In this document: positions 1 to 64,000 of the stretch, piece by piece
How positions within the stretch are numbered: the first letter of the stretch is position 1
Layout: every line of letters begins with the position of its first letter
Origin: Yersinia hibernica
Lineage (GTDB): Bacteria > Pseudomonadota > Gammaproteobacteria > Enterobacterales > Enterobacteriaceae
Assembly (NCBI RefSeq): GCF_004124235.1
Contig: NZ_CP032487.1
Location: 558,001 to 622,000, forward strand
DNA length: 64,000 bases
Reading direction: 5' to 3'
Notes under the pieces: generated by a model
What the model was told of the DNA's origin: nothing
Seen by the model: the letters and a program-made list of their open reading frames with translations, nothing else
Database searches by the model: none
Position numbers and translations under genes: made by a program

Positions 1-885
1 TTCGGTTAATACTGCGCCTTCCAACATGCTGGTATAGGCCAAAGCAATGACGGTTAGCAAGGTGCCACGGATATTCGGTAGCACGTGCATCAGTAAAATC
101 CGCATTTCACCCGCGCCTTTAGCTCTTGCCAACGTAATGTACTCTTTATTCAGTTCACTCAAGCAGGCCGAGCGCGTCAGGCGAGTAATGCTGGCTAAGG
201 CGTAGTAAGCGAGTAGGGCGACCGGCAAGATCAAATGGGCGATGGCATTGCCAAAGGCACCCACATCACCGGAGCGCCAAGTGTCGATCAGGGCAAAACC
301 GGTTTTCGCTTCCACGGTATATTGATAAATATCATCAAGACGGCCGGGGCCGGGGCTCCATTGTAGCCGGGCGTAAAACAGCAACAGCATCAGCAGACCA
401 AGCCAGAAGATCGGAACCGAATTCCCCAGCAACGTAATAAAGCGGATAGCGGCATCCAGCTTGCTACCTGCCCAGCGGGCGCACAGCAAACCGAGGATAA
501 TCCCCAGTGCTGCGCCGATGATAAGCGATAATGTCGCCAACTCTAATGTGGCAGGGAACACGGTGAGTAAGTCGTGTAACACCGGCTGACCGCTGGCGCT
601 GGCAAGCCCCAAATCACCATGGGCTAACCGCTCCAGATAATGCCAGAATTGTACTGGTAAGGGTTTATCCAACCCAAGCTGTTGTTTAACTTGCTGGTAA
701 GTGGCTTCACTGGCGTGGTCGCCCACGATTTGTAGCACCCTGTCCACCGGCGATAGCGCCGACAGAAAAAAGGTGATAACCAGCAGACCGAATAAGGTCA
801 GGGCCAGGGTCAATAATCCCTGTAAAAACCCCCAAAGACGACGCCGGGATGAGTTTCCCGGCGTTTGATTTAGTGCTAAAGACAT
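1..885 (-). CDS. Peptide/nickel-type ABC transporter permease (partial, C-terminus beyond window)
   Basis: This is an inner-membrane permease of the DppB/OppB family, which forms half of the channel of a peptide-type ABC importer. The frame is open from an ATG at 885 to the window edge, giving 295 codons of the usual 310-340. Seen are an N-terminal membrane segment (about residues 18-42), a periplasmic stretch with the family-like SPVDRVLQIVGDHAS region, and a membrane core with the coupling-loop sequence LARAKGAGEMRILL near residues 258-271, followed by the last segments. The binding-protein gene ends 41 bases upstream, so the two form an operon read leftward, and a second permease and ATPases probably follow outside the window. 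Substrate is inferred only by family: oligopeptides or similar. Confidence 0.85.
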   Translation of the reverse strand, partial: MSLALNQTPGNSSRRRLWGFLQGLLTLALTLFGLLVITFFLSALSPVDRVLQIVGDHASEATYQQVKQQLGLDKPLPVQFWHYLERLAHGDLGLASASGQPVLHDLLTVFPATLELATLSLIIGAALGIILGLLCARWAGSKLDAAIRFITLLGNSVPIFWLGLLMLLLFYARLQWSPGPGRLDDIYQYTVEAKTGFALIDTWRSGDVGAFGNAIAHLILPVALLAYYALASITRLTRSACLSELNKEYITLARAKGAGEMRILLMHVLPNIRGTLLTVIALAYTSMLEGAVLTE

Positions 886-926
886 TAAGCTGCCTGAATT
901 AAATATGTTTTATCAATAAGTCAGCG

Positions 927-2495
927 TTATTTGCTGACACGGTCATAATAGACCATATCTGCATTCAGACCTTGTTGGTAGCCTTTTACGTTATCCCGCA
1001 GCACAACTTGTGCTTTGGCTTGATCAATAAAGATATAAGGCGAGTTTTTTTGCAGCTCTTCTTGCAGTTGGGTGTAGCGCGCAGTGCGTTTGGCTGGGTC
1101 GGCCTCGGCGACGGCTGCCAGTGTTTCTTTATTCAGCTCAGGAATAACCCAGCCGTTCAAACCCGCCACTGTGCTGCTCTTACCATCGTTATAAGCAAAG
1201 GCGCTGGCATTAGAGTGCGCATCAAAGTAATCCGGGATCCACAGGCGCACTGCGGACTGATGCTGCTTAGCCCGCACGCGGCCATAGACCTGGCTACCCG
1301 CTGCTGGCAGCAACACCAGTTTCACCCCGCCCTGGGCAAAGCTGGCTTGCAAGGACTGAGCAATAGTAATAAATGGCGGTTTATTCTCAACATCCAGAGT
1401 CAATGTGGCGTCTTTGATACCGGCTTTCTTCAGAATCTCTTTGGCTTTAGCGGGATCAAAGGTGAATGGATTGCTTTCCAGTGCGCCCGGTAAACCGACG
1501 GGCAGGAAGCTTTGATGCACAAAATACTGGTCTTTCAGTAAGTCTTTGGTAATACCTTGATAATCAACCAAATAGCGGGCAGCTTGCCAAAATTCAGGCT
1601 TGCTCAGCAATGGATTCGCCGGGTTAGCAGTGTTAAAGACCAAATAGTTTTGTTCGGCTGATGGGATCTCGACAACTTTAATGCCCGCTTGGGTTTTCAG
1701 TGCCGCAGTTTGGTCTGGGCCTAATTCGCGGGCGATATCGGCATCACCCTGCTGGATAAGCAAGCGGCGAGCGCTTGGGTCTGGAACGTTTTTAATAATA
1801 ACATTTTTAATCAGCGGTTTATCGCCAGGTGATGTTGGGTTGGCATCCAGTACAATGGCCTGATGCGGCTGATAAACACGCATTTTGAATGGGCCGCTAC
1901 CGGCTGAATGCATTTTCAGCCAAGCATTGCCATAGTCGTTTTCTTTAACATTGGCGCTGACGGCTTTTTTATCAACAATTGAGGCAATCGGTGTTGATAA
2001 AATATTCAACGCCACTGCGGGGCTAACATCTGCACTCCAACTCAGTCGCACGGTATTGTTATCAATCTTCTTCAAATGCTGTTCGATATTACTCGCATCC
2101 CAACCTAAGACATTAAGAATAAAGGCCGGTGAGCGGTTCATTTTAACGGCACGATTAAAGGAATAAATCACATCATCGGCTTGCACCGGATTACCCGATG
2201 AAAATACTGCATCGGGGCGCAATTTCACTGTGAGGGTTTTTGCGCCAGCATCGCTTTGCCAGCTTTCAGCTAGCACCGGCACGACTTTCGCCGGATTATC
2301 ACGATCGGCTTGCACCAGACGTTGATAGAGACTTGGAATAGTCTGGATGCTGGACAATTCATTGCTTTCAGCCGGATCAAGACTAACGATATCATCCAGG
2401 GATTGTACGACTACCAGAGTGTCTGGTGGTGTTGCCGCCAAAGCACTGCCAGATAGTGCTGTCAAAACCAATAACGACAGAATTTTAGCTTTCAT
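927..2495 (-). CDS. ABC transporter periplasmic substrate-binding protein (family 5)
   Basis: This is a periplasmic solute-binding protein of the SBP_bac_5 family (DppA/OppA-like), which delivers peptides or related ligands to the downstream permease. Translation from the ATG at 2495 gives 522 residues. This start is chosen because it has a CAGGGAG ribosome site and begins a clean signal peptide (MKAKILSLLVLTALSGSALA, cleavage after ALA). The ten extra upstream residues of the longer frame would spoil it. The mature part has the family signatures LAESWQSDAG, LTVKLRPDAVFSSGNPVQADDVIYSF (residues about 88-116) and the C-terminal NSPYIFIDQ. The gene lies 41 bases upstream of the permease gene in the same direction. 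The ligand cannot be read from the sequence. Confidence 0.88.
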   Translation of the reverse strand: MKAKILSLLVLTALSGSALAATPPDTLVVVQSLDDIVSLDPAESNELSSIQTIPSLYQRLVQADRDNPAKVVPVLAESWQSDAGAKTLTVKLRPDAVFSSGNPVQADDVIYSFNRAVKMNRSPAFILNVLGWDASNIEQHLKKIDNNTVRLSWSADVSPAVALNILSTPIASIVDKKAVSANVKENDYGNAWLKMHSAGSGPFKMRVYQPHQAIVLDANPTSPGDKPLIKNVIIKNVPDPSARRLLIQQGDADIARELGPDQTAALKTQAGIKVVEIPSAEQNYLVFNTANPANPLLSKPEFWQAARYLVDYQGITKDLLKDQYFVHQSFLPVGLPGALESNPFTFDPAKAKEILKKAGIKDATLTLDVENKPPFITIAQSLQASFAQGGVKLVLLPAAGSQVYGRVRAKQHQSAVRLWIPDYFDAHSNASAFAYNDGKSSTVAGLNGWVIPELNKETLAAVAEADPAKRTARYTQLQEELQKNSPYIFIDQAKAQVVLRDNVKGYQQGLNADMVYYDRVSK

Positions 2496-3300
<805 letters not shown>

Positions 3301-3391
3301 GCTATTTTACTTGCCATTTTGAAGCTGGCTCGTGCTCGCCGCCGTCATTCTGTTGGTTGTGCGCTGTCGGTGAATATCTATTGGGGTAGAG

Positions 3392-3424
3392 AAAAGGCCA
3401 AACAGCGACTGTATTGGCCTTTTA
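3392..3424. terminator. Bidirectional hairpin terminator between tabA and argI
   Basis: The arms aaaaggccaa and ttggccttt flank a 12-base loop and carry an A-run on one side and a T-run on the other. It sits between the converging 3' ends of tabA and argI, so it can end both transcripts. Confidence 0.7.
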
Positions 3425-3439
3425 CGATGCTAACTATTT

Positions 3440-4447
3440 TTATGCATTACTCAGGGTGGCGACCATCACTGCTTTGATGGTGTGCAGGCGGTTTTCTGCT
3501 TGATCAAACACAATGCTATGTGCGGATTCAAACACTTCTTCGGTCACCTCCATGCCGCCCGGTAAGTCATAAAGCTCGGCCATCTGCTTGCCAACAGTGG
3601 TTTGGTCATCGTGGAATGCTGGCAGGCAGTGCAAAAATTTAACCTGCGGGTTGCCGGTCAGCTTCACCACCGCCATATTGACCTGATAAGGTTTCAACAG
3701 AGCGACTCGCTCCTGCCAGACTTCTTTCGGTTCCCCCATGGAGACCCAAACATCGGTATACAGGAAATCAGCCCCTTTGACCCCCTCGGCAATATCTTCC
3801 GTCAGGGTGATTTTAGCGCCAGTCTTTTTGGCCTGCGCCTGACAAGCGGCCACTAATTCGGCTTCTGGCCAGCAGGCTTTCGGCGCGACCAGCCGCAAAT
3901 CCATCCCCACCAGAGCGGCGGCTTCTAACATCGTGTTACCCATGTTGTTGCGTGCATCACCGAGGTAAGCAAACTTCATTTCACTCAATGGCTTACCCGG
4001 TAAATGCTCCTGCATCGTCAGCAAATCGGCCAATAATTGGGTTGGATGGAATTCATTTGTCAGGCCATTCCATACCGGCACGCCGGCAAATTCTGCCAGT
4101 GTTTCAACCACCTTTTGGCCGTGACCACGATATTGAATACCATCATACATGCGCCCTAATACTCTGGCGGTATCTTTAATTGATTCTTTATGCCCAATTT
4201 GACTCCCTCCTGGGCCGAGGTAAGTCACACGCGCACCTTGATCATATGCGGCAACTTCGAAAGAGCATCGAGTACGGGTCGAGTCTTTTTCGAAGATGAG
4301 CGCGATATTCTTACCCACCAGTTTTTGTTGCTCACTGCCGGATTTCTTGGCTTGCTTCAACTGCGCGGCCAAATCCAGCAGCGCTGTAATCTCGCAGGGG
4401 GTAAAATCCAGTAACCTTAGAAAATGACGCTTATAGAACTGACTCAT
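3440..4447 (-). CDS. argI: Ornithine carbamoyltransferase
   Basis: The enzyme joins carbamoyl phosphate to ornithine to make citrulline in arginine biosynthesis, in the cytosol as a trimer. Diagnostic motifs are [12 protein letters not shown] (carbamoyl-phosphate loop, about residues 56-67), HPTQ near residue 134 and the [10 protein letters not shown] ornithine-site motif (about residues 272-281). From the ATG at 4447 the protein is 335 residues and starts MSQFYKRHF, matching the family start MSxFYxxHF; an in-frame ATG three codons upstream (4456) is also possible. The gene diverges from rraB, and the intergenic region carries two ArgR boxes, so repression by ArgR with arginine is expected. 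Confidence 0.97.
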
Positions 4448-4477
4448 AGTATTCATCTCTGCATCCTGAATAGTTAA

Positions 4478-4516
4478 ATTGAATTTAAATTCAATTTATA
4501 CGTATAAATATTCAAT
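4478..4516. promoter_or_regulatory. Tandem ArgR operator (two ARG boxes) upstream of argI
   Basis: The first box, 4478-4495, is the perfect palindrome ATTGAATTTAAATTCAAT. A second 18-base box at 4499-4516 keeps the right half ATTCAAT but has two mismatches in the left half. The two are separated by 3 bases, the spacing known for E. coli ARG box pairs that bind hexameric ArgR. They lie 31-69 bases upstream of the argI ATG. Confidence 0.85.
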
Positions 4517-4616
4517 TACAACCCCAATCAACAAATCTTTCTCGTTTGTAGTGGAGGCAACTGCGTGGGTGTGGGAAAATAGCGGCATACTAAGCCCATT
4601 GACTGAGGATAAAGGC

Positions 4617-5048
4617 ATGGCAAACCGCGAAATGCTGGACGAACAACGTGACGAGACCCGCCTGATCATCGAAGAACTGCTGGAAGATGGCAGTGATCCG
4701 GATGCGCTATACACTATTGAACACCACCTTTCAGCCGAGAAGTTCGAAGTGCTGGAAAAGGCGGCTATTGAAGCATTTAAGCTGGGTTATGAAGTGACGG
4801 ATGCTGAAGAGCTGGAAGTGGAAGATGGCTCTGTGGTGATGTGCTGCGATGTGATTAGCGAAGTTGCGCTGAATGCCGAAATCATTGACGCGCAGGTTGA
4901 ACAGCTGATTGCACTGGCTGAGACCTGTGGTGTGAATTACGACGGTTGGGGCACTTACTATGAAGATCCTAACGGCGAAGACGATGAAGACGGCGAATTT
5001 GACGACGAAGAGTTGATTGATGAGGATGATGACGGTAAACGTCATTAA
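4617..5048 (+). CDS. rraB: Ribonuclease E inhibitor RraB
   Basis: RraB binds the C-terminal scaffold of RNase E and alters mRNA decay. The start at 4617 ([20 protein letters not shown]) follows a gaggataaagg ribosome site and gives 143 residues, as in E. coli. Seen are the conserved [19 protein letters not shown] block (residues 19-37), the [16 protein letters not shown] segment (about 111-126), and a very acidic tail ending DDDGKRH. It is transcribed away from argI, as in other enterobacteria. A strong hairpin terminator follows at once, so it is likely monocistronic. Confidence 0.96.
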
Positions 5049-5087
5049 TTTGATTTTTTTAAAAGTATAATTCTCTTTATCGATCAG

Positions 5088-5117
5088 ACCCGCATTGGTT
5101 ACAGTGCGGGTTTTTTA
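5088..5117 (+). terminator. Rho-independent terminator of rraB
   Basis: The stem acccgca/tgcgggt with a ten-base loop is followed by TTTTTT. It starts about 40 bases after the rraB stop codon. Confidence 0.85.
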
Positions 5118-5142
5118 TTAATCATAATATACCGTTAACCAT

Positions 5143-6639
5143 TTAAAAATTAATACTACGGGCGATATCTTTCAGAGCAATAAATTCACGACAGGTTAAG
5201 TTTTTCTCTGTTTCAGCCAGTTGTTCAAGAAAAAGTTTATTTAATTGATCAAGTGTCGGATGATCAAAACCGTACCAAGTATTATATAAATGTTCAACAC
5301 TCCTTGGTGGGCCAAAATACATCTCAAAGGCTAAGCGATTACGTAATGTATCGTCAAAAGTCACCATTTTCCGGCGGTTGATGGGGGGAATAGATTGACT
5401 GGCAGGTGGTGGTACGCGAAGACGTAAAGGGAAAATATTCTGTTGATACTGCCCCATAGCACCGTGATCGGCTGAATGAGCAACAGTGACATCCCAGATA
5501 AACATGGCAATTGCCCTAGCCAAATTATCTCCTTGTCTGATCTCTTGGCTATTAGGGAAGCCCCTAACCCAGGCGGCAATGGCATCACTCCAATAGATAA
5601 TAACAGGATCATTAACAGAGAGATGGTGTACTACGCCACTGACAAATTCAAATATGACGGCATAATAAGCCGCTAAGAAATCCTCAAGATCAGTCCATAA
5701 TTTTTCGGGATGCATGGAATAACGGTATTGAGGATAATTTTCGTATCCTTCTACCCCATTAAATGCATTATTAAGTAATCCAGGCCAGCCCATATTTTTG
5801 TGAATAACAGGAATATTTCCCCAACCACAATAAGGCGTATAAGGTAAATATTGGTTATTATGGGCAACAGAATAGGGAATAAAAGTCACCGCCTGATTAA
5901 TCGCGAGTTGAATGCGGGTGTGAGCTGATAGTAATTTATACAGTATATGTTGCGTGGGTAAGCAGGTTAAACTAATTGCGCAGATGGCATCCATCGGGAA
6001 ATGTGTTTTTGGATGGTCAGCCAATGTACTGGTAGTTAATATACCTTGTAGCACAAAATATTTTGCCAGCTCCCAAGAATTAATATTCTCTGGTGTAAGA
6101 ATTAAGCCATTTATTTTTATTGCCAGTGGCGTACCAGTGATTTTATTTTGACGTTTGAAAATGGTTACTGTAGGAGCAGTATAAAGACCAAATAATGGAA
6201 TTATTTTATTCATTGTTATCAAATCTAATTTTAAATAACGTGGTTCTCCATTTTCATCCAGCATATTTTTCTGATCAATAAACCCTTCGAAGTCAATATA
6301 ATCTTGTTGGTTGAATTTTTCGGTTAATAATTTGCTAATCACGCCAAAGAAAATATTGTAAGAAAAAATCTCATCATCGGCAACTTGCAGTTTATAATCT
6401 CCAGTCAGCATTTTTAAAATAATTTTAACTCTTCCTGATGTTAATACTTTTCTATAATGAGATACTACATTGATTCTAAAATCATCTAATTGTTCTTGCG
6501 GGACATTATTTATAGCAGCAGGTAGTTCAGACATAATGTTATTTATTTTTGGCCATGGGCCTTTGTCACCATAGCGATAATCATTAAGTGTATAACCAGA
6601 GGTTGGGCCAGCCCATTTTTCATAAGTTTGTGCAGTCAT
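5143..6639 (-). CDS. Divergent lipoxygenase-like protein
   Basis: This is a 498-residue protein from the ATG at 6639, which has a TTAGGTG ribosome site 8 bases upstream. The segment LPTQHILYKLLSAHTRIQLA (about residues 227-246) matches the lipoxygenase block LPxxHPxYKLLxPHxRxT. THFPMD before it resembles the ligand helix THxxxE, with histidines at 209 and 213. AHSADHGAMGQY (about 387-398) supplies two histidines four apart (388, 392), like the H541/H545 pair of mammalian 15-lipoxygenase. The end, IARSINF, aligns with the lipoxygenase tail IPxSIxI, but the terminal iron-binding isoleucine is phenylalanine. No N-terminal PLAT domain and no signal peptide are seen. Codon use is AT-rich compared with neighbours, hinting at transfer. 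Dioxygenase activity is uncertain. Confidence 0.6.
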   Translation of the reverse strand: MTAQTYEKWAGPTSGYTLNDYRYGDKGPWPKINNIMSELPAAINNVPQEQLDDFRINVVSHYRKVLTSGRVKIILKMLTGDYKLQVADDEIFSYNIFFGVISKLLTEKFNQQDYIDFEGFIDQKNMLDENGEPRYLKLDLITMNKIIPLFGLYTAPTVTIFKRQNKITGTPLAIKINGLILTPENINSWELAKYFVLQGILTTSTLADHPKTHFPMDAICAISLTCLPTQHILYKLLSAHTRIQLAINQAVTFIPYSVAHNNQYLPYTPYCGWGNIPVIHKNMGWPGLLNNAFNGVEGYENYPQYRYSMHPEKLWTDLEDFLAAYYAVIFEFVSGVVHHLSVNDPVIIYWSDAIAAWVRGFPNSQEIRQGDNLARAIAMFIWDVTVAHSADHGAMGQYQQNIFPLRLRVPPPASQSIPPINRRKMVTFDDTLRNRLAFEMYFGPPRSVEHLYNTWYGFDHPTLDQLNKLFLEQLAETEKNLTCREFIALKDIARSINF

Positions 6640-6803
6640 TATTATCACCTAAATATTAAATTTAATAATGAGTATAGGCGATTAATATTATGTTGTTATT
6701 CATTATACTTGTTTATTATTACGTAAAAAATAATTTTACTAATTGTATGCCTATCTATAATAATTTTAATAGATAGGCGAGTAAATAGCTCACGACAGAA
6801 GAA

Positions 6804-7307
6804 TTACAGTGTTTTCAACATGGTCACTTCGCAATCGACATGGCCGGTATTTCCCATCGGGCCGTTGATATGCTCAAAACCGAGTTTTTCATATAAACTG
6901 ATGGCACGGGTCAGACTGGCGGTCGTTTCCAGATAGCAGCGCTCAAATCCCTGTTGGCGGGCAAACTCCAATGCTTGCAGTGCTAATTGTTTTGCCAACC
7001 CTTTACCGCGCAATACCGGCAGGAAATACATTTTCTGCAATTCACACAGATCTGCCACACCGCCCGATAAAGGTGCTACGCCGCCGCCACCGGCAATATT
7101 GCCGTCCACTTCAACCACCCAGTAAGCACTGCGAGGTTGGCTGTACAGCTCATATAAGTGGTCCAAATTAGGATCAGACACGGTGTAGCCTTTGTCGGCA
7201 GTTAAACCGAACTCAGCCGAAACGTCGCGGATAACATTCGCGATAGCAAGATTATCGGCGGCGGTAATGGGGCGCACCAGTAGGCGGATAGGTGTGGCAG
7301 TGGTCAT
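6804..7307 (-). CDS. GNAT family N-acetyltransferase
   Basis: This 167-residue cytosolic acyltransferase shows the GNAT fold order. The N-terminal strand is [20 protein letters not shown], followed by [18 protein letters not shown] (about residues 56-73). The acetyl-CoA loop is [22 protein letters not shown] (about 95-116, R/Q-x-x-G-x-G/A type), then [21 protein letters not shown] (about 124-144). The ATG at 7307 is the first good start. It stands alone, leftward, between the lipoxygenase-like gene and the valS terminator. The acceptor substrate is not evident from the sequence. Confidence 0.85.
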
Positions 7308-7389
7308 GGCGTATTACTCTATAAATCGAATGGTAATAACTTAGTCATAATCTGTAATACCACTGAATGGTGTCAAGGTGCAATGGTAA

Positions 7390-7430
7390 AAAGTAGGGGC
7401 CATGATAGTGAATAATTATCATGACCCCCA
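7390..7430 (-). terminator. Terminator of the pepA-holC-valS group
   Basis: Read leftward, a hairpin with arms GGGGGTCATGATAA and the complementary TATCATGGCCCC is followed by CTACTTTTT. It lies about 30 bases after the valS stop codon. Confidence 0.6.
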
Positions 7431-7457
7431 GTTAGACTTAACGTATGTCTGATTAAT

Positions 7458-10355
7458 TTACAGTGCAGCGATAGTCGCCTGCTGTTCAATTAACTTTTGT
7501 TTGGCTTCAGCACAGGCGGCCATTCTTTCGCGCTCTTTAGCAACGACAGCTTCTGGCGCTCGCGCCACAAAACCTTCATTACTCAATTTACTTTCGATGC
7601 GCTCAATTTCGGCTTCCAGCTTGGCCACTTCTTTTGCCAGGCGGTCAAGTTCGGTGGCCTTATCAATCAGGCCAGCCATCGGAATTAATACTTCGGCACC
7701 TTCAACCAATTTGGTCACGGATACCGGGCCTTTATCACCATCAGCTAACAGGGTGAGAGAAGACAATCGCGCCAGTGACTGGATGAAACTCTGGTTTTCC
7801 AAGACACGACGTTGAGCTTCAGCACTGGCACCACGCAGCATTACTTCCAGTGGTTTACCAGGTGCGATGTTCATTTCTGCACGAATATTACGCACGGCAA
7901 TAATCGTCTGTTTGATCCACTCCAAATCACTCAGCGCTTTCTCATCAACCTGGCTGGCATTATATTCCGGGAACGGCTGCAACATAATGGTGTCCGCAGT
8001 GATACCTTTCAGGGTTTTGACTCGCTGCCAAATAGTTTCGGTGATGTAAGGAATGATCGGGTGTGCCAGACGTAATAGCGCTTCCAATACTTCAATCAGG
8101 GTATGACGAGTGCCGCGCAATTCAGCTTCTGAACCGCTGTTCATGACCGGCTTAGTCAATTCCAAGTACCAATCGCAGAATTGGTTCCAGGTAAATTCAT
8201 ACAAAATACCGGCTGCGAGATCGAAGCGGTAAGTGTCCATGGCTTCGCGGTAGGCTTTGATGGTCTGATTAAATTCAGCCAGAATCCAGCGGTCAGCCAG
8301 CGACAGCACCATTTCACCGCCATTCTGCCCGCAATCTTGCCCTTCGGTATTCATCAGCACGAACCGGCTGGCGTTCCACAGCTTGTTACAGAAGTTGCGA
8401 TAACCCTCTAGGCGTTTCATATCCCAGTTGATATCACGGCCAGTTGAGGCCAACGCCGCCAGGGTAAAGCGCAGGGCATCCGTACCGTGCGGCTCAATGC
8501 CGTTAGGGAACTGCTTCTCGGTGCGCTTGCGGATTTTCTCAGCCAGTTGCGGCTGCATCATGTTGCCGGTACGTTTTTCCAGTAGCTCTTCCAGCGAAAT
8601 GCCATCGACCATATCCAGTGGGTCAATAACGTTACCTTTCGACTTGGACATTTTCTGCCCTTCGTCATCGCGGATAAGGCCGGTCATGTACACGGTTTTA
8701 AACGGCACTTGCGGTTTGCCATTTTCATCTTTCATAAAGTGCATGGTCAGCATGATCATGCGAGCAATCCAGAAGAAAATAATATCGAAGCCACTGACCA
8801 CCACACTGGTCGGATGGAAAGTTTTCAGTGCTTCGGTTTGCTCAGGCCAACCCAGTGTGGAGAAAGTCCACAGACCGGATGAGAACCAGGTATCCAGCAC
8901 GTCCTCATCCTGACGCAAGGCAACATCAGCCCCTAAGTTGTTGTCACGGCGTACTTCCGCCTCATCGCGGCCAACATACACTTTTCCCTGCTCGTCATAC
9001 CACGCGGGGATGCGGTGGCCCCACCATAATTGACGGGAAATACACCAGTCTTGGATATCGCGCATCCATGAGTAATACATATTTTCGTACTGTTTAGGCA
9101 CGAATTGGATCTCGCCATTCTCGACCGCTTCTATCGCCACTTTGGCCAGCGGAGCCGTGCGCACATACCATTGGTCGGTCAGCATCGGCTCGATAACTAC
9201 GCCGCCCCGGTCGCCATAAGGTACCGTCAGGTCATGCGCTTTGATCTCTTCCAACAGGCCGAGTTTATCGAATTCAGCCACCACCGCTTTACGCGCCGCA
9301 AAACGCTCCAGACCTTGGAATTGTGCTGGAATTGTACTGCTGCAAGCATCACTGGCTTCGCCGTTGGTATCAAACACTTCAGCTTCTGTGCGGATATCAC
9401 CGTCGAAAGTCAAAATGTTGATCATCGGCAGGGCGTGGCGCTTACCGACTTCATAGTCATTAAAATCGTGAGCTGGCGTGATTTTCACGCAACCGGTGCC
9501 TTTTTCCATATCGGCGTGTTCATCACCGAGGATCGGAATACGGCGGCCAACCAGCGGCAAGATAACTTCTTTACCGATCAGATCTTTATAACGTGGATCT
9601 TCCGGGTTTACCGCCACTCCGGTATCACCCAGTACGGTTTCCGGGCGAGTGGTGGCGACGACCAGATAATCTTTACCCTCAGCAGTTTTCGCACCATCAG
9701 CCAGCGGGTAGCGCAAATGCCACATTGAGCCTTTGGACTCGCGGTTTTCCACTTCCAGATCAGAAATGGCGGTACGCAGCTTGGGATCCCAGTTCACCAG
9801 GCGCTTGCCACGGTAAATCAGATCTTCTTTATGCAGACGGACAAACACTTCTTTCACCGCGTTGGACAGGCCATCGTCCATGGTGAAACGTTCGCGTTCC
9901 CAATCCACGGAGTTCCCCAAGCGGCGCATTTGGCGAGTAATGGTGCCGCCCGACTCGCCTTTCCATTCCCAAATTTTATCAATAAATGCATCACGGCCGT
10001 AATCGTGGCGAGTTTTGCCCTCTTCTGCGGCAATCTTGCGCTCAACCACCATTTGGGTCGCGATCCCGGCGTGGTCGGTTCCGGCTTGCCACAAGGTATT
10101 TTTGCCCTGCATACGTTGATAACGAATCAAAGTATCCATGATGGTTTGCTGGAAAGCATGGCCCATGTGTAGGCTGCCGGTGACGTTCGGCGGCGGGATC
10201 ATGATGCAGTAACTTTCTTTACTGGTATCGCCGTTTGGTTTGAAATAACCCTGTTTTTCCCAATGCTCATACAGCGGCTGTTCGATTTCCTGCGGGCTGT
10301 ATGTTTTATCGAGGGACGGCTCAGTTTTGTCGATATTAGACGGTGTGTTTTCCAT
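7458..10355 (-). CDS. valS: Valyl-tRNA synthetase
   Basis: This class I aminoacyl-tRNA synthetase charges tRNA-Val and edits misactivated threonine. Motifs are the HIGH-type [13 protein letters not shown] (about residues 54-66), the editing-domain [14 protein letters not shown] region (about 236-249), and the KMSKS loop [10 protein letters not shown] (about 567-576). A C-terminal coiled coil ([17 protein letters not shown]) is present. The protein is 965 residues, about 14 longer than E. coli ValS because of an N-terminal insert ([14 protein letters not shown]) before [16 protein letters not shown]. It follows holC with only 12 bases between, so the two are co-transcribed leftward, and a hairpin terminator follows. 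Confidence 0.98.
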
Positions 10356-10367
10356 TTTCTTTTTATT

Positions 10368-10817
10368 TCAATTAGTTGGCGGCGTTGCCGTGGTCAAGTG
10401 GAAGCCGACGCTGCGATAAGACTTATATCGGTCGCGCGCCAACTGTTTCAAATTTTCTTCGTAAGGCACGAAGTCTACCACTTCATGGAAAGCAGTGGCA
10501 AAACCTGCGAACTCCGGCAGTAGACTAATCAGCAGGTCGCGCGGGGCATTTCCACGTCGCTCTGGCCAGGCCAATTCGACGGGAGCGCCATACTTTGGCC
10601 CTTCACCGGCCAGATTATGCGGCACAAATTGATCCGGAGCCCGCTGCCACAGCGCTTCATCCAGCCTCTGGGCTTGCTCCTGACTTTCACAGGCGATCAG
10701 CACCCGTTTACCTGCCCGCCAATGCTCAGCGGCAATCTCGCAGGCCAATGCTTCATGAGCGCGCAGCTCACCGGCAGGCGTGTCGTGTTCAAGTAGATAG
10801 AAAGTAGCGTTTTTCAT
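10368..10817 (-). CDS. holC: DNA polymerase III chi subunit
   Basis: HolC (chi) links the clamp loader to single-strand-binding protein during replication. The start MKNATFYLLEHD at 10817 matches the family start and gives 149 residues; a GTG/ATG five codons upstream is disfavoured. The ACEIAAEHWRAGKRVLIACE segment (about residues 26-45) and LPEFAGFATAFHEVVDFVP (about 104-122) are typical of chi. The gene sits between pepA and valS in the usual enterobacterial order and reads straight into valS 12 bases later. Confidence 0.95.
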   Translation of the reverse strand: MKNATFYLLEHDTPAGELRAHEALACEIAAEHWRAGKRVLIACESQEQAQRLDEALWQRAPDQFVPHNLAGEGPKYGAPVELAWPERRGNAPRDLLISLLPEFAGFATAFHEVVDFVPYEENLKQLARDRYKSYRSVGFHLTTATPPTN

Positions 10818-10833
10818 AGGCTCTTTAACCACG

Positions 10834-10859
10834 CAAAGGGCACGAAAGTGTGCCCTTTG
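10834..10859 (-). promoter_or_regulatory. Strong hairpin between pepA and holC
   Basis: The arms CAAAGGGCAC and GTGCCCTTTG form a ten-pair stem with a six-base loop in the 72-base pepA-holC spacer. No T-run follows in the direction of transcription, so it is more likely a processing or attenuating hairpin than a full terminator. Confidence 0.5.
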
Positions 10860-10889
10860 GATAACATCATGTATATATACCCAAAATGA

Positions 10890-12416
<1,527 letters not shown>

Positions 12417-12680
12417 TTAAAGACAAAGGCGGGAGCTACCGCTAGAATGTAGCACTCCGCAACGATCTCTCTCCGTTGTGTTAACGACGTGTGTTAACCT
12501 TAACGGCATAAGTTGTTTTGTTTTGGCGACTATAAGCATGTTCCTATAGGACACCTAAACGCTAGATGTTGTAATACTATTTTAGCTGTGAAGGTTGCCA
12601 TATGATGAGAATAAATGGCGGATTAACGATGAAACTATCGATTTTCCTGCAAAAAGACAAGTTTTCACAGGCGTATTAGC

Positions 12681-13775
12681 GTGATCATCATTAGATATCT
12701 GGTACGGGAAACACTTAAGAGCCAAATTGCGATTCTGTTCATCCTGCTATTAATCTTCTTTAGTCAGAAGTTAGTTCGGATATTAGGCGCTGCGGTTGAT
12801 GGTGAAATCCCGACGAACTTAGTTTTATCCCTTTTAGGGCTTGGCGTGCCAGAAATGGCGCAACTTATCCTGCCATTGAGCTTATTCCTTGGCTTGCTAA
12901 TGACTTTGGGCCGATTGTATACGGAGAGTGAAATCACCGTGATGCATGCCTGCGGCATGGGTAAGAAGTCCTTGATTATGGCTGCATTAATTTTGGCGTT
13001 GATCACCTCGGCGCTTGCAGCAGTTAACACTATTTGGCTGGGGCCCTGGTCGTCTAAACATCAAGATGAAGTCTTGAGTGATGCCAGAGCGAACCCAAGT
13101 CTGGCCGCTTTGGCTGGCGGGCAGTTTAAATCTTCAACGGATGGCAATTCAGCCTTATTTATCGGTAATGTGTCGGGCAAAGAGTTTAACCGTGTATTTT
13201 TGGCACAATTGCGGCCAAACGGTAATCAGCGCCCCTCGGTTGTCGTGGCTGACAGTGGTTATATGACTGAACGGCCCGATGGCTCACAAGTGGTTATCTT
13301 GAACAAAGGTACCCGCTATGAAGGCACTGCGTTATTACGTGACTTCCGCATCACTGATTTTGTCGATTATCAGACCATCATTGGTCATCAGGAAGTTCAG
13401 CAAGATAACTCTGTGGCGGAACAGATGACAATGCGCCAACTGTGGCATGCCACCGAGCCTGAGGCCCGAGCTGAATTCCACTGGCGTCTGACATTGATTG
13501 TATCGGTCGTGATTATGGCATTGTTGGTGGTGCCGTTGAGCGTGGTCAACCCGCGTCAGGGCCGAGTATTAAGCATGTTACCGGCGATGTTGCTGTATCT
13601 GATTTTCTTCCTACTGCAAACCTCGCTGCGCTCCAATGCCAGTAAAGGCAAATTGGACCCGCTAGTATGGCTATGGGCAGTGAACGGTGCTTATTTGGCT
13701 CTGGCCGTGTTGTTAAACCTGTGGGACAGTCTGGCTGCCCGTAAGTTACGCGCCCGTTTGAGAGGTATTTTCTGA
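12681..13775 (+). CDS. lptF: LPS export permease LptF
   Basis: LptF is one of the two membrane subunits of the LptB2FG complex, which extracts lipopolysaccharide from the inner membrane. The gene starts with GTG at 12681 (MIIIRYLVRETLKSQ), as set by homology, and encodes 364 residues. Three membrane segments precede a periplasmic beta-jellyroll (about residues 125-265), and three more follow, including VVPLSVVNPRQGRVLSMLPA. The stop overlaps the lptG start by one base (TGATG), so the two are translationally coupled. The pepA gene diverges upstream, as in E. coli. Confidence 0.96.
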   Translation: MIIIRYLVRETLKSQIAILFILLLIFFSQKLVRILGAAVDGEIPTNLVLSLLGLGVPEMAQLILPLSLFLGLLMTLGRLYTESEITVMHACGMGKKSLIMAALILALITSALAAVNTIWLGPWSSKHQDEVLSDARANPSLAALAGGQFKSSTDGNSALFIGNVSGKEFNRVFLAQLRPNGNQRPSVVVADSGYMTERPDGSQVVILNKGTRYEGTALLRDFRITDFVDYQTIIGHQEVQQDNSVAEQMTMRQLWHATEPEARAEFHWRLTLIVSVVIMALLVVPLSVVNPRQGRVLSMLPAMLLYLIFFLLQTSLRSNASKGKLDPLVWLWAVNGAYLALAVLLNLWDSLAARKLRARLRGIF

Positions 13776-14845
13776 TGTTTGGCGTATTAGACCGTTATAT
13801 CGGGCGGACTATCCTCAATACTATCTTGATGACCTTATTCATGCTGGTGTCGTTATCCGGCATCATCAAGTTTGTCGAACAGTTACGTAGAGTCGGGCAG
13901 GGTGATTATTCAGCCGCTTCGGCCGGGATGTTTACCTTACTGACGATACCAAAAGATATTGAGATTTTCTTCCCGATGGCTGCGCTGCTAGGGGCGCTGC
14001 TGGGCTTGGGGTCACTGGCTACCCGTAGTGAATTGGTGGTTATGCAAGCCTCTGGTTTTACTCGGATGCAGATTGCCGCCTCGGTGATGAAAACCGCTAT
14101 TCCGCTAGTGTTGCTCACCATGGCCATCGGCGAGTGGGTTGCACCACAAGGCGAGCAAATGGCGCGTAATTTCCGTGCGCAGCAAATGTACGGCGGTTCA
14201 TTGCTATCAACACAATCTGGCTTGTGGGCAAAAGACGGCTCCGACTTTATTTATATCCAGCGCGTATCGGGCGACAAAGAGCTCACTGGGGTCAATATTT
14301 ATCATTTTGATAAACAGGATCGTTTGCTCTCGGTTCGCTATGCGGCCACCGCCACTTTTGAAGACAATCTGTGGCGTTTATCGCAAGTTGATGAATCTGA
14401 CCTCAGTAATCCTAATAAGGTGACTGGCTCGCAGACATTAACCGGTGAATGGAAAACGAACCTGACACCCGAGAAACTGGGGGTGGTTGCCATGAATCCA
14501 GATTCACTCTCTATCAGTGGATTGCACGATTACAGCAAATATCTGCGACAAAGTGGCCAGGAATCGAACCGCTACGAACTGAACATGTGGGGCAAGATAT
14601 TTGCGCCATTCTCGGTTGCGGTGATGATGCTGATGGCGCTGTCATTTATCTTTGGTCCGTTACGCAGTGTGGCAATGGGGGTTCGGGTCGTCACCGGTAT
14701 CTTCTTTGGTTTTGTTTTCTACGTATTGGATCAGATTTTTGGCCCACTCAGCTTGGTTTACAATATCCCGCCGGTGATCGGCGCGCTGTTGCCGAGTATA
14801 CTTTTTCTCCTAATCAGTGTTTATTTGCTGCTAAAACGCCGTTGA
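13775..14845 (+). CDS. lptG: LPS export permease LptG
   Basis: LptG pairs with LptF in the LPS transporter. The protein is 356 residues, starting MFGVLDRYIGRTILNTI, with three N-terminal membrane segments, a periplasmic jellyroll (about residues 130-260) and three C-terminal segments ending LLPSILFLLISVYLLLKRR. Conserved are EIFFPMAALLGALLGLG (about 62-78) and the FGPLRSVAMGVRVV coupling region (about 288-301). The gene begins on the last base of lptF. A hairpin overlapping its stop codon probably ends the operon, just before leuX. Confidence 0.96.
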   Translation: MFGVLDRYIGRTILNTILMTLFMLVSLSGIIKFVEQLRRVGQGDYSAASAGMFTLLTIPKDIEIFFPMAALLGALLGLGSLATRSELVVMQASGFTRMQIAASVMKTAIPLVLLTMAIGEWVAPQGEQMARNFRAQQMYGGSLLSTQSGLWAKDGSDFIYIQRVSGDKELTGVNIYHFDKQDRLLSVRYAATATFEDNLWRLSQVDESDLSNPNKVTGSQTLTGEWKTNLTPEKLGVVAMNPDSLSISGLHDYSKYLRQSGQESNRYELNMWGKIFAPFSVAVMMLMALSFIFGPLRSVAMGVRVVTGIFFGFVFYVLDQIFGPLSLVYNIPPVIGALLPSILFLLISVYLLLKRR

Positions 14846-14857
14846 TGGCGGTTTTTT
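14833..14857 (+). terminator. Terminator overlapping the lptG stop codon
   Basis: The arms aaaacgcc and ggcggtttt surround the TGA stop and are followed by a T-run, a compact intrinsic terminator for lptFG. Confidence 0.65.
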
Positions 14858-14889
14858 CAACACTTAGACTAAACATGATGGGATAACAG

Positions 14890-14917
14890 TTGCATGCGGA
14901 TCTCAGGTAAGTATAAT
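14890..14917 (+). promoter_or_regulatory. Sigma-70 promoter of leuX
   Basis: A -35 box TTGCAT (14890-14895) and a perfect -10 box TATAAT (14912-14917) are 16 bases apart. They lie 29 bases before the tRNA. Confidence 0.65.
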
Positions 14918-14946
14918 TCACCTCGTTCTCCGCATACTACTTCAGT

Positions 14947-15031
14947 GCCGAAGTGGCGAAATCGGTAGACGCAGTTGATTCAAAATCAACCGCCGCGAGG
15001 CATGCCGGTTCGATTCCGGCCTTCGGCACCA
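14947..15031 (+). tRNA. leuX: tRNA-Leu (anticodon CAA)
   Basis: This 85-base gene has the acceptor arms GCCGAAG and CTTCGGC with encoded ACCA. The D-arm is followed by an anticodon stem ttgat/atcaa with loop TTCAAAA, giving anticodon CAA, then a long class II variable arm and the T-arm CCGGTTCGATTCCGG. This is the leuX-type tRNA, a well-known P4-family integration target. The gene is intact because the island brought in, or left unchanged, the 3' end. Confidence 0.96.
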
Positions 15032-15039
15032 TTAGTATG
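15015..15039 (+). repeat. attL: left attachment site of the island
   Basis: The 25 bases TCCGGCCTTCGGCACCATTAGTATG cover the 3' end of leuX and the first bases after it. A copy lacking one G lies at 51300-51323. Together they bound the 36-kb island. Confidence 0.8.
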
Positions 15040-15044
15040 TAAAT

Positions 15045-15069
15045 AGACCTCAACTGAGGTCTTTTTTTA
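15045..15069 (+). terminator. Terminator after leuX
   Basis: The stem agacctc/gaggtct with a four-base loop is followed by TTTTTTT. It ends leuX transcription before the integrase gene. Confidence 0.75.
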
Positions 15070-15144
15070 TGCCTGAAATCCAGTATTTACCCATCATTCC
15101 CGCTATATTAACTCTCTCAAGGTCAATCGACTTCAACGTACATC

Positions 15145-15202
15145 TACCAACAGATGTTGGTACAGATGATGGTATTTCCGGTTCGATAATGCTTGTACCA
15201 AC
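15145..15202 (+). repeat. Integrase arm-site-like repeats in the int promoter
   Basis: The inverted repeat TACCAAC-AGAT-GTTGGTA (15145-15162) continues as GTTGGTAC, and a further inverted copy GTACCAAC lies at 15195-15202, just before the integrase ribosome site (gggagggg). The same GTTGGTA(C) octamer recurs twice beside attR. These fit arm-type integrase binding sites that may also autoregulate int. Confidence 0.55.
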
Positions 15203-15217
15203 AGGGAGGGGATAAGC

Positions 15218-16477
15218 ATGGCTCTAACAGATATCAAAGTCAGAACAGCTAAGCCAACAGATAAGCAATATAAGCTGACTGATGGCAACGGTATGCATCT
15301 TCTCGTCCATCCCAATGGTTCTAAATACTGGCGTTTGCAATACCGATTTGGCGGAAAGCAAAAAATGCTGGCTTTAGGAGTTTACCCTGACGTATCTCTT
15401 GCAGATGCCAGAGCCCGCCGTGATGAAGCTCGTAAGCTTTTGGCAAACAGCATCGATCCGGGAGATAAAAAGAAAAATGATAAGGTTGAGCTGGAAGAAG
15501 CGCGTACTTTTGAGCAGCTTGCTATTGAGTGGCATGCCACAAATAAAAAGTGGTCGGAAGAACATAGTCGACGAGTGCTCAAAAGCCTAATGGACAACCT
15601 CTTTCCAGCCATAGGTAAGCGGAATATTGCTGATCTCAAAACTCGAGACCTGCTAGCCCCAATCAAAGCGGTAGAGTTGTCGGGGCGACTAGAGGTGGCA
15701 TCCCGTCTACAGCAGCGCACTACTGCAATTATGAGATATGCCGTTCAGAGTGGTTTACTTGATTACAATCCCGCGCAAGAGATGGTTGGTGCTGTCGCTT
15801 CAAGTAACCGTCAGCATAGACCTGCATTAGAGTTGAAACGTATTACCGAACTGCTTCAACGGATTGATAACTATACCGGCAGGCCTCTAACTCGCCTTGC
15901 TGTTGAGCTAACCCTTCTTGTTTTCATTCGTTCCAGCGAATTGCGTTTTGCCCGATGGTCTGAGATCGATTTTGAAACATCAATGTGGACGATTCCAGCC
16001 GAGCGAGAAGCTATCGAAGGGGTAAAACACTCACAGCGTGGCTCAAAAATGCGCACACCTCATTTGGTGCCGTTATCTCGTCAGGCGTTAGCAATCCTTA
16101 AACAGGTACACAAACTTAGTGGCGATCGCGATTTTGTTTTCATTGGCGATCACGACCATCGCAAACCGATGAGTGAGAACACGGTGAACAAGGCGCTGCG
16201 CGTTATGGGTTATGACACGAAGGTAGAGGTTTGTGGACATGGTTTCAGAACAATGGCCTGTAGTTCGTTGATTGAGTCTGGATTGTGGTCGAGGGATGCC
16301 GTGGAACGGCAAATGAGCCATATGGAACGTAACTCAGTACGTGCTGCTTACATTCATAAAGCTGAGCATCTGGATGAGCGCAGACTGATGCTGCAGTGGT
16401 GGGCTGATTTTCTGGATGTTAATCGGGAAGGGGTAGTGAGTCCTTTTGATTTTGCGAAAATTAATTCAGGGAAATAG
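15218..16477 (+). CDS. P4-type tyrosine integrase
   Basis: This site-specific recombinase catalyses insertion and excision of the island at leuX. The 419-residue protein has the P4-type N-terminal DUF4102 arm-binding domain (MALTDIKVRTAKPTDKQY; GNGMHLLVHPNGSKYWRLQY; LGVYPDVSLADARARRDEAR). A core-binding SAM-like domain follows (about residues 100-185), then the catalytic domain. Catalytic residues seen are Arg in RSSELRFARW (about 239), His/Arg in HGFR (about 346-349), His in QMSHMERN and the nucleophile Tyr in AAYIHKAEH (about 380). It begins 186 bases after leuX, directed away from it, the standard P4-island layout. All active-site residues are present, so it may be functional. Confidence 0.95.
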   Translation: MALTDIKVRTAKPTDKQYKLTDGNGMHLLVHPNGSKYWRLQYRFGGKQKMLALGVYPDVSLADARARRDEARKLLANSIDPGDKKKNDKVELEEARTFEQLAIEWHATNKKWSEEHSRRVLKSLMDNLFPAIGKRNIADLKTRDLLAPIKAVELSGRLEVASRLQQRTTAIMRYAVQSGLLDYNPAQEMVGAVASSNRQHRPALELKRITELLQRIDNYTGRPLTRLAVELTLLVFIRSSELRFARWSEIDFETSMWTIPAEREAIEGVKHSQRGSKMRTPHLVPLSRQALAILKQVHKLSGDRDFVFIGDHDHRKPMSENTVNKALRVMGYDTKVEVCGHGFRTMACSSLIESGLWSRDAVERQMSHMERNSVRAAYIHKAEHLDERRLMLQWWADFLDVNREGVVSPFDFAKINSGK

Positions 16478-17458
16478 ATAAGCCTTATTGAGTATAGTAT
16501 TTGTAACATACGACATAGTGTTGCTGGCGATCTATCTCCAAGAGGACCTTTGATAAAAAAATGTCAGTAAAGCAGGCATCTGAACATGAGGATGGTTGGA
16601 TGTCTGCTTTAAGCTTCACTGAATAGATTAACAAATACTTAATTTCATCTATTTACATACTTCAGGAAGCATGCTTTTAATTGGCGTGTTTTTGTGCAAC
16701 TGTTCCCACGAAAATAATATCATGATCTTAATATATTTTCTCGATGCCATTTTAGATAGTGATGATGCTGTGCCGAGAATGGTGGGATATTTTCAGGTAA
16801 GTTTAGTTGTGTTTTTACTTCAAAATCAAGTTCAGTGCTAATTAAGATGTGCCCATTATTACTAAATGACAGCCATCCTTGGTCAAAAAGAGCATCAATA
16901 TGAGCTGCCAATATTATTCCATTATAAGGATCCAGTCGCTCATGACCATTCTGGCACGCGGCCCAAGGCTTAATATGGCTAGCCCTTAACAGAGGTTGAA
17001 AAGAAATACCAGTTATAGGACAGGCAGGGAACAGTTTAAGGCATTTTTTCCTGAATTCACCTTGTCCAAGCCTTGAAGCGATTAATCGTTCTTTCATCGT
17101 TTCATCCAGACTTTTATCTTGTTGAATAGGTAATATATCAGCCAGTTTTTGTTCTGAGGGGGTTATCGACAGCCAAGATAGAATTTTTTGTTCAATAAGT
17201 GACTCTGATAGTTTGTTCATTTTGTTCATAACAGTCTGAGCAGACAACGGGAGCTCGCCAGGAGAACCATCAGCATTCCGCCAGCCTGTGCGTACAACAC
17301 TTAGCCACGAATCAAAACGATCACGGTGGTTTTTTAGACTGTTATAAAATTCAATTCTCGTCTTACCTGCACCAAATGTTGGATAAAATAGTGATATTGC
17401 AGCTTTCCATGTGTCAACACCTAGAACTTCAGGAGGCTTTTTTTTTCCATACTTAGCC

Positions 17459-18773
17459 GAGACTGTAATTAAAATTGTGTAATTGCCTGTTTTTGATATG
17501 TTCACTCCAACAACGGAGACAGGCAAATTATGGACGAGAAGAAACTTAAAGCTCTCGCTGCAGAACTGGCTAAAGGCCTCAAAACCGAGGCCGATCTCAA
17601 TGCGTTTTCCCGTATGCTGACGAAGCTTACCGTCGAAACAGCGCTCAATGCAGAGCTGACTGAACACCTCGGACACGAGAAAAATGCCCCAAAAACCGGT
17701 TCAAATACCCGCAACGGCTATTCATCCAAAACGCTGCTGTGCGACGATGGCGAGATTGAACTGAGCACGCCTCGTGACCGTGAAAATACCTTCGAGCCAC
17801 AGCTTATCAAGAAAAATCAGACGCGTATCACGCAGATGGACAGCCAGATTTTGTCCCTGTACGCCAAAGGCATGACAACCCGTGAAATCGTCGCCACATT
17901 CAAGGAAATGTACGATGCGGACGTGTCACCCACGCTGATATCTAAAGTCACCGATGCGGTTAAAGAACAGGTTGCTGAATGGCAAAGTCGGCCTCTGGAT
18001 GCGCTGTATCCCATTGTTTATCTTGACTGTATCGTGGTGAAAGTTCGTCAAAGTGGTAGCGTGATAAACAAAGCGGTGTTCCTCGCTCTCGGCATTAATA
18101 CTGAAGGTCAGAAAGAACTTCTGGGCATGTGGCTGGCTGAAAACGAAGGGGCGAAGTTCTGGCTCAGTGTGCTGACGGAGCTTAAAAACCGGGGCCTTCA
18201 GGATATTCTGATTGCCTGTGTGGACGGCCTGAAAGGCTTCCCGGATGCGATAAACAGCGTGTATCCACAGACGCATATCCAGCTTTGCATCATTCACATG
18301 GTGCGCAACAGCCTGAAATACGTGTCGTGGAAGGACTACAAAGCCGTCACCAGCGGACTGAAAACGGTGTATCAGGCTCCGACAGAAGCGGCGGCACTGA
18401 TGGCGCTGGATAACTTCGCGGCAACCTGGGACGATAAATACCCGCAAATCAGCAAAAGCTGGCGTGCGCACTGGGGAAATCTCAATACGTTCTTTGGCTA
18501 CCCGCCCGACATCCGCAAAGCCATCTACACCACTAATGCTATCGAATCGCTGAACAGCGTGATCCGTGCAGCTATCAAAAAGCGCAAAGTGTTCCCGACA
18601 GACGACTCAGTGAGAAAGGTTATTTATCTGGCGATCAAGGATGCTTCAAAAAAATGGAGTATGCCGATCCAGAACTGGCGGCTGGCGATGAGTCGTTTTA
18701 TTATCGAGTTCGGTGACCGCCTGAGCGATCACCTTTAATATGGTGGCAGTTACACAGAATTATTTACAGGGTC
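17459..18773 (+). mobile_element. IS256-family insertion sequence, complete
   Basis: The 1,315-base element is bounded by imperfect 29-base terminal inverted repeats, left beginning GAGACTGTAATT and right (reverse complement) GACCCTGTAAAT, both ending TGCC. The target duplication ACTTAGCC is present at 17451-17458 and 18774-18781. It encodes one transposase of 402 residues and interrupts the HNH gene at codon 18. The intact direct repeats suggest fairly recent insertion. Confidence 0.88.
17530..18738 (+). CDS. IS256-family transposase (mutator type)
   Basis: This DDE transposase has 402 residues. Seen are the N-terminal DNA-binding part (MDEKKLKALAAELAKGLK; RNGYSSKTL), the helical TTREIVATFKEMY region, and the catalytic core with Asp in VYLDCIVVK (about residue 164), Asp in IACVDGLKGF (about 230) and Glu in YTTNAIESLNSVIR (about 337), plus the IS256-type CxxH-like QLCIIHMVRNSLKYV. 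The frame is intact and all catalytic residues are present, so the element may be active. It is read opposite to the interrupted HNH gene. Confidence 0.95.
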   Translation: MDEKKLKALAAELAKGLKTEADLNAFSRMLTKLTVETALNAELTEHLGHEKNAPKTGSNTRNGYSSKTLLCDDGEIELSTPRDRENTFEPQLIKKNQTRITQMDSQILSLYAKGMTTREIVATFKEMYDADVSPTLISKVTDAVKEQVAEWQSRPLDALYPIVYLDCIVVKVRQSGSVINKAVFLALGINTEGQKELLGMWLAENEGAKFWLSVLTELKNRGLQDILIACVDGLKGFPDAINSVYPQTHIQLCIIHMVRNSLKYVSWKDYKAVTSGLKTVYQAPTEAAALMALDNFAATWDDKYPQISKSWRAHWGNLNTFFGYPPDIRKAIYTTNAIESLNSVIRAAIKKRKVFPTDDSVRKVIYLAIKDASKKWSMPIQNWRLAMSRFIIEFGDRLSDHL

Positions 18774-18874
18774 ACTTAGCCAGATACCAAGCTACTTCTA
18801 ATAATCCACTTTCATATGTATTCATTTTTTTTATCCTTAGCACGAAGATTCATTTTTATATCAAGCTGAACAAA

Positions 18875-19636
18875 TTAAATCAGACTAATGATATTTGTGT
18901 TTATAAGAGAGTACAGATGATCACTAAGTGCTTCTGGAATCCCTCCGCCTGTAATAAGAACTCCTGCTTCAATGTTTCTCTCCATGGCATACCCAGTTAG
19001 ATTTGCGCTTGTAATAAAACAAGTGTGACCATCGGCAACAATTACTTTCGCATGCACGCGACCTTCTGAAAATTCATTGTTTTTATTATTCCAGGCGTAA
19101 ATATGTGCGCCAGGTATAAGCGTCTGCATCTTACCGATTATATCAATATTGATACTGCCACCATGCTCTTGTGAAGATTCCAGCAACATTGTAATGGTAA
19201 CGCCACGCTTTATAGCCATATTCAATTCATTCACAATACTCGACACATCATAGGCAACAAAGCTGGTAATAAATAAAGACTGTTTTGCCGCATTGATTAT
19301 TTGTAGCAGCACTTGCTCTGTACGGCGAACAGATACAAAAGGTGTTGTTGGACCAGTCCATACAAGTTCAGTACTTTGCTCAGAGCTAACTTTAAAGTAA
19401 ACATGGCTTGCAGCAAGAAGCATAGATGCTAGTTCATCTGAACTGACCATGGTGTTTCGCCATGCAATTGCTAGTCTCTCAATAGCTTTACTTGCCTTGG
19501 GAGTTCCTACTGCACCTGGCAGTACCAGCAGAGCCTTGCAGGCTTCAGTCCGTCGAATTCGGCCAGCGATCGCTTGTATCTTTTCAGGAGAAACTAGACA
19601 AACTAGCTCGGCAACAGCATCTAAGAGTTCATCCAT
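18875..19636 (-). CDS. drmC: DISARM protein DrmC, phospholipase D-like
   Basis: DrmC is the PLD-superfamily member of DISARM phage-defence systems, and is reported to be partly dispensable. The start MDELLDAVAEL at 19636 comes one base after the drmB stop and gives 253 residues. The PLDc_2 domain begins near residue 100 (VLLQIINAAKQSLFITSF) and has one HKD motif, HAKVIVADGHTCFITSANLTG (about residues 199-219). Only one HKD is visible, so a dimer would be needed for a full active site. It is the last intact gene of the leftward DISARM run; the HNH gene follows. Confidence 0.88.
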   Translation of the reverse strand: MDELLDAVAELVCLVSPEKIQAIAGRIRRTEACKALLVLPGAVGTPKASKAIERLAIAWRNTMVSSDELASMLLAASHVYFKVSSEQSTELVWTGPTTPFVSVRRTEQVLLQIINAAKQSLFITSFVAYDVSSIVNELNMAIKRGVTITMLLESSQEHGGSINIDIIGKMQTLIPGAHIYAWNNKNNEFSEGRVHAKVIVADGHTCFITSANLTGYAMERNIEAGVLITGGGIPEALSDHLYSLINTNIISLI

Positions 19637-19637
19637 G

Positions 19638-21503
19638 TTAAAAACCCTTAAAAAATGCAGCGTGAATACGCTCAAGTGTTGGTACTAATAGTGATCGATC
19701 CAAATAGCGATTGCCTTGCTCACAAGAGGTTTCTGCTACCAGAGTACATGCATGGCAGGCTGCGGCATGTAATGACCGATCTTTCTCCGGGTTATGTTCA
19801 GAACATAGTGGGTCAGAAGAACAGATCTTAGAACGATTTAATGCTTGTACCAGCAGGCGACCAAGATTCTCTGGTTTACCAAGATCTACAAGACCACCCA
19901 GTGTGCCATCAGAATCAGCTGCTGCCGTGTAGATCAAGATACCAGCTTGTGGACTGCCGTTTGATGTATCAGCATAGATACGTTCGCGAATACTTGCTGC
20001 GTTGTATCCACATTCCAGGGCTAGTTCACGGATCAACAAATGAGATAGGGTATGCAGCATGGCATATCGGATACCTGGGTAATCTTCATTCGGATCGAGA
20101 TTACGAGAGTTACGCCAACCGGTATGCCCACCACGAAGCATCTTGTCTACTTGCTTGACGGCATCCAGTGATTCCCAATCTACAAGAGCTTTTTCATCGA
20201 ATTGGATGAAGATACCTTCCCCATGCACCTGGTTAGCTGGCACCCATTCAGGTTTATTGCGTGCCAAGCTAGCCATCTGAGGACGTTCATTTATCTCTCC
20301 GGATCCTTCTGGCGCCTCTACTCGAGTAAAACCAAGCAGAGCATTAACCTCTCGTAGTCGTTCAAGTAGTAATACACGGCTGATGTACGGTATGAATTGT
20401 GCTGGGGTTCCGATCTTCTTACTCATGAAGTGTGGATAATCCGTGGGAGGGTTGGCCTCTGTCAGCACTTCCCATTCTGGACCTTTGATATCGGCTTCAC
20501 CTACAAATTCGCTATCGCCACCAGAACGATGCATTTCGATGGCTGACCAGATGTCTGACACGCTATATTTGTCGATTCCAGGGAGACCGCCAGTTAGCTT
20601 GAGTGTCTGCACAACGATGGGAACCATGACTTCAGCTGTAATTGCTTCAAAGAACGGCCATCCATCTTGAATCAACTGACTGAGAGGATTTTTTGTTTGG
20701 GGTATGGCCAATGCAGAAAGCGTTATCGGAAACCAGCTGTTTGTGGCTCCTAGCAGTACTGCCCGTGGTTCTTCACCGCAGTCAATGTCGAATTGATCCA
20801 AATGTGGGTGGCGACCTCGACAAGCTGGAAGATTTTCTTTACCGGCTTTGCCGAAGGCATGGGCCATGCTTCGTGATGCCTCACAGCTATCACACCGTAC
20901 CCACAGGTTTTCGGTTTGTAAGGATGCACCGCTCTCAAAGAAGCGCAGTGTCCCTTTGCAGGTACTATTGCCACCATGGACAAAGTAGTGCCAAGGAAAG
21001 TCATCTAGGTGACCGTCACGACAGGCAAGCAGAAAACGTGCTGGAACGGCATCAGCATCCTTAGCGGGTAAATTCCTTTTAGAACCTGTACAACCTTTGT
21101 GAACAAAGCGAGTTCGTTCGGCCCTGAATCGATCCTCTCTGATCTCAAGCAGACCATCATCAAAGGGCGACAACAAACCACACTTTACACAGCGCATCCA
21201 GCGAGGAAATGGACGAACAGGTACACCTATGTTGGCCTCGGCTGACCAAGGGTCAACGAGCTCACTTTTCTGAAAGGGCGGCATTCTCAAATTTTCGACT
21301 TGTGATCCTAATACTTTCCGAACAGCAGCAAGAAGCCGGGCCTCTTGAATTGGCTGGCAGCGATCTCGCTCCCACTGGTCAATACCTAGTGTCACTACAG
21401 ATAGGCTCGGTAGATCGATTAGCGCGCCAGGCCCATAAGTCCATAGCAACTGGCTTGGGCGTACTTCGCCGACTGGAGTTTTGTTATTGATGATCATATT
21501 CAA
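19638..21503 (-). CDS. drmB: DISARM protein DrmB (DUF1998)
   Basis: DrmB is a core DISARM protein that forms a complex with the helicase DrmA on DNA. The 621-residue protein begins with the family start VGEVRPSQLLWTYGPGALIDLP. Cysteine pairs that look zinc-binding lie at CVKCGLLSPF (about residue 108) and CDSCEAS (about 205), and a DUF1998 C-terminal block covers HTLSHLLIRELALECGYNAASIRERIY and CHACTLVAETSCEQGNRYLDRSLLVP (about 580-605). Its ATG overlaps the drmA stop by four bases (ATGA), so it is translationally coupled to drmA. Confidence 0.92.
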   Translation of the reverse strand: MNMIINNKTPVGEVRPSQLLWTYGPGALIDLPSLSVVTLGIDQWERDRCQPIQEARLLAAVRKVLGSQVENLRMPPFQKSELVDPWSAEANIGVPVRPFPRWMRCVKCGLLSPFDDGLLEIREDRFRAERTRFVHKGCTGSKRNLPAKDADAVPARFLLACRDGHLDDFPWHYFVHGGNSTCKGTLRFFESGASLQTENLWVRCDSCEASRSMAHAFGKAGKENLPACRGRHPHLDQFDIDCGEEPRAVLLGATNSWFPITLSALAIPQTKNPLSQLIQDGWPFFEAITAEVMVPIVVQTLKLTGGLPGIDKYSVSDIWSAIEMHRSGGDSEFVGEADIKGPEWEVLTEANPPTDYPHFMSKKIGTPAQFIPYISRVLLLERLREVNALLGFTRVEAPEGSGEINERPQMASLARNKPEWVPANQVHGEGIFIQFDEKALVDWESLDAVKQVDKMLRGGHTGWRNSRNLDPNEDYPGIRYAMLHTLSHLLIRELALECGYNAASIRERIYADTSNGSPQAGILIYTAAADSDGTLGGLVDLGKPENLGRLLVQALNRSKICSSDPLCSEHNPEKDRSLHAAACHACTLVAETSCEQGNRYLDRSLLVPTLERIHAAFFKGF

Positions 21504-24500
21504 TCCTCGTCATTCGTTGCAGGACGAGGCTTCCAATCGTGATCGTCCTTGATAAATTTGGTGTCCATAATCAGGCGTACTCCAGACTCAACTTCTCGCA
21601 TTGACATAGGTACAGTCCAGTTGTCCCACGCTTGAAGCCCTGGTGATTTGATCAACGCCACAGTCTTGTCTTTTTCGGGGCCTCTCTTTTCATATCCCAA
21701 AATTCGTCCGCCTTTACTGGCCTCTTTGGCCCATTCGTCGGCACGCTCTTTCAGTTCATTTTCAGCTAACAACTTACGTGTATTATCTTCTGCTACATTG
21801 CCTGCACGAGTCGCTAAAACTTCAATTGCATGAGCGAGTTCACTCTGGTTTGACATATCCAATTTACCCGCACCTTCATTCGGGCTGAACTCGTTATTCT
21901 TCAGACGCATAAGACTTAGCAACGACCCTGTCAAACCACGATCCATAGCACGTGGAGAGAATGGCGTTACCGATTGTGCCTCAACATGCTTGTAGAAGGT
22001 GGCGTGGTAATGTTCGAATGTTTCGTAATGAGAGAGGTCACGCGGTCGGGCCCACGTAAGTACGGTGCAAACTAGGCCGGGGAATGAACGTCCAACACGA
22101 CTGGTAGCCTGAATATACTCGGCCGTTCCCTTAGGTTGTCCATTCACTGCCATCAGGCCGAGTCTATTCACATCGACTCCCACTGATAGCATATTGGTCG
22201 CCAGCACTACATCAATAGCACGAGTATCACCCTCCTGCCATTTCGTTACGTATTTACCTGCAGAGTTATCAAACTCGGCCTTAAACTTGACCTCAAGATT
22301 GTCGAGGTACTTTGGGATATCCTGGCTGGATACACGAGAAGTCAATTCGCGGATGTTGTTGACACTACGTTGTGCCAATGCAGGCCGTTCCACCATGCTC
22401 ATTTGCACGCGATAGGAACGTGTCTGCACATCATCTTCTGCCAATCGCTTCATTCCACCTAGTTCACGCAGAGAGTTGAAGTAGCCGACCATAGTCATAT
22501 AAGGATCAGCAGGTTCACCGAAGTGGTCAAATAGTTCCTGTGCCGCAGTTAAGAAAGCGGTATAGACACGAATAAGCATTGCTGGGCGCGAGCTACCGGG
22601 TGAGCAGACTCCCAGATAACGTCGCCCAAATTTATCCTTAATGTGGCGTTGAACTGAGAAGAAGTTATCTTCCACATCTAGTCCATGTGGCGGGAATACC
22701 GAAACTTGACGCATAAATACATTATTTACTTGTTCTTTGGCTTTGCGCACCGTCGCCGTTGAGGCGATGATTTTCGGTTTTACTGTTTTTCCGTTGAGCG
22801 TCCAGCTACACAGCTCATCGACGGCAGTTTCATACAAACCTACCATGGTACCCAGTGGCCCACTTATTAGGTGGAACTCATCCTGGATTATTAAATCAGG
22901 TGGTCGGATGGGGGGGATGGCCTTCACTTTAGCTGAAGGTTGTCCTTTGAATGCTTGGTGGTTTCCAGTGCAATTGGCCCCAGGCCAGAGTAAACCGTGC
23001 CGCTCACATTCTTTTTCAACTCGGCCAAAAAGAGTCCGCACTTGGCCACGCCATGCCATCATGGCGAACTTATCCACTGTGGCAATCATCATTGTCGGAG
23101 GACGATGGTAGATTTCTTCATCTACCACCAGTACTGGTATTCCAGGGTGTAGTTGCTTGCTGGACTTTCCCTTGGAAAATTCGCAACGTCCTTTTTTGTC
23201 ACCACAATAGATAAACGTTCGGCCGCCAGCTTTATCCTTTTTAACTTCGACATCTTGCCCAGGAATGATTTCGGTACCACACCATGGACAGCTGGTAAGT
23301 TGGACGGGTGAGGCTGTTCCCGCATTATAACTACCCGGGTTACGTGTTTTTTCGATAGCATTATGGCTATCTTCAGTCGTTCCCGGAGTCACTTTATTGC
23401 CGACCCATAGGCCAATAGTGAATGGCTCCGTTCCGAGGGACTTATCACCCTTATTTAGTGCCTCGCGTCGCAGCACTTCCATTGCACAAATAAGTGCTGT
23501 AGCACGCTGGAACTGTTGCAGTGTCAGCAAACGAAGGGTGTAACGCATTATCACAGTCAAACCACGTGAGCTATCGTACCCGCCTAGATTGCCCTGCATA
23601 CGTCGAATGGCCATGGTGAAGGCGGCTACACCCAGATAGGCTTCAGTCTTACCACCCCCGGTAGGAAACCACAACAGGTCCGCATAAGCCTCAATAGGTT
23701 TGACTCGGTCTGGGTGACACGGATCCGCCAGGGATGGAATCGACAGCAACAGAAAAGCTAACTGGAATGGACGCCAGCTGCGGTTCTTCAGAGCATCGAA
23801 CTTATCTAGGGTAACGTCCTCGCCTCGGCGCATGGCAAGTGCATACAAGCTGCGTATACGCTGCGTGGCCATCGCTTGGTTGGCGAAACGGAAGGCCGCC
23901 AGAGCATTCTCATTATGCTTAAGTGTATTGATACCTTGTTGCAGGCGGGTATGGATCTCCTGACAACGATCTAAGGCCGCTTGGGCTTGGGTTTTGAAGC
24001 CCTTGGCCTTGCTGCTCACATTCAAGTTCTGTTCATCAATCCAGGTAGCGTAGTCATTAGTTAGCACACTCAAGGCATCAACTAATGGGTCAATGTCCAA
24101 AGTGGCTAGTCGTTGCATATCAAGCAGACCACTGCTGACCATTTCTCGCATAGCTGGACGATCGGATAGCTCAAGCCCAGGAGTCTCAGTTGCCTGAACT
24201 TCGTACTGTGGCATCACTGTGGTACGCACTTCGGTGGCTAGTGTGACGTCATCCGCTATTTCTGCATGAACTGCAACTCCATGACCCACGGCGAACTCGA
24301 CACGATCTCGGTAGATCATCTCAAGTGCTTCGCGCTCTGGGTCCATACCATCTGCATCTAGTACCGGCCTGCGCCTGAAAATGGCAGGCTTGGCAGCATC
24401 TTTCTCTGCTCGAACGATCAGCTCTGGTTGAAACACCCATGCCGTATCACGGTTTGTATCCGGTTCTTCCTGCGCATTAACGAGGAAGAGTGTAATCAGT

Positions 24501-25477
24501 CGATCACCATTGTCATTTTTGGCTCGAATAGAGCCCTGCACTCTAACTTCCGGGGAAGTACTATCCGGAGCATTGTGTGAAATCGAGCCTTCGATCAGGG
24601 GGAGTACGATCTTGCCGCCACAAGGAATGCGTTTCCACACCTTAGCTTTTTGCCCATTGGACTTAAAGAATTGATGTTCATCATTTGGCACACGCTCATA
24701 CCGTCCCCAACGCGCTTCGATCTCAACCCGATCGACGTCGCCATCCACGCAGAAAGTCATGCCGAGGCTACTGGGCACCAATGACTGATTGCTGGCGGCA
24801 TCAATCTCTTCTGCCGTGTCGGTTTCGCCGCTACCAAGGACTGAGGGAGAGTTCACCTTTGCAGTCTTCGCTTTGACGATCAGGTCTGGCTCTTGATCTT
24901 CAATATCGTCAGCATCAACAGGAAACTCTTGTCCTCTTTCGGCTGCTTCACGTGGGGCGAGTTTGCCAACTAGGTAGCGGTCGCGTACACCCATATCGAC
25001 GATGAGCTCATTAGGGCCACCAGCAGGGCCAAGCAAGTCGTCCATCACCGCCAGTTGCAGCAGTTCGCGGATGTAAGTTTGATCCTCGATCTTTGGTATG
25101 TCTGCAATGGTTATGTGGAACTCTTTAGGCAAGGTCTCAATGAAGTCAGTCCATTGGATACGACCCGCTCTGTCTTTGGGAGGAAATTTGAATGGGGTTA
25201 TGCCGATCGAAACCACCGACTTAACCTGCAACATTCGATCGAAAAAGATAGTTGTGGTTTCAAGATCAGAACGTATCCGCAGGATTCGTCCAACTCGCGT
25301 GATATTACCTGTAGTATCTAGGACTAAGATCCAATCATTGTCGGAGATGGCTTGGTGCAGTGAATGTTCACCTTTTAACTGTAGCGTGTAGTATGTTAAT
25401 ACTTGAGCTCTTGAAAAGTTATGGTCAATGGCGATCCAAGCGTTCGGTGTTTTACTAGATTTGTTGTTATCAGTCAT
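21500..25477 (-). CDS. drmA: DISARM helicase DrmA
   Basis: DrmA is the large SF2-type helicase shared by all DISARM classes, thought to load on phage DNA with DrmB. It has 1,325 residues. Walker A is seen in LLWFPTGGGKTEAYLG (about residue 605), a DEFH box in LIIQDEFHLISGPLG (about 866) and helicase motif VI in YIQATSRVGRSFPG (about 1126). A cysteine cluster CPWCGTEI...CGDKKGRCEF (about 730-760) probably binds zinc. The first 600 residues are the DISARM-specific N-terminal region. It starts 12 bases after the small 68-residue gene, with GGGAAG as ribosome site, and overlaps drmB by four bases. Confidence 0.94.
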   Translation of the reverse strand: MTDNNKSSKTPNAWIAIDHNFSRAQVLTYYTLQLKGEHSLHQAISDNDWILVLDTTGNITRVGRILRIRSDLETTTIFFDRMLQVKSVVSIGITPFKFPPKDRAGRIQWTDFIETLPKEFHITIADIPKIEDQTYIRELLQLAVMDDLLGPAGGPNELIVDMGVRDRYLVGKLAPREAAERGQEFPVDADDIEDQEPDLIVKAKTAKVNSPSVLGSGETDTAEEIDAASNQSLVPSSLGMTFCVDGDVDRVEIEARWGRYERVPNDEHQFFKSNGQKAKVWKRIPCGGKIVLPLIEGSISHNAPDSTSPEVRVQGSIRAKNDNGDRLITLFLVNAQEEPDTNRDTAWVFQPELIVRAEKDAAKPAIFRRRPVLDADGMDPEREALEMIYRDRVEFAVGHGVAVHAEIADDVTLATEVRTTVMPQYEVQATETPGLELSDRPAMREMVSSGLLDMQRLATLDIDPLVDALSVLTNDYATWIDEQNLNVSSKAKGFKTQAQAALDRCQEIHTRLQQGINTLKHNENALAAFRFANQAMATQRIRSLYALAMRRGEDVTLDKFDALKNRSWRPFQLAFLLLSIPSLADPCHPDRVKPIEAYADLLWFPTGGGKTEAYLGVAAFTMAIRRMQGNLGGYDSSRGLTVIMRYTLRLLTLQQFQRATALICAMEVLRREALNKGDKSLGTEPFTIGLWVGNKVTPGTTEDSHNAIEKTRNPGSYNAGTASPVQLTSCPWCGTEIIPGQDVEVKKDKAGGRTFIYCGDKKGRCEFSKGKSSKQLHPGIPVLVVDEEIYHRPPTMMIATVDKFAMMAWRGQVRTLFGRVEKECERHGLLWPGANCTGNHQAFKGQPSAKVKAIPPIRPPDLIIQDEFHLISGPLGTMVGLYETAVDELCSWTLNGKTVKPKIIASTATVRKAKEQVNNVFMRQVSVFPPHGLDVEDNFFSVQRHIKDKFGRRYLGVCSPGSSRPAMLIRVYTAFLTAAQELFDHFGEPADPYMTMVGYFNSLRELGGMKRLAEDDVQTRSYRVQMSMVERPALAQRSVNNIRELTSRVSSQDIPKYLDNLEVKFKAEFDNSAGKYVTKWQEGDTRAIDVVLATNMLSVGVDVNRLGLMAVNGQPKGTAEYIQATSRVGRSFPGLVCTVLTWARPRDLSHYETFEHYHATFYKHVEAQSVTPFSPRAMDRGLTGSLLSLMRLKNNEFSPNEGAGKLDMSNQSELAHAIEVLATRAGNVAEDNTRKLLAENELKERADEWAKEASKGGRILGYEKRGPEKDKTVALIKSPGLQAWDNWTVPMSMREVESGVRLIMDTKFIKDDHDWKPRPATNDED

Positions 25478-25489
25478 ATGTGCTTCCCA

Positions 25490-25696
25490 TCAATCATCAA
25501 ATGCACCAACGCCATCTGGATTCTTACCTGCCTTGAGCATTTCAAACTCTTTTAGGAACTGTTCTAGCGATTCTCGTGCAGAGTCTGGAACGAGGCCTTT
25601 TTGTCGCAGGCCTATCAGGCGCTCATAGCAAGCTTGAGTGTCAATATATTGTTCTATCGGGTCTGAGCTTGGACGATCAGTAGAGAGATTAGTCAT
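25490..25696 (-). CDS. Small 68-residue protein encoded between drmMI and drmA
   Basis: I do not recognise this protein. It starts with an ATG whose A is the last base of the drmMI stop (TAATG) and ends 12 bases before drmA, so it is firmly inside the operon and translationally coupled. The sequence is mostly charged and helical: DPIEQYIDTQACYERLIGLR then a second helix SARESLEQFLKEFEMLKAG and a short acidic tail GVGAFDD. There is no signal peptide, metal site or membrane segment. A helical adaptor between the methyltransferase and the helicase is an inference from position only. Confidence 0.75.
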   Translation of the reverse strand: MTNLSTDRPSSDPIEQYIDTQACYERLIGLRQKGLVPDSARESLEQFLKEFEMLKAGKNPDGVGAFDD

Positions 25697-28600
25697 TAGT
25701 TCGCACCATCAGACAAATCAAGTAAGTTTACCGTAGCGTCTGCTTTTGAGCGGCGCCCGCGTTTAACTGGATTAGCAGCATTTTTCTGAGTCAACGAAAA
25801 CTCCTCAAAACGTTGCCGGTTTAGCTCAGTAAGTCGTCGCATCAACTCTGTTGTTAGGTCTTCTGAAAGTGCCCAGCGCCACGGGTCTCTTACTGAGCCA
25901 CTATTGAACTCCTGAAAATCGTATGAAATATCAAGATCATTCCATCCATAAGCCTGTGCAACTTCAGCGTCTATTCCAACCATTATTTGGCGTAGTTCGT
26001 TTATGACGGGATCATTGTAGCTTGGCGTGTTTACGGCATTCATTGCGCTGGTTAAACCACAGTTATTTTGCTCGCTCCATGCGACGAGAACGTTTTGAAA
26101 ACGTTGTGCATAGTTACAACCGACATTCGAAACTCTCGTTATTGGTAACGTGAAAGTTGATACAGCTTCTCGAATGGAAAGCGTGAGTGTATTAGTGTCT
26201 GCCCCCAAACTACGGACAGAGAATGCATAGAGCCAGCTTCGGAAAAATGAGCTTAAACAAATGGCATAAAGATCATCTCTATCTGCACCAATAAGCAGGA
26301 TTTTATTTGTATAGATCCATTCAGTGGGAGTCATTAAGCAAAACGGATACTTGGTCACCTTTGCGAAGGCAATGAAATATTCTTGTTTGCGCAACTTGCG
26401 CATGAGCTCGGCTCGATGGTTCCAGAATTGCCACCAACGGTCATAGAGTCCTTTGTAGCTTTTCAAGGCTTGAGGAGTTCGGGTTGGTTGAACTTCTTGA
26501 ATTAAAAATTGGAATGCAATGGGCCAGTTTTTCTCAATGTCTTCCAGATTTCTGTCTGCGATATCCAGAGCCCAACGGTCGGTTCTACGAAGTGCATAAC
26601 TTGTTATATCGTCTCCGGTGATGTATGGGCGCAGAAGGCTATTCGATTCGTTTTTGAGTTGATAGAACCAAGGATTTTCTTCGGTTAATACAAATGCCAT
26701 CCCCTTGCTATTATTTACGCCCTCAAAACTTATGATAGAATCAGGCTGCTCTTTGGGTATCCAAGTATCCGTAGCTTCCGGTTCTAAACGTGCACCGATA
26801 CGATTACAAGAATTCCCCTCAGAATCACATTTTCCTGCCCATCGTCCTTTGAAAAAACCAATAACAGCAACAACTACAGAAGCTGTACCAGGCCATGGCA
26901 TACCTTTTCTGGAGAAATATATGTGACCGTTTTTAACGATCATACCCAGACCAATAGCAACCGCGCTTCCTTCGGCGATGTTGCTTGCGGCCAGCAAACC
27001 ATAACATCCATCTGCTCGAAGCAAATCGACAACACGCCGATGGAAGACAACACTTAAGTCGATTTTACCGGGCGGTGTTCCTAGAATCATCTGACATTGC
27101 CATTGCAACTTATCACCCATTGAACTTTTCCATAGGCGATTACCGAGAAATGGTGGGTTTCCTACGAATGCATCAAATCCGGATCGTTCTCTTAAAAAAA
27201 CTTCGGGAAATTCTAAAGGCCAATGGAATGGCCGCCGTGCATGTCCAAGTGTCAGATCACTGGTAAAGGAGTTGGAAATACGGTTTGCAATAGATTGAGT
27301 AGCCTCAATGCTTCCACCTACTGCCTGGTCTGCCAAAATGGAGAGTGAGGAAAGCGCATTCTCTAGTGTGGGCGAATTGCCCCCGGAGACCAATACCTCG
27401 GTAATAAACGCATCGGCAATTAGTTTATGCACTTCAAGATGGCCACGAGACCTAGCATCTAAACTAGCCATGATCTCTACGTCGTGAATGTCACGTATTG
27501 GCATAGCGCGCAAACGTTGGCGAAGTTCGATTGCTTGTCGTACTGATCTCTCTATGTCTTTGCCAAACAGACGGTCACTTCGTTTTCCCTTTTGTTCTGG
27601 TGTCATGCATAATTTGGTGAGCTGGTCCAACCGATGAATACCAAGCAGACTGTCTCCACAACGCAGACTGTGATCAAGAAAGCCGAAGGGCAGCCCTTTC
27701 GCCAGTGTTACCAGCCAGATGGAAAGCTTGGCAAGCTCGACTGCCAGCGGGTTCAAATCTACACCATATAAGCATTGCTCGGCGATGAGGCGTCGGGCTA
27801 TTACGATACGTGCATCAGTATCTCGTGGTAGCCGCTCCTTAGTATCCAGATCCTCCAGTACGTCTCCGTCCACACTTATCATTTTTCCTGTTGCTTCAGC
27901 CTGCGACCAGGCTTCGACGAGGCGATCGGCCAACCAGCGACAAGCCTGTACCAGAAAAGCACCCGAACCCATCGCAGGGTCACAGATTTTAAGGTCGAGT
28001 AGTTCAGTGGGGGATTTGAGTTGCCACGCTTTACGCGGTGTGCCTTCAGCCGGGCCGATGTAGGCTATCGGTGTTAGCGTTTCAGTAACGATGTTTTCAG
28101 TAAGCGATTTTGGTGTGTAGTGGGTGCCAGTCTCGCGTCGGTTGGAACCGCTTGTGACGATGAAGGCACCAGCGGGGTAGACTAGCGGATAACCCCAAGG
28201 GTCAGTGCGCAGCAGATGGGCGTAAGGTTTGATACGGTCACGTAACTGGATGTCACCTTGGCAGGTAGTGAGTAGGCGATCAGCCAAGGTATCATCAACG
28301 TCCCTGGCCAGATCTTTGCGCACCCGGCTGACAGAACTACCGAAGCGCTCTTGCAGCAACTCAACTAGCTTCTCAGGACTGTTCATGCTTGCTGAATCTA
28401 GCTCGGCTAGTTTGACCCATGGATACTGTGATTTCTTGGTGGCATCCAGTTCCAGTGTGACTTCATCGGTGCGCCTTACGGTGCGTTCCAGCAGACCTTC
28501 ATACACGTAACCGATTTGTTCGACGTCCAGTGCGCGATATGAGAGTGTTCGGCCCTGGAATTGCTGGATAGCCTCTAGCAACAACAGAACTGTGCGGTTA

Positions 28601-29775
28601 TCAATCGGCAGTGGCTTGGCTGTATCTGTCCGCCAACTGGAACCTTTAGCCCGTCCTTCCAGAAAAGGAAAATGATCAGGATCGAATAGTGAACTACCCA
28701 GTGCAGGCAGACGAAGATTTTCATGTTCCACCCCGCAGAAAACAGCACGGAAGACCGCCAGTAGGCGCGACCAGGCATCCCAGCGTCGTTCTAGGATTTC
28801 TTCGGGTACCTTGCGTAACTGCATACGTAAGGTGGAAAGTGCATAGTTGGCTTCGTATCGTTCATCGCCCAAAAGAAGCAGGCCGCGCTCCTCTGCCGAG
28901 AGCAGAAACACTAAGCGCATCATCACTGTCAGAGCCGCTTCATAGAGTTCGGATTCTTTTACGTTGTAAAGTAGTTCACGGTTGCGATCCTGATCAGCTT
29001 TATCAAGGGACTGGATTAATACTTCTACAGCGCGACGTACTTGTTCTCCCAGTGCATCGGTTACTTCATCCTGATATTTCAGAGAACTGTCGAACAATGC
29101 GGGTAGTTGTTCGGATTCATCGACGAAGAAACGGCGGATACCGAGCAGGTGCACGAAGGCCTGCAGTGTTATGGGCTCCTGGTTCCAGATTCGAGCATAC
29201 CAGCTGGCGAAGCTGGTGACAGCGCCTACAGGGGCATCCACCAGCATCCAGCGTTCGCCATTGGTCACCAAACCAAGGCGACACTCCCTAGAGCGGCACA
29301 GCTGAACCATACGTTCCGTGGGTGTAGTGGCCCATCCGTCTATTTTCAACGTTGCGTCAAGATCGATATCTTGCGCATAGGTATGAATGAGCATCAAAGG
29401 CTTGTTCGCACATTGCTCGTCGACAATTGCTAGAGTAGGTGACAGAGCTATGCCATGATCAGGGAGAAAAGTGTTCAAGTTGGCGGCGCACCAATCTGTG
29501 CCCTTCAGTACATCACCTTTCCCGTCCTCATCAAACTCAAGGCCACGTGAAAGAACTTCTTCAATCCACGCGAAATGCAATTTGTTGAACTGAGGATCTT
29601 CTTGTTCCAGTGCTTCTCGCCACTCATCGTAAGCTTGGCGCAGTCGTTTGCGCTTAGCAGCGTCTAGCTCTTCCAGCCCTTGCGGGAATGCATCTTTTAG
29701 TACTGGTACAGCAAGGAAGGGGCCTGAAATGTCGATTAGCGAGAGCCAATCATCGTGTATGCTGGCCATACTCAT
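25696..29775 (-). CDS. drmMI: DISARM adenine-specific DNA methyltransferase DrmMI
   Basis: This large N6-adenine methyltransferase of class 1 DISARM marks host DNA as self. It has 1,359 residues. The SAM-binding motif DPAMGSGAFLVQACRWLADRL lies near residue 600 and the catalytic NPPF in FVGNPPFLGNRLW near residue 876. Between them YGVDLNPLAVELAKLSIW is the motif II-III region of Eco57I-like enzymes. The N-terminal 500 residues and the C-terminal target-recognition region (about 1000-1300) have the layout of fused type IIG/BREX PglX-like enzymes, but no nuclease motif is evident. The ATG overlaps the drmD stop (ATGA). The recognition sequence cannot be predicted. Confidence 0.9.
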   Translation of the reverse strand: MSMASIHDDWLSLIDISGPFLAVPVLKDAFPQGLEELDAAKRKRLRQAYDEWREALEQEDPQFNKLHFAWIEEVLSRGLEFDEDGKGDVLKGTDWCAANLNTFLPDHGIALSPTLAIVDEQCANKPLMLIHTYAQDIDLDATLKIDGWATTPTERMVQLCRSRECRLGLVTNGERWMLVDAPVGAVTSFASWYARIWNQEPITLQAFVHLLGIRRFFVDESEQLPALFDSSLKYQDEVTDALGEQVRRAVEVLIQSLDKADQDRNRELLYNVKESELYEAALTVMMRLVFLLSAEERGLLLLGDERYEANYALSTLRMQLRKVPEEILERRWDAWSRLLAVFRAVFCGVEHENLRLPALGSSLFDPDHFPFLEGRAKGSSWRTDTAKPLPIDNRTVLLLLEAIQQFQGRTLSYRALDVEQIGYVYEGLLERTVRRTDEVTLELDATKKSQYPWVKLAELDSASMNSPEKLVELLQERFGSSVSRVRKDLARDVDDTLADRLLTTCQGDIQLRDRIKPYAHLLRTDPWGYPLVYPAGAFIVTSGSNRRETGTHYTPKSLTENIVTETLTPIAYIGPAEGTPRKAWQLKSPTELLDLKICDPAMGSGAFLVQACRWLADRLVEAWSQAEATGKMISVDGDVLEDLDTKERLPRDTDARIVIARRLIAEQCLYGVDLNPLAVELAKLSIWLVTLAKGLPFGFLDHSLRCGDSLLGIHRLDQLTKLCMTPEQKGKRSDRLFGKDIERSVRQAIELRQRLRAMPIRDIHDVEIMASLDARSRGHLEVHKLIADAFITEVLVSGGNSPTLENALSSLSILADQAVGGSIEATQSIANRISNSFTSDLTLGHARRPFHWPLEFPEVFLRERSGFDAFVGNPPFLGNRLWKSSMGDKLQWQCQMILGTPPGKIDLSVVFHRRVVDLLRADGCYGLLAASNIAEGSAVAIGLGMIVKNGHIYFSRKGMPWPGTASVVVAVIGFFKGRWAGKCDSEGNSCNRIGARLEPEATDTWIPKEQPDSIISFEGVNNSKGMAFVLTEENPWFYQLKNESNSLLRPYITGDDITSYALRRTDRWALDIADRNLEDIEKNWPIAFQFLIQEVQPTRTPQALKSYKGLYDRWWQFWNHRAELMRKLRKQEYFIAFAKVTKYPFCLMTPTEWIYTNKILLIGADRDDLYAICLSSFFRSWLYAFSVRSLGADTNTLTLSIREAVSTFTLPITRVSNVGCNYAQRFQNVLVAWSEQNNCGLTSAMNAVNTPSYNDPVINELRQIMVGIDAEVAQAYGWNDLDISYDFQEFNSGSVRDPWRWALSEDLTTELMRRLTELNRQRFEEFSLTQKNAANPVKRGRRSKADATVNLLDLSDGAN

Positions 29776-32700
29776 GCTTCCCCCCTCTGAACAGTAGATT
29801 CAGGTACTAGGAAGGTAACAGCAACGGGAAAAGTACGATCGTCGAGTTTAGCGTAGCGAGTTTCGATGGCTTGGATCTCCTGTTCACGCTCTTCAGGAAT
29901 ACGTAAAAGGCGAGCTTTCAGAGCTGCGGTGTCACGTTTGAGCTGGGTTCGTTCATCCTCTGAGAACAGTGAAAATTGCTCAGGTTGTTGATCTTTTTTT
30001 AATTCGATACAGATGGTTTTTTCAAGTTCATCAAGCACTGTGCTAATGTCCGTCAATTCTCGATTCTTACTGAGCTGAAGAGTATTACTCAAATCTTTGA
30101 GCCGGTCTTTTGACCTAGCGTTCACTGACTGTAAAATAGCGTGTTGTGCACGCTCAAAACGAATACGGATATCATCAAATAGTGAGTCAGAAGCTGTCAT
30201 TGGCTTACTATTATCTAGCCATAGCTGAACTTTACTGACCCCTTCTTCACGGCGGAAGGATTTATCCCCAAGATAACCTCCAGCTGTTGTCAACTCTTCG
30301 TGGAGGCGATGGTAATTGCCTCCGGTGATAACCAGCCTTGAACTAACTACTACGGCAAGGCCATCAATTAGTGTGTCGGGCACCGAACGTACAGTAACAC
30401 GATGCAACTTCTTCACGTCATCGCGAGCCCATACTTCTGCTCGTAACAGACGTAGGCACATCTGTACCAGTCGATGATTCAAATGAACGAGTACGACATC
30501 GTCACGTCCTCTCGCAACGGTATGGTCAAAGGTGATAGGGCGAGTTTGCAGAGTATAGGGATGGCGTAGCCCCTCCAGGCAACGAGCCCAGGATCCTGAC
30601 AATGCTGGCATTTTGAATGTTGAACCAGCTGGAGCATCCGGAAGAGCAAACGGCTCCAAATGTGGTCGGCCTGCCAAAGAAAGTCCCGTATTTACAGCCA
30701 TAAGGATATGTTTTGGCGTGAGATGGAAATCGTTTTGAGTGGATAGTAGCCGGTCGTGTAACCGGGCTATCCGCTCTTTCAGTTCACGATCGGCGCTAAC
30801 GAATCGTTTAGTTTTGGCAATCCGAGCTTCTGCAATACGAGTATCAAAACCCCTGATAGATCCTTCAATCAACTTCGACATCTGTGGCGCGATAACCGGA
30901 TTGACACTACCCATGTCTGATCGCATAGATTCGAGCTTACGTAGAGCTCGGATGATGTCTCCACTATGGCCTCCAATGCTAGCTTGGCTATTTTCATCGC
31001 CATCGACAGGATGCCAGATCAATACTTCTTTCTGGCGTTGACCATGACGGTCAATACGACCATTGCGCTGCTCCATGACATTGGGATTGTAGGGAATCTC
31101 AAGATGGATTAAGCAGTTACAGTGGTTCTGCAGATCGATACCTTCAGATGCTGCATCGGTAGCAAGAAGAATACGAACGGCAGAGTCTTTGGGAGCGGTC
31201 TGGAAGGCTGCTTTTACTTTCTCACGTTCGTCCTGCGCTATACCACCATGTAAGATCGCAAGGCGCTCCCCACCAAATCCATGGCTGGCTAGGATCTCAT
31301 GTATCCACTGGAGGGTAGTGCGATATTCAGTGAACAGAATTACCCGATGTTCGTTCCAATGACCGTTTGTTTTCAGATTGGTATCAAGCCAGCTGAGCAC
31401 GGCTTTAGCTTTGGAATCGACTTGGTTTCTGGCTATCTGTGCCCATTTACGTAGTTCACTCAGCATTTGTTGCTGGTCGGTCGTGAGCGGCTGAGCTCGA
31501 CATGAAGCTTCTTCAACAGCCTCAGATTGCGCGTTCTCTACCTCTTGGTCGTTAGCGTAATCTTCATCAACACGAAGAATAGCTTTGCGCAAGATGCGGT
31601 CGTCCATCGGACTATTATCACTACGCAGGTTTCCATAAGTCAGACTAGCGATGTGTTTTTCGAGTGTTGATGCGAAGGCCGCAGGGGAGGAAAAGAGCCG
31701 TTTTTTTAGTAGCTGATTCACGAAAGCAGTTCCGAATGTGCTAACGGTTTTCTCTGCACCTAGTTCTCGGCTCTTACAGTAGTCATTGAGTTTTGAGTGA
31801 ATTTCGCGTTCTTTGGCAGTGTAGAAGATCGGTAAGGCTTCAAGCTTACGTTGGGCGTAAAGTAGATTGCCGTCAGCATCGACGAGATCGCTCTTGAGGC
31901 GACGAATCATTACTTGATTGAGCTGCTTATCGTCCGGGAGTATATTTCTGGCGAAACGTTGGTCATCCAGAAGTTCGAGCAGTGAGGTGAAGGATTCGGT
32001 ATAGCCATTATGTGGCGTAGCGGTCAGAAATAACCTGTGCTGGAAGTGAGGACTGATTGAACGGATGAAGCGCGTTCTCTGACTCTCTAATGCGTAGTTT
32101 GCCCCAGCAGCCGGTGCGATATTATGTGCTTCGTCAATGACCAATAGATCGAACTTGCGTGGGTAGCTGCTATACAAGGGCAACACATCGCGCATAGCTC
32201 TCAAGCCTTCGCCACTTTTGGCCCAATCCATGGATGTGATCAGACGAGAATGCGATGTCCACGGGTTGGCATGGATCCCTCGTTCTCGGCGTAATTGCTT
32301 GATATAGCGAGTGTCGACGATTTGAAATTCCAGTCCAAACTTTTCCTGCATCTCCATCCGCCACTTTTCCTGTAGCGACGCAGGGCAGATAATCAGGACT
32401 GTACGGGCTCGATGCCGAAGCAGCATTTCCTGAATGATTAATCCTGCCTCGATAGTCTTACCTAAACCGACATCATCGGCTATGAGGAGATTGACACGTG
32501 CCATATCAATTGCACGCACCAACGGATCGAGTTGGAAGTCTTCTATACTAACGCCACTTCGAAATGGGGCCTGCAGGAAGCCTCGGTTAGCATTAGTGGC
32601 TGCTCCCCAGCGCACTGCGTCAAGGAAAGCATCAAGAGTGCTGGAGTCGTCTTGGCCACTGATTGTGGGCAGCCCAGCTCGTTCAATAATCTGGGCACCT

Positions 32701-32912
32701 ACCTCAATTTCCCAAATAACCTCAAGTTCTTCCCCCAAACCATCTTCATCAATAGATGACAAAGTTACTGCATGCTGTTGAGCTGAGGCAGGTAACAATT
32801 GAGATGAAGTAACTTCCACAACAATCCATTGACGCCGACGGACCTCAACCAACTGACCGGGTTCTGGAATAGTTCGCTGTACTCGGATATCAGGTGTATT
32901 AGAAATTTCCAT
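29772..32912 (-). CDS. drmD: DISARM SNF2-type helicase DrmD
   Basis: DrmD is the class 1-specific SNF2/HepA-like ATPase. It has 1,046 residues. Walker A is in LIADDVGLGKTIEAGLIIQE (about residues 143-162), Walker B DEAH in LLVIDEAHNIAPAAG (about 255-270) and the SAT-like LTATPHNGY near 298. The C-terminal helicase motifs LLATDAASEGIDLQNHCNCL (about 584-603) and RNGRIDRHGQ (about 619-628) are present. The C-terminal 300 residues contain charged helices and no known nuclease motif. It follows the cytosine methyltransferase gene by 49 bases and overlaps drmMI by four bases. Confidence 0.92.
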   Translation of the reverse strand: MEISNTPDIRVQRTIPEPGQLVEVRRRQWIVVEVTSSQLLPASAQQHAVTLSSIDEDGLGEELEVIWEIEVGAQIIERAGLPTISGQDDSSTLDAFLDAVRWGAATNANRGFLQAPFRSGVSIEDFQLDPLVRAIDMARVNLLIADDVGLGKTIEAGLIIQEMLLRHRARTVLIICPASLQEKWRMEMQEKFGLEFQIVDTRYIKQLRRERGIHANPWTSHSRLITSMDWAKSGEGLRAMRDVLPLYSSYPRKFDLLVIDEAHNIAPAAGANYALESQRTRFIRSISPHFQHRLFLTATPHNGYTESFTSLLELLDDQRFARNILPDDKQLNQVMIRRLKSDLVDADGNLLYAQRKLEALPIFYTAKEREIHSKLNDYCKSRELGAEKTVSTFGTAFVNQLLKKRLFSSPAAFASTLEKHIASLTYGNLRSDNSPMDDRILRKAILRVDEDYANDQEVENAQSEAVEEASCRAQPLTTDQQQMLSELRKWAQIARNQVDSKAKAVLSWLDTNLKTNGHWNEHRVILFTEYRTTLQWIHEILASHGFGGERLAILHGGIAQDEREKVKAAFQTAPKDSAVRILLATDAASEGIDLQNHCNCLIHLEIPYNPNVMEQRNGRIDRHGQRQKEVLIWHPVDGDENSQASIGGHSGDIIRALRKLESMRSDMGSVNPVIAPQMSKLIEGSIRGFDTRIAEARIAKTKRFVSADRELKERIARLHDRLLSTQNDFHLTPKHILMAVNTGLSLAGRPHLEPFALPDAPAGSTFKMPALSGSWARCLEGLRHPYTLQTRPITFDHTVARGRDDVVLVHLNHRLVQMCLRLLRAEVWARDDVKKLHRVTVRSVPDTLIDGLAVVVSSRLVITGGNYHRLHEELTTAGGYLGDKSFRREEGVSKVQLWLDNSKPMTASDSLFDDIRIRFERAQHAILQSVNARSKDRLKDLSNTLQLSKNRELTDISTVLDELEKTICIELKKDQQPEQFSLFSEDERTQLKRDTAALKARLLRIPEEREQEIQAIETRYAKLDDRTFPVAVTFLVPESTVQRGEA

Positions 32913-32961
32913 ATTGTTTCCAGGCTCTAATTCAGCGAAGCTAATGATTAGTAAAGAGTTG

Positions 32962-34014
32962 TCATTCCACAGTGACCATATTCACATTTGCAAGATGTGA
33001 ATTAATGCTACGTGCAATTGCTCGGCCAAGTTCAACAGGAACTGCATTCCCGATTAGGCGCCCTAGAATCCTTAAACTTACTGGCCCATCATGGGGAATA
33101 AATGCATAGTTACGGGGAAAACTCTGAAGAATTGCCGCTTCTCTCAGGGAGATTGCGCGGTTCTGTTCAGGATGCCCAAATCGACCATTTCCGAAACCAT
33201 AGCACTGCGTTGTCATGGTTGGTGCTGGTTTGTCCCATTCCATACGGCCATAAACACTAGCGTAAGTTCTGCCACTTTCTGTTCGATGACAATCGGCAAC
33301 AAGATGTTCTGGCCAGTCACGCCAAGTTCCTCCTGGTTTTGAGGCCTTAATACGCTCCAGATTCTTATCTGACAATGTGGAGGTAACATGCAGTTTATCT
33401 CCTGGAGCCGCTTCACCAGCATTTAATGCGCGCAGATGGCCTATAGCTTCTCTTACTGTTTTGGGTTTTGCACACGTTGGAGAAGACATTTTTATCTCGC
33501 CATGGAGTGATGCCAATAAAACCATTCTCTTACGTGTTTGTGGGACACCGAAATGAGTGCAATCAACAATGCTAAACCATACGCTGTAGCCAATACACTT
33601 CAATGCCTCGACGAAGTCGTGGAACACTTGGTGTTTAGCCACAGTAGGAACATTTTCCATCGTGATCACGTCTGGGCGAGTACCTTCTGCTAGGCGTGCA
33701 AACTCATACAGGAGCCCCCATTTACCATCCTTACCATCCGATTCATAACGTTGTGTATAGGTAGAAAATGGTTGGCAAGGCGCGCAGCCAGCGAGAATTT
33801 TGATGTCAGCATCGCCAAACAATGCATCTAATTCGGTTGTTGTTACTTTGCTTATATCCCGTTCTATAAATTTGGCATTGTTGTTTGATTCATAAGGAAA
33901 TTTGCAGGCCGGATCCATGTCAATTCCTGCAACTACAGGTAAGCCTTCAAGTACAAGGCCATGCGTTAATCCACCTGCACCACAAAACAAATCGACACAA
34001 GATACTTTCTTCAT
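32962..34014 (-). CDS. C5-cytosine DNA methyltransferase at head of the DISARM operon (DrmMII-like)
   Basis: This 350-residue enzyme has all the main C5-methyltransferase motifs: motif I DLFCGAGGLTHGLVLEG (residues 8-24), motif IV with catalytic cysteine AGCAPCQPFSTYT (about 75-87), motif VI ENVPT (about 120-124), motif VIII QTRKRMVLLAS (about 159-169), and motifs IX-X ISLREAAILQSFP and RLIGNAVPVELGRAIA near the end. The target-recognition region is short (about 190-250). It is the first gene of the leftward DISARM run. Class 1 DISARM is defined by the adenine enzyme and class 2 by a cytosine enzyme, so its presence beside drmD and drmMI is notable. Whether it truly belongs to DISARM or is a separate guard methyltransferase is not shown. 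Confidence 0.88.
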   Translation of the reverse strand: MKKVSCVDLFCGAGGLTHGLVLEGLPVVAGIDMDPACKFPYESNNNAKFIERDISKVTTTELDALFGDADIKILAGCAPCQPFSTYTQRYESDGKDGKWGLLYEFARLAEGTRPDVITMENVPTVAKHQVFHDFVEALKCIGYSVWFSIVDCTHFGVPQTRKRMVLLASLHGEIKMSSPTCAKPKTVREAIGHLRALNAGEAAPGDKLHVTSTLSDKNLERIKASKPGGTWRDWPEHLVADCHRTESGRTYASVYGRMEWDKPAPTMTTQCYGFGNGRFGHPEQNRAISLREAAILQSFPRNYAFIPHDGPVSLRILGRLIGNAVPVELGRAIARSINSHLANVNMVTVE

Positions 34015-34476
34015 TTAATTCTTCTCATCTTTTCAAAGACTTAGAGATACTCATAAATTAATTACTACAAGAGTATCAAGATCTTATTCCCACTTCATTA
34101 GTATTTGCACAACGTCCAAGATGCAACCATCTGCGAGCTCCTTTAGCTTACAACTTCCATGATGAAGTATTTTATGTATAAAAATACAGCATTTTGGGGC
34201 TGCACATAAATGGTGATTTTGCTGTTACCAGAGTCTTCTATGATTCATTCAACCGATGACCAGCGATCTAGACTGAAAAGCCCCATACCAGAAGTTATTT
34301 GCTTATATGATCTCATGAACAGCTGGTAGGGTAAATGAATACTGGATACAGGTTTGGTGCCTGGTCGTGGGCGTTGAACAAGATAGTGGCAGGTTGATAG
34401 TCCGCCTGCCTGATGTAGTACCCATCAACGAGGTTTATAATTGTGCGGAACGTACTTACTGGGTTTCTACTGAAGG
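34015..34476. other. Intergenic region upstream of the DISARM operon
   Basis: This 462-base stretch separates the DUF262 pair from the cytosine methyltransferase gene and presumably contains the DISARM promoter (leftward) near 34020-34100, an AT-rich segment. An open frame on the + strand (about 34319-34537) has no start codon and no recognised family. I see no clear operator or terminator. Confidence 0.45.
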
Positions 34477-36498
34477 CTATTTCCCGAGCTCCACCTCAGA
34501 AAAATATGCGTTATATTCCTCAAGCATTTGTTGCTGATGAGCCAATGCTAGCACGTCATTCCACTGCTCATTTTCATAAATAAGTGCCAACTTGAGTGAG
34601 TCCACCCTGCTCTGGTTACGCTCAATGAAACGAGCCCGTTTTTCAACATAGGGTTTGTTGCCGTACTCTGAGTTGATACTGCGTGAAACTAGCCCTAAAT
34701 TACCAAAACAGTCCAGTATTTCAGAGCTCACTCGGTTGGAATCAAAATGCTCAGGCTGCTGTGGGGAAACATGCTCCACTGAATTCCTGGCCGTCATTCG
34801 GAATGCCTGCCAGGCACTCCCTTTTTGAAAGCGGTAATGCTCCCAAAGAATATATTCCAGCTTGTAAAACCAGTAGTGAGAAAATCCGGTTCCCTCATCA
34901 GCTCTCAGCACTGCCTGCATATCGCGGATCGGATAGCTATCGCACCATGGATTTAACACAAACGCACGGGTTCGTTCGATCAGTGGCTGTTCACTGCCAC
35001 TGCAAAGCAAGTGATTGTCCAGATATTGCAGGTATCGGTGGGCACCTTCACCGCCATGGTTTAGTAGGTAACTAAGCAGGGGAGTTAGCCAGTAATGGGT
35101 GGTCAATTGCTGTGAGTGATAGAGCATGCTTTGTAACATAGCAAACCCGCTATCGGCATCACGGCTAGCGCGAATAAGGCTTTGGTAACCGTTCCGATTT
35201 TCATTCACTCGGAGGCGACGAATACCATGACTTTCTTCATTAGCATCATCGCTAATCCATTTGATGATATGTTTGTCAAACAGATAGCGGCAACGCCACA
35301 ACAACTTGATAAAGCGACGTATCTGATTGGCTTGTTCTGATTTCTCACACTGGGCTAGCCCCGCCAGCCAATGAGTCTGGAAGATCTGTAACAGCTCTTT
35401 GTCTAGGATTTTGCTGATATCATCGCGTTGCTGATGTAACAGAAAAAGGCGTAAAACATGCTGTAAGAGCATGGAAAAGCCGATAATACTGCGTACATCA
35501 TCGGCTTCATAGGCCTCGTTATTTTCAGAAGCATTGTTAGATGGCTCCGTCAGGAGTGTCTCATCATTGAGGATATCGTCTAATGAGTGGTGTCTGAGGT
35601 CTTGTTGTGTACCTAATTCCAGCAGTACGTCACGTATAACCAAGGGATCAGAGAGCATCTCCCGGTCTCGTTTAGCATCCTCGACATTATAAAGCGGGAT
35701 CAGCTTTATTCCTTTAACGGTACGTAGGTTCTTTTCGACATAGGCCCCCATAAATGAGCAGGCATCCCACATCTGGCCATAGGCTTCGCGCTCAGCGCTA
35801 TCTGGCAGTAACGCCAGCAAGCGAGCTTTCAAAATTTCATGGTGCTGCAGCTGCACACCGCGATTGTTGATGACTTCAAACAACTTGTTAAGGTCCGTGT
35901 TGGCCGGTACCAGGGTCAATACCAGTTGAACCCGATCACGGATGAACGTACCCAATTTGACAAGATCAATCCGGTGGGTGTCATCCGTTCTATGGGTGAA
36001 GTAACCCTCCATGACCTGCATCGCATAACTCAACGCAGCGGCCTTTTGCTCATCAGATGCAGCTCGGCCATCAAGTAAGGCTGCAAAAAAACGGCTTACC
36101 TCAGGGCGAATGGCAAACCGAATCCGCGGTTCACGACTATTTCCCAACTGGGCATAGAGAAAACAGGAAAGGGGGTTTTGGCTTCGCTCACTGTTTTTCG
36201 ATGATGAGAGCAGGCGCTCAATTACTACGCTAAGCAACCACAAGGTGGTAAAACGTTGCTGACCATCAATCAGATCCAACAAGGGGTGCCCAGATTCTGT
36301 CCTTCCTTGCTCAATCACCAGCGTACTACCCAAGTAAAATACATCCTTGTCTGCATTACAGGCGGAGACTAGATCATCAAGTAATACTTTGATCTGGTCA
36401 CTACCCCATACATAGAGGCGTTGATAGATAGGAATATTGAAAAGTCGTTTTTCATCAATGAGTTGAGCCAGTGACATTAATTTTGATTCATATTGCAT
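34477..36498 (-). CDS. DUF262-DUF1524 protein (GmrSD/type IV restriction-like)
   Basis: This 673-residue protein has an N-terminal DUF262 (ParB/Srx-like NTPase) domain with IPIYQRLYVWGSDQIKVLLDDL (residues 19-40) and the signature DGQQRFTTLWLL (about 78-89). A C-terminal DUF1524 His-Me finger nuclease domain is marked by SVEHVSPQQPEH (about 572-583), FGNLGLVSRSINSEYGNKPY and the following lysine. These two domains together make up GmrSD-type modification-dependent nucleases and the SspE and BrxU defence effectors. It starts next to the stop of the upstream DUF262 gene with no spacer, so the two are coupled. Its target, modified or unmodified DNA, is unknown. Confidence 0.85.
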   Translation of the reverse strand: MQYESKLMSLAQLIDEKRLFNIPIYQRLYVWGSDQIKVLLDDLVSACNADKDVFYLGSTLVIEQGRTESGHPLLDLIDGQQRFTTLWLLSVVIERLLSSSKNSERSQNPLSCFLYAQLGNSREPRIRFAIRPEVSRFFAALLDGRAASDEQKAAALSYAMQVMEGYFTHRTDDTHRIDLVKLGTFIRDRVQLVLTLVPANTDLNKLFEVINNRGVQLQHHEILKARLLALLPDSAEREAYGQMWDACSFMGAYVEKNLRTVKGIKLIPLYNVEDAKRDREMLSDPLVIRDVLLELGTQQDLRHHSLDDILNDETLLTEPSNNASENNEAYEADDVRSIIGFSMLLQHVLRLFLLHQQRDDISKILDKELLQIFQTHWLAGLAQCEKSEQANQIRRFIKLLWRCRYLFDKHIIKWISDDANEESHGIRRLRVNENRNGYQSLIRASRDADSGFAMLQSMLYHSQQLTTHYWLTPLLSYLLNHGGEGAHRYLQYLDNHLLCSGSEQPLIERTRAFVLNPWCDSYPIRDMQAVLRADEGTGFSHYWFYKLEYILWEHYRFQKGSAWQAFRMTARNSVEHVSPQQPEHFDSNRVSSEILDCFGNLGLVSRSINSEYGNKPYVEKRARFIERNQSRVDSLKLALIYENEQWNDVLALAHQQQMLEEYNAYFSEVELGK

Positions 36499-37959
36499 CT
36501 ACTTTTCCATCCCTAGCCAACGTTTAAGTACCCAACTGTCACCCTCAGGGATACCATCAAGATTGAAATAATCCAGCAACGCATTAAGGTAACGCCCCTG
36601 TACGCCCTTAGATAGGACGATGGAGACAGCCTTCCCGTATCCCTTACTACGTTCGATTTCAGAACGTAAGAATGTCATCACCTCTTGTGGGCGATAGGCC
36701 CCACATATCTCATCAAGCAGATTGTAAGGAGCGTCACGTAAGTACTTGAGTGGTGATTCTTTAAAGATATAACTTTTCTCCAAACGTAATCCCCCCAACA
36801 CTAGTTCCAAACCCACTGCAAAGGCTAATAGATGTTGATAACCAAAACGGTCGACATACATCAGAAGGGCCAAGTTAAAGAGCTCCTGTAAGTAATAGGC
36901 ATTAGCACGTACCACACGCCGATAAAATTCTCGGAATGCCTCTAATTCGTGGCAGGTATTCTCTTTGTACAAAAGATCATCAAGTAAAGAGGCATATTTT
37001 TGAGCGTAAAGGAAAAAACAGATGCCTTTATGAATGGGCTGGCGCAATGTAAATGGTAAATTAGCCGCGCTTCCACTAATTTGTAAGGGGTTCAATGCCA
37101 AGCGATAGTCATCGCTGCTTTGCAATTTGAGGGAATTGGCAAATTGATTGTGATAACCCGGATAGAGCGGGATCTCATCAATCTCACCACCACCAACACT
37201 CTGTTGTTGAAAGGCTTCCAGCAGACTATCGTGATCTTCACGCTCCATTTGCTTATTACCCCGCCAATTGCGGGCACGCCACAAATAGTACTGAAACAAC
37301 TCGGGTGCAAAATCTTGCTGTTCACAATCCTGCCGCCTAGGGCCTGCCATTTGAACATGCTCCCAACGTCGAGCACAGATTTGCTGCAATGACTCGACAT
37401 GCTGTACGTTGGGACCGTTCACAGCCCGCAGGTGATAAGCTTTGAGCAAATCAGTCGCTTTAAGTGGTACTCCGCGAAAATTCTGAGTATCAAAAAAGGT
37501 AAAAGCGAGATCTTCGCGCTCAACTGTGATCACCGTAAAACACAATTGCTCAACGATGGATGGCTCTAGAGCTGACTCACGATGTTCGCTCATTAGCTTG
37601 CGTGCTACTCGCAAATTACGAGCTGAGATGGGAGAGCGGTAATGAAATTCTAACCCTTTGGGTAATTCATTGTGCAAGGCATGATACAGCACTGCTAGGG
37701 TACTGAGGCGCTGTTGGCCATCGATTACAAAGCGGGCTTTTTTTTCGTCATTCCGATGCAGCAATAGGGTACCTAGATAATAGACTTTCTGCCCATTGCC
37801 GTTGTGCCTGAACTCGTCCAAATCCTCCAGCAACTGATTGACCTTGTGTCTGTCCCAAACATAGGGTCGTTGGTAGTGGTCGAGCTGTAAAGTTGCTCCA
37901 TTGCTGCACAAAGTGGCAAAATCCATCATGCAGACCTCGACGGGCTGCTTAATCGTCAT
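36499..37959 (-). CDS. DUF262 domain protein, partner of the downstream DUF262-DUF1524 protein
   Basis: This 486-residue protein has the DUF262 core LDHYQRPYVWDRHKVNQLL (residues 25-43) and FVIDGQQRLSTLAVLYH (about 75-91), plus a middle FRGVPLKATDLLKAYHLRA block (about 159-177) like the FEVINNRGVQLQHHEILKAR region of its neighbour. No DUF1524 nuclease motif is visible at the C-terminus, so it may act as a sensor NTPase for the downstream nuclease. The ATG at 37959 overlaps the stop of a 36-codon frame (ATGA). Paired DUF262 genes often sit in defence islands, which fits the DISARM neighbour. Confidence 0.8.
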   Translation of the reverse strand: MTIKQPVEVCMMDFATLCSNGATLQLDHYQRPYVWDRHKVNQLLEDLDEFRHNGNGQKVYYLGTLLLHRNDEKKARFVIDGQQRLSTLAVLYHALHNELPKGLEFHYRSPISARNLRVARKLMSEHRESALEPSIVEQLCFTVITVEREDLAFTFFDTQNFRGVPLKATDLLKAYHLRAVNGPNVQHVESLQQICARRWEHVQMAGPRRQDCEQQDFAPELFQYYLWRARNWRGNKQMEREDHDSLLEAFQQQSVGGGEIDEIPLYPGYHNQFANSLKLQSSDDYRLALNPLQISGSAANLPFTLRQPIHKGICFFLYAQKYASLLDDLLYKENTCHELEAFREFYRRVVRANAYYLQELFNLALLMYVDRFGYQHLLAFAVGLELVLGGLRLEKSYIFKESPLKYLRDAPYNLLDEICGAYRPQEVMTFLRSEIERSKGYGKAVSIVLSKGVQGRYLNALLDYFNLDGIPEGDSWVLKRWLGMEK

Positions 37960-38066
37960 GACTGTGGCTCCAATGGCTGCTGGGTAAGATCACTTAGCGG
38001 TTTTTCTTTACCATATCTTGATAAATAGGAAGCAATTTCCAGCAGCTCTTTTTTTGATGTCCTCAT
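37956..38066 (-). CDS. 36-residue reading frame coupled to the DUF262 pair
   Basis: The ATG at 38066 has a GGGAGCGG ribosome site, and the TGA overlaps the next gene's ATG by four bases (ATGA), the same coupling used through this island. The peptide begins MRTSKKELLEIASYLSRYGK and continues EKPLSDLTQQPLEPQS. It is basic and helical at first, then proline-rich. I do not recognise it. It could be a regulatory leader or a small component of the DUF262 system. Position and coupling are seen; function is not known. Confidence 0.55.
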   Translation of the reverse strand: MRTSKKELLEIASYLSRYGKEKPLSDLTQQPLEPQS

Positions 38067-38197
38067 GTCCGCTCCCTATGAAACATTTTTACATCCCCAT
38101 CGTTGCATGACATTATTGAATCAAGGAATGATAATGAACATATAATTTTTTGTATCAATGTGAGCTTATCCAACATCGTTTGATATGGCGCTAACAT

Positions 38198-38600
38198 TTA
38201 GAAGTTTAGGGGGTTATTCCTTCTGTACATCCCACTGCCGACAGTAGACCCCGTCTTACACACTTGGCATTTTTTCTCACCGCGAAAATCTACGCTGCAC
38301 ATGACGCACTGCCAGTCACGCATCGGCAATAGCGACACCACGCCATTCAGAACCGTCTTCAGGAACTACAATAGGGCCTGAGTTTTTGTGCTTTCCTCCA
38401 GATAATCATAACGGGCGATATGTTCTGGTTTGATGTCAGCTCCGATATGTCTGAAGCAGGCTTTCTAATTGAGAGTGGCGGGATAAAAGGCGGTCGAGTG
38501 GCATAGATGGCAGGTATAACGGTCGTAAGGGAGGCTGTGCCGTTTAAGTACCGGTCAGATGAGCGTTGCCGCCGAGAGTGATAAAGAATTTAGCAAACAT
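38198..38600 (-). pseudogene. Decayed cysteine-rich (zinc-ribbon-like) protein gene
   Basis: An ATG at 38600 with a strong CAGGAG site opens MFAKFFITLGGNAHLTGT. The reading then shifts to a second frame, LKRHSLPYDRYTCHLCHSTA, continuing through two in-frame TAG codons (one in a likely CAG-to-TAG context at 38366-38368) to DWQCVMCSVDFRGEKKCQVC and a stop at 38198. Three CxxC pairs suggest a zinc-binding protein from a mobile element. One frameshift and at least two nonsense codons mean it is broken. Family unknown. Confidence 0.5.
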
Positions 38601-38779
38601 AAACAGGCTCCTGCAGGCAGGCGCAAGCCGCCCCTGAAGCGTAGTGACCGGATGCGTCTATGCTGAGTTGATGATCAGCCAAAGCCCATCTCGGTTAAGG
38701 TAATGGCAGAAACCTACATTCCGCCTAGATAACTGTTTTGAAGAATGGGCGAGTGGACCACCACCATTACCGCTAACAT
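38590..38779 (-). pseudogene. Decayed open frame upstream of the cysteine-rich pseudogene
   Basis: Coding-like fragments lie in alternating frames: VGFCHYLNRDGLWLIINSA, then LSIDASGHYASGAACACLQEPVYVC. The last fragment ends at a TAA that overlaps the start of the next pseudogene. The overlap suggests a former operon of a plasmid- or ICE-like element. Not identified. The rest of the gap from 38067 to 39136 shows nothing I can name. Confidence 0.35.
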
Positions 38780-38933
38780 ATCCTTAACTCGCACTTTTTT
38801 CCTTAGTCTGATATCCATCAGCAACACGAGGACATTTTCATGATGATACATACCAGGTTATCTCAGTATGACTCAGAACATAGTTGCCCTAGGAACAGAT
38901 TGGTAAACTGATTGACAACAATATCCTTTCACC

Positions 38934-38952
38934 TTTAATTACATGTATTAAA
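38934..38952. promoter_or_regulatory. Near-palindrome upstream of the ABC-3C-like operon
   Basis: TTTAATTACATGTATTAAA is a near-perfect dyad with one extra base, about 185 bases before the first gene of the operon, in AT-rich promoter-like DNA. It could be an operator. The evidence is only the symmetry. Confidence 0.3.
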
Positions 38953-39136
38953 GATTCGATTTTGTCGGTAGTGCGATTTAATTAATTGCTAAAGCCTGCA
39001 GTTGCTGAGCTCTGAAAAGGTCATGTATGAAAAGAATATCAGTTGAATTTGGTACCACTCTTGATGTTTGCTTGAAGCTTCTGCTTCGGATCAACGCACA
39101 GCATCGACTTTTCATCATATTAGACCAAGGCGACTG

Positions 39137-40063
39137 ATGTTCAACACCAAATTCGGGCCATTTAACGGATCTACCTGGGAAAGTCTTTGTCAGCAGGTCT
39201 TTAAGCGGAAGTATCAAGCTGAATGCTATCAGCAGATGCCAGCATCTCCAGGAGACTACGGCATAGAGGGCTACACCTCAGATACTGGGTGGGCATTTCA
39301 GTGCTATTGTCCTGAGAAGCACTACGAACGCACTGAGTTGTATGATAAGCAGCGCGACAAAATTACTACTGACCTTAGAAAGCTGAAAGATTACGCGCAG
39401 GAACTTCAAACACGACTGGGAAGCACGAAGATTTCTCGATGGGTGTTTGTCACTCCCGAGATAGATCGTAATGCGCTCCTTGCACATGCAAAGGCCAAGG
39501 AGGCGGAAGTCCGTGCTTGGAAACTGCCCATCCTAACCGATGACTTCACAGTATTGCTCCACGATGGCGATCACTATTTGGTCGAAATTAATGAGGTACG
39601 CGCTGCCTGTGGAGAGGCTTTGGTCTTCGACGACACAGCACCAGTCCTGGCTGCCTTAACTGGTCAGCAAGAACAGTACGAGATAAACGTTCATCGTAAG
39701 TCAGGCTATCGACTCGCCGAAAAGGCTCAGGTGCCGGACTTTCAGACTCGCGTACAACTGCTTAGTCAGCGCACCATTGAGCAGTTCCTTGAGGCTGACG
39801 GATATTTCCGCCGTGTCGCATCAGCGTCACCAATCACACATGTGCGACTTATTCGCCTTATCAACGAGTACGAACAATACGTCATTGAAACTTCAGCTAC
39901 TTGGTCTGGAACCGCAGAAGAGTTGACTATCCAAGTTCGTGATGGATTGGCAAAGATTATTTCCGACGAACTCGCACCTGAGTTTGATAAGGCCAACACT
40001 TTGAAAGTGGCAAGATACATGACCGCTCGGTGGTTGGCAGTCTGCGAGTTGGACTATGGTTGA
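39137..40063 (+). CDS. Nuclease-like first component of an ABC-three-component-like system
   Basis: The start at 39137 (MFNTKFGPFNGSTWESLCQQ) has an AAGGCGA site and gives 308 residues; the longer frame from 39068 lacks one. The N-terminal domain has the pattern SPGDYGIEGYTSDTGWAFQC followed by YCPEKH (about residues 33-60), like the D...(E/D)...QxK strand layout of restriction-endonuclease folds, though the usual lysine is tyrosine. An amphipathic helix region follows (ELYDKQRDKITTDLRKLKDY), and the C-terminal half is helical and unassigned. It overlaps the next gene by eight bases. An effector role is inferred from this domain and from the position before a middle protein and an ATPase. Confidence 0.6.
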   Translation: MFNTKFGPFNGSTWESLCQQVFKRKYQAECYQQMPASPGDYGIEGYTSDTGWAFQCYCPEKHYERTELYDKQRDKITTDLRKLKDYAQELQTRLGSTKISRWVFVTPEIDRNALLAHAKAKEAEVRAWKLPILTDDFTVLLHDGDHYLVEINEVRAACGEALVFDDTAPVLAALTGQQEQYEINVHRKSGYRLAEKAQVPDFQTRVQLLSQRTIEQFLEADGYFRRVASASPITHVRLIRLINEYEQYVIETSATWSGTAEELTIQVRDGLAKIISDELAPEFDKANTLKVARYMTARWLAVCELDYG

Positions 40064-40523
40064 GGTCAAGGAGCAAAAACGGCTTCGCTTCGAACGGCGA
40101 CCGTCACCAGTATTAGCTGAACATAGGCCTATGTATAAGATTGGGCAAGTGTTGCTTATCCTGTCTCTGGCTTCTCGCGGAGGGAAGTCAAGTTTACCGC
40201 GCCTGCAACTATTCAACTGGGCTATGAAGTCGACCAAACGCCAGCAACAGTTGGTCCTAGCTGTTGAAGAGAAAATCTTGCAAGTTCCCGCATGGGGTTT
40301 CGATCCTGCATTAGCTATTGCTGTTCGACTTGCCATTGCGGAAGGCTTAATCATTGAAAACTCCACTGGCTATGAGATTTCGACGGCTGGGAAAGTCTTT
40401 ACCAAAGAAATATTGAAAGACTCCAATTTGTTCGGACGCGAGCGTTCGTTTCTATCTGATATCGGAAAAGGGCTGACAGAGAAAATGATCGAAGCAACTG
40501 CTAGTGGCTGGGAGGCACAGTGA
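40056..40523 (+). CDS. Small middle component of an ABC-three-component-like system
   Basis: This 155-residue protein is predicted helical with a winged-helix look: YKIGQVLLILSLASRGGKSS (about residues 27-46), then helices with ALAIAVRLAIAEGLIIENSTGYEISTAGKVFTKEIL (about 86-121), whose strand pair resembles a wing. Such middle components link the ATPase and effector in ABC-3C systems. It overlaps both neighbours (8 and 4 bases), so the three genes form one translationally coupled unit. The role is inferred from the gene order, not from a recognised motif. Confidence 0.6.
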   Translation: MVEVKEQKRLRFERRPSPVLAEHRPMYKIGQVLLILSLASRGGKSSLPRLQLFNWAMKSTKRQQQLVLAVEEKILQVPAWGFDPALAIAVRLAIAEGLIIENSTGYEISTAGKVFTKEILKDSNLFGRERSFLSDIGKGLTEKMIEATASGWEAQ

Positions 40524-42556
40524 TCATTCGTGGCGTAAAATTCAGGGCTACCACTAATGAAGGGGAATATGGGTTTAGTTTCAACTTTGCGCGGACTCTG
40601 ACCATCATCCGGGCCAAAAATTCAAGCGGGAAAAGCACATTATTCAACAGCTTGCTCTACGGTCTAGGCATGGAAGAACTTGTTGGGGGTAAAAATGAAA
40701 AGTCCCTTCCCTACGCCCTCAAGGAGTATATCGAATACAATGATCGTCGAATCCTAATTACAGCTTCGGAGATGATGCTTGAAATAGAGAGTCGCTCTGG
40801 AGAAATAGTTACGCTTCGACGTGCAATCAGGGATGCGGTGAGGGACCCTAGGCTCATTGAGGTATTTGCGGGAGCTCATTTAACTGAAAAAAAAGCATTT
40901 GGCGAAGCCAGGCCTACCTACGTGCACGATGGCGGTGGTGCTAAACGGCCCGAGGGTTTCCATCTTTTTCTTGAGCGTTTCTTGGATTTGAGTTTGCCGA
41001 GAGTGCCAACTACGAACGGTGGTGAGGCAAAGCTGTACCTACAGGTAGTATTTGCAGCTTTAGCCGTGGAGCAGAAGCGAGGATGGACAGACTATATCGC
41101 GAACATTCCGTTTTTTGGCATTCGTGATGCGCGAACCAGAGTGGTTGAGTTCTTGCTTGGTTTGGATGTATTCGAGACGAACGCTACACGCAATCGGCTT
41201 AACGTCGAATCGGTTAAGATTGATGCTGACTGGCGCAAGCTTTATTCGGAGTTGCTACAAGAAACGAGTCCGCTTGGAACTGCAATCTATGGCGTTTCCT
41301 CAATCCCTTCGGCTCTCTTCAAAGAGGATGAGGCAAGCATCAGAAAACTGGCTGGCAATTCATCTGTTCCATTGAACGAGTACATCAGCCAACTACGATC
41401 CGAGTACGCTACCTTGCAGAAACAGGCTGAGCAGTATCATAAGACCTCTGGGGGCGAGGCGATTCATAGCGTTACAGTTGCTATGGACGAACTGCAGGAA
41501 CTTGTTATGTTGCATGAGCGTGCTACAACCTTCTACGCGGAGCAGCGAAGATCCCTGAAGGATTACGAGAATCTGCTCGTCGAGGCTAACGAGGACCTGG
41601 AACGGAACAAGACAGCAGCGAAGCTCCGTGACTTGGGTGCGAAGTACGATGTGGCGACCGCTATTGGTAAGTGTCCTACATGCAATCAGCCGGTTGACGA
41701 CACACTTTTGGCCGGGGCAGTGACTGGTCCCCAAATGGACTTAGCGGCCAATATCACCTATTTGGAGAGCCAACGTCGTATGCTTATACGTCAGATTGCT
41801 GGCTTGAAGAGTGGTTTGCAGGCGACTGACCTTCGAGTAATTGAGTTGGCTGCTCGTATAGCTAGCAAGCGTGACCTACTCGTCGCAATGCGCGGTGATA
41901 TAACATCTGGAGCATCGGAGTCGAAGGCAATCGTGCGTCGGCAGGTTCAGATTGAAGTTGAGGTAGAAGCGCTTGAGAAGCTCCAGATCACATCTATGGA
42001 GCTGTTAGCAAAATTCAGGCTGATTGCAGAGCGCATGAGCGTCAATCAGGCGACAAGAAGAGGCATGCCAAAAGAAAACTATAGCGAGGCAGACATCGAG
42101 CGAATCCGCCGCTTCCAATTAAATTTCAGAGCAAATGCTGGATCGTTTGGCTACGAAAGTGCTCCGATTAGAGAGATCGAAATCAGTAAGGACACGCTCA
42201 TTCCATGCCTAGCCCAGATGGCATTAAGGGAGATACGGACTGACATTAAATCGGACTCTAGCGCCAGTGACTTTGTTCGCCTCATCTGGAGTTACTTGCT
42301 TGCCTTGTATCAGACCTCGACCATACCCTCATCCCTCGGAAATCATCCTGGCCTGTTGATGTTTGACGAGCCAGGACAACATTCAATGGCGGTTGGCAGT
42401 CAGCATGCTCTTCTCAAGCAACTAGCAAACGAAGCAAGCTTGCAGAGCATCGTCGCCGCCTCTTTCGATGAGTCGGAAGAAGTGTTCCGTCAAGCAACAC
42501 AAGGCGTCCAATACACTCTCATCGAATGGGATGGCAAACTTTTGCAGCCCCAGTAA
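40520..42556 (+). CDS. Rad50/SMC-like ABC ATPase of an ABC-three-component-like system
   Basis: This 678-residue ATPase has Walker A in TIIRAKNSSGKSTLFNSLLYGL (about residues 30-51) and a Walker B/D-loop in LLMFDEPGQHSM (about 612-623). Two helical stretches (about 270-340 and 400-520) flank a zinc-hook-like CPTCNQP at about 384-390, as in Rad50. The C-terminal FDESEEVFRQATQG and the end LIEWDGKLLQPQ complete the head domain. A Rad50-like ATPase with a middle protein and a nuclease-like effector is the ABC-3C plan reported from anti-mobile-element systems. The operon lies directly beside DISARM and the DUF262 pair. Confidence 0.8.
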   Translation: MIIRGVKFRATTNEGEYGFSFNFARTLTIIRAKNSSGKSTLFNSLLYGLGMEELVGGKNEKSLPYALKEYIEYNDRRILITASEMMLEIESRSGEIVTLRRAIRDAVRDPRLIEVFAGAHLTEKKAFGEARPTYVHDGGGAKRPEGFHLFLERFLDLSLPRVPTTNGGEAKLYLQVVFAALAVEQKRGWTDYIANIPFFGIRDARTRVVEFLLGLDVFETNATRNRLNVESVKIDADWRKLYSELLQETSPLGTAIYGVSSIPSALFKEDEASIRKLAGNSSVPLNEYISQLRSEYATLQKQAEQYHKTSGGEAIHSVTVAMDELQELVMLHERATTFYAEQRRSLKDYENLLVEANEDLERNKTAAKLRDLGAKYDVATAIGKCPTCNQPVDDTLLAGAVTGPQMDLAANITYLESQRRMLIRQIAGLKSGLQATDLRVIELAARIASKRDLLVAMRGDITSGASESKAIVRRQVQIEVEVEALEKLQITSMELLAKFRLIAERMSVNQATRRGMPKENYSEADIERIRRFQLNFRANAGSFGYESAPIREIEISKDTLIPCLAQMALREIRTDIKSDSSASDFVRLIWSYLLALYQTSTIPSSLGNHPGLLMFDEPGQHSMAVGSQHALLKQLANEASLQSIVAASFDESEEVFRQATQGVQYTLIEWDGKLLQPQ

Positions 42557-42612
42557 ATGTGATTATCCTTTTTTCATCAGTGCCCATCATTCAGCCTTAA
42601 CACCACATAGAA

Positions 42613-42639
42613 AACCCAATCTTTTGATTAGATTGGGTT
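42613..42639 (+). terminator. Terminator of the ABC-3C-like operon
   Basis: Nine-base arms aacccaatc and gattgggtt around a loop are followed by a weak T-rich stretch (attcttat), 57 bases after the ATPase stop. Confidence 0.6.
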
Positions 42640-42711
42640 ATTCTTATCATTTTTTCAGTATGCCGTTTGCTGTTGATTAGAGTGTTACCTAACTGAATCA
42701 TATTGGGTGGG

Positions 42712-42849
42712 TTAAATGTATTTTTCGTTGCTGACTCTGTTCCACTCGATCACTCGCTTACGCCAATGAATGTCGATTGCTTGGGTGAAATCGGGTCGAA
42801 CCAGCTTAGCGCGAGCTTCGCACCACTCTGCTGATTCTCGGCGGACCAC
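42712..42849 (-). pseudogene. Short frame following alpA, probably a gene remnant
   Basis: A 45-codon frame from a GTG reads VRRESAEWCEARAKLVRPDF and continues through TQAIDIHWRKRVIEWNRVSN to a TAA. The tryptophan- and arginine-rich composition looks like real protein, but there is no good ribosome site and a stop lies just upstream, so a truncated gene that once followed alpA is more likely than an intact one. Not identified. Confidence 0.35.
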
Positions 42850-42865
42850 TATAGCCTAAGTCGGG

Positions 42866-43078
42866 CTAGGCTGAATTTCGGGATTCGTCAATACGGTAAT
42901 ACAACCATTCTTCCAATTCGCTTTTTAACCAACGGGAAGATCTTCCCAGCTTAATAGGTTTAGGGAATGCCCCATCCTGTATCAGCTTATAAAACCATTT
43001 ATCGCTCAGGCCAGTAAGCTGGGTAATGAATTTCATATCAATGAATTGATCTTCAAGTAGTGCAGGTTTTGTATACAT
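42866..43078 (-). CDS. AlpA-family transcriptional regulator
   Basis: This 70-residue MerR-like winged-helix DNA-binding protein has FITQLTGLSDKWFYKLIQDG (about residues 17-36) followed by AFPKPIKLGRSSRWLKSELEEWL, the AlpA signature. In CP4-57 the relative activates the integrase and so excision of the element. It lies near the other CP4-57/P4-like genes of this cassette, read leftward. A decayed copy of the same gene lies at 52.3-52.4 kb in the second island remnant. Confidence 0.88.
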   Translation of the reverse strand: MYTKPALLEDQFIDMKFITQLTGLSDKWFYKLIQDGAFPKPIKLGRSSRWLKSELEEWLYYRIDESRNSA

Positions 43079-43199
43079 GATGATGTGTTCCGGTTAAGGA
43101 TGAATAACCGGAGCCGTTAGTAAACTAATGGTTACTGCCAGCCCCTCCACATCAATGGCTTCTGTTGTAAAAAAACTTCGGCTCAATGTTTACCTGTTG

Positions 43200-43778
43200 C
43201 TATTCCTTCCTGGGCCTGCCTCTACGGCTGCGTGGTGGTATAGCATTCATACCTGCAATAACACCCCGGGACTTCTGTTCAGACTTGGCCAAGTAACTGA
43301 TTACGTAACGTAGTTCATCTACTGCTTGCCTATTGCGGTGATCCACTATCGTTCCGGAATTCGCAACGAAATGTTTTTTCCGTACACACAGATGAAAGAG
43401 ACCTTCATCGTCAGTCAATCTGCGCCATTCTTCCCCTATCGCACGCGAAGTTGGATAACATTTCCGATGCTTCTGCCCATCAAGATAAATCATGGCATGC
43501 ACATGCAATCCCTTACGCTGCCTGTATTCAATTACCCAGTAGTACCCAATAACCATCTTTCGGCCAATTACCACGTCCATCAGGTGCTGTATCTCGCCCT
43601 CCATCTCATCCATGAGATTACGCTGCGAGCGTTCACTTCCTTGTTTCCAGCCAAAATCCATACGAAAAGCCAGTAAGCGGGAATAACGCTCAAACATTTC
43701 ATCCAGGTGGTGGTTTATATCTTCGAGAAGAAAACGATGCATAGGGTAATTAGGGTTGGCATTGTAGGGTTCTTTCAT
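43200..43778 (-). CDS. Inovirus Gp2-family (YagK/YfjJ-like) protein
   Basis: This 192-residue protein is of the family found in P4-like islands and called inovirus-type Gp2 or YagK/YfjJ. The central GYYWVIEYRQRKGLHVHAMIY (about residues 79-99) holds an HVH pair like the HUH motif of replication initiators, and AVDELRYVISYLAKSEQK (about 155-172) supplies tyrosines in the right region. The C-terminus is basic (RSRRGRPRKE). HUH nickase activity is possible but not proven by these motifs alone. It is leftward, 121 bases upstream of alpA. Confidence 0.75.
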   Translation of the reverse strand: MKEPYNANPNYPMHRFLLEDINHHLDEMFERYSRLLAFRMDFGWKQGSERSQRNLMDEMEGEIQHLMDVVIGRKMVIGYYWVIEYRQRKGLHVHAMIYLDGQKHRKCYPTSRAIGEEWRRLTDDEGLFHLCVRKKHFVANSGTIVDHRNRQAVDELRYVISYLAKSEQKSRGVIAGMNAIPPRSRRGRPRKE

Positions 43779-44065
43779 GATCTATCCTCAAACTAAATGG
43801 GGTTCAATAGATAGATGTGTGATGTATTTTTTATACAGGGATGAGTATCGATTACAGGAGGGGGATGGTTAACTCCGGGTGATAATACTAATTAACCTTA
43901 ATTCAGTAAGAACAGATGGTTTCAGGGATTCTATCGCAGGTTCGCAGGGTGGTCTTACACGGGAAGAAATGTGTGCGCGAAATCTGAAGTATTGCAGTGC
44001 GATCTGGCGCTTTACTGGCCTCCGTGATAGGTTGTTATGCATAATCAACAAAATGCATAACAATT

Positions 44066-44827
44066 ATGATAAAGAGAATAACATTTAACATCGATGATAA
44101 TTTAACGATTGATTCAATCGACAGGTATGCCGAATCCAATGGCACGTCACGTTCGAAAGTAATATGTGAGTTATTACGATCCACTGCACCTATTCTTGAT
44201 TTTGTGACATATCAAAATAGAATTACTCAGGAGGTTGAAAGCAGGCTTTTTAGCATGTTTTATCATGAGGTCCGTCACTTCGAAACGCAGCAGCATAAAG
44301 ATGATTCCACGCTGAAGTATCTTCATTTGCTGTCTGAGAAACTTGTTTTTCGTATTCGATCTGAACCAATAATGTCCTTTTCTCTTCCAATGTTTGATGA
44401 ATGGGATTCTTACAAAAAAGAATTTAAGGCAAAGATAGAAGAAAATATTGAAGTTCATATGCCAGAAGATGACGGTATATCTAAATATATTTACTTATGC
44501 ATAAAAAAGCATCCTGTTGAAAAGTTCGAATTCGATTTAATCCAGATAACAATTCCATTTTTCATTGTTGACAAGTATTTGTTTGATATCCAATCAATCT
44601 GCTTTGTTCGCGCTATTGATTTTTGCAATATTGGAATTAATGAATACATGCAGAGAAATAAGAGGTATCTGCATACAGCGTATCTTTCATGGGTTCCTGT
44701 TGCGGCCTTTCGGGATGGGTTTATTTTTGTTGCAGCTTTGCACATCGATAAAGCGTTGCCTAATCAACTGTATCCTCCTAAAGCCACCATTAACCTTCCT
44801 TACGAGTACTGGAAGTATTTAGGATGA
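44066..44827 (+). CDS. Ribbon-helix-helix-start protein of unknown function
   Basis: I do not recognise the full 253-residue protein. The first 45 residues (IKRITFNIDDNLTIDSIDRY; SNGTSRSKVICELLRST) look like a ribbon-helix-helix DNA-binding domain. The remaining 200 residues form no known domain and are rich in aromatic residues and strands (HKDDSTLKYLHLLSEKLVFR; YLFDIQSICFVRAIDF). It is AT-rich compared with its neighbours, in the slot between the Gp2-like and GTPase genes where P4-like islands often carry variable cargo. No ribosome site better than the ataaagagaat region is seen. A regulator fused to a sensor domain is a guess. Confidence 0.65.
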   Translation: MIKRITFNIDDNLTIDSIDRYAESNGTSRSKVICELLRSTAPILDFVTYQNRITQEVESRLFSMFYHEVRHFETQQHKDDSTLKYLHLLSEKLVFRIRSEPIMSFSLPMFDEWDSYKKEFKAKIEENIEVHMPEDDGISKYIYLCIKKHPVEKFEFDLIQITIPFFIVDKYLFDIQSICFVRAIDFCNIGINEYMQRNKRYLHTAYLSWVPVAAFRDGFIFVAALHIDKALPNQLYPPKATINLPYEYWKYLG

Positions 44828-44892
44828 TTCAATAGAAAATCATCATTCAAACCATATTCAGATATATATTATTTTCATGAACATACCAGCAT

Positions 44893-44930
44893 AACGGCAG
44901 AACTTCACGGTCCTGCCGTTTTTAGTTTTA
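44893..44930 (+). terminator. Hairpin terminator before the GTPase gene
   Basis: The arms aacggcag and ctgccgtt are followed by a T-rich run (tttagtttta). It lies 65 bases after the ribbon-helix-helix gene. Confidence 0.6.
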
Positions 44931-44948
44931 TTTATTGCAGGAGTAATC

Positions 44949-45812
44949 ATGAATAACCCACGAGGTTTAGAGTCACTAAACCATACTCTTTCCGACCTAC
45001 CGCAATGGGTGTCTGAGCGTATATTGCAGCAGATAAATCAGTTAACCCGCTACGAGCCAGTGATCGGCATTATGGGTAAAACCGGGGTGGGGAAGAGTAG
45101 TCTGTGCAATGCCCTGTTTGCTGGAGATATATCACCGGTCAGCGATGTGGCTGCCTGCACCCGTGAACCTTTGCGATTTCGCCTGCAGGTTGGCGAGCGC
45201 TATATGACCGTCGTGGATTTACCCGGTGTAGGCGAAAGTGGCGTTCGCGATACCGAGTATGCTGCGCTGTACCGAGAACAGCTTTCTCGCCTCGACCTGG
45301 TGCTGTGGCTGATTAAGGCCGATGACCGGGCGCTGGCAGTGGATGAACACTTTTATCATCAGGTGATTGGTGAGGTATACCGGCATAAAGTGCTGTTTGT
45401 TATCAGCCAGTCGGACAAGGCCGAACCCACCAGCGGTGGGGGACCATTGTCTACGGCGCAGAAGCAGAATATCAGCCGCAAAATCTTTCTGCTGCATGAG
45501 CTGTTCCAGCCTGTGCATCCAGTATGTGCGGTGTCTGTCCGTCTGCAGTGGGGACTGCGGGTGATGGCCGAGCGGATGATTAAGTGTCTGCCACGCGAAG
45601 CTACCAGCCCGGTGGTGTCGCAACTACAGTCTTCCTTTCGCACGACGGTAGTCCGGGAGCAGGCTCGTAGCGATTTTGGTGAAACCATCGGTGCTGTACT
45701 CGATAGCATCAGTGCCTTTCCCCTGATACCCGCCCCGGTGCGGGCCGTCATTCAGGCCATGCGCACCACCGTGGTGTCAGTGGCCCGTGCCGTCTGGGAT
45801 TTCTTCTTCTGA
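44949..45812 (+). CDS. yfjP: YfjP/YeeP-type Era-like GTPase
   Basis: This 287-residue GTPase is typical of CP4 cryptic-prophage cassettes. G1 IGIMGKTGVGKSSLCNALFA (about residues 39-58), G3 VVDLPGVGESG (about 88-98) and G4 ISQSDKAEP (about 150-158, SxSD instead of NKxD) are visible. A C-terminal amphipathic helix region (VRAVIQAMRTTVVSVARAVW) may touch membranes. The cellular role is unknown. It leads the series of rightward genes up to the toxin-antitoxin pair. Confidence 0.88.
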   Translation: MNNPRGLESLNHTLSDLPQWVSERILQQINQLTRYEPVIGIMGKTGVGKSSLCNALFAGDISPVSDVAACTREPLRFRLQVGERYMTVVDLPGVGESGVRDTEYAALYREQLSRLDLVLWLIKADDRALAVDEHFYHQVIGEVYRHKVLFVISQSDKAEPTSGGGPLSTAQKQNISRKIFLLHELFQPVHPVCAVSVRLQWGLRVMAERMIKCLPREATSPVVSQLQSSFRTTVVREQARSDFGETIGAVLDSISAFPLIPAPVRAVIQAMRTTVVSVARAVWDFFF

Positions 45813-45840
45813 GTATTTAACCCATCCCTGTTATTTCCCT

Positions 45841-45873
45841 ATCCCTGTCGCCGATGCGACGGGGATTTCTTTA
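45841..45873 (+). terminator. Hairpin between the GTPase and DUF932 genes
   Basis: The arms atccctgtcgc and gcgacggggat with a T-rich tail (ttctttattt) form a strong terminator-like hairpin in the 90-base spacer. Confidence 0.6.
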
Positions 45874-45902
45874 TTTGTTTTCCCGTTATGAGGAGTCTGC
45901 TT

Positions 45903-46728
45903 ATGACCCGTCTGGCTTCGCGCTTTAGCGCCGCAAATCTTATCCGTCGTGACCGTCCGTTAACCCGTGAGGAGCTGTTTCGCGTGGTGCCCAGCGTATT
46001 CAGCGAGGACAAACACGAGTCCCGTAGTGAACGCTACACATACATACCCACCCACCATCTCCCTGCTCGACAGCCTGCAGCGGGAAGGCTTCCAGCCGTT
46101 CTTTGCCTGTCAAACCCGTGTGCGTGACCCGGCGCGTCGTGAGCACACAAAGCACATGTTGCGTCTGCGTCGGGAGGGACAGATCACCGGTAAACAGGTC
46201 CCGGAAATCATTCTGCTTAACTCCCATGATGGCACCAGCTCTTACCAGATGTTGCCTGGCCTGTTCAGGGCTGTGTGCCAAAACGGTCTTGTCTGCGGTG
46301 AGTCGTTTGGGGAGGTGCGGGTGCCGCACAAGGGGGACGTGGTAAGTCAGGTAATAGAAGGGGCGTATGAGGTACTGGGGATTTTTGACCGGGTGGAGGA
46401 GAAACGGGATGCCATGCAGTCGTTGCTGTTGCCATCACCGGCGCAGCAGGCACTGGCAAAGGCTGCCCTTACATATCGCTTTGGTGAGGACCACCAGCCG
46501 GTGACTGAGTCGCAAATACTCTCCCCGCGCCGCTGTCAGGATGAGAGTAACGACCTGTGGACCACATACCAGCGTATTCAGGAGAACCTGATTAAGGGCG
46601 GGCTCAGTGGTCGTAATGCCAAAGGGGGACGGTCACATACCCGTGCTGTGCGTGGCATTGACGGGGACGTGAAGCTCAACCGTGCACTGTGGGTGATGGC
46701 GGAAGCGATGCTCACGCAACTGCAGTAA
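45903..46728 (+). pseudogene. yafZ: YafZ/YfjQ-type DUF932 protein, frameshifted
   Basis: The start MTRLASRFSAANLIRRDRPL runs in frame to RSERYTYIPT, then an extra four bases (tandem CCAC at about 46047-46054) shift the frame. The other frame continues exactly as the family does (PTISLLDSLQREGFQPFFAC onward) to the stop. Deleting the four bases restores 273 residues, the length of E. coli YafZ. The short product of the first frame would be about 75 residues. A duplication of a tetramer within a TACCCACC tract is a usual slippage error; assembly error is also possible. Confidence 0.8.
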
Positions 46729-46944
46729 CCGCTTTATGTTGCCGCATTGTTAATGTCGGACACCACCTGTCCGCATTGCACCGTGCTGGCGGTCCTCACT
46801 CACCGAGGGATGGCCTGTAACCCCCGCCGTCTCTGGCTTTTGCAGAAATGAAAAATAGTTTCTGCGGTGTCCATACCCTGTCCGCCCCCTTATTTAAAGT
46901 AATCACATCATTTTCAGTCAGTTAACTTTCACGGAGAACGTCTC

Positions 46945-47646
46945 ATGACACAGGCAGAACGCCGCCATGACCGGCTGGCTGTCAGACTGTCACTGATAAT
47001 CAGCCGTCTGGTGGCGGGGGAAACGCTGAGTGTGCGTAAGCTGGCCGCTGAGTTTGGTGTGTCGGTGCGCACGCTGCGGCGTGATTTTCATGAGCGGCTG
47101 ATGTATCTGGACCTGGAGTATCAGTCCGGATACTGCCGCTTACGCACTGCTGGCAGTGAGATGCAGATGGTGCCCGACGTGCTTATCTTTGCCCACCGCA
47201 GCGGGCTGGCCGGGCTTTTTCCCGGCCTTGACCGCCGTCTGGTGAATGCACTGCTGATGTGCGATGAGTCTCCCTGCGTGATAGCACCAGCCAGTCCGGT
47301 TCCTTCGCCTTCAGGAGCATTGTCTTTCTGGAGACTGATTCAGGCCATTACCGGGCGCAGGCGGGTGACGCTGATTGCGGAGGGGCGACGCTGTGAGCGC
47401 CTGGCTCCCTGCCGGTTACTCATCCACCAGCAGACCTGGTATCTGGTGGCTGAACACGAAGGGCATATCGCCGTATTCACACTTGATGAAATCCATCTGA
47501 TTCAGCCTTTGCAGGAGACTTTTCGCCGCAATGACTGTTTGTGCCGTCTGACTGAAGACCCGGTCTTCATTCAGGCCTTACCCCATTTTCGCTTTATCCA
47601 GCAGTCACTGCTTACGTTTGTTCCGGCTGACAGCCCACCGGAATAG
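46945..47646 (+). CDS. HTH/WYL-domain transcriptional regulator
   Basis: This 233-residue cytosolic regulator has an N-terminal winged helix ([39 protein letters not shown], about residues 16-54) and a C-terminal WYL domain (about 130-205). The latter is marked by [21 protein letters not shown] and [20 protein letters not shown], and closes with the WCX-like DEIHLIQP. It resembles YfjR of the CP4-57 cassette. WYL regulators in mobile islands often control defence genes. It sits between the DUF932 gene and the small envelope proteins, rightward. Ligand and targets are unknown. Confidence 0.85.
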
Positions 47647-47686
47647 CGCAGGCGTTGTTATCAACCCGGCAACAGGGAGGAACCCG

Positions 47687-47923
47687 ATGCCCGTTATTGC
47701 CATTATCGCCATTGTTGTCATCGTCATCATTCTGAACAAAACCGGGGTGTCCGACAGCCTCACGGCCCTGACACTTGCAACCGTTGCCGCACTACTGACG
47801 GGAGGTGGCGCAGCCGGTGCTGCCAGTGTCGCGCTGACGCCGTTCGTCGGCGTGCCGGTCGGCATTTTCGTAGGCATTTATGTCTTTGCCAAAGTGGTAC
47901 GTCTGATTTCAGGGAAAAAATAA
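47687..47923 (+). CDS. Small hydrophobic membrane protein
   Basis: This 78-residue protein starts at 47687 with a strong GGGAGG site. Three hydrophobic stretches are seen: MPVIAIIAIVVIVIILNKTG (residues 1-20), ALTLATVAALLTGGGAAGAA (27-46) and VGVPVGIFVGIYVFAKVVRL (54-73). It is thus an inner-membrane peptide. The longer frame from 47618 overlaps the regulator gene and lacks a site. Its stop shares a base with the following lipoprotein start (TAATG), so the two are coupled. Function unknown. Confidence 0.7.
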   Translation: MPVIAIIAIVVIVIILNKTGVSDSLTALTLATVAALLTGGGAAGAASVALTPFVGVPVGIFVGIYVFAKVVRLISGKK

Positions 47924-48366
47924 TGAAATGTAAAACACTACCTCTGCTGGCGATGGTTGCCACCACTCTGTTTCTGAGCGCCTGCGATGACAGGAGTGAT
48001 GACCTGAAAGCTATCAGTAAATTTAAGGACCTCACGCCTCCGCGCTTCAGCGATGTGGTCAGTCGGCAGGATGATGTCAGCGAAGAATGGTCACAGGTTG
48101 GCTTTTCATCAGGTCTCACCCTGCAGGTCTTACGTACCCGTGAGTCGCCCGATGGCTGCGAGGGCGGTAGTTACTACTACCTCGTGGATATGCAGGAAAA
48201 AACCGTCCAGCCGCTGATGAATGCGCTTTGTATTGCCGACAATATCAAACTGGAATACCACGAGGTTACGGACCCGTATACCAAAGAAAGATACTTTGAG
48301 TACGCCCATGACGGCAAACTGATGGGTCGACTGCTGATACCCTCGAACCCTGACAATCAGGAATAA
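47923..48366 (+). CDS. Lipoprotein of CP4-type islands (YfjS/YafY-like)
   Basis: This 147-residue lipoprotein has a signal peptide with lipobox LFLSAC at about residues 16-21 (LSAC, lipidated Cys 21), followed by Asp-Asp, which favours inner-membrane retention. The mature part has the pattern GLTLQVLRTRESPDGCEGGS and YLVDMQEKTVQPLMNALC, as in the cassette family. E. coli YafY of this group can induce the Cpx envelope stress response when made in excess; that is family knowledge. It is coupled to the membrane protein before it. Confidence 0.75.
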   Translation: MKCKTLPLLAMVATTLFLSACDDRSDDLKAISKFKDLTPPRFSDVVSRQDDVSEEWSQVGFSSGLTLQVLRTRESPDGCEGGSYYYLVDMQEKTVQPLMNALCIADNIKLEYHEVTDPYTKERYFEYAHDGKLMGRLLIPSNPDNQE

Positions 48367-48389
48367 AAACAATGATAAAGGAGAGAGAA

Positions 48390-48857
48390 ATGACAATACG
48401 TTCACTAAGCCGATTTATGCTGGCGGGTGTACTGCTCGCGAGCTTTAATGCCTCTGCGATCCCGGGGCTCTGGCAGCAGGGTTACGGTCAGGGCAATACG
48501 GAATACAGCGTCACGGATGCTAACGGGCAGACCTTTACCATCAACTGCACAGGAAACCCGGACCAGAATGGTTTCTATCAGCATTCAGTCTTTCTTACCC
48601 TTGCTGGGGACAAAACGGTCAGCTCACATGATGACAATACTGACATCACCGTGGTGATGGACCATAAGCAATATGCCGTTCCCTCAACACTTGGATGGCG
48701 TAACGGCGATAACGCCTGGTTTGACTTCATCATGGATATCCGTAAGACCGGGCAGTTTGACGTTTACGTCAATGACCGTAAAGCGGGGGCTTTCACTGTG
48801 GACCTGAAGAACGCAGAGAAAGTTCTACCCATTCCCGGAGACTGCAGTAACGACTGA
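48390..48857 (+). CDS. yfjT: YfjT-like secreted protein
   Basis: This 155-residue protein starts at 48390 behind the site ggagagag. A signal peptide ([20 protein letters not shown], cut after NASA near residue 24) precedes [20 protein letters not shown]. The mature chain is a small beta-rich domain with [20 protein letters not shown] (about 94-113) and two cysteines (in FTINCTGN and PGDCSND) that could pair. It closely resembles E. coli CP4-57 YfjT. No function is known; location is periplasmic by the signal. Confidence 0.8.
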
Positions 48858-48881
48858 CAGCCGCATCTTCCCCCGCAAACT

Positions 48882-48915
48882 AACCCCGACAGCCACCAGG
48901 CTGCCGGGGTTTTCC
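48882..48915 (+). terminator. Terminator between yfjT and ykfF
   Basis: The arms aaccccgacagcc and ggctgccggggtt form a strong stem with a T-run (tttcctttat) after the second arm. Confidence 0.65.
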
Positions 48916-48933
48916 TTTATCAGGAGCCTGCAA

Positions 48934-49173
48934 ATGTCCCCATCAGTGTTGCCGCCACCGGGACCGTTCACCCGGATACAAGCGGAAGTTGTCATGTTAA
49001 CGTATCGCAATATCACCATTGAAGACGACCAGGGTAGTCACTTCCGACTAGTGGTTCGTGACCCCGAAGGCCTGATGGTCTGGCGGGCATGGAACTTTGA
49101 ACCTGACGGCGGAGCTGGGCTTAACCTTTATATCCGGCAGTACAGCATTATAAAGCAGCCCTCAGCACTCTAA
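48934..49173 (+). CDS. ykfF: YkfF (DUF905) family protein
   Basis: This 79-residue protein starts [20 protein letters not shown] after a caggag site and has the DUF905 core [20 protein letters not shown] followed by [20 protein letters not shown] (about residues 31-70), nearly the full family length. DUF905 proteins occur only in CP4-like cassettes and plasmids. No activity is known. It lies between yfjT and the antirestriction gene in the usual order. Confidence 0.85.
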
Positions 49174-49230
49174 TTGAACGCGCACTTAACGCGGCATCAC
49201 GCTTCACACCACATCATTTATTCCCCATCA

Positions 49231-49256
49231 CGCCAGCCTGAGTTGCTGGCGATTTT
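49231..49256 (+). terminator. Hairpin between ykfF and the antirestriction gene
   Basis: The arms cgccag and ctggcg with an eight-base loop are followed by ATTTTATT, a weak terminator-like hairpin just before the ribosome site of the next gene. Confidence 0.45.
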
Positions 49257-49272
49257 ATTCCCGGAGAACACC

Positions 49273-49722
49273 ATGACACAACACACCCTCATCCTGGCTA
49301 ACGAGCCACAGTTGATTATCACCGCTACAGCTGTACCCGATGAACAACGTATCGGCTTCTGGCCACAACACTTTGGTTCTATTGCGCAGTGGATAACGCT
49401 GGAACCACGTATTTTCGCCTGGATGGACCGCTTCTGTGATGAGTACAGCGGTGGTATCTGGTCCTTTTACACGCTCAGCAATGGCGGCGCGTTTATGGCC
49501 CCTGATGCTGACGTTGACGATAAATTGCATCTGTTCAACGGCATGAACGGCAATGGTGCGCAAATGAGCGTGGAAGCTGCAGGTATCGCAGTCTGCCTGA
49601 TTGAATACAGCCATCACGCCTGTCGCACCGAATGCGATGCCATGACTGAACACTATTACCGACTGCGGGATTACGCTCTGCAGCACCCTGAATCCCATGC
49701 CATTCTTGCCATCATTGATTAA
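49273..49722 (+). CDS. ArdB/KlcA family antirestriction protein
   Basis: This 149-residue protein starts MTQHTLILANEP at 49273 with the site cggaga; the longer frame from 49174 is not in the family. It has the ArdB/KlcA core RIGFWPQHFGSIAQWITLEP (about residues 23-42), MDRFCDEYSGGIWSFYTLSN (about 47-66) and GGAFMAPDADVDDKLHLFNG. ArdB proteins relieve type I restriction in vivo, probably by direct interaction. Its presence on an element that itself carries DISARM and a methyltransferase fits protection of the element during transfer into a restricting host. Confidence 0.88.
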   Translation: MTQHTLILANEPQLIITATAVPDEQRIGFWPQHFGSIAQWITLEPRIFAWMDRFCDEYSGGIWSFYTLSNGGAFMAPDADVDDKLHLFNGMNGNGAQMSVEAAGIAVCLIEYSHHACRTECDAMTEHYYRLRDYALQHPESHAILAIID

Positions 49723-49733
49723 GGGGTTTTGTC

Positions 49734-50213
49734 ATGGAGAAACAACTGACTCTCTTTACACCGGAGCTGCCATTGACCTCACTGCGCACCATCAAACGAG
49801 CCCTGAGTCTGCTTGACCAGCACCTGCGCGAACCCGGTGTGGCGTTTACTTCCACGCAGGCTGCTCGCGACTGGCTCAGGCTGAAGATGGGAACCCTTGA
49901 GCGCGAAGAATTTATCGTGCTGTACCTCAATAACCAGAACCAGTTGCTTGCCCACGAAACGCTTTTTACCGGCACCCTCAGCCACACTGAAGTTCATCCC
50001 CGCGAGGTGGTGAAACGCGCCCTGTACTTTAACGCTGCAGCAGTGATATTTGCCCATAACCACCCCTCAGGAGAGGTTGCTCCGAGCCAGGCAGACAAAG
50101 CCATCACCCAACGGCTGGTACAGGCGTTGATGCTGGTGGAGATCCGGGTCCCCGACCACCTGATAGTCGGCGGCAGGCAAATATTCTCATTCGCCGAACA
50201 TGGTCTTCTTTAA
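49734..50213 (+). CDS. RadC-like JAB/MPN protein (YkfG/YeeS type)
   Basis: This 159-residue protein has the full JAMM metalloprotease-like motif: Glu in LEREEFIVLYLNNQNQLLA, then AAAVIFAHNHPSGEVAPSQA and the following Asp (about residues 102-122), and ends VPDHLIVGGRQIFSFAEHGL. It is the short, cassette-borne RadC form without the N-terminal helix-hairpin-helix. The catalytic role and substrate are unknown. The gene overlaps no neighbour, being 11 bases after the antirestriction gene and 13 bases before the antitoxin gene. Confidence 0.9.
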   Translation: MEKQLTLFTPELPLTSLRTIKRALSLLDQHLREPGVAFTSTQAARDWLRLKMGTLEREEFIVLYLNNQNQLLAHETLFTGTLSHTEVHPREVVKRALYFNAAAVIFAHNHPSGEVAPSQADKAITQRLVQALMLVEIRVPDHLIVGGRQIFSFAEHGLL

Positions 50214-50226
50214 CAGGAATAAAATT

Positions 50227-50562
50227 ATGTATAAAGACGCTACACCAACCTGGGGGCTTAGACGAGATATCACTCCGTGTTTCGGAGCCCGACTGGTGCA
50301 GGAAGGTCATCGCCTGCATTTTCTGGCTAACCGGGCAGGATTCACCGGCTCATTCAGTGAGGTGCAGACCTTACAACTGAATGAAGCCTTCCCGCATTTT
50401 GTCGCATATCTGGAGCTGATGCTGCTCTCCTGCGAGCTGAATCCCCGGTACGCGCACTGTGTCACACTGTACCGTAACGGGTTGACTTGTGAAGCAGATA
50501 CGCTGGGCAGTCATGGGCACGTGTATATGGCAATTTATCCCTCAAATCAGGTTAAAGACTGA
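50227..50562 (+). CDS. cbeA: CbeA (YeeU/YafW/YfjZ) type IV antitoxin
   Basis: This 111-residue antitoxin starts MYKDATPTWGLRRDITPCFG at 50227 and has the family core ARLVQEGHRLHFLANRAGFT and LNEAFPHFVAYLELMLLSCE. Type IV antitoxins of this group do not bind the toxin but stabilise the cytoskeletal polymers FtsZ and MreB that the toxin attacks. It is followed by the toxin gene 67 bases on. A longer frame from 50200 overlaps the radC-like gene and is not supported. Confidence 0.92.
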   Translation: MYKDATPTWGLRRDITPCFGARLVQEGHRLHFLANRAGFTGSFSEVQTLQLNEAFPHFVAYLELMLLSCELNPRYAHCVTLYRNGLTCEADTLGSHGHVYMAIYPSNQVKD

Positions 50563-50629
50563 TCTTCAGCAGCATCTCAGCTTTGTAAGCCTTCAAATCT
50601 TCCGTTCCTTTATTTAAGAGACTCAACAT

Positions 50630-50950
50630 ATGCAAATCTCAACTGTACCGGCCACGATGCCGGTTTCGTCACGCCTGTCGCCCGTGCAGGTCTGGCAGCA
50701 ATTGTTAACGTATCTGCTGGAGCACCATTACGGCCTGACGCTCAACGACACACCATTCCATGATGATGCGGCCATCAAGGAACATATCGAGGCGGGTATC
50801 ACGCTTGCTGATGCGGTGAATTTCCTGGTGGAACGTTATGAACTGGTACGCACTGATCGCAAGGGGTTTACGTGGCAGGAGCAGACACCATTTGTAACCG
50901 CTACAGATATTCTCAGAGCCAGAAGAGCTACCGGGCTGATGAATAAGTAA
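50630..50950 (+). CDS. cbtA: CbtA (YeeV/YkfI/YpjF) type IV toxin
   Basis: This 106-residue toxin inhibits FtsZ and MreB polymerisation in the cytosol. It has the family block [20 protein letters not shown] (about residues 17-36), then [20 protein letters not shown] and [20 protein letters not shown], and ends [14 protein letters not shown]. The length is slightly short of the 113-124 usual in E. coli because of a compact C-terminus, but no part looks missing. It pairs with cbeA upstream. A terminator hairpin follows about 60 bases on. Confidence 0.92.
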
Positions 50951-51011
50951 ATTCTGCGAGCTTCATTCCTGATTTTTACCTACGCGCTTTCTACTCTTCT
51001 TATTCATCGCA

Positions 51012-51043
51012 TAACACGCCTGCCACTTACGGCAGGCGTGTTT
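51012..51043 (+). terminator. Terminator after the cbtA operon
   Basis: The arms aacacgcctgcc and ggcaggcgtgtt form a 12-pair stem followed by TTTGCTTTTA. Confidence 0.75.
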
Positions 51044-51220
51044 GCTTTTATGGATAATTGACGATGCAAACAGAACCCGAGGTATTAAGCGAATTCAACG
51101 AACGGATGAATGATATTTTGGAGAAGCATTAATCGGGGATGCTGTCATCATGTTAGAATCTGGTTGGATCAACTCCTTGGTTTTGCCCCGATTCGAGTCC
51201 CAAAATCAATGATTTAATGT

Positions 51221-51240
51221 GTTGGTATCGATGTTGGTAC
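51221..51240 (+). repeat. Right-end integrase arm-site-like direct repeats
   Basis: GTTGGTATCGATGTTGGTAC carries two direct copies of GTTGGTA 12 bases apart, the same heptamer that occurs upstream of the integrase. It lies 60 bases inside attR, as expected for the P-arm of attP. Confidence 0.55.
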
Positions 51241-51299
51241 ATTATCCGGATGTTATTTTTTATTTCTTTTAAATCAAAGGATTAATCATTATGTGCGAG

Positions 51300-51323
51300 T
51301 CCGGCCTTCGCACCATTAGTATG
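51300..51323 (+). repeat. attR: right attachment site of the island
   Basis: TCCGGCCTTCGCACCATTAGTATG matches attL except for one missing G. The sequence after it (gcctgaaatccag and ggttcgataatgctt) also parallels the leuX-int region, showing that a second, related island was attached here. Confidence 0.75.
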
Positions 51324-51515
51324 AAAATCAAGTCACCGCAGGGTGGCTTTTTTTTGCCTGAAATCCAGTCCCCGCAAGGCTTTACCCCGCTTTTCAGTCA
51401 ACCGACGTCAATCTGAGTTACCCCACATCAACATGCTTGTGAGTATAGAATCGAGTATATATGCTGGTTCGATAATGCTTATATACTCACGGCAGCATAT
51501 GGAAGGAATACCATC

Positions 51516-51760
51516 ATGGCCCTGACTGATACCAAGGTGCGTTCGGCAAAACCTGAAGCAAAGGAATACTCGCTAGTAGACGGCGATGGCATGTTTTTGT
51601 TGATACACCCTAACGGCTCCAAATATTGGCGCTTCCGTTTCCGCTTCGGTGGTAAACGGAAGCTGCAGGTTTAATCCCGTCAGGCTCTCGCCATTCTAAA
51701 AAAGATCAAAAGCATGAGTGAAAACACGGTGAACAAGGCTCTACGAGTTATGGGGTATGT
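51516..51760 (+). pseudogene. Truncated second P4-type integrase
   Basis: The ATG at 51516 opens MALTDTKVRSAKPEAKEYSL and continues as the integrase DUF4102 domain to GGKRKLQV, where a TAA at 51672-51674 closes a 52-codon frame. At 51676-51760 the sequence resumes as the catalytic region fragment SRQALAILKKIKSMSENTVN and KALRVMGY, which in the intact integrase lies some 220 residues later. An internal deletion of about 0.7 kb therefore removed the core-binding domain, and the 3' end is lost. Confidence 0.85.
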
Positions 51761-51781
51761 GTTATCCAACAACTAGAGACA

Positions 51782-52000
51782 TTAGCAGCAATCTACCATG
51801 TCTATTGAGTAATTGGCGTAAATCTTAAAGGGGTAGGTGTCATCAATAATTGGGGCCAAAAGATTATTTTTCGGCTTGGTGCTCATCATCTCAATAGGAT
51901 TGAAGTCGCAAGGATTGTGACTCAGCCCCGCGAGATGCCGGATCAGTCCAACGTTAACCAGATAGTAGAAAATACCGACATTGCCCTTGAGTTGGAGCAT
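51782..52000 (-). pseudogene. Possible IS630-like transposase scrap
   Basis: A 72-residue frame contains LSHNPCDFNPIEMMSTKPKN, which resembles the late IS630 catalytic block YSPDxNPIExxxxKxK with degenerate residues. No intact domain or terminal repeats are seen. The identification rests on this one segment. The sequence from 52001 to 52333 shows nothing I can name. Confidence 0.3.
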
Positions 52001-52333
52001 ATGTGATATGCCAGATTTGGGAAAGGTACTGTCTCCCGAGAAGATCAGAATATTGTCCCCCTGACGTTGGAAGGTTGCCCAAATTTTCTTTGTTGCAGGG
52101 AATCTGGATAATTTCTAGTTCCAATTCGGGGGCTTTCAGCGGAAACGCGTTCAAAATGATTGTCACCATTCCGTAAGGACAATCCGCCGTCATAACTTTG
52201 TTTTTACATGATATAACCCCTTTTCGCCGAATTGCAGGCACGTGTTCTCTGTCCCTTGAGGGCTGATATTGATGCAAGCAGTGGGGGGAAATCGTGCGGT
52301 GAGATTAGTGCCGATTAATGACTAAATAAGGGA

Positions 52334-52440
52334 TTATTGACGGGATTGGGCGATGCGTTCATTTAACCAGTTTTCTACCTCGCTTTATAGCCATCGAGAT
52401 TGGGAAATAAGCCATCTTTAATCAGTTTGTAAAACCACTG
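52334..52440 (-). pseudogene. AlpA regulator remnant
   Basis: Leftward, WFYKLIKDGLFPNLDGYKAR aligns with the AlpA segment WFYKLIQDGAFPKPIKLGR, then a frameshift leads to EVENWLNERIAQSRQ and a stop. It is the decayed equivalent of the alpA gene at 42.9 kb and marks the far end of the second island wreck. Confidence 0.7.
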
Positions 52441-52755
52441 CACTTCACTTGATTATTAAGTAGTAAAGTTAATGGATTGGCGCGGGATGAGCGGCTCCCC
52501 CTATGGCAAGTGATTCTTGCTCTGCGGGTGGAGCCGTGAATTATGGATAAACTTCCCCGATGAAGCCCTGGTGAGGCGATATCAGCATTTGCAGACGGAG
52601 CATGAGAATAAAGATTACCATTACAAAATATATTGGTATTTTTAGCTCCGTCACAATAAATATAAACACTTAACATGATGGTGGGAACGGGTGAAAACCA
52701 CTCTTGTAACACTTAAAGGAAAATGATATTACAAGCAGTTGTGATAAATTAATTT

Positions 52756-52920
52756 GTACCCGTCATTTTTCGCGATACAGGTGTGTTGGCTGTGTTCAAA
52801 TCTGCTTCGGGCAGATTTGTCACCCCAATAACAGGCTTCTGTAAGCTATTAGGATTGTGAACCTCAGCTTACGGGCCAGCACTTAGCTGTCTTCCTGTAT
52901 CTCGAAATTTATAGGGAGTA
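52756..52920 (-). repeat. ERIC-like dispersed repeat
   Basis: Read leftward, the segment has TAGCTTACAGAAGCCTG and TTGGGGTGA, matching the ERIC core AGCTTACATAAGTAAGTGACTGGGGTGA. Outer arms TCGAGATACAGGAAGACAGC and GCCAACACACCTG, then TGACGGGTA, are as in Yersinia copies. It is a diverged copy, placed just before the acetyltransferase gene, where a transcript would fold into a long hairpin. Confidence 0.65.
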
Positions 52921-52961
52921 TTGCGGTTTTAACTATTAAAATAGGAAGGTACGTTTCGAAA

Positions 52962-53372
52962 ATGAATATCAACGTTACAGATAAACCTAATCCGCAGGAT
53001 GAAGAGTATGTTATTGATGGCCTTTGGGCTCACAATGATAAAACCCAGACTGTAGATATTCACCCGCTTTTTTTAACAGTGACTGACGACGACAGTAAAA
53101 TAGTTGCAGGCTTGGTTGCCAGAACATGGTGGGGTGGGCTTGAAATTCAGTATCTATGGGTCAGTGACGAATATCGTAAAAGCGGCTACGGCCGTCAGCT
53201 AATGGAAAAAGCGGAAGAAGAAGCGGTGAAACGCGGATGCCACATGGCTTATGTCGATACTTTCGATTTTCAGGCCAAAGGCTTTTACGAGAAATTAGGT
53301 TACCGTGCATATGGCAATTTAGGCGGGTATGCCAAAAAGCATACGCGACACTATCTGGCAAAAGAAATTTAA
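52962..53372 (+). CDS. GNAT family N-acetyltransferase
   Basis: This 136-residue acyltransferase shows the GNAT order: SKIVAGLVARTWWGGLEIQY (about residues 45-64), then the acetyl-CoA loop EYRKSGYGRQLMEKAEEEAV (about 70-89, R-x-x-G-x-G) and AYVDTFDFQAKGFYEKLGYR (about 96-115). It begins MNINVTDKPNPQDEEYVIDG and is of usual length. It is followed 25 bases on by a LuxR-type regulator gene read in the same direction, so the two may be co-transcribed. Substrate unknown. Confidence 0.88.
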   Translation: MNINVTDKPNPQDEEYVIDGLWAHNDKTQTVDIHPLFLTVTDDDSKIVAGLVARTWWGGLEIQYLWVSDEYRKSGYGRQLMEKAEEEAVKRGCHMAYVDTFDFQAKGFYEKLGYRAYGNLGGYAKKHTRHYLAKEI

Positions 53373-53397
53373 CCCATTTCTCATCGGCGAGGTTGCT

Positions 53398-54087
53398 ATG
53401 GATTTGCCCGATAAAAATAATGAAACTTATTTCAAGGGCCTGATTGCCATGATGGAACACTTAAGTGAGCCATGGGGCATTAAAGATCTGAACTCCCGCC
53501 ACATATATATGAATAAGGCCGCTTACCTTTATACTAATACTCCGTTGAGTTTTGAAGTCGAAGGGAAGATGGACCATGAGTTTCCTGGAAATTGGACTGA
53601 ATTTGCACCTGATTTGATAGAGCATGACAAACGGACAGAAGAAACGCAGGATCGAGTTACTGTAATAGAAACCCATTATTGGTATGGGAAAAATACTCTG
53701 ACCCCCTTTATCAGCGAAAAACTGCCCGTTTATAACGACAAAAAAGAAGTTATTGGTGTGATGTGGAATGCTAAACCATTTAATACTTTATCCCCACTAA
53801 AATATATCAATCAACAAAAACCCAGTATTCTGACAACTGAAGTTAATAACAGTATTTTCACTCGAGCTGAGCTTGACGTTATATTTTTAATGTTGCAAAG
53901 ACTTTCTGTTAAAGAGATTGCGAAGATATATAACATCAGCACTAAAACGATAGAAAACAGAATATATACAATTTATCAAAAATCTGATGTCCACTCGCTG
54001 CAACAGTTTGAGGAGTTTTGCAAATTTGCGCATTTGGATAATTACATTCCCGATCGGCTGGTGGCAAAAGGAATCCAGTTTATCTGA
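53398..54087 (+). CDS. PAS-like/LuxR-type transcriptional regulator
   Basis: The start at 53398 (MDLPDKNNETYFKGLIAMME) has a GCGAGG site and gives 229 residues. The N-terminal 150 residues look like a PAS-4 sensor (PWGIKDLNSRHIYMNKAAYL; LPVYNDKKEVIGVMWNAKPF). The C-terminal LuxR helix-turn-helix is FTRAELDVIFLMLQRLSVKE followed by IAKIYNISTKTIENRIYTIY (about 164-203). This layout is common in small Enterobacterales regulators of nearby metabolic genes. It lies between the acetyltransferase and a permease gene 20 bases downstream, so control of that permease is likely but not shown. Confidence 0.82.
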   Translation: MDLPDKNNETYFKGLIAMMEHLSEPWGIKDLNSRHIYMNKAAYLYTNTPLSFEVEGKMDHEFPGNWTEFAPDLIEHDKRTEETQDRVTVIETHYWYGKNTLTPFISEKLPVYNDKKEVIGVMWNAKPFNTLSPLKYINQQKPSILTTEVNNSIFTRAELDVIFLMLQRLSVKEIAKIYNISTKTIENRIYTIYQKSDVHSLQQFEEFCKFAHLDNYIPDRLVAKGIQFI

Positions 54088-54107
54088 ACAACAAGGTACA
54101 CTTTATC

Positions 54108-55415
54108 GTGATCAAAATTGAAGATTATCCATTAAGCAGGGTGCCACAGGATAAAAGAGTTTCATTTTTAAGTGTTGCTATTGTTCATATGGGGATGCTG
54201 ACCGCGCTGGATCAATTTATGCTCGGTGCTGTACTCGGTAACTCTATGACACTGACTGATGCGTTTACTGCAATTCTTATCGGCAGCATAATATTTGGTG
54301 TGGTGACTTACGGGCTTGGATTGGCGGGGATGCGTGAGGGTATTTCTGGCAGCTTATTGGCCCGTTGGTGTGGCTTTGGGCGCTTAGGGTCAGTATTAAT
54401 TGGGGTTGTGGTGGCAATTAGCCTACTCGGTTGGTTTGGCATTCAAAATGCTATTTTCGCTAAATCACTTGATTTTGCTTTGGGCCATAAACTCGGATTT
54501 GGATTCGCGGCGGCTTTATCGGGGAGCCTGCTGACTATCTTGGTCGCGTTTGGTTTTAAAGCATTGCGCATTGCCGCCCGAATTGCCGTGCCGATGTTTA
54601 TTCTGTTGGTGGCTTATATCTCAATTAGCACCTTGTCCGGCCATAATTTGAATGAAATTATTCAGTTGCTCCCGCCTGGTGAATCGTTATCTGTCAGCGC
54701 GGGTATTACAATCGTGGTCGGTGGGGCGATTGTGGCGAGCCTAATGACGCCAGATCTGACGCGCTATTCCCAAAACGGCAAGCATGTGCTTGGCGTAACA
54801 ATATTTACTATCGTGGCTGGCGAATTTATTGTTAATGGGTTAGCAATCTTGATTGCTAAAACTCTCGGGACGGCTGACGTCGTGACTATCATGTCCCAAG
54901 CCGCTGGTGGTGTGGGTTTGCTGGTTGTGGTGTTCTCCACTTTAAGGGTCAATGACCTTAACCTGTACTCATCTTCACTCGGCATAGTTAATGCAGTCGA
55001 AGGGCTGACGGGCAAAAAACTGAAGTATTTATCAACCACTTTGGTCATTGGTGTGCTGGGTACCACATTGTCGGTACTCGGGATACTTGACCGGTTTGTC
55101 GATTTCCTAACCGTGCTTGGCGTGGTATTCCCACCGATTATTGGCATCATGTTGGTGGATTATTACGTGTTGCGCTCTCATCGCAAAATCCTGGATAAAA
55201 GTCGACAGGAGGGAATATTGCCTGATGATTCGCAAACACCGGTTATTGGCTGGGCCGCGATTATTGCCAGTATTGTCGGCAGTATTATTGGGCTGGTGAC
55301 CGAGTGGGGGATTCCGACACTTAATTCACTGGTTGCTGCCAGTGTTATTTATTGGGTATTCAAAGTCGTGGTTAGACGTAATCAAAAACCAGTTGAATCA
55401 GAAGAAATGGTTTAA
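54108..55415 (+). CDS. NCS1-family nucleobase/cytosine permease
   Basis: This 435-residue integral membrane protein starts with GTG at 54108 (MIKIEDYPLSRVPQDKRVSF), 20 bases after the regulator gene. About 12 membrane segments are seen, with the NCS1 N-terminal pattern (AIVHMGMLTALDQFMLGAVL; GSIIFGVVTYGLGLAGMREG) and the central PDLTRYSQNGKHVLGV (about residues 210-225). It is likely a proton- or sodium-coupled importer of cytosine, purines or related compounds, like CodB. The gene is alone before a hairpin terminator. The exact substrate is not evident. Confidence 0.85.
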   Translation: MIKIEDYPLSRVPQDKRVSFLSVAIVHMGMLTALDQFMLGAVLGNSMTLTDAFTAILIGSIIFGVVTYGLGLAGMREGISGSLLARWCGFGRLGSVLIGVVVAISLLGWFGIQNAIFAKSLDFALGHKLGFGFAAALSGSLLTILVAFGFKALRIAARIAVPMFILLVAYISISTLSGHNLNEIIQLLPPGESLSVSAGITIVVGGAIVASLMTPDLTRYSQNGKHVLGVTIFTIVAGEFIVNGLAILIAKTLGTADVVTIMSQAAGGVGLLVVVFSTLRVNDLNLYSSSLGIVNAVEGLTGKKLKYLSTTLVIGVLGTTLSVLGILDRFVDFLTVLGVVFPPIIGIMLVDYYVLRSHRKILDKSRQEGILPDDSQTPVIGWAAIIASIVGSIIGLVTEWGIPTLNSLVAASVIYWVFKVVVRRNQKPVESEEMV

Positions 55416-55434
55416 TTTCCGGTTAAATAATATA

Positions 55435-55462
55435 AATACTCCCCCGAAGTATGGGGAGTATT
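55435..55462. terminator. Bidirectional terminator between the permease and DUF2501 genes
   Basis: The arms aatactcccc and ggggagtatt around a short loop lie between the converging 3' ends of the permease gene and the leftward DUF2501 gene. Confidence 0.7.
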
Positions 55463-55478
55463 GTTACCCTTCATTTCA

Positions 55479-55961
55479 TTATTTCAACAAGAATGACTGA
55501 CCCTGTTTCAGCACTAAATCACAGGCTTTGGTTTTAATTTTTTCCGTGATTTGCTCGCTGCCCAAGTCGTTCAAATTCAGGTTCTTCCCATCACCGGTTT
55601 TTAGCAATCCACCAAGGCCTTCTTGATAGTCCTGACTCTTGGCATTCTCAGTGCTAGTGATCCCCAATTTACTCATTAATTGATCTTTAATTGCCGTCGT
55701 GCCGTTGGCTGACAACACATTATTTTGAACGCAATACTGCAAAATACCCGCCGCATTGGTCATCGTGCTGGCACTCAATGCTTTATCGCCGCCATTGAGT
55801 AAACCGGTCAACGATGACAGTGAAGATGAGCTATCACCTGACTTACTATACTGATCCGCTGCACTTTTTACTGAGTCTAATAAGCTGTTTGCGTTAGCTG
55901 AGCCAGCCAGTAATGTGGTGGAAAAAGTCAAAGCCAGCACCAGGCGATGAGTCGTGTTCAT
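55479..55961 (-). CDS. DUF2501 family secreted protein (YjjA-like)
   Basis: This 160-residue protein has a signal peptide (MNTTHRLVLALTFSTTLLAG, cut after SANA) and is serine/asparagine-rich. The core is LDSVKSAADQYSKSGDSSSS, then AGILQYCVQNNVLSANGTTA and IKDQLMSKLGI, with a Cys pair (YCVQN and ACDLV) that may form a disulphide near residues 74 and 149. It belongs to the DUF2501 family, of which E. coli YjjA is a member. The function is unknown, and location is periplasmic or extracellular by the signal. Confidence 0.85.
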   Translation of the reverse strand: MNTTHRLVLALTFSTTLLAGSANANSLLDSVKSAADQYSKSGDSSSSLSSLTGLLNGGDKALSASTMTNAAGILQYCVQNNVLSANGTTAIKDQLMSKLGITSTENAKSQDYQEGLGGLLKTGDGKNLNLNDLGSEQITEKIKTKACDLVLKQGQSFLLK

Positions 55962-56195
55962 AAAAACTCCTATTTGACTGTGGGGGAACAGTTCTGGATT
56001 AGCGAAATCATTATCTTCGGCGCTAAGAATAGCGCAATAGCGGAATTTTACTGATAGGTGTTATCTGATAATGTAGATATTTATCGTCAGCATCTCTTTG
56101 AGTTTGATGGCTGAATCGGTGAGTTGACTCTCTCGTCATGCTAGTGTTTTATAGCATTTATCTGAATGGACTGTTATTTATTTTAAAGGACTGTT

Positions 56196-57122
56196 ATGCG
56201 CCAGTTATTTCTGCTGCTTTTTGTTCCCCTCTCATTATTTACCACATCAGTTTTGGCGATGGATTGCAGTAAAGCTAGCACACTGACTGAGAAAAATATC
56301 TGTGCCAGCAGCCAGCTACTGCAGTTGGATGCTGTGTTGAATAAAGATTATCAATCCTATTATATTCAACAGCAAAACAAAGCGGCAGCTAAGCAGCAGC
56401 AATTGGCTTGGCTAAAAGAACGTGACCAATGCCAAGATGAAATCTGCCTAAGTAATAGCATGATTAGTCGGATTAAAATGCTATCTGGCAGTGGCAATGT
56501 CTCTATTATTAAAGGGGCTTCTGAGCAGTGGGATTTTATTCTGAGTGTCGCGGGGTGTAATAATGATAAATCCTATTCAACCTGCGAAGGGGCGGGGGCG
56601 TTAGATATTTTCAAAAAAAATAGAGGCGATTTATTTCAACGGATTGCGATGGAAAATATCTTTATCGAGTTGGATACCAAAGGTAAAGCAACCGCTAATT
56701 TAATCGAGCTATATGGTGAGAATAACAGTGGGTTGGTTATCGAGGATATTAATTTTGATAATCATGATGATATCGCTTTGCGTAATGGAAATAGTGGCGC
56801 TTATGGCGGCCCATCCTATGACATTTATCTCTTTGATGTGGCCAAACAGCAATTTCGCATCAATGACAGCCTGACAGAACTGGCAAGTTCTAATTTGGGT
56901 TTATTCAGTGTTGATAAAAAGATGAAAACACTCAGCACTTTCACCAAAAGCGGGTGCTGCTGGCATCAATCTTCAACTTATCAGCTCGCCGATAATAAAC
57001 CGACCCTGATTGAGGAAGTGACCGAAGCTTATTCAGGTGATGGTGAATTCGTGATACTGACGACCCGCGAATGGGTAAACGGTAAATGGAAAGTGACCGA
57101 GACGAAACAAAAGGCTGAATAA
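56196..57122 (+). CDS. LprI-domain secreted protein
   Basis: This 308-residue protein has a signal peptide (MRQLFLLLFVPLSLFTTSVL, cut after LAM/LAMD near residue 22). An LprI-like N-terminal domain follows with four cysteines: MDCSKASTLTEKNICASSQL and DQCQDEICLSNSMISRIKML (about residues 22-93). The C-terminal 200 residues resemble XAC2610-type repeats (LVIEDINFDNHDDIALRNGN; GAYGGPSYDIYLFDVAKQQF, an acidic calcium-like loop at about 185-195). The LprI domain is known as a lysozyme inhibitor in mycobacteria; that role here is inference. It stands alone, rightward. Confidence 0.75.
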   Translation: MRQLFLLLFVPLSLFTTSVLAMDCSKASTLTEKNICASSQLLQLDAVLNKDYQSYYIQQQNKAAAKQQQLAWLKERDQCQDEICLSNSMISRIKMLSGSGNVSIIKGASEQWDFILSVAGCNNDKSYSTCEGAGALDIFKKNRGDLFQRIAMENIFIELDTKGKATANLIELYGENNSGLVIEDINFDNHDDIALRNGNSGAYGGPSYDIYLFDVAKQQFRINDSLTELASSNLGLFSVDKKMKTLSTFTKSGCCWHQSSTYQLADNKPTLIEEVTEAYSGDGEFVILTTREWVNGKWKVTETKQKAE

Positions 57123-57315
57123 AATGTGGGCTGGCGAGGTGAGCAGCCAGTTTATCTATGGCCGCTTATTTGATTGCGTTATTTTGAGCCACTGCTAGCC
57201 GCAGCTCTATTATTCCATTGGCGGCTAACTTGGTTGCAATGAGGTCAGTAATAAGGCCAGCAGTGTGTCAATTTATTGAGTTCTTTGCGTCTGTGGTGAC
57301 CAGAAAACGATTATG

Positions 57316-58272
57316 TTAATAGCCATATCTTAAGCGCAAAACCTCCGGATAAGGATTAAAGTAGCGTTGCTGGGATAGGTAGGCATCAGGGTATTCCGCC
57401 AGATAGTGTTGGAGCAAGGTAATAGGGGCGAGCAGCGGTTGGCTGCCTTGGCGATATCGCAGAATGAGTTGTGCCAATTCATTGCGCTGGCGTGGGCTAA
57501 GTTGGTGGCTGAAATAGCCTTGGATATGTTGTAAGACATTGGTATGCCCGCGGCGTGAGGAGCGGTGGCTCATCAGAGCCATCAGCCGATTGCGGTATTC
57601 AAAGGCGCACTCATTCATTGATTGCCACTGATCGAGCGCCGCCACAAAACGGCCCAATTCACGATAGGCGGGCTGTGAATGTGCCAGCAGTAATAATTTA
57701 TAGCGGCTATGAAATGCGACCAAACTGGCGCGGCTCATGCCTTGTTGCCACAGCCGGTTAAACTCGTGCAAAGCATAAAGCCGCGCGACAAAATTCTCTT
57801 TCAATTCAGCATCACACAGGCGGCCATCTTCTTCAATGGGTAACCACGGCATTTGGCGCATCAATTCTTGGGTAAAAATACCTGTGCCACTTTTGCGGTT
57901 GTTCTTACCCTCGGCTTCATATACGCGCACCCGCTCCATGCCGCAGCTGGGTGATTTGGCGCAAACCACATAGCCACTGAGATGTTGTAGCCCAGCAATT
58001 TTTTTAGCTGAAAACGCCTGCATGGCGGATGTCAGGTCGGTTTCCGGTTGATTGCTAAAACTGATTCGGACTTCATTTTCCTCAGTTTTAACCAATCGCA
58101 GAGCAGGGCGGGGAGAGGGAAGGCCCAGTGCGATTTCGGGGCAGATGGGTTCAAAGTGCACCAAGGAGGCTAATTCGTCGGTGGCAAATGCCAGGCGTTT
58201 ATGCCCACCATCAAAACGGACTTTTTCACCTAATAGGCAAGCACTGATGCCAACGATGATTTTGTCTGACAT
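57316..58272 (-). CDS. DUF523-DUF1722 fusion protein (YbbK/YbgA type)
   Basis: This 318-residue cytosolic protein has an N-terminal DUF523 domain (VGISACLLGEKVRFDGGHKR; YVVCAKSPSCGMERVRVYEA, with conserved Cys residues at about 13, 104 and 110) and a C-terminal DUF1722 domain (about 195-318: YKLLLLAHSQPAYRELGRFV; LQHIQGYFSHQLSPRQRNEL). In some species the two domains are separate genes. The family's role is uncertain and may be linked to DNA damage or photolyase neighbours in other bacteria; no such gene is next to it here. It is leftward, 160 bases after the lsr cluster. Confidence 0.85.
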   Translation of the reverse strand: MSDKIIVGISACLLGEKVRFDGGHKRLAFATDELASLVHFEPICPEIALGLPSPRPALRLVKTEENEVRISFSNQPETDLTSAMQAFSAKKIAGLQHLSGYVVCAKSPSCGMERVRVYEAEGKNNRKSGTGIFTQELMRQMPWLPIEEDGRLCDAELKENFVARLYALHEFNRLWQQGMSRASLVAFHSRYKLLLLAHSQPAYRELGRFVAALDQWQSMNECAFEYRNRLMALMSHRSSRRGHTNVLQHIQGYFSHQLSPRQRNELAQLILRYRQGSQPLLAPITLLQHYLAEYPDAYLSQQRYFNPYPEVLRLRYGY

Positions 58273-58431
58273 GGCGTTGCCTCACTCTCGATTAAGATTT
58301 GGGTTTATTTATCTTCATTATAGTTAAAACCAGAATTATCACTGCGTTCTGAGTTTGGCGAGTATTCACGAAATGAGCATAAGTGCGGGAAAGGAGGCAG
58401 GGCAGCGCGAGGTAGCGACTGCCCGCATCAA

Positions 58432-58722
58432 TTAAGGCATTAAACCAATAAAGACGGTTTTCTTGCGCGGGCCGGTCATCAACCCCGCAAGTTGTTCGAC
58501 ACACTTGAGGTAATGGGGCGTTTTCTTATGTGCCGCCACCGCTTCTTCATCAACATAGGCTTCATAGATATAAAAGCGCGTTGGGATGGATTCATCCTGC
58601 AAGACATCAAAACGTAAATTTCCCGCCTCTTGGATTGACCCCAAATGATTGGCGCGGAAAACCTCAATAAACTGCGCAATTTTGTCAGCTTTTACATTAA
58701 TTTCGACGAGGGTGACATGCAT
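58432..58722 (-). CDS. lsrG: LsrG, phospho-AI-2 isomerase
   Basis: LsrG is an antibiotic-biosynthesis-monooxygenase-fold enzyme that isomerises phospho-AI-2 (P-DPD) during autoinducer-2 breakdown. The start [20 protein letters not shown] at 58722 has a strong AAGGAGA site, giving 96 residues, the family length. The frame from 58776 adds 18 unsupported residues. Motifs include [20 protein letters not shown] and [20 protein letters not shown] (residues about 25-69). It follows lsrF by 50 bases as the last gene of the leftward lsr operon. Confidence 0.94.
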
Positions 58723-58772
58723 ACCTTTCTCCTTGTCATTGCTTGCCAGCCACAGCTGGCCACCATATTGGC

Positions 58773-59648
58773 TCAACCTTTTTCATGTAAAAACAGTTTG
58801 TACGCCGTTTCTGCATTCTCGTTTTGATGCACGACAGCATGAACCGCTTTCAGCATGGCTATCGGCGCGGCTGATTGGAAGATATTGCGGCCCATGTCGA
58901 CACCTGATGCCCCCTGATCAATGGCCTGATAGCACATTTCCAGAGCATCCCGTTCCGGTAACTTTTTACCGCCAGCAATCACGATAGGCACCGGGCAACC
59001 GGCAGCAATTCGTTCAAAACCACTGTCGACATAATAGGTTTTAATCACCTGGGCGCCCATTTCGGCGGCAATGCGAGTTGCTAAAGAGAAGTAGCGCTGG
59101 TCGCGCGCCATATCTTTACCCACCCCGGTGACGGCCATGGTGGGCATCCCATAGCGCAAACCTTGGTCAACTAACTGAATAATATTCTTAATTGACTGAT
59201 GTTCGTGCTCGGTGCCGATATAAACCTGTGCCGCCACCGCGCAGGAGTTAAGCCGCAGCGCATCTTCCATCGCCACCGCTACCGCCTCGTTGGATAAATC
59301 AGTCAGAATTGAGTTTGCCCCGGATGCACGTAGCACTACTGGGCGATTGGCGGCCGCTGGCACAATGCTGCGCAAAATACCCCGGGTGCACATTAAGACA
59401 TCGGCATAGTCAAATAGCGGGGCGATATTGATATCAATCCGCTCCAAGCCGGTGGTGGGCCCTTGGAAATAGCCGTGATCAAATGCCAGCATCACCGTGC
59501 GATTAGTTTTCGGGTTGAAAATCCGTGCCAGACGAGATTGCATGCCCCAATCGAGCGAGCCACAGCCTTTTAGCGTAAATGCCGGATTTTTCTGCGGCAC
59601 GCCAATACCGAAATCTTTACCGTCTTTAATATCGTCTAAATCAGCCAT
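58773..59648 (-). CDS. lsrF: LsrF, thiolase/aldolase of AI-2 degradation
   Basis: LsrF acts on the LsrG product in the last step of AI-2 phosphate catabolism, transferring an acetyl unit to CoA. The 291-residue TIM-barrel protein starts [20 protein letters not shown]. The Schiff-base lysine is expected in [20 protein letters not shown] (about residues 198-217, Lys near 203), and [20 protein letters not shown] (about 101-120) and [20 protein letters not shown] (about 248-267) fit the fold. It lies between lsrB and lsrG, in the standard order. Confidence 0.95.
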
Positions 59649-59717
59649 CTGTAATTACTCCAACCGGAGGTGAGAAAGAATATTGTGGCCCGCTGCATTG
59701 GCGGCGGGCCGTCGAGA

Positions 59718-60809
<1,092 letters not shown>

Positions 60810-61817
60810 TTAAACAACAGTATTTTTGCGACGTTGCAGCCATTCATAAATCAAATGCCGGTGCAAGCTGATAGAGCGCCCGACAACGACCAGAATCAGT
60901 AATGCACCGGACAGCGCGCTGGATATTTGATTGGGGGTACCAATCATTTGCAGGCCTTGTTGCAAGTAACCCACCAGTAAGACGGCCAGTGCTGTGCCCA
61001 GAATTGAGCCGGAGCCGCCATAAATATTGGCGCCTCCCAATACGACAGCGGTGATAGCAGGCATCAGGAATGATGCCCCTAAGTCAGATCGTGCCGAGCC
61101 AAAGTAAGACACCAACAAGACGGCGGCAATGGCGGAGGCCACACCGGTCAAGGCATACAAGAGGCACAAGGTGCGTGCGACGGGCAGGGCGCTGTAGCGT
61201 GCTACCCGGCTGTTTTGCCCGATAAGAAAAACGTTACGGCCACTGTGGGTGCGGTGCATCAGTAACCAGAACAGCAACACGCAAACCATAAAGACCACCA
61301 ATGGGATCGGCAGGCCGAAGAGAGTTTGGTTGGCGAAATCAGTAAAGGCTGCTGGGAAGCCGCCAATGCCTTCATAACCTGTGGCCCCAGAGATCCCGGA
61401 CAATAGCAGGGCGCTGCCGCCAAACAGGTACATGGTGCCGAGGGTGATCACCAGTGGGTTGACGCCGGTGTAAAGAATCAGCCCGGCATTAATCAAACCG
61501 CAGAGTGCGCCCACCAAAAATGTCAGCGGGATGGCGATACTCATGGGAACGCCCGCCTGAAACATCACGCCAAGGAATATTGAACACAATCCAATGGTGG
61601 AACCAAATGAGATGTCGATGCCACCACTGACAATCACCATGGTGAGTGGCAGGGCGACTATCCCGATGCAGATAAAATCACTGGTACTGAACAGCAGCAC
61701 ATTGATATCCAGCATGCGCGAATTTGATAAGCCAAACAGCAGGATCTCCAGCACCAACAGTGCAGCCAGGGCCAGTTCCCATCCATAACGCCGATAAAAG
61801 TTTGTGTACAGACTCAT
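60810..61817 (-). CDS. lsrD: LsrD, AI-2 ABC transporter permease
   Basis: LsrD is one of two RbsC-family permease subunits of the AI-2 importer. It has 335 residues with about eight to nine membrane segments, from [20 protein letters not shown] to [20 protein letters not shown]. The family signature [20 protein letters not shown] (about residues 107-126) and [20 protein letters not shown] (about 256-275) are visible. Its ATG overlaps the lsrC stop by four bases, so the two are coupled. Confidence 0.94.
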
Positions 61818-62857
61818 GGTGCCACCTCTTTTTTATACTCTTTGGCTACAGTGGTTTTCTTCTTATTGGCCCTGACTGGCTGGGCATTGAACCTGGCATA
61901 TTTCTGTTGGCGAATATTGCGCTCGACAGCGCAGCGCAAGCGGCCATCGAACACCAGCACGGCCAGCAGTACCAGACCGGCGATAAAGTCATTCCACCAG
62001 GCCGGCAGGCGCAGCAATACCAGCACGCTATCAATCTGAGTCAGTAGATAAGCCCCGAGAATGGCACCAAGGATGGTCCCGGTGCCGCCGAGCAAGCTGA
62101 TCCCACCGAGAACACAGGCGGCAATAGCTTTCATTTCCAGACCGCTGCCGGTCTGGTTAGGGATAAAGCCAATTTGGGAGGCAAAGACTATCCCGGCCAG
62201 CGCGGCCATCACGCCATTCATTGAGAAAGCAAAGATACGAATGCTATCTGTGCGGATCCCCAGTTGACGTGCGCCCTGTAAGTTATCGCCAGTGGCATAC
62301 AAGCTGCGGCCAAAGGCGGTTTTCCCCAGCAAGATGGCCATGGCTACAATCAGCAACATAATCAGCCAGCCAATGGGTGAGATAGAAAACAGAATTGGCG
62401 TTGATAAACTTTTCAGATCCGCCGGTAGCCCTTCAATCCATTTGCCGCCGGTCAGCAGCAGCATTAAGCCGCGATATAACCCCAAAGTGCCCAATGTGGC
62501 GACAATTGCCGGAATGCGCAGCCAGGTCACCAGAATGCCATTAAAGAAGCCGGTTACCATGCCGACGAGCAGAGCAAACAGGCAGGACAGCGCCAGCCCG
62601 AAGCCAGCATTGAGCGCCATACCGACAGTCACCGCACATAAACCAGTGATTGAGCCGACTGACACATCAATATTGCGGGTTAACATCACCAAAGTCGCGC
62701 CGATAGCCAGCAGGATAAGAATCTGCGCGCTGCTGAAGATCATGGTGAAAGTTTGTAAATTGAAGTAATTTCTGTCGATGACACCGAGCAGGGCAAATAA
62801 GGCGAGGATTGCCAGCAGCGCCGTGGCTTCGCGGTTATTTTGGATGAATTTCAACAT
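61814..62857 (-). CDS. lsrC: LsrC, AI-2 ABC transporter permease
   Basis: LsrC is the partner permease of LsrD. It has 347 residues starting [20 protein letters not shown]. The RbsC-type motifs [20 protein letters not shown] (about residues 107-126) and [20 protein letters not shown] (about 248-267) are seen, along with a basic tail ([15 protein letters not shown]) after the last segment. It overlaps lsrA by seven bases and lsrD by four. Confidence 0.94.
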
Positions 62858-64000
62858 GATGCGCCCTCATTTTCAGCAGGCTGATGGGTGTCGGTATGAT
62901 GTTCACCGAAAGCCAAATGCATAATGGTGTCGACATTCATGGCGCTGCCCTCTAGTGCGCCACTGATTTCCCCCTGGTGCATCACCAACACGCGATCCGC
63001 CATTTGCACCACTTCTTCCAGATCAGACGAGATAAAAATGATCGCCACATGTTGATCTGCAATGCTGCGGATCAATTGATAAATATCACTGCGGGCTGCT
63101 ACATCCACCCCACGAGTCGGCTCATCAATAATGAGTAGCAGCGGATTTGCTTCCAGACATTTGGCAATCAGCAGTTTTTGCTGATTTCCCCCGGATAAAG
63201 TACGAACGGGCTGCTCAAGGTGGCTGAATTTGATATTCAACGCGCGACGATAGCGCTCCAAAATGGCGGCTTCTTGGGCGGGATGAGTCCAAATCCCTTG
63301 ATGACCTTGCGTCAATGAACAGACATTCCAGCTCAAAGGGGCATCCAGATACAGCCCGGAGGCTTGGCGGTCTTCCGGCAGGTAAACCAGGCCGGTTGCC
63401 AGGCGGTTGACGGTCTTCATGCTGGTGATGTCGATATCCTCCAGCATGACGCTGCCGCCGCTGGCCGGCCGTAAACCATAGAGGGTTTCAGCCAATTCAG
63501 TGCGCCCAGCCCCCACCACCCCGGCTAACCCCAGAATTTCACCGGCGTGAACTTCAAAGGAGATATGGGCAAAACCTTCGCCGCTCAGGTCATTCACTTG
63601 TATCACCGGCTGATTGGATTGCGCCCGTGCTTGGGAGCGGCGGTTGCCGGGCAACTCTAGCCATAACTTTTGGGTATCAGATAATTCGCTATTTTTAGCT
63701 TGCGGGGTAATTGCCTGAATAATGGTCTCGGTGGAAAAATCGCTAGTGGCCCCGCTCAGCGCAATACCGCCATCGCGCATCACACTGACCCAATCGGCCA
63801 GTTGACGAATTTCCGGCAATTTGTGGGAGATAAACACCACCCCGACCCCTTGGCTCAATAACATTTTTATTTGGCTAAATAAGCGATGGGTTTCCGCCGG
63901 TGTTAGTGAGGCGGTGGGTTCATCAAGGATCAAAATCCGGGAGTCACGCATTAGGCCGCGCATGATTTCGACTAATTGTTGGTCAGCAACATCGAGCGAA
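62851..64000 (-). CDS. lsrA: LsrA, AI-2 ABC transporter ATPase (partial, N-terminus beyond window)
   Basis: LsrA energises AI-2 import. The frame is open to the window edge, so the reading continues upstream of the internal methionine at 63963. The visible 382 residues include the end of the first ATPase domain ([13 protein letters not shown] then Walker [17 protein letters not shown]) and the whole second domain: degenerate P-loop [20 protein letters not shown], signature [15 protein letters not shown] and Walker [21 protein letters not shown]. It heads the operon order lsrA-C-D-B-F-G as far as seen; lsrR and lsrK, the usual repressor and kinase, would lie to the right. Confidence 0.94.

Follow-up and report, generated by a model that had tools for sequence, protein, structure and literature searches.

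The DISARM locus studied here carries two DNA methyltransferases, one for adenine and one for cytosine (C5), and the question it raises is whether the C5 enzyme at its head is a working part of the defence system, belongs to a second system or is an unrelated neighbour. The window analysed, a stretch of 64,000 nucleotides from Yersinia hibernica (contig NZ_CP032487.1), contains a real leftward run of genes at 18875..34014. When its proteins were compared with PADLOC, Pfam and NCBIfam models, every large gene received the name given in the first-pass annotation, with scores far above chance, and the gene content, order, strand and coordinates of that annotation proved correct. The features are:

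18875..19636, minus strand: drmC, PLD-family nuclease (NF038319, 261 bits; PADLOC DrmC, 385 bits)
19638..21497, minus strand: drmB, DUF1998-type partner of DrmA (NF038324, 757 bits; PDB 7s9v_B)
21500..25477, minus strand: drmA, SF2 helicase (NF038325, 1512 bits; PDB 7s9v_A)
25490..25696, minus strand: 68-residue ORF, in-frame internal-deletion scar of a KAP (PifA-like) NTPase gene (matches at its two ends)
25696..29775, minus strand: drmMI, MmeI/Eco57I-like N6-adenine methyltransferase (PADLOC DrmMI, 1727 bits; PF07669, 57 bits)
29772..32912, minus strand: drmD, SNF2-like helicase (NF038317, 1376 bits)
32962..34014, minus strand: C5-cytosine DNA methyltransferase (drmMII-like), operon head (PF00145, 199 bits; PADLOC DrmMII, 310 bits)

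DrmA, DrmB and DrmC, which class 1 DISARM requires, all exceeded their NCBIfam cut-offs (950, 240 and 133 bits for NF038325, NF038324 and NF038319, respectively), as did DrmD, also required (cut-off of NF038317, 610 bits). DrmMI, a further class 1 protein, was recognised by its PADLOC model and carries the motifs DPAMGSG (residue 599) and NPPF (residue 873), with a single E-x-K at 727. The PADLOC definition of class 1 prohibits drmE, and no DrmE model was found among the best 25 matches listed for each of 20 scanned proteins of the window. Class 2 DISARM (drmA, drmB, drmC, drmE and drmMII in PADLOC) has a C5 methyltransferase in common with the present locus, where DrmMII was the best PADLOC model for the C5 gene (MTase_II was next, 292 bits). 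Such an enzyme is insufficient alone to define class 2, which needs drmE, whereas the present locus has drmD and drmMI instead. The locus is a complete class 1 DISARM operon, as previously assigned, and the earlier claim that it combines an adenine and a cytosine methyltransferase is upheld by the profile matches of both enzymes.

Motifs were also found in the other core proteins: GGGKT (607) and DEFH (866) in DrmA, where V1296 is present, GLGKT (149) and DEAH (260) in DrmD, and one H-x-K-x4-D (residue 208) in DrmC. In the C5 enzyme, motifs I, IV, VI, VIII, IX and X are all present and the catalytic motifs are intact, as judged by sequence patterns.

The locus is already known in kind and is a near-copy of a studied class 1 DISARM rather than a new type. 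DrmA aligned over its full length (1325/1325 residues, 3019 bits, about 98 % identity) with PDB 7s9v_A from Serratia sp. SCBI, and DrmB showed 12 differences in 619 residues from 7s9v_B (about 98 % identity, counted by eye from the alignment). Among the window proteins searched, DrmA and DrmB alone matched Serratia chains in PDB. DNA about 80 % identical to E. coli valS/pepA places the present copy in an enterobacterium. According to the available part of the report on that system (PMC9142583; PDB 7s9v, 7s9w), its operon likewise encodes a C5 as well as an N6-adenine methyltransferase, with the motifs YMT(mC)GAKR and ACAC(mA)G. The same text describes the DrmAB structure, its ATPase, anti-phage activity and methylation-dependent self-discrimination, and refers to DISARM operons as having 'DrmMI and/or DrmMII'.

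How usual is a C5 gene at this position? The first-pass annotation had regarded the locus as an 'extended' class 1 variant, and this view has to be given up. In 72 of 80 related genome operons and in nine of ten loci from a viral collection, the C5 gene is the direct upstream neighbour of drmD and shares its strand; the tenth viral locus is truncated at its edge. Given this count and the Serratia operon (PMC9142583, as far as its available text goes), an unusual extended variant was ruled out. A false lead is thereby removed: in Proteobacteria a C5 gene commonly heads class 1 DISARM and is nothing exotic, and its frequency has now been counted. Because six of the 80 loci (L010, L046-L049 and L067) have DISARM genes and no C5 match within about 10 kb upstream, not every class 1 system requires the enzyme. 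Among more distant class 1 loci (DrmD 30-55 % identical), no C5 match was found in the DNA examined in 7/7. The C5 gene is a usual member of the proteobacterial class 1 branch.

Divergence of the C5 enzyme also follows that of DrmD. When distance matrices of the two proteins were compared over 82 loci, r was 0.82, and none of 999 permutations was as high (highest 0.18). DrmMI and DrmD were about as tightly correlated (r = 0.82, 60 loci), and DrmA tracked DrmD more tightly than C5 did in the same 41 loci (0.90 vs 0.81). Such co-divergence could also arise from shared descent. In 49 of the 80 loci the C5 gene and drmD are separated by a gene for a Vsr mismatch endonuclease, which initiates the repair of deaminated m5C.

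We consider it probable (about 0.72) that this complete class 1 operon, with DrmA and DrmB near-identical to those of Serratia sp. SCBI, marks self in two ways. DrmMI would place an m6A mark and the C5 enzyme an m5C mark on the host DNA, and both would help to separate self from non-self. DrmAB would load on unmodified DNA with a 5' overhang, and m5C would damp its ATPase; a reduced DrmAB ATPase on m5C DNA is described in the available text of PMC9142583. Because of this damping, the C5 gene is better seen as a working self-marking part than as an add-on. We infer that the present operon is active and that the host DNA is modified by its two methyltransferases. The weight given to two self-marks is lowered by a class 2 result: in the accessible parts of PMC10286901 (citing Ofir et al.) and PMC9142583, a class 2 system is said to go on restricting phage that bears the methylation of the system's own C5 enzyme, and m5C by itself may therefore not signal self.

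The 68-residue ORF between drmMI and drmA bears on a second explanation. It had no match at E 0.001 in PADLOC, Pfam or NCBIfam. Its residues 1-13 align with the N-terminus, and residues 8-68 with the C-terminal end (651-713), of a 713-residue protein (L016:17184-19325), which at full length scores 205 bits with PF07693 and 386 bits with PADLOC PifA. The P-loop NTPase domain is absent from the ORF, which retains the two ends of the larger protein and has no Pfam match. By these alignments the ORF is an in-frame internal-deletion scar of a KAP/PifA-like NTPase gene, situated in an exchangeable cargo slot. The ORF is very unlikely to serve DISARM as a small working subunit: it is open, lies within the operon and overlaps the drmMI stop, but it is made up of 13 N-terminal and about 55 C-terminal residues of the KAP NTPase and was matched in only 6/80 loci, all of which have a KAP gene, and the slot is void in L015 and L020, where drmMI abuts drmA. 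A novel small subunit was accordingly ruled out.

Elsewhere the slot is occupied by KAP NTPase, GHKL, NsnA-like or PDC-S39 genes, and in L047 by a 109-residue S39/GHKL fusion. The provisional slot queries L39, L48, L71 and L73, taken from ORF calls, were left out of the slot counts, as they matched almost every drmMI locus and were taken for drmMI C-termini. GHKL_b and GHKL_c cross-match, so that the 20 loci counted for each are for the most part shared. PDC-S39, a PADLOC family, recalls the guilt-by-embedding genes (Payne et al. 2024, as cited in the accessible text of PMC12988326 and PMC12255303), which are defence genes inside another defence operon, as in the slot here. The details of scar and slot are new; the locus itself is not. 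In the available portions of PMC11090510, PMC12458937, PMC10286901 and PMC10740426, neither a C5-Vsr pair nor a drmMI-drmA slot in DISARM is mentioned; subscription papers and preprints were mostly beyond this search. Helicases of ARMADA and Druantia have Vsr-type domains according to the accessible text of PMC12458937, an arrangement different from a C5-Vsr gene pair.

It is possible, though we think it doubtful, that the C5 enzyme is primarily part of an m5C restriction layer interwoven with DISARM, with the exchangeable slot effector (a GHKL-type restriction enzyme or NsnA-like pair) as its partner; DISARM proper would then use m6A, and here the slot would have been gutted and the C5 gene orphaned. 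Relatives of the C5 enzyme at E 1e-70 or better were found in 10 of 369 genomes of the class. Two, with at least 70 % identity (the own genome and G394), belong to class 1 DISARM operons, and eight, with 51-64 % identity, do not, which links the nearest relatives to DISARM but not the wider family. The suspicion that C5 occurs without DISARM in most relatives thus fails for the nearest two and holds for the other eight. Six of these eight adjoin slot-family effectors: GHKL in L121, L123, L124 and L126, and an NsnA-like pair in L122 and L125. These restriction-like loci share the C5 family (49-56 % identity by tblastn) and the effector families of the slot with DISARM, but unlike the present locus have no drmD or drmMI match within 11-17 kb. 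The C5 and GHKL genes of L123 overlap by 4 nt and the GHKL protein scores as a type II restriction enzyme; in the 369-genome sample, 3/3 GHKL_b relatives adjoin a C5 gene of the same family. From these neighbours it follows that the C5 mark may also protect against slot effectors.

Several observations argue against that partnership. The C5 gene is retained in 22 of 65 evaluable C5-bearing loci with none of the tested slot effectors, L048 has a GHKL effector and no C5 gene, only 2/8 NsnA-like relatives adjoin a C5 gene in the DNA examined, and for two of the four GHKL neighbours the identity to slot proteins is only 26-29 %. The remaining two relatives outside class 1, the near-copies L119 and L120, adjoin distant drmA/drmB-like genes and carry the C5 gene together with genes for Vsr and a NERD/UvrD helicase, the helicase showing only slight similarity (38 % over 60 residues) to the single slot helicase used for comparison; as they have no clear slot-type effector, they lower the weight of the restriction-layer explanation and of the composite described next. 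The m5C effect on DrmAB itself, noted above, is a further point against it. A tentative composite would be an m6A-marked core interleaved with an m5C layer (C5 and Vsr) and an exchangeable effector in the slot of proteobacterial class 1 DISARM; a burdensome effector would be removed by in-frame deletions that spare the codons at both of its ends and let translation continue into drmA, and the 68-residue ORF and the L047 fusion would be scars of this process. Far less credible is an unrelated methylase lying upstream by chance. The 49 nt that set the C5 gene apart from drmD, with no overlap, and the wider family's occurrence outside DISARM would fit it, but the near-constant upstream placement and the co-divergence with DrmD largely ruled it out. 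It becomes testable which effector each methyl mark guards against, DrmAB or the swappable slot effector.

The junctions were described earlier as stop-start overlaps from drmD onward. This is true of two only, drmD/drmMI and drmMI/68-residue ORF; a gap of 12 nt precedes drmA. The drmB ORF was listed to 21503 from a TTG, and DrmB in PDB starts at an ATG two codons later. The drmC ORF was listed to 19675, also from a TTG, and its similarity to DrmC sets in at residue 14, where there is an in-frame ATG (19636) past the drmB stop. The listed TTG starts are probably not the ones used, the ATG at 19636 being likelier for drmC, and therefore drmB and drmC abut their neighbours without overlap. Ahead of the C5 gene, the sole promoter consensus match in 32900-34600 was inside the gene itself (33516), and shuffled sequences gave more. 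A search of the window for an attachment-site repeat found no further exact copy of the tRNA-Leu gene's final 16 to 60 bases; the operon looks like part of a tRNA-Leu-linked genomic island.

When the genes of the operon were compared with profile libraries, every large gene was named as in the first-pass annotation, far above the cut-offs where these exist, and the assignment to class 1 DISARM was found to be correct (drmA, drmB, drmC, drmD and drmMI named). The operon and its neighbors in the window are as follows.

18875-34014, minus strand: C5-cytosine methyltransferase gene (C5), drmD, drmMI, a 68-residue ORF, drmA, drmB and drmC, in that order
16720-18738: truncated-looking HNH endonuclease ORF with its start inside an IS256 transposase ORF
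34477-37959: two GmrSD/DUF262 genes, directly upstream of the DISARM operon
39068-42556: adjacent relatives of LmuA, LmuC and LmuB, which make up a Lamassu-like system in the same apparent island

Stop-start overlaps had been claimed for all junctions from drmD onward. They were observed at drmD/drmMI and at drmMI/68-residue ORF, but the remaining junctions are close abutments; those of drmB and drmC become abutments when the likelier ATG starts are taken. The patterns that we take to be the C5 motifs were all found in the window C5. DrmMI contains methylase motifs and its sole E-x-K, at 727, lies outside the N-terminal region. Walker boxes are kept in both helicases (DrmD and DrmA).

The alignment of DrmA with PDB 7s9v_A covers 1325/1325 residues, with 17 differences counted by eye over approximately the first 1000, and DrmB differs from 7s9v_B at 12 positions in 619. 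These near-identical proteins belong to the class 1 DISARM of Serratia sp. SCBI, whose structure and activity are published (PMC9142583). Since a class 1 architecture with two methylases is described there for the Serratia system, it is already in print. The PADLOC definition of class 1, as worded in a figure legend, lists five core genes and prohibits drmE, and C5 is not among the required genes. The window locus is real and correctly classed; its type is already known, and so, very nearly, is its sequence.

The apparent island starts at a tRNA-Leu with a tyrosine integrase and includes all four of the features above. The HNH gene was probably cut by the IS256 insertion. The GmrSD-type pair is probably a module that moves separately: it lies in a block, starting at about 34410, with 98.3 % identity to E. 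coli DNA, whereas a megablast-level comparison gave no E. coli match for the DISARM operon. Around valS/pepA, the host core shares about 80 % identity with E. coli, which points to an enterobacterial host. Of 147 genomes searched as relatives (own included), only the own genome matched DrmD at E 1e-100 or better.

When genome contigs were scanned with DrmD, 161 relatives were obtained and the best 80 were kept (L009-L088). In the proposed tabulation of C5 genes heading class 1 loci, 72 of these best 80 of 161 carry a C5 relative immediately upstream of drmD and in the same orientation. It lies at 6.2 kb in one locus, six have none within about 10 kb, and the contig end was reached in one. In a viral collection, C5 was present in 9/10 loci, the tenth being cut at the record edge. 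In 49 of the same best 80 loci, a Vsr-like mismatch endonuclease gene separates C5 from drmD, three matches being short (46, 56 and 88 residues); Vsr is absent there from the window, where the gap is just 49 nt. Seven distant class 1 loci (DrmD identity 30-55 %; genome G253 and six plasmid records of 26 covering at least 80 % of DrmD) gave no C5 match in the 1.6 to 10 kb of upstream DNA examined. Plasmid record Microvirga pR24_2, at 65 % identity, carries C5 and Vsr. Thus, C5 belongs with the proteobacterial branch of class 1, and these counts for C5 and Vsr are a modest new point.

C5 and DrmD distance matrices of 82 loci, the window among them, were correlated at 0.82, the highest value among 999 permutations being 0.18. 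DrmMI versus DrmD also gave 0.82 (60 loci). Over 41 loci, C5 tracks DrmD well (0.81), though less tightly than DrmA does (0.90).

By analogy with the published Serratia system (PMC9142583), m6A and m5C marks would most likely both label host DNA, and DrmAB would most likely act on DNA without these marks. A class 2 system is said in PMC10286901 still to stop phage bearing its own m5C mark, which counts against a simple rule that m5C means self.

A less likely alternative is that m5C protects mainly against effectors encoded in the cargo slot between drmMI and drmA, and that C5 is orphaned in the window. Among the slot occupants are GHKL ATPases, a GHKL and O-methyltransferase-like pair, a KAP NTPase (PifA-like), PDC-S39, an AspBHI-like modified-DNA endonuclease, a UvrD helicase and an NsnA-like pair. 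Among 72 evaluable loci (8 were beyond judging), 46 carry one or more of the tested accessory genes, matched over at least half the gene length, and 26 carry none of those tested. A strict form of this explanation is opposed by 22 of 65 C5 loci without any tested slot effector, and by L048, where a GHKL effector is present and C5 absent. What favors it comes from C5 genes outside class 1 DISARM. In a sample of 369 genomes of the class, we found 10 C5 relatives (E 1e-70 or better) and three DrmD relatives (E 1e-150 or better). The first-pass annotation had raised the case of C5 occurring without DISARM in most relatives; eight of the 10 (51-64 % identity) are indeed apart from class 1, but the own genome and G394 have both genes. 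The eight neighbor a GHKL ATPase (4), an NsnA-like pair (2), or Vsr with distant drmA/drmB-like genes (2, L119 and L120). In L119 the gene 3' of Vsr, as in L120, encodes a helicase; that of L119 is of the NERD/UvrD type and only weakly resembles the UvrD helicase found in the slot of L011. Clear slot-type neighbors were therefore observed in 6/8. In addition, C5 adjoins all three GHKL_b relatives in the same sample (two of eight for NsnA), and L123 shows a 4-nt overlap of its C5 and GHKL genes. By profile score the L123 GHKL protein is a type II restriction enzyme; its C-terminal part also gave a weak Shedu-like match below the cut-off. This link between the C5 family of the window and slot-type effectors is a second modest new point, and labeling of host DNA by both marks remains the most likely reading.

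When 91 C5 proteins were placed in a tree, L119 and L120 nested among DISARM C5 genes. The other six, on long branches of uncertain position, fell outside the main DISARM set, as did a minor DISARM group (seven rows), so the tree does not demonstrate one DISARM C5 clade. The L119 and L120 helicases are 99 % identical; the two loci are thus near-copies and not independent cases. Both (L119 7941-17129) show C5, Vsr and helicase genes converging on distant drmA/drmB-like genes, an unclassified DISARM-like arrangement, and in L119 a sigma-70-like gene accompanies this pair beside the helicase.

The AspBHI-like genes in the slots of L014, L048, L077 and L084 are labeled by PADLOC as methyl-directed restriction enzymes. 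In three of the four operons a C5 methylase is encoded as well, and the motifs must therefore be compatible.

A third modest new point is that the 68-residue ORF (window 25490-25696) reads as a scar, consisting of the first 13 and last ~55 residues of a 713-residue KAP protein joined in frame. Like this ORF, a scar of similar kind in L047 (17166-17495) lies in the slot; there, 57 residues from the S39 start and the C-terminal 52 of GHKL_b form one reading frame. When the window was searched for remnants together with 26 slots that are short or empty, matches were found only in the window, L047 and L053 (a partial AspBHI-like gene); in-frame scars are thus not the rule for empty slots. As the search was at protein level and blind to out-of-frame scars, a frame bias among scars is not proven. 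With both ends kept in frame, translation into drmA would be preserved. Metagenome proteins P0007, P0008 and P0017 resemble further KAP deletions with differing junctions.
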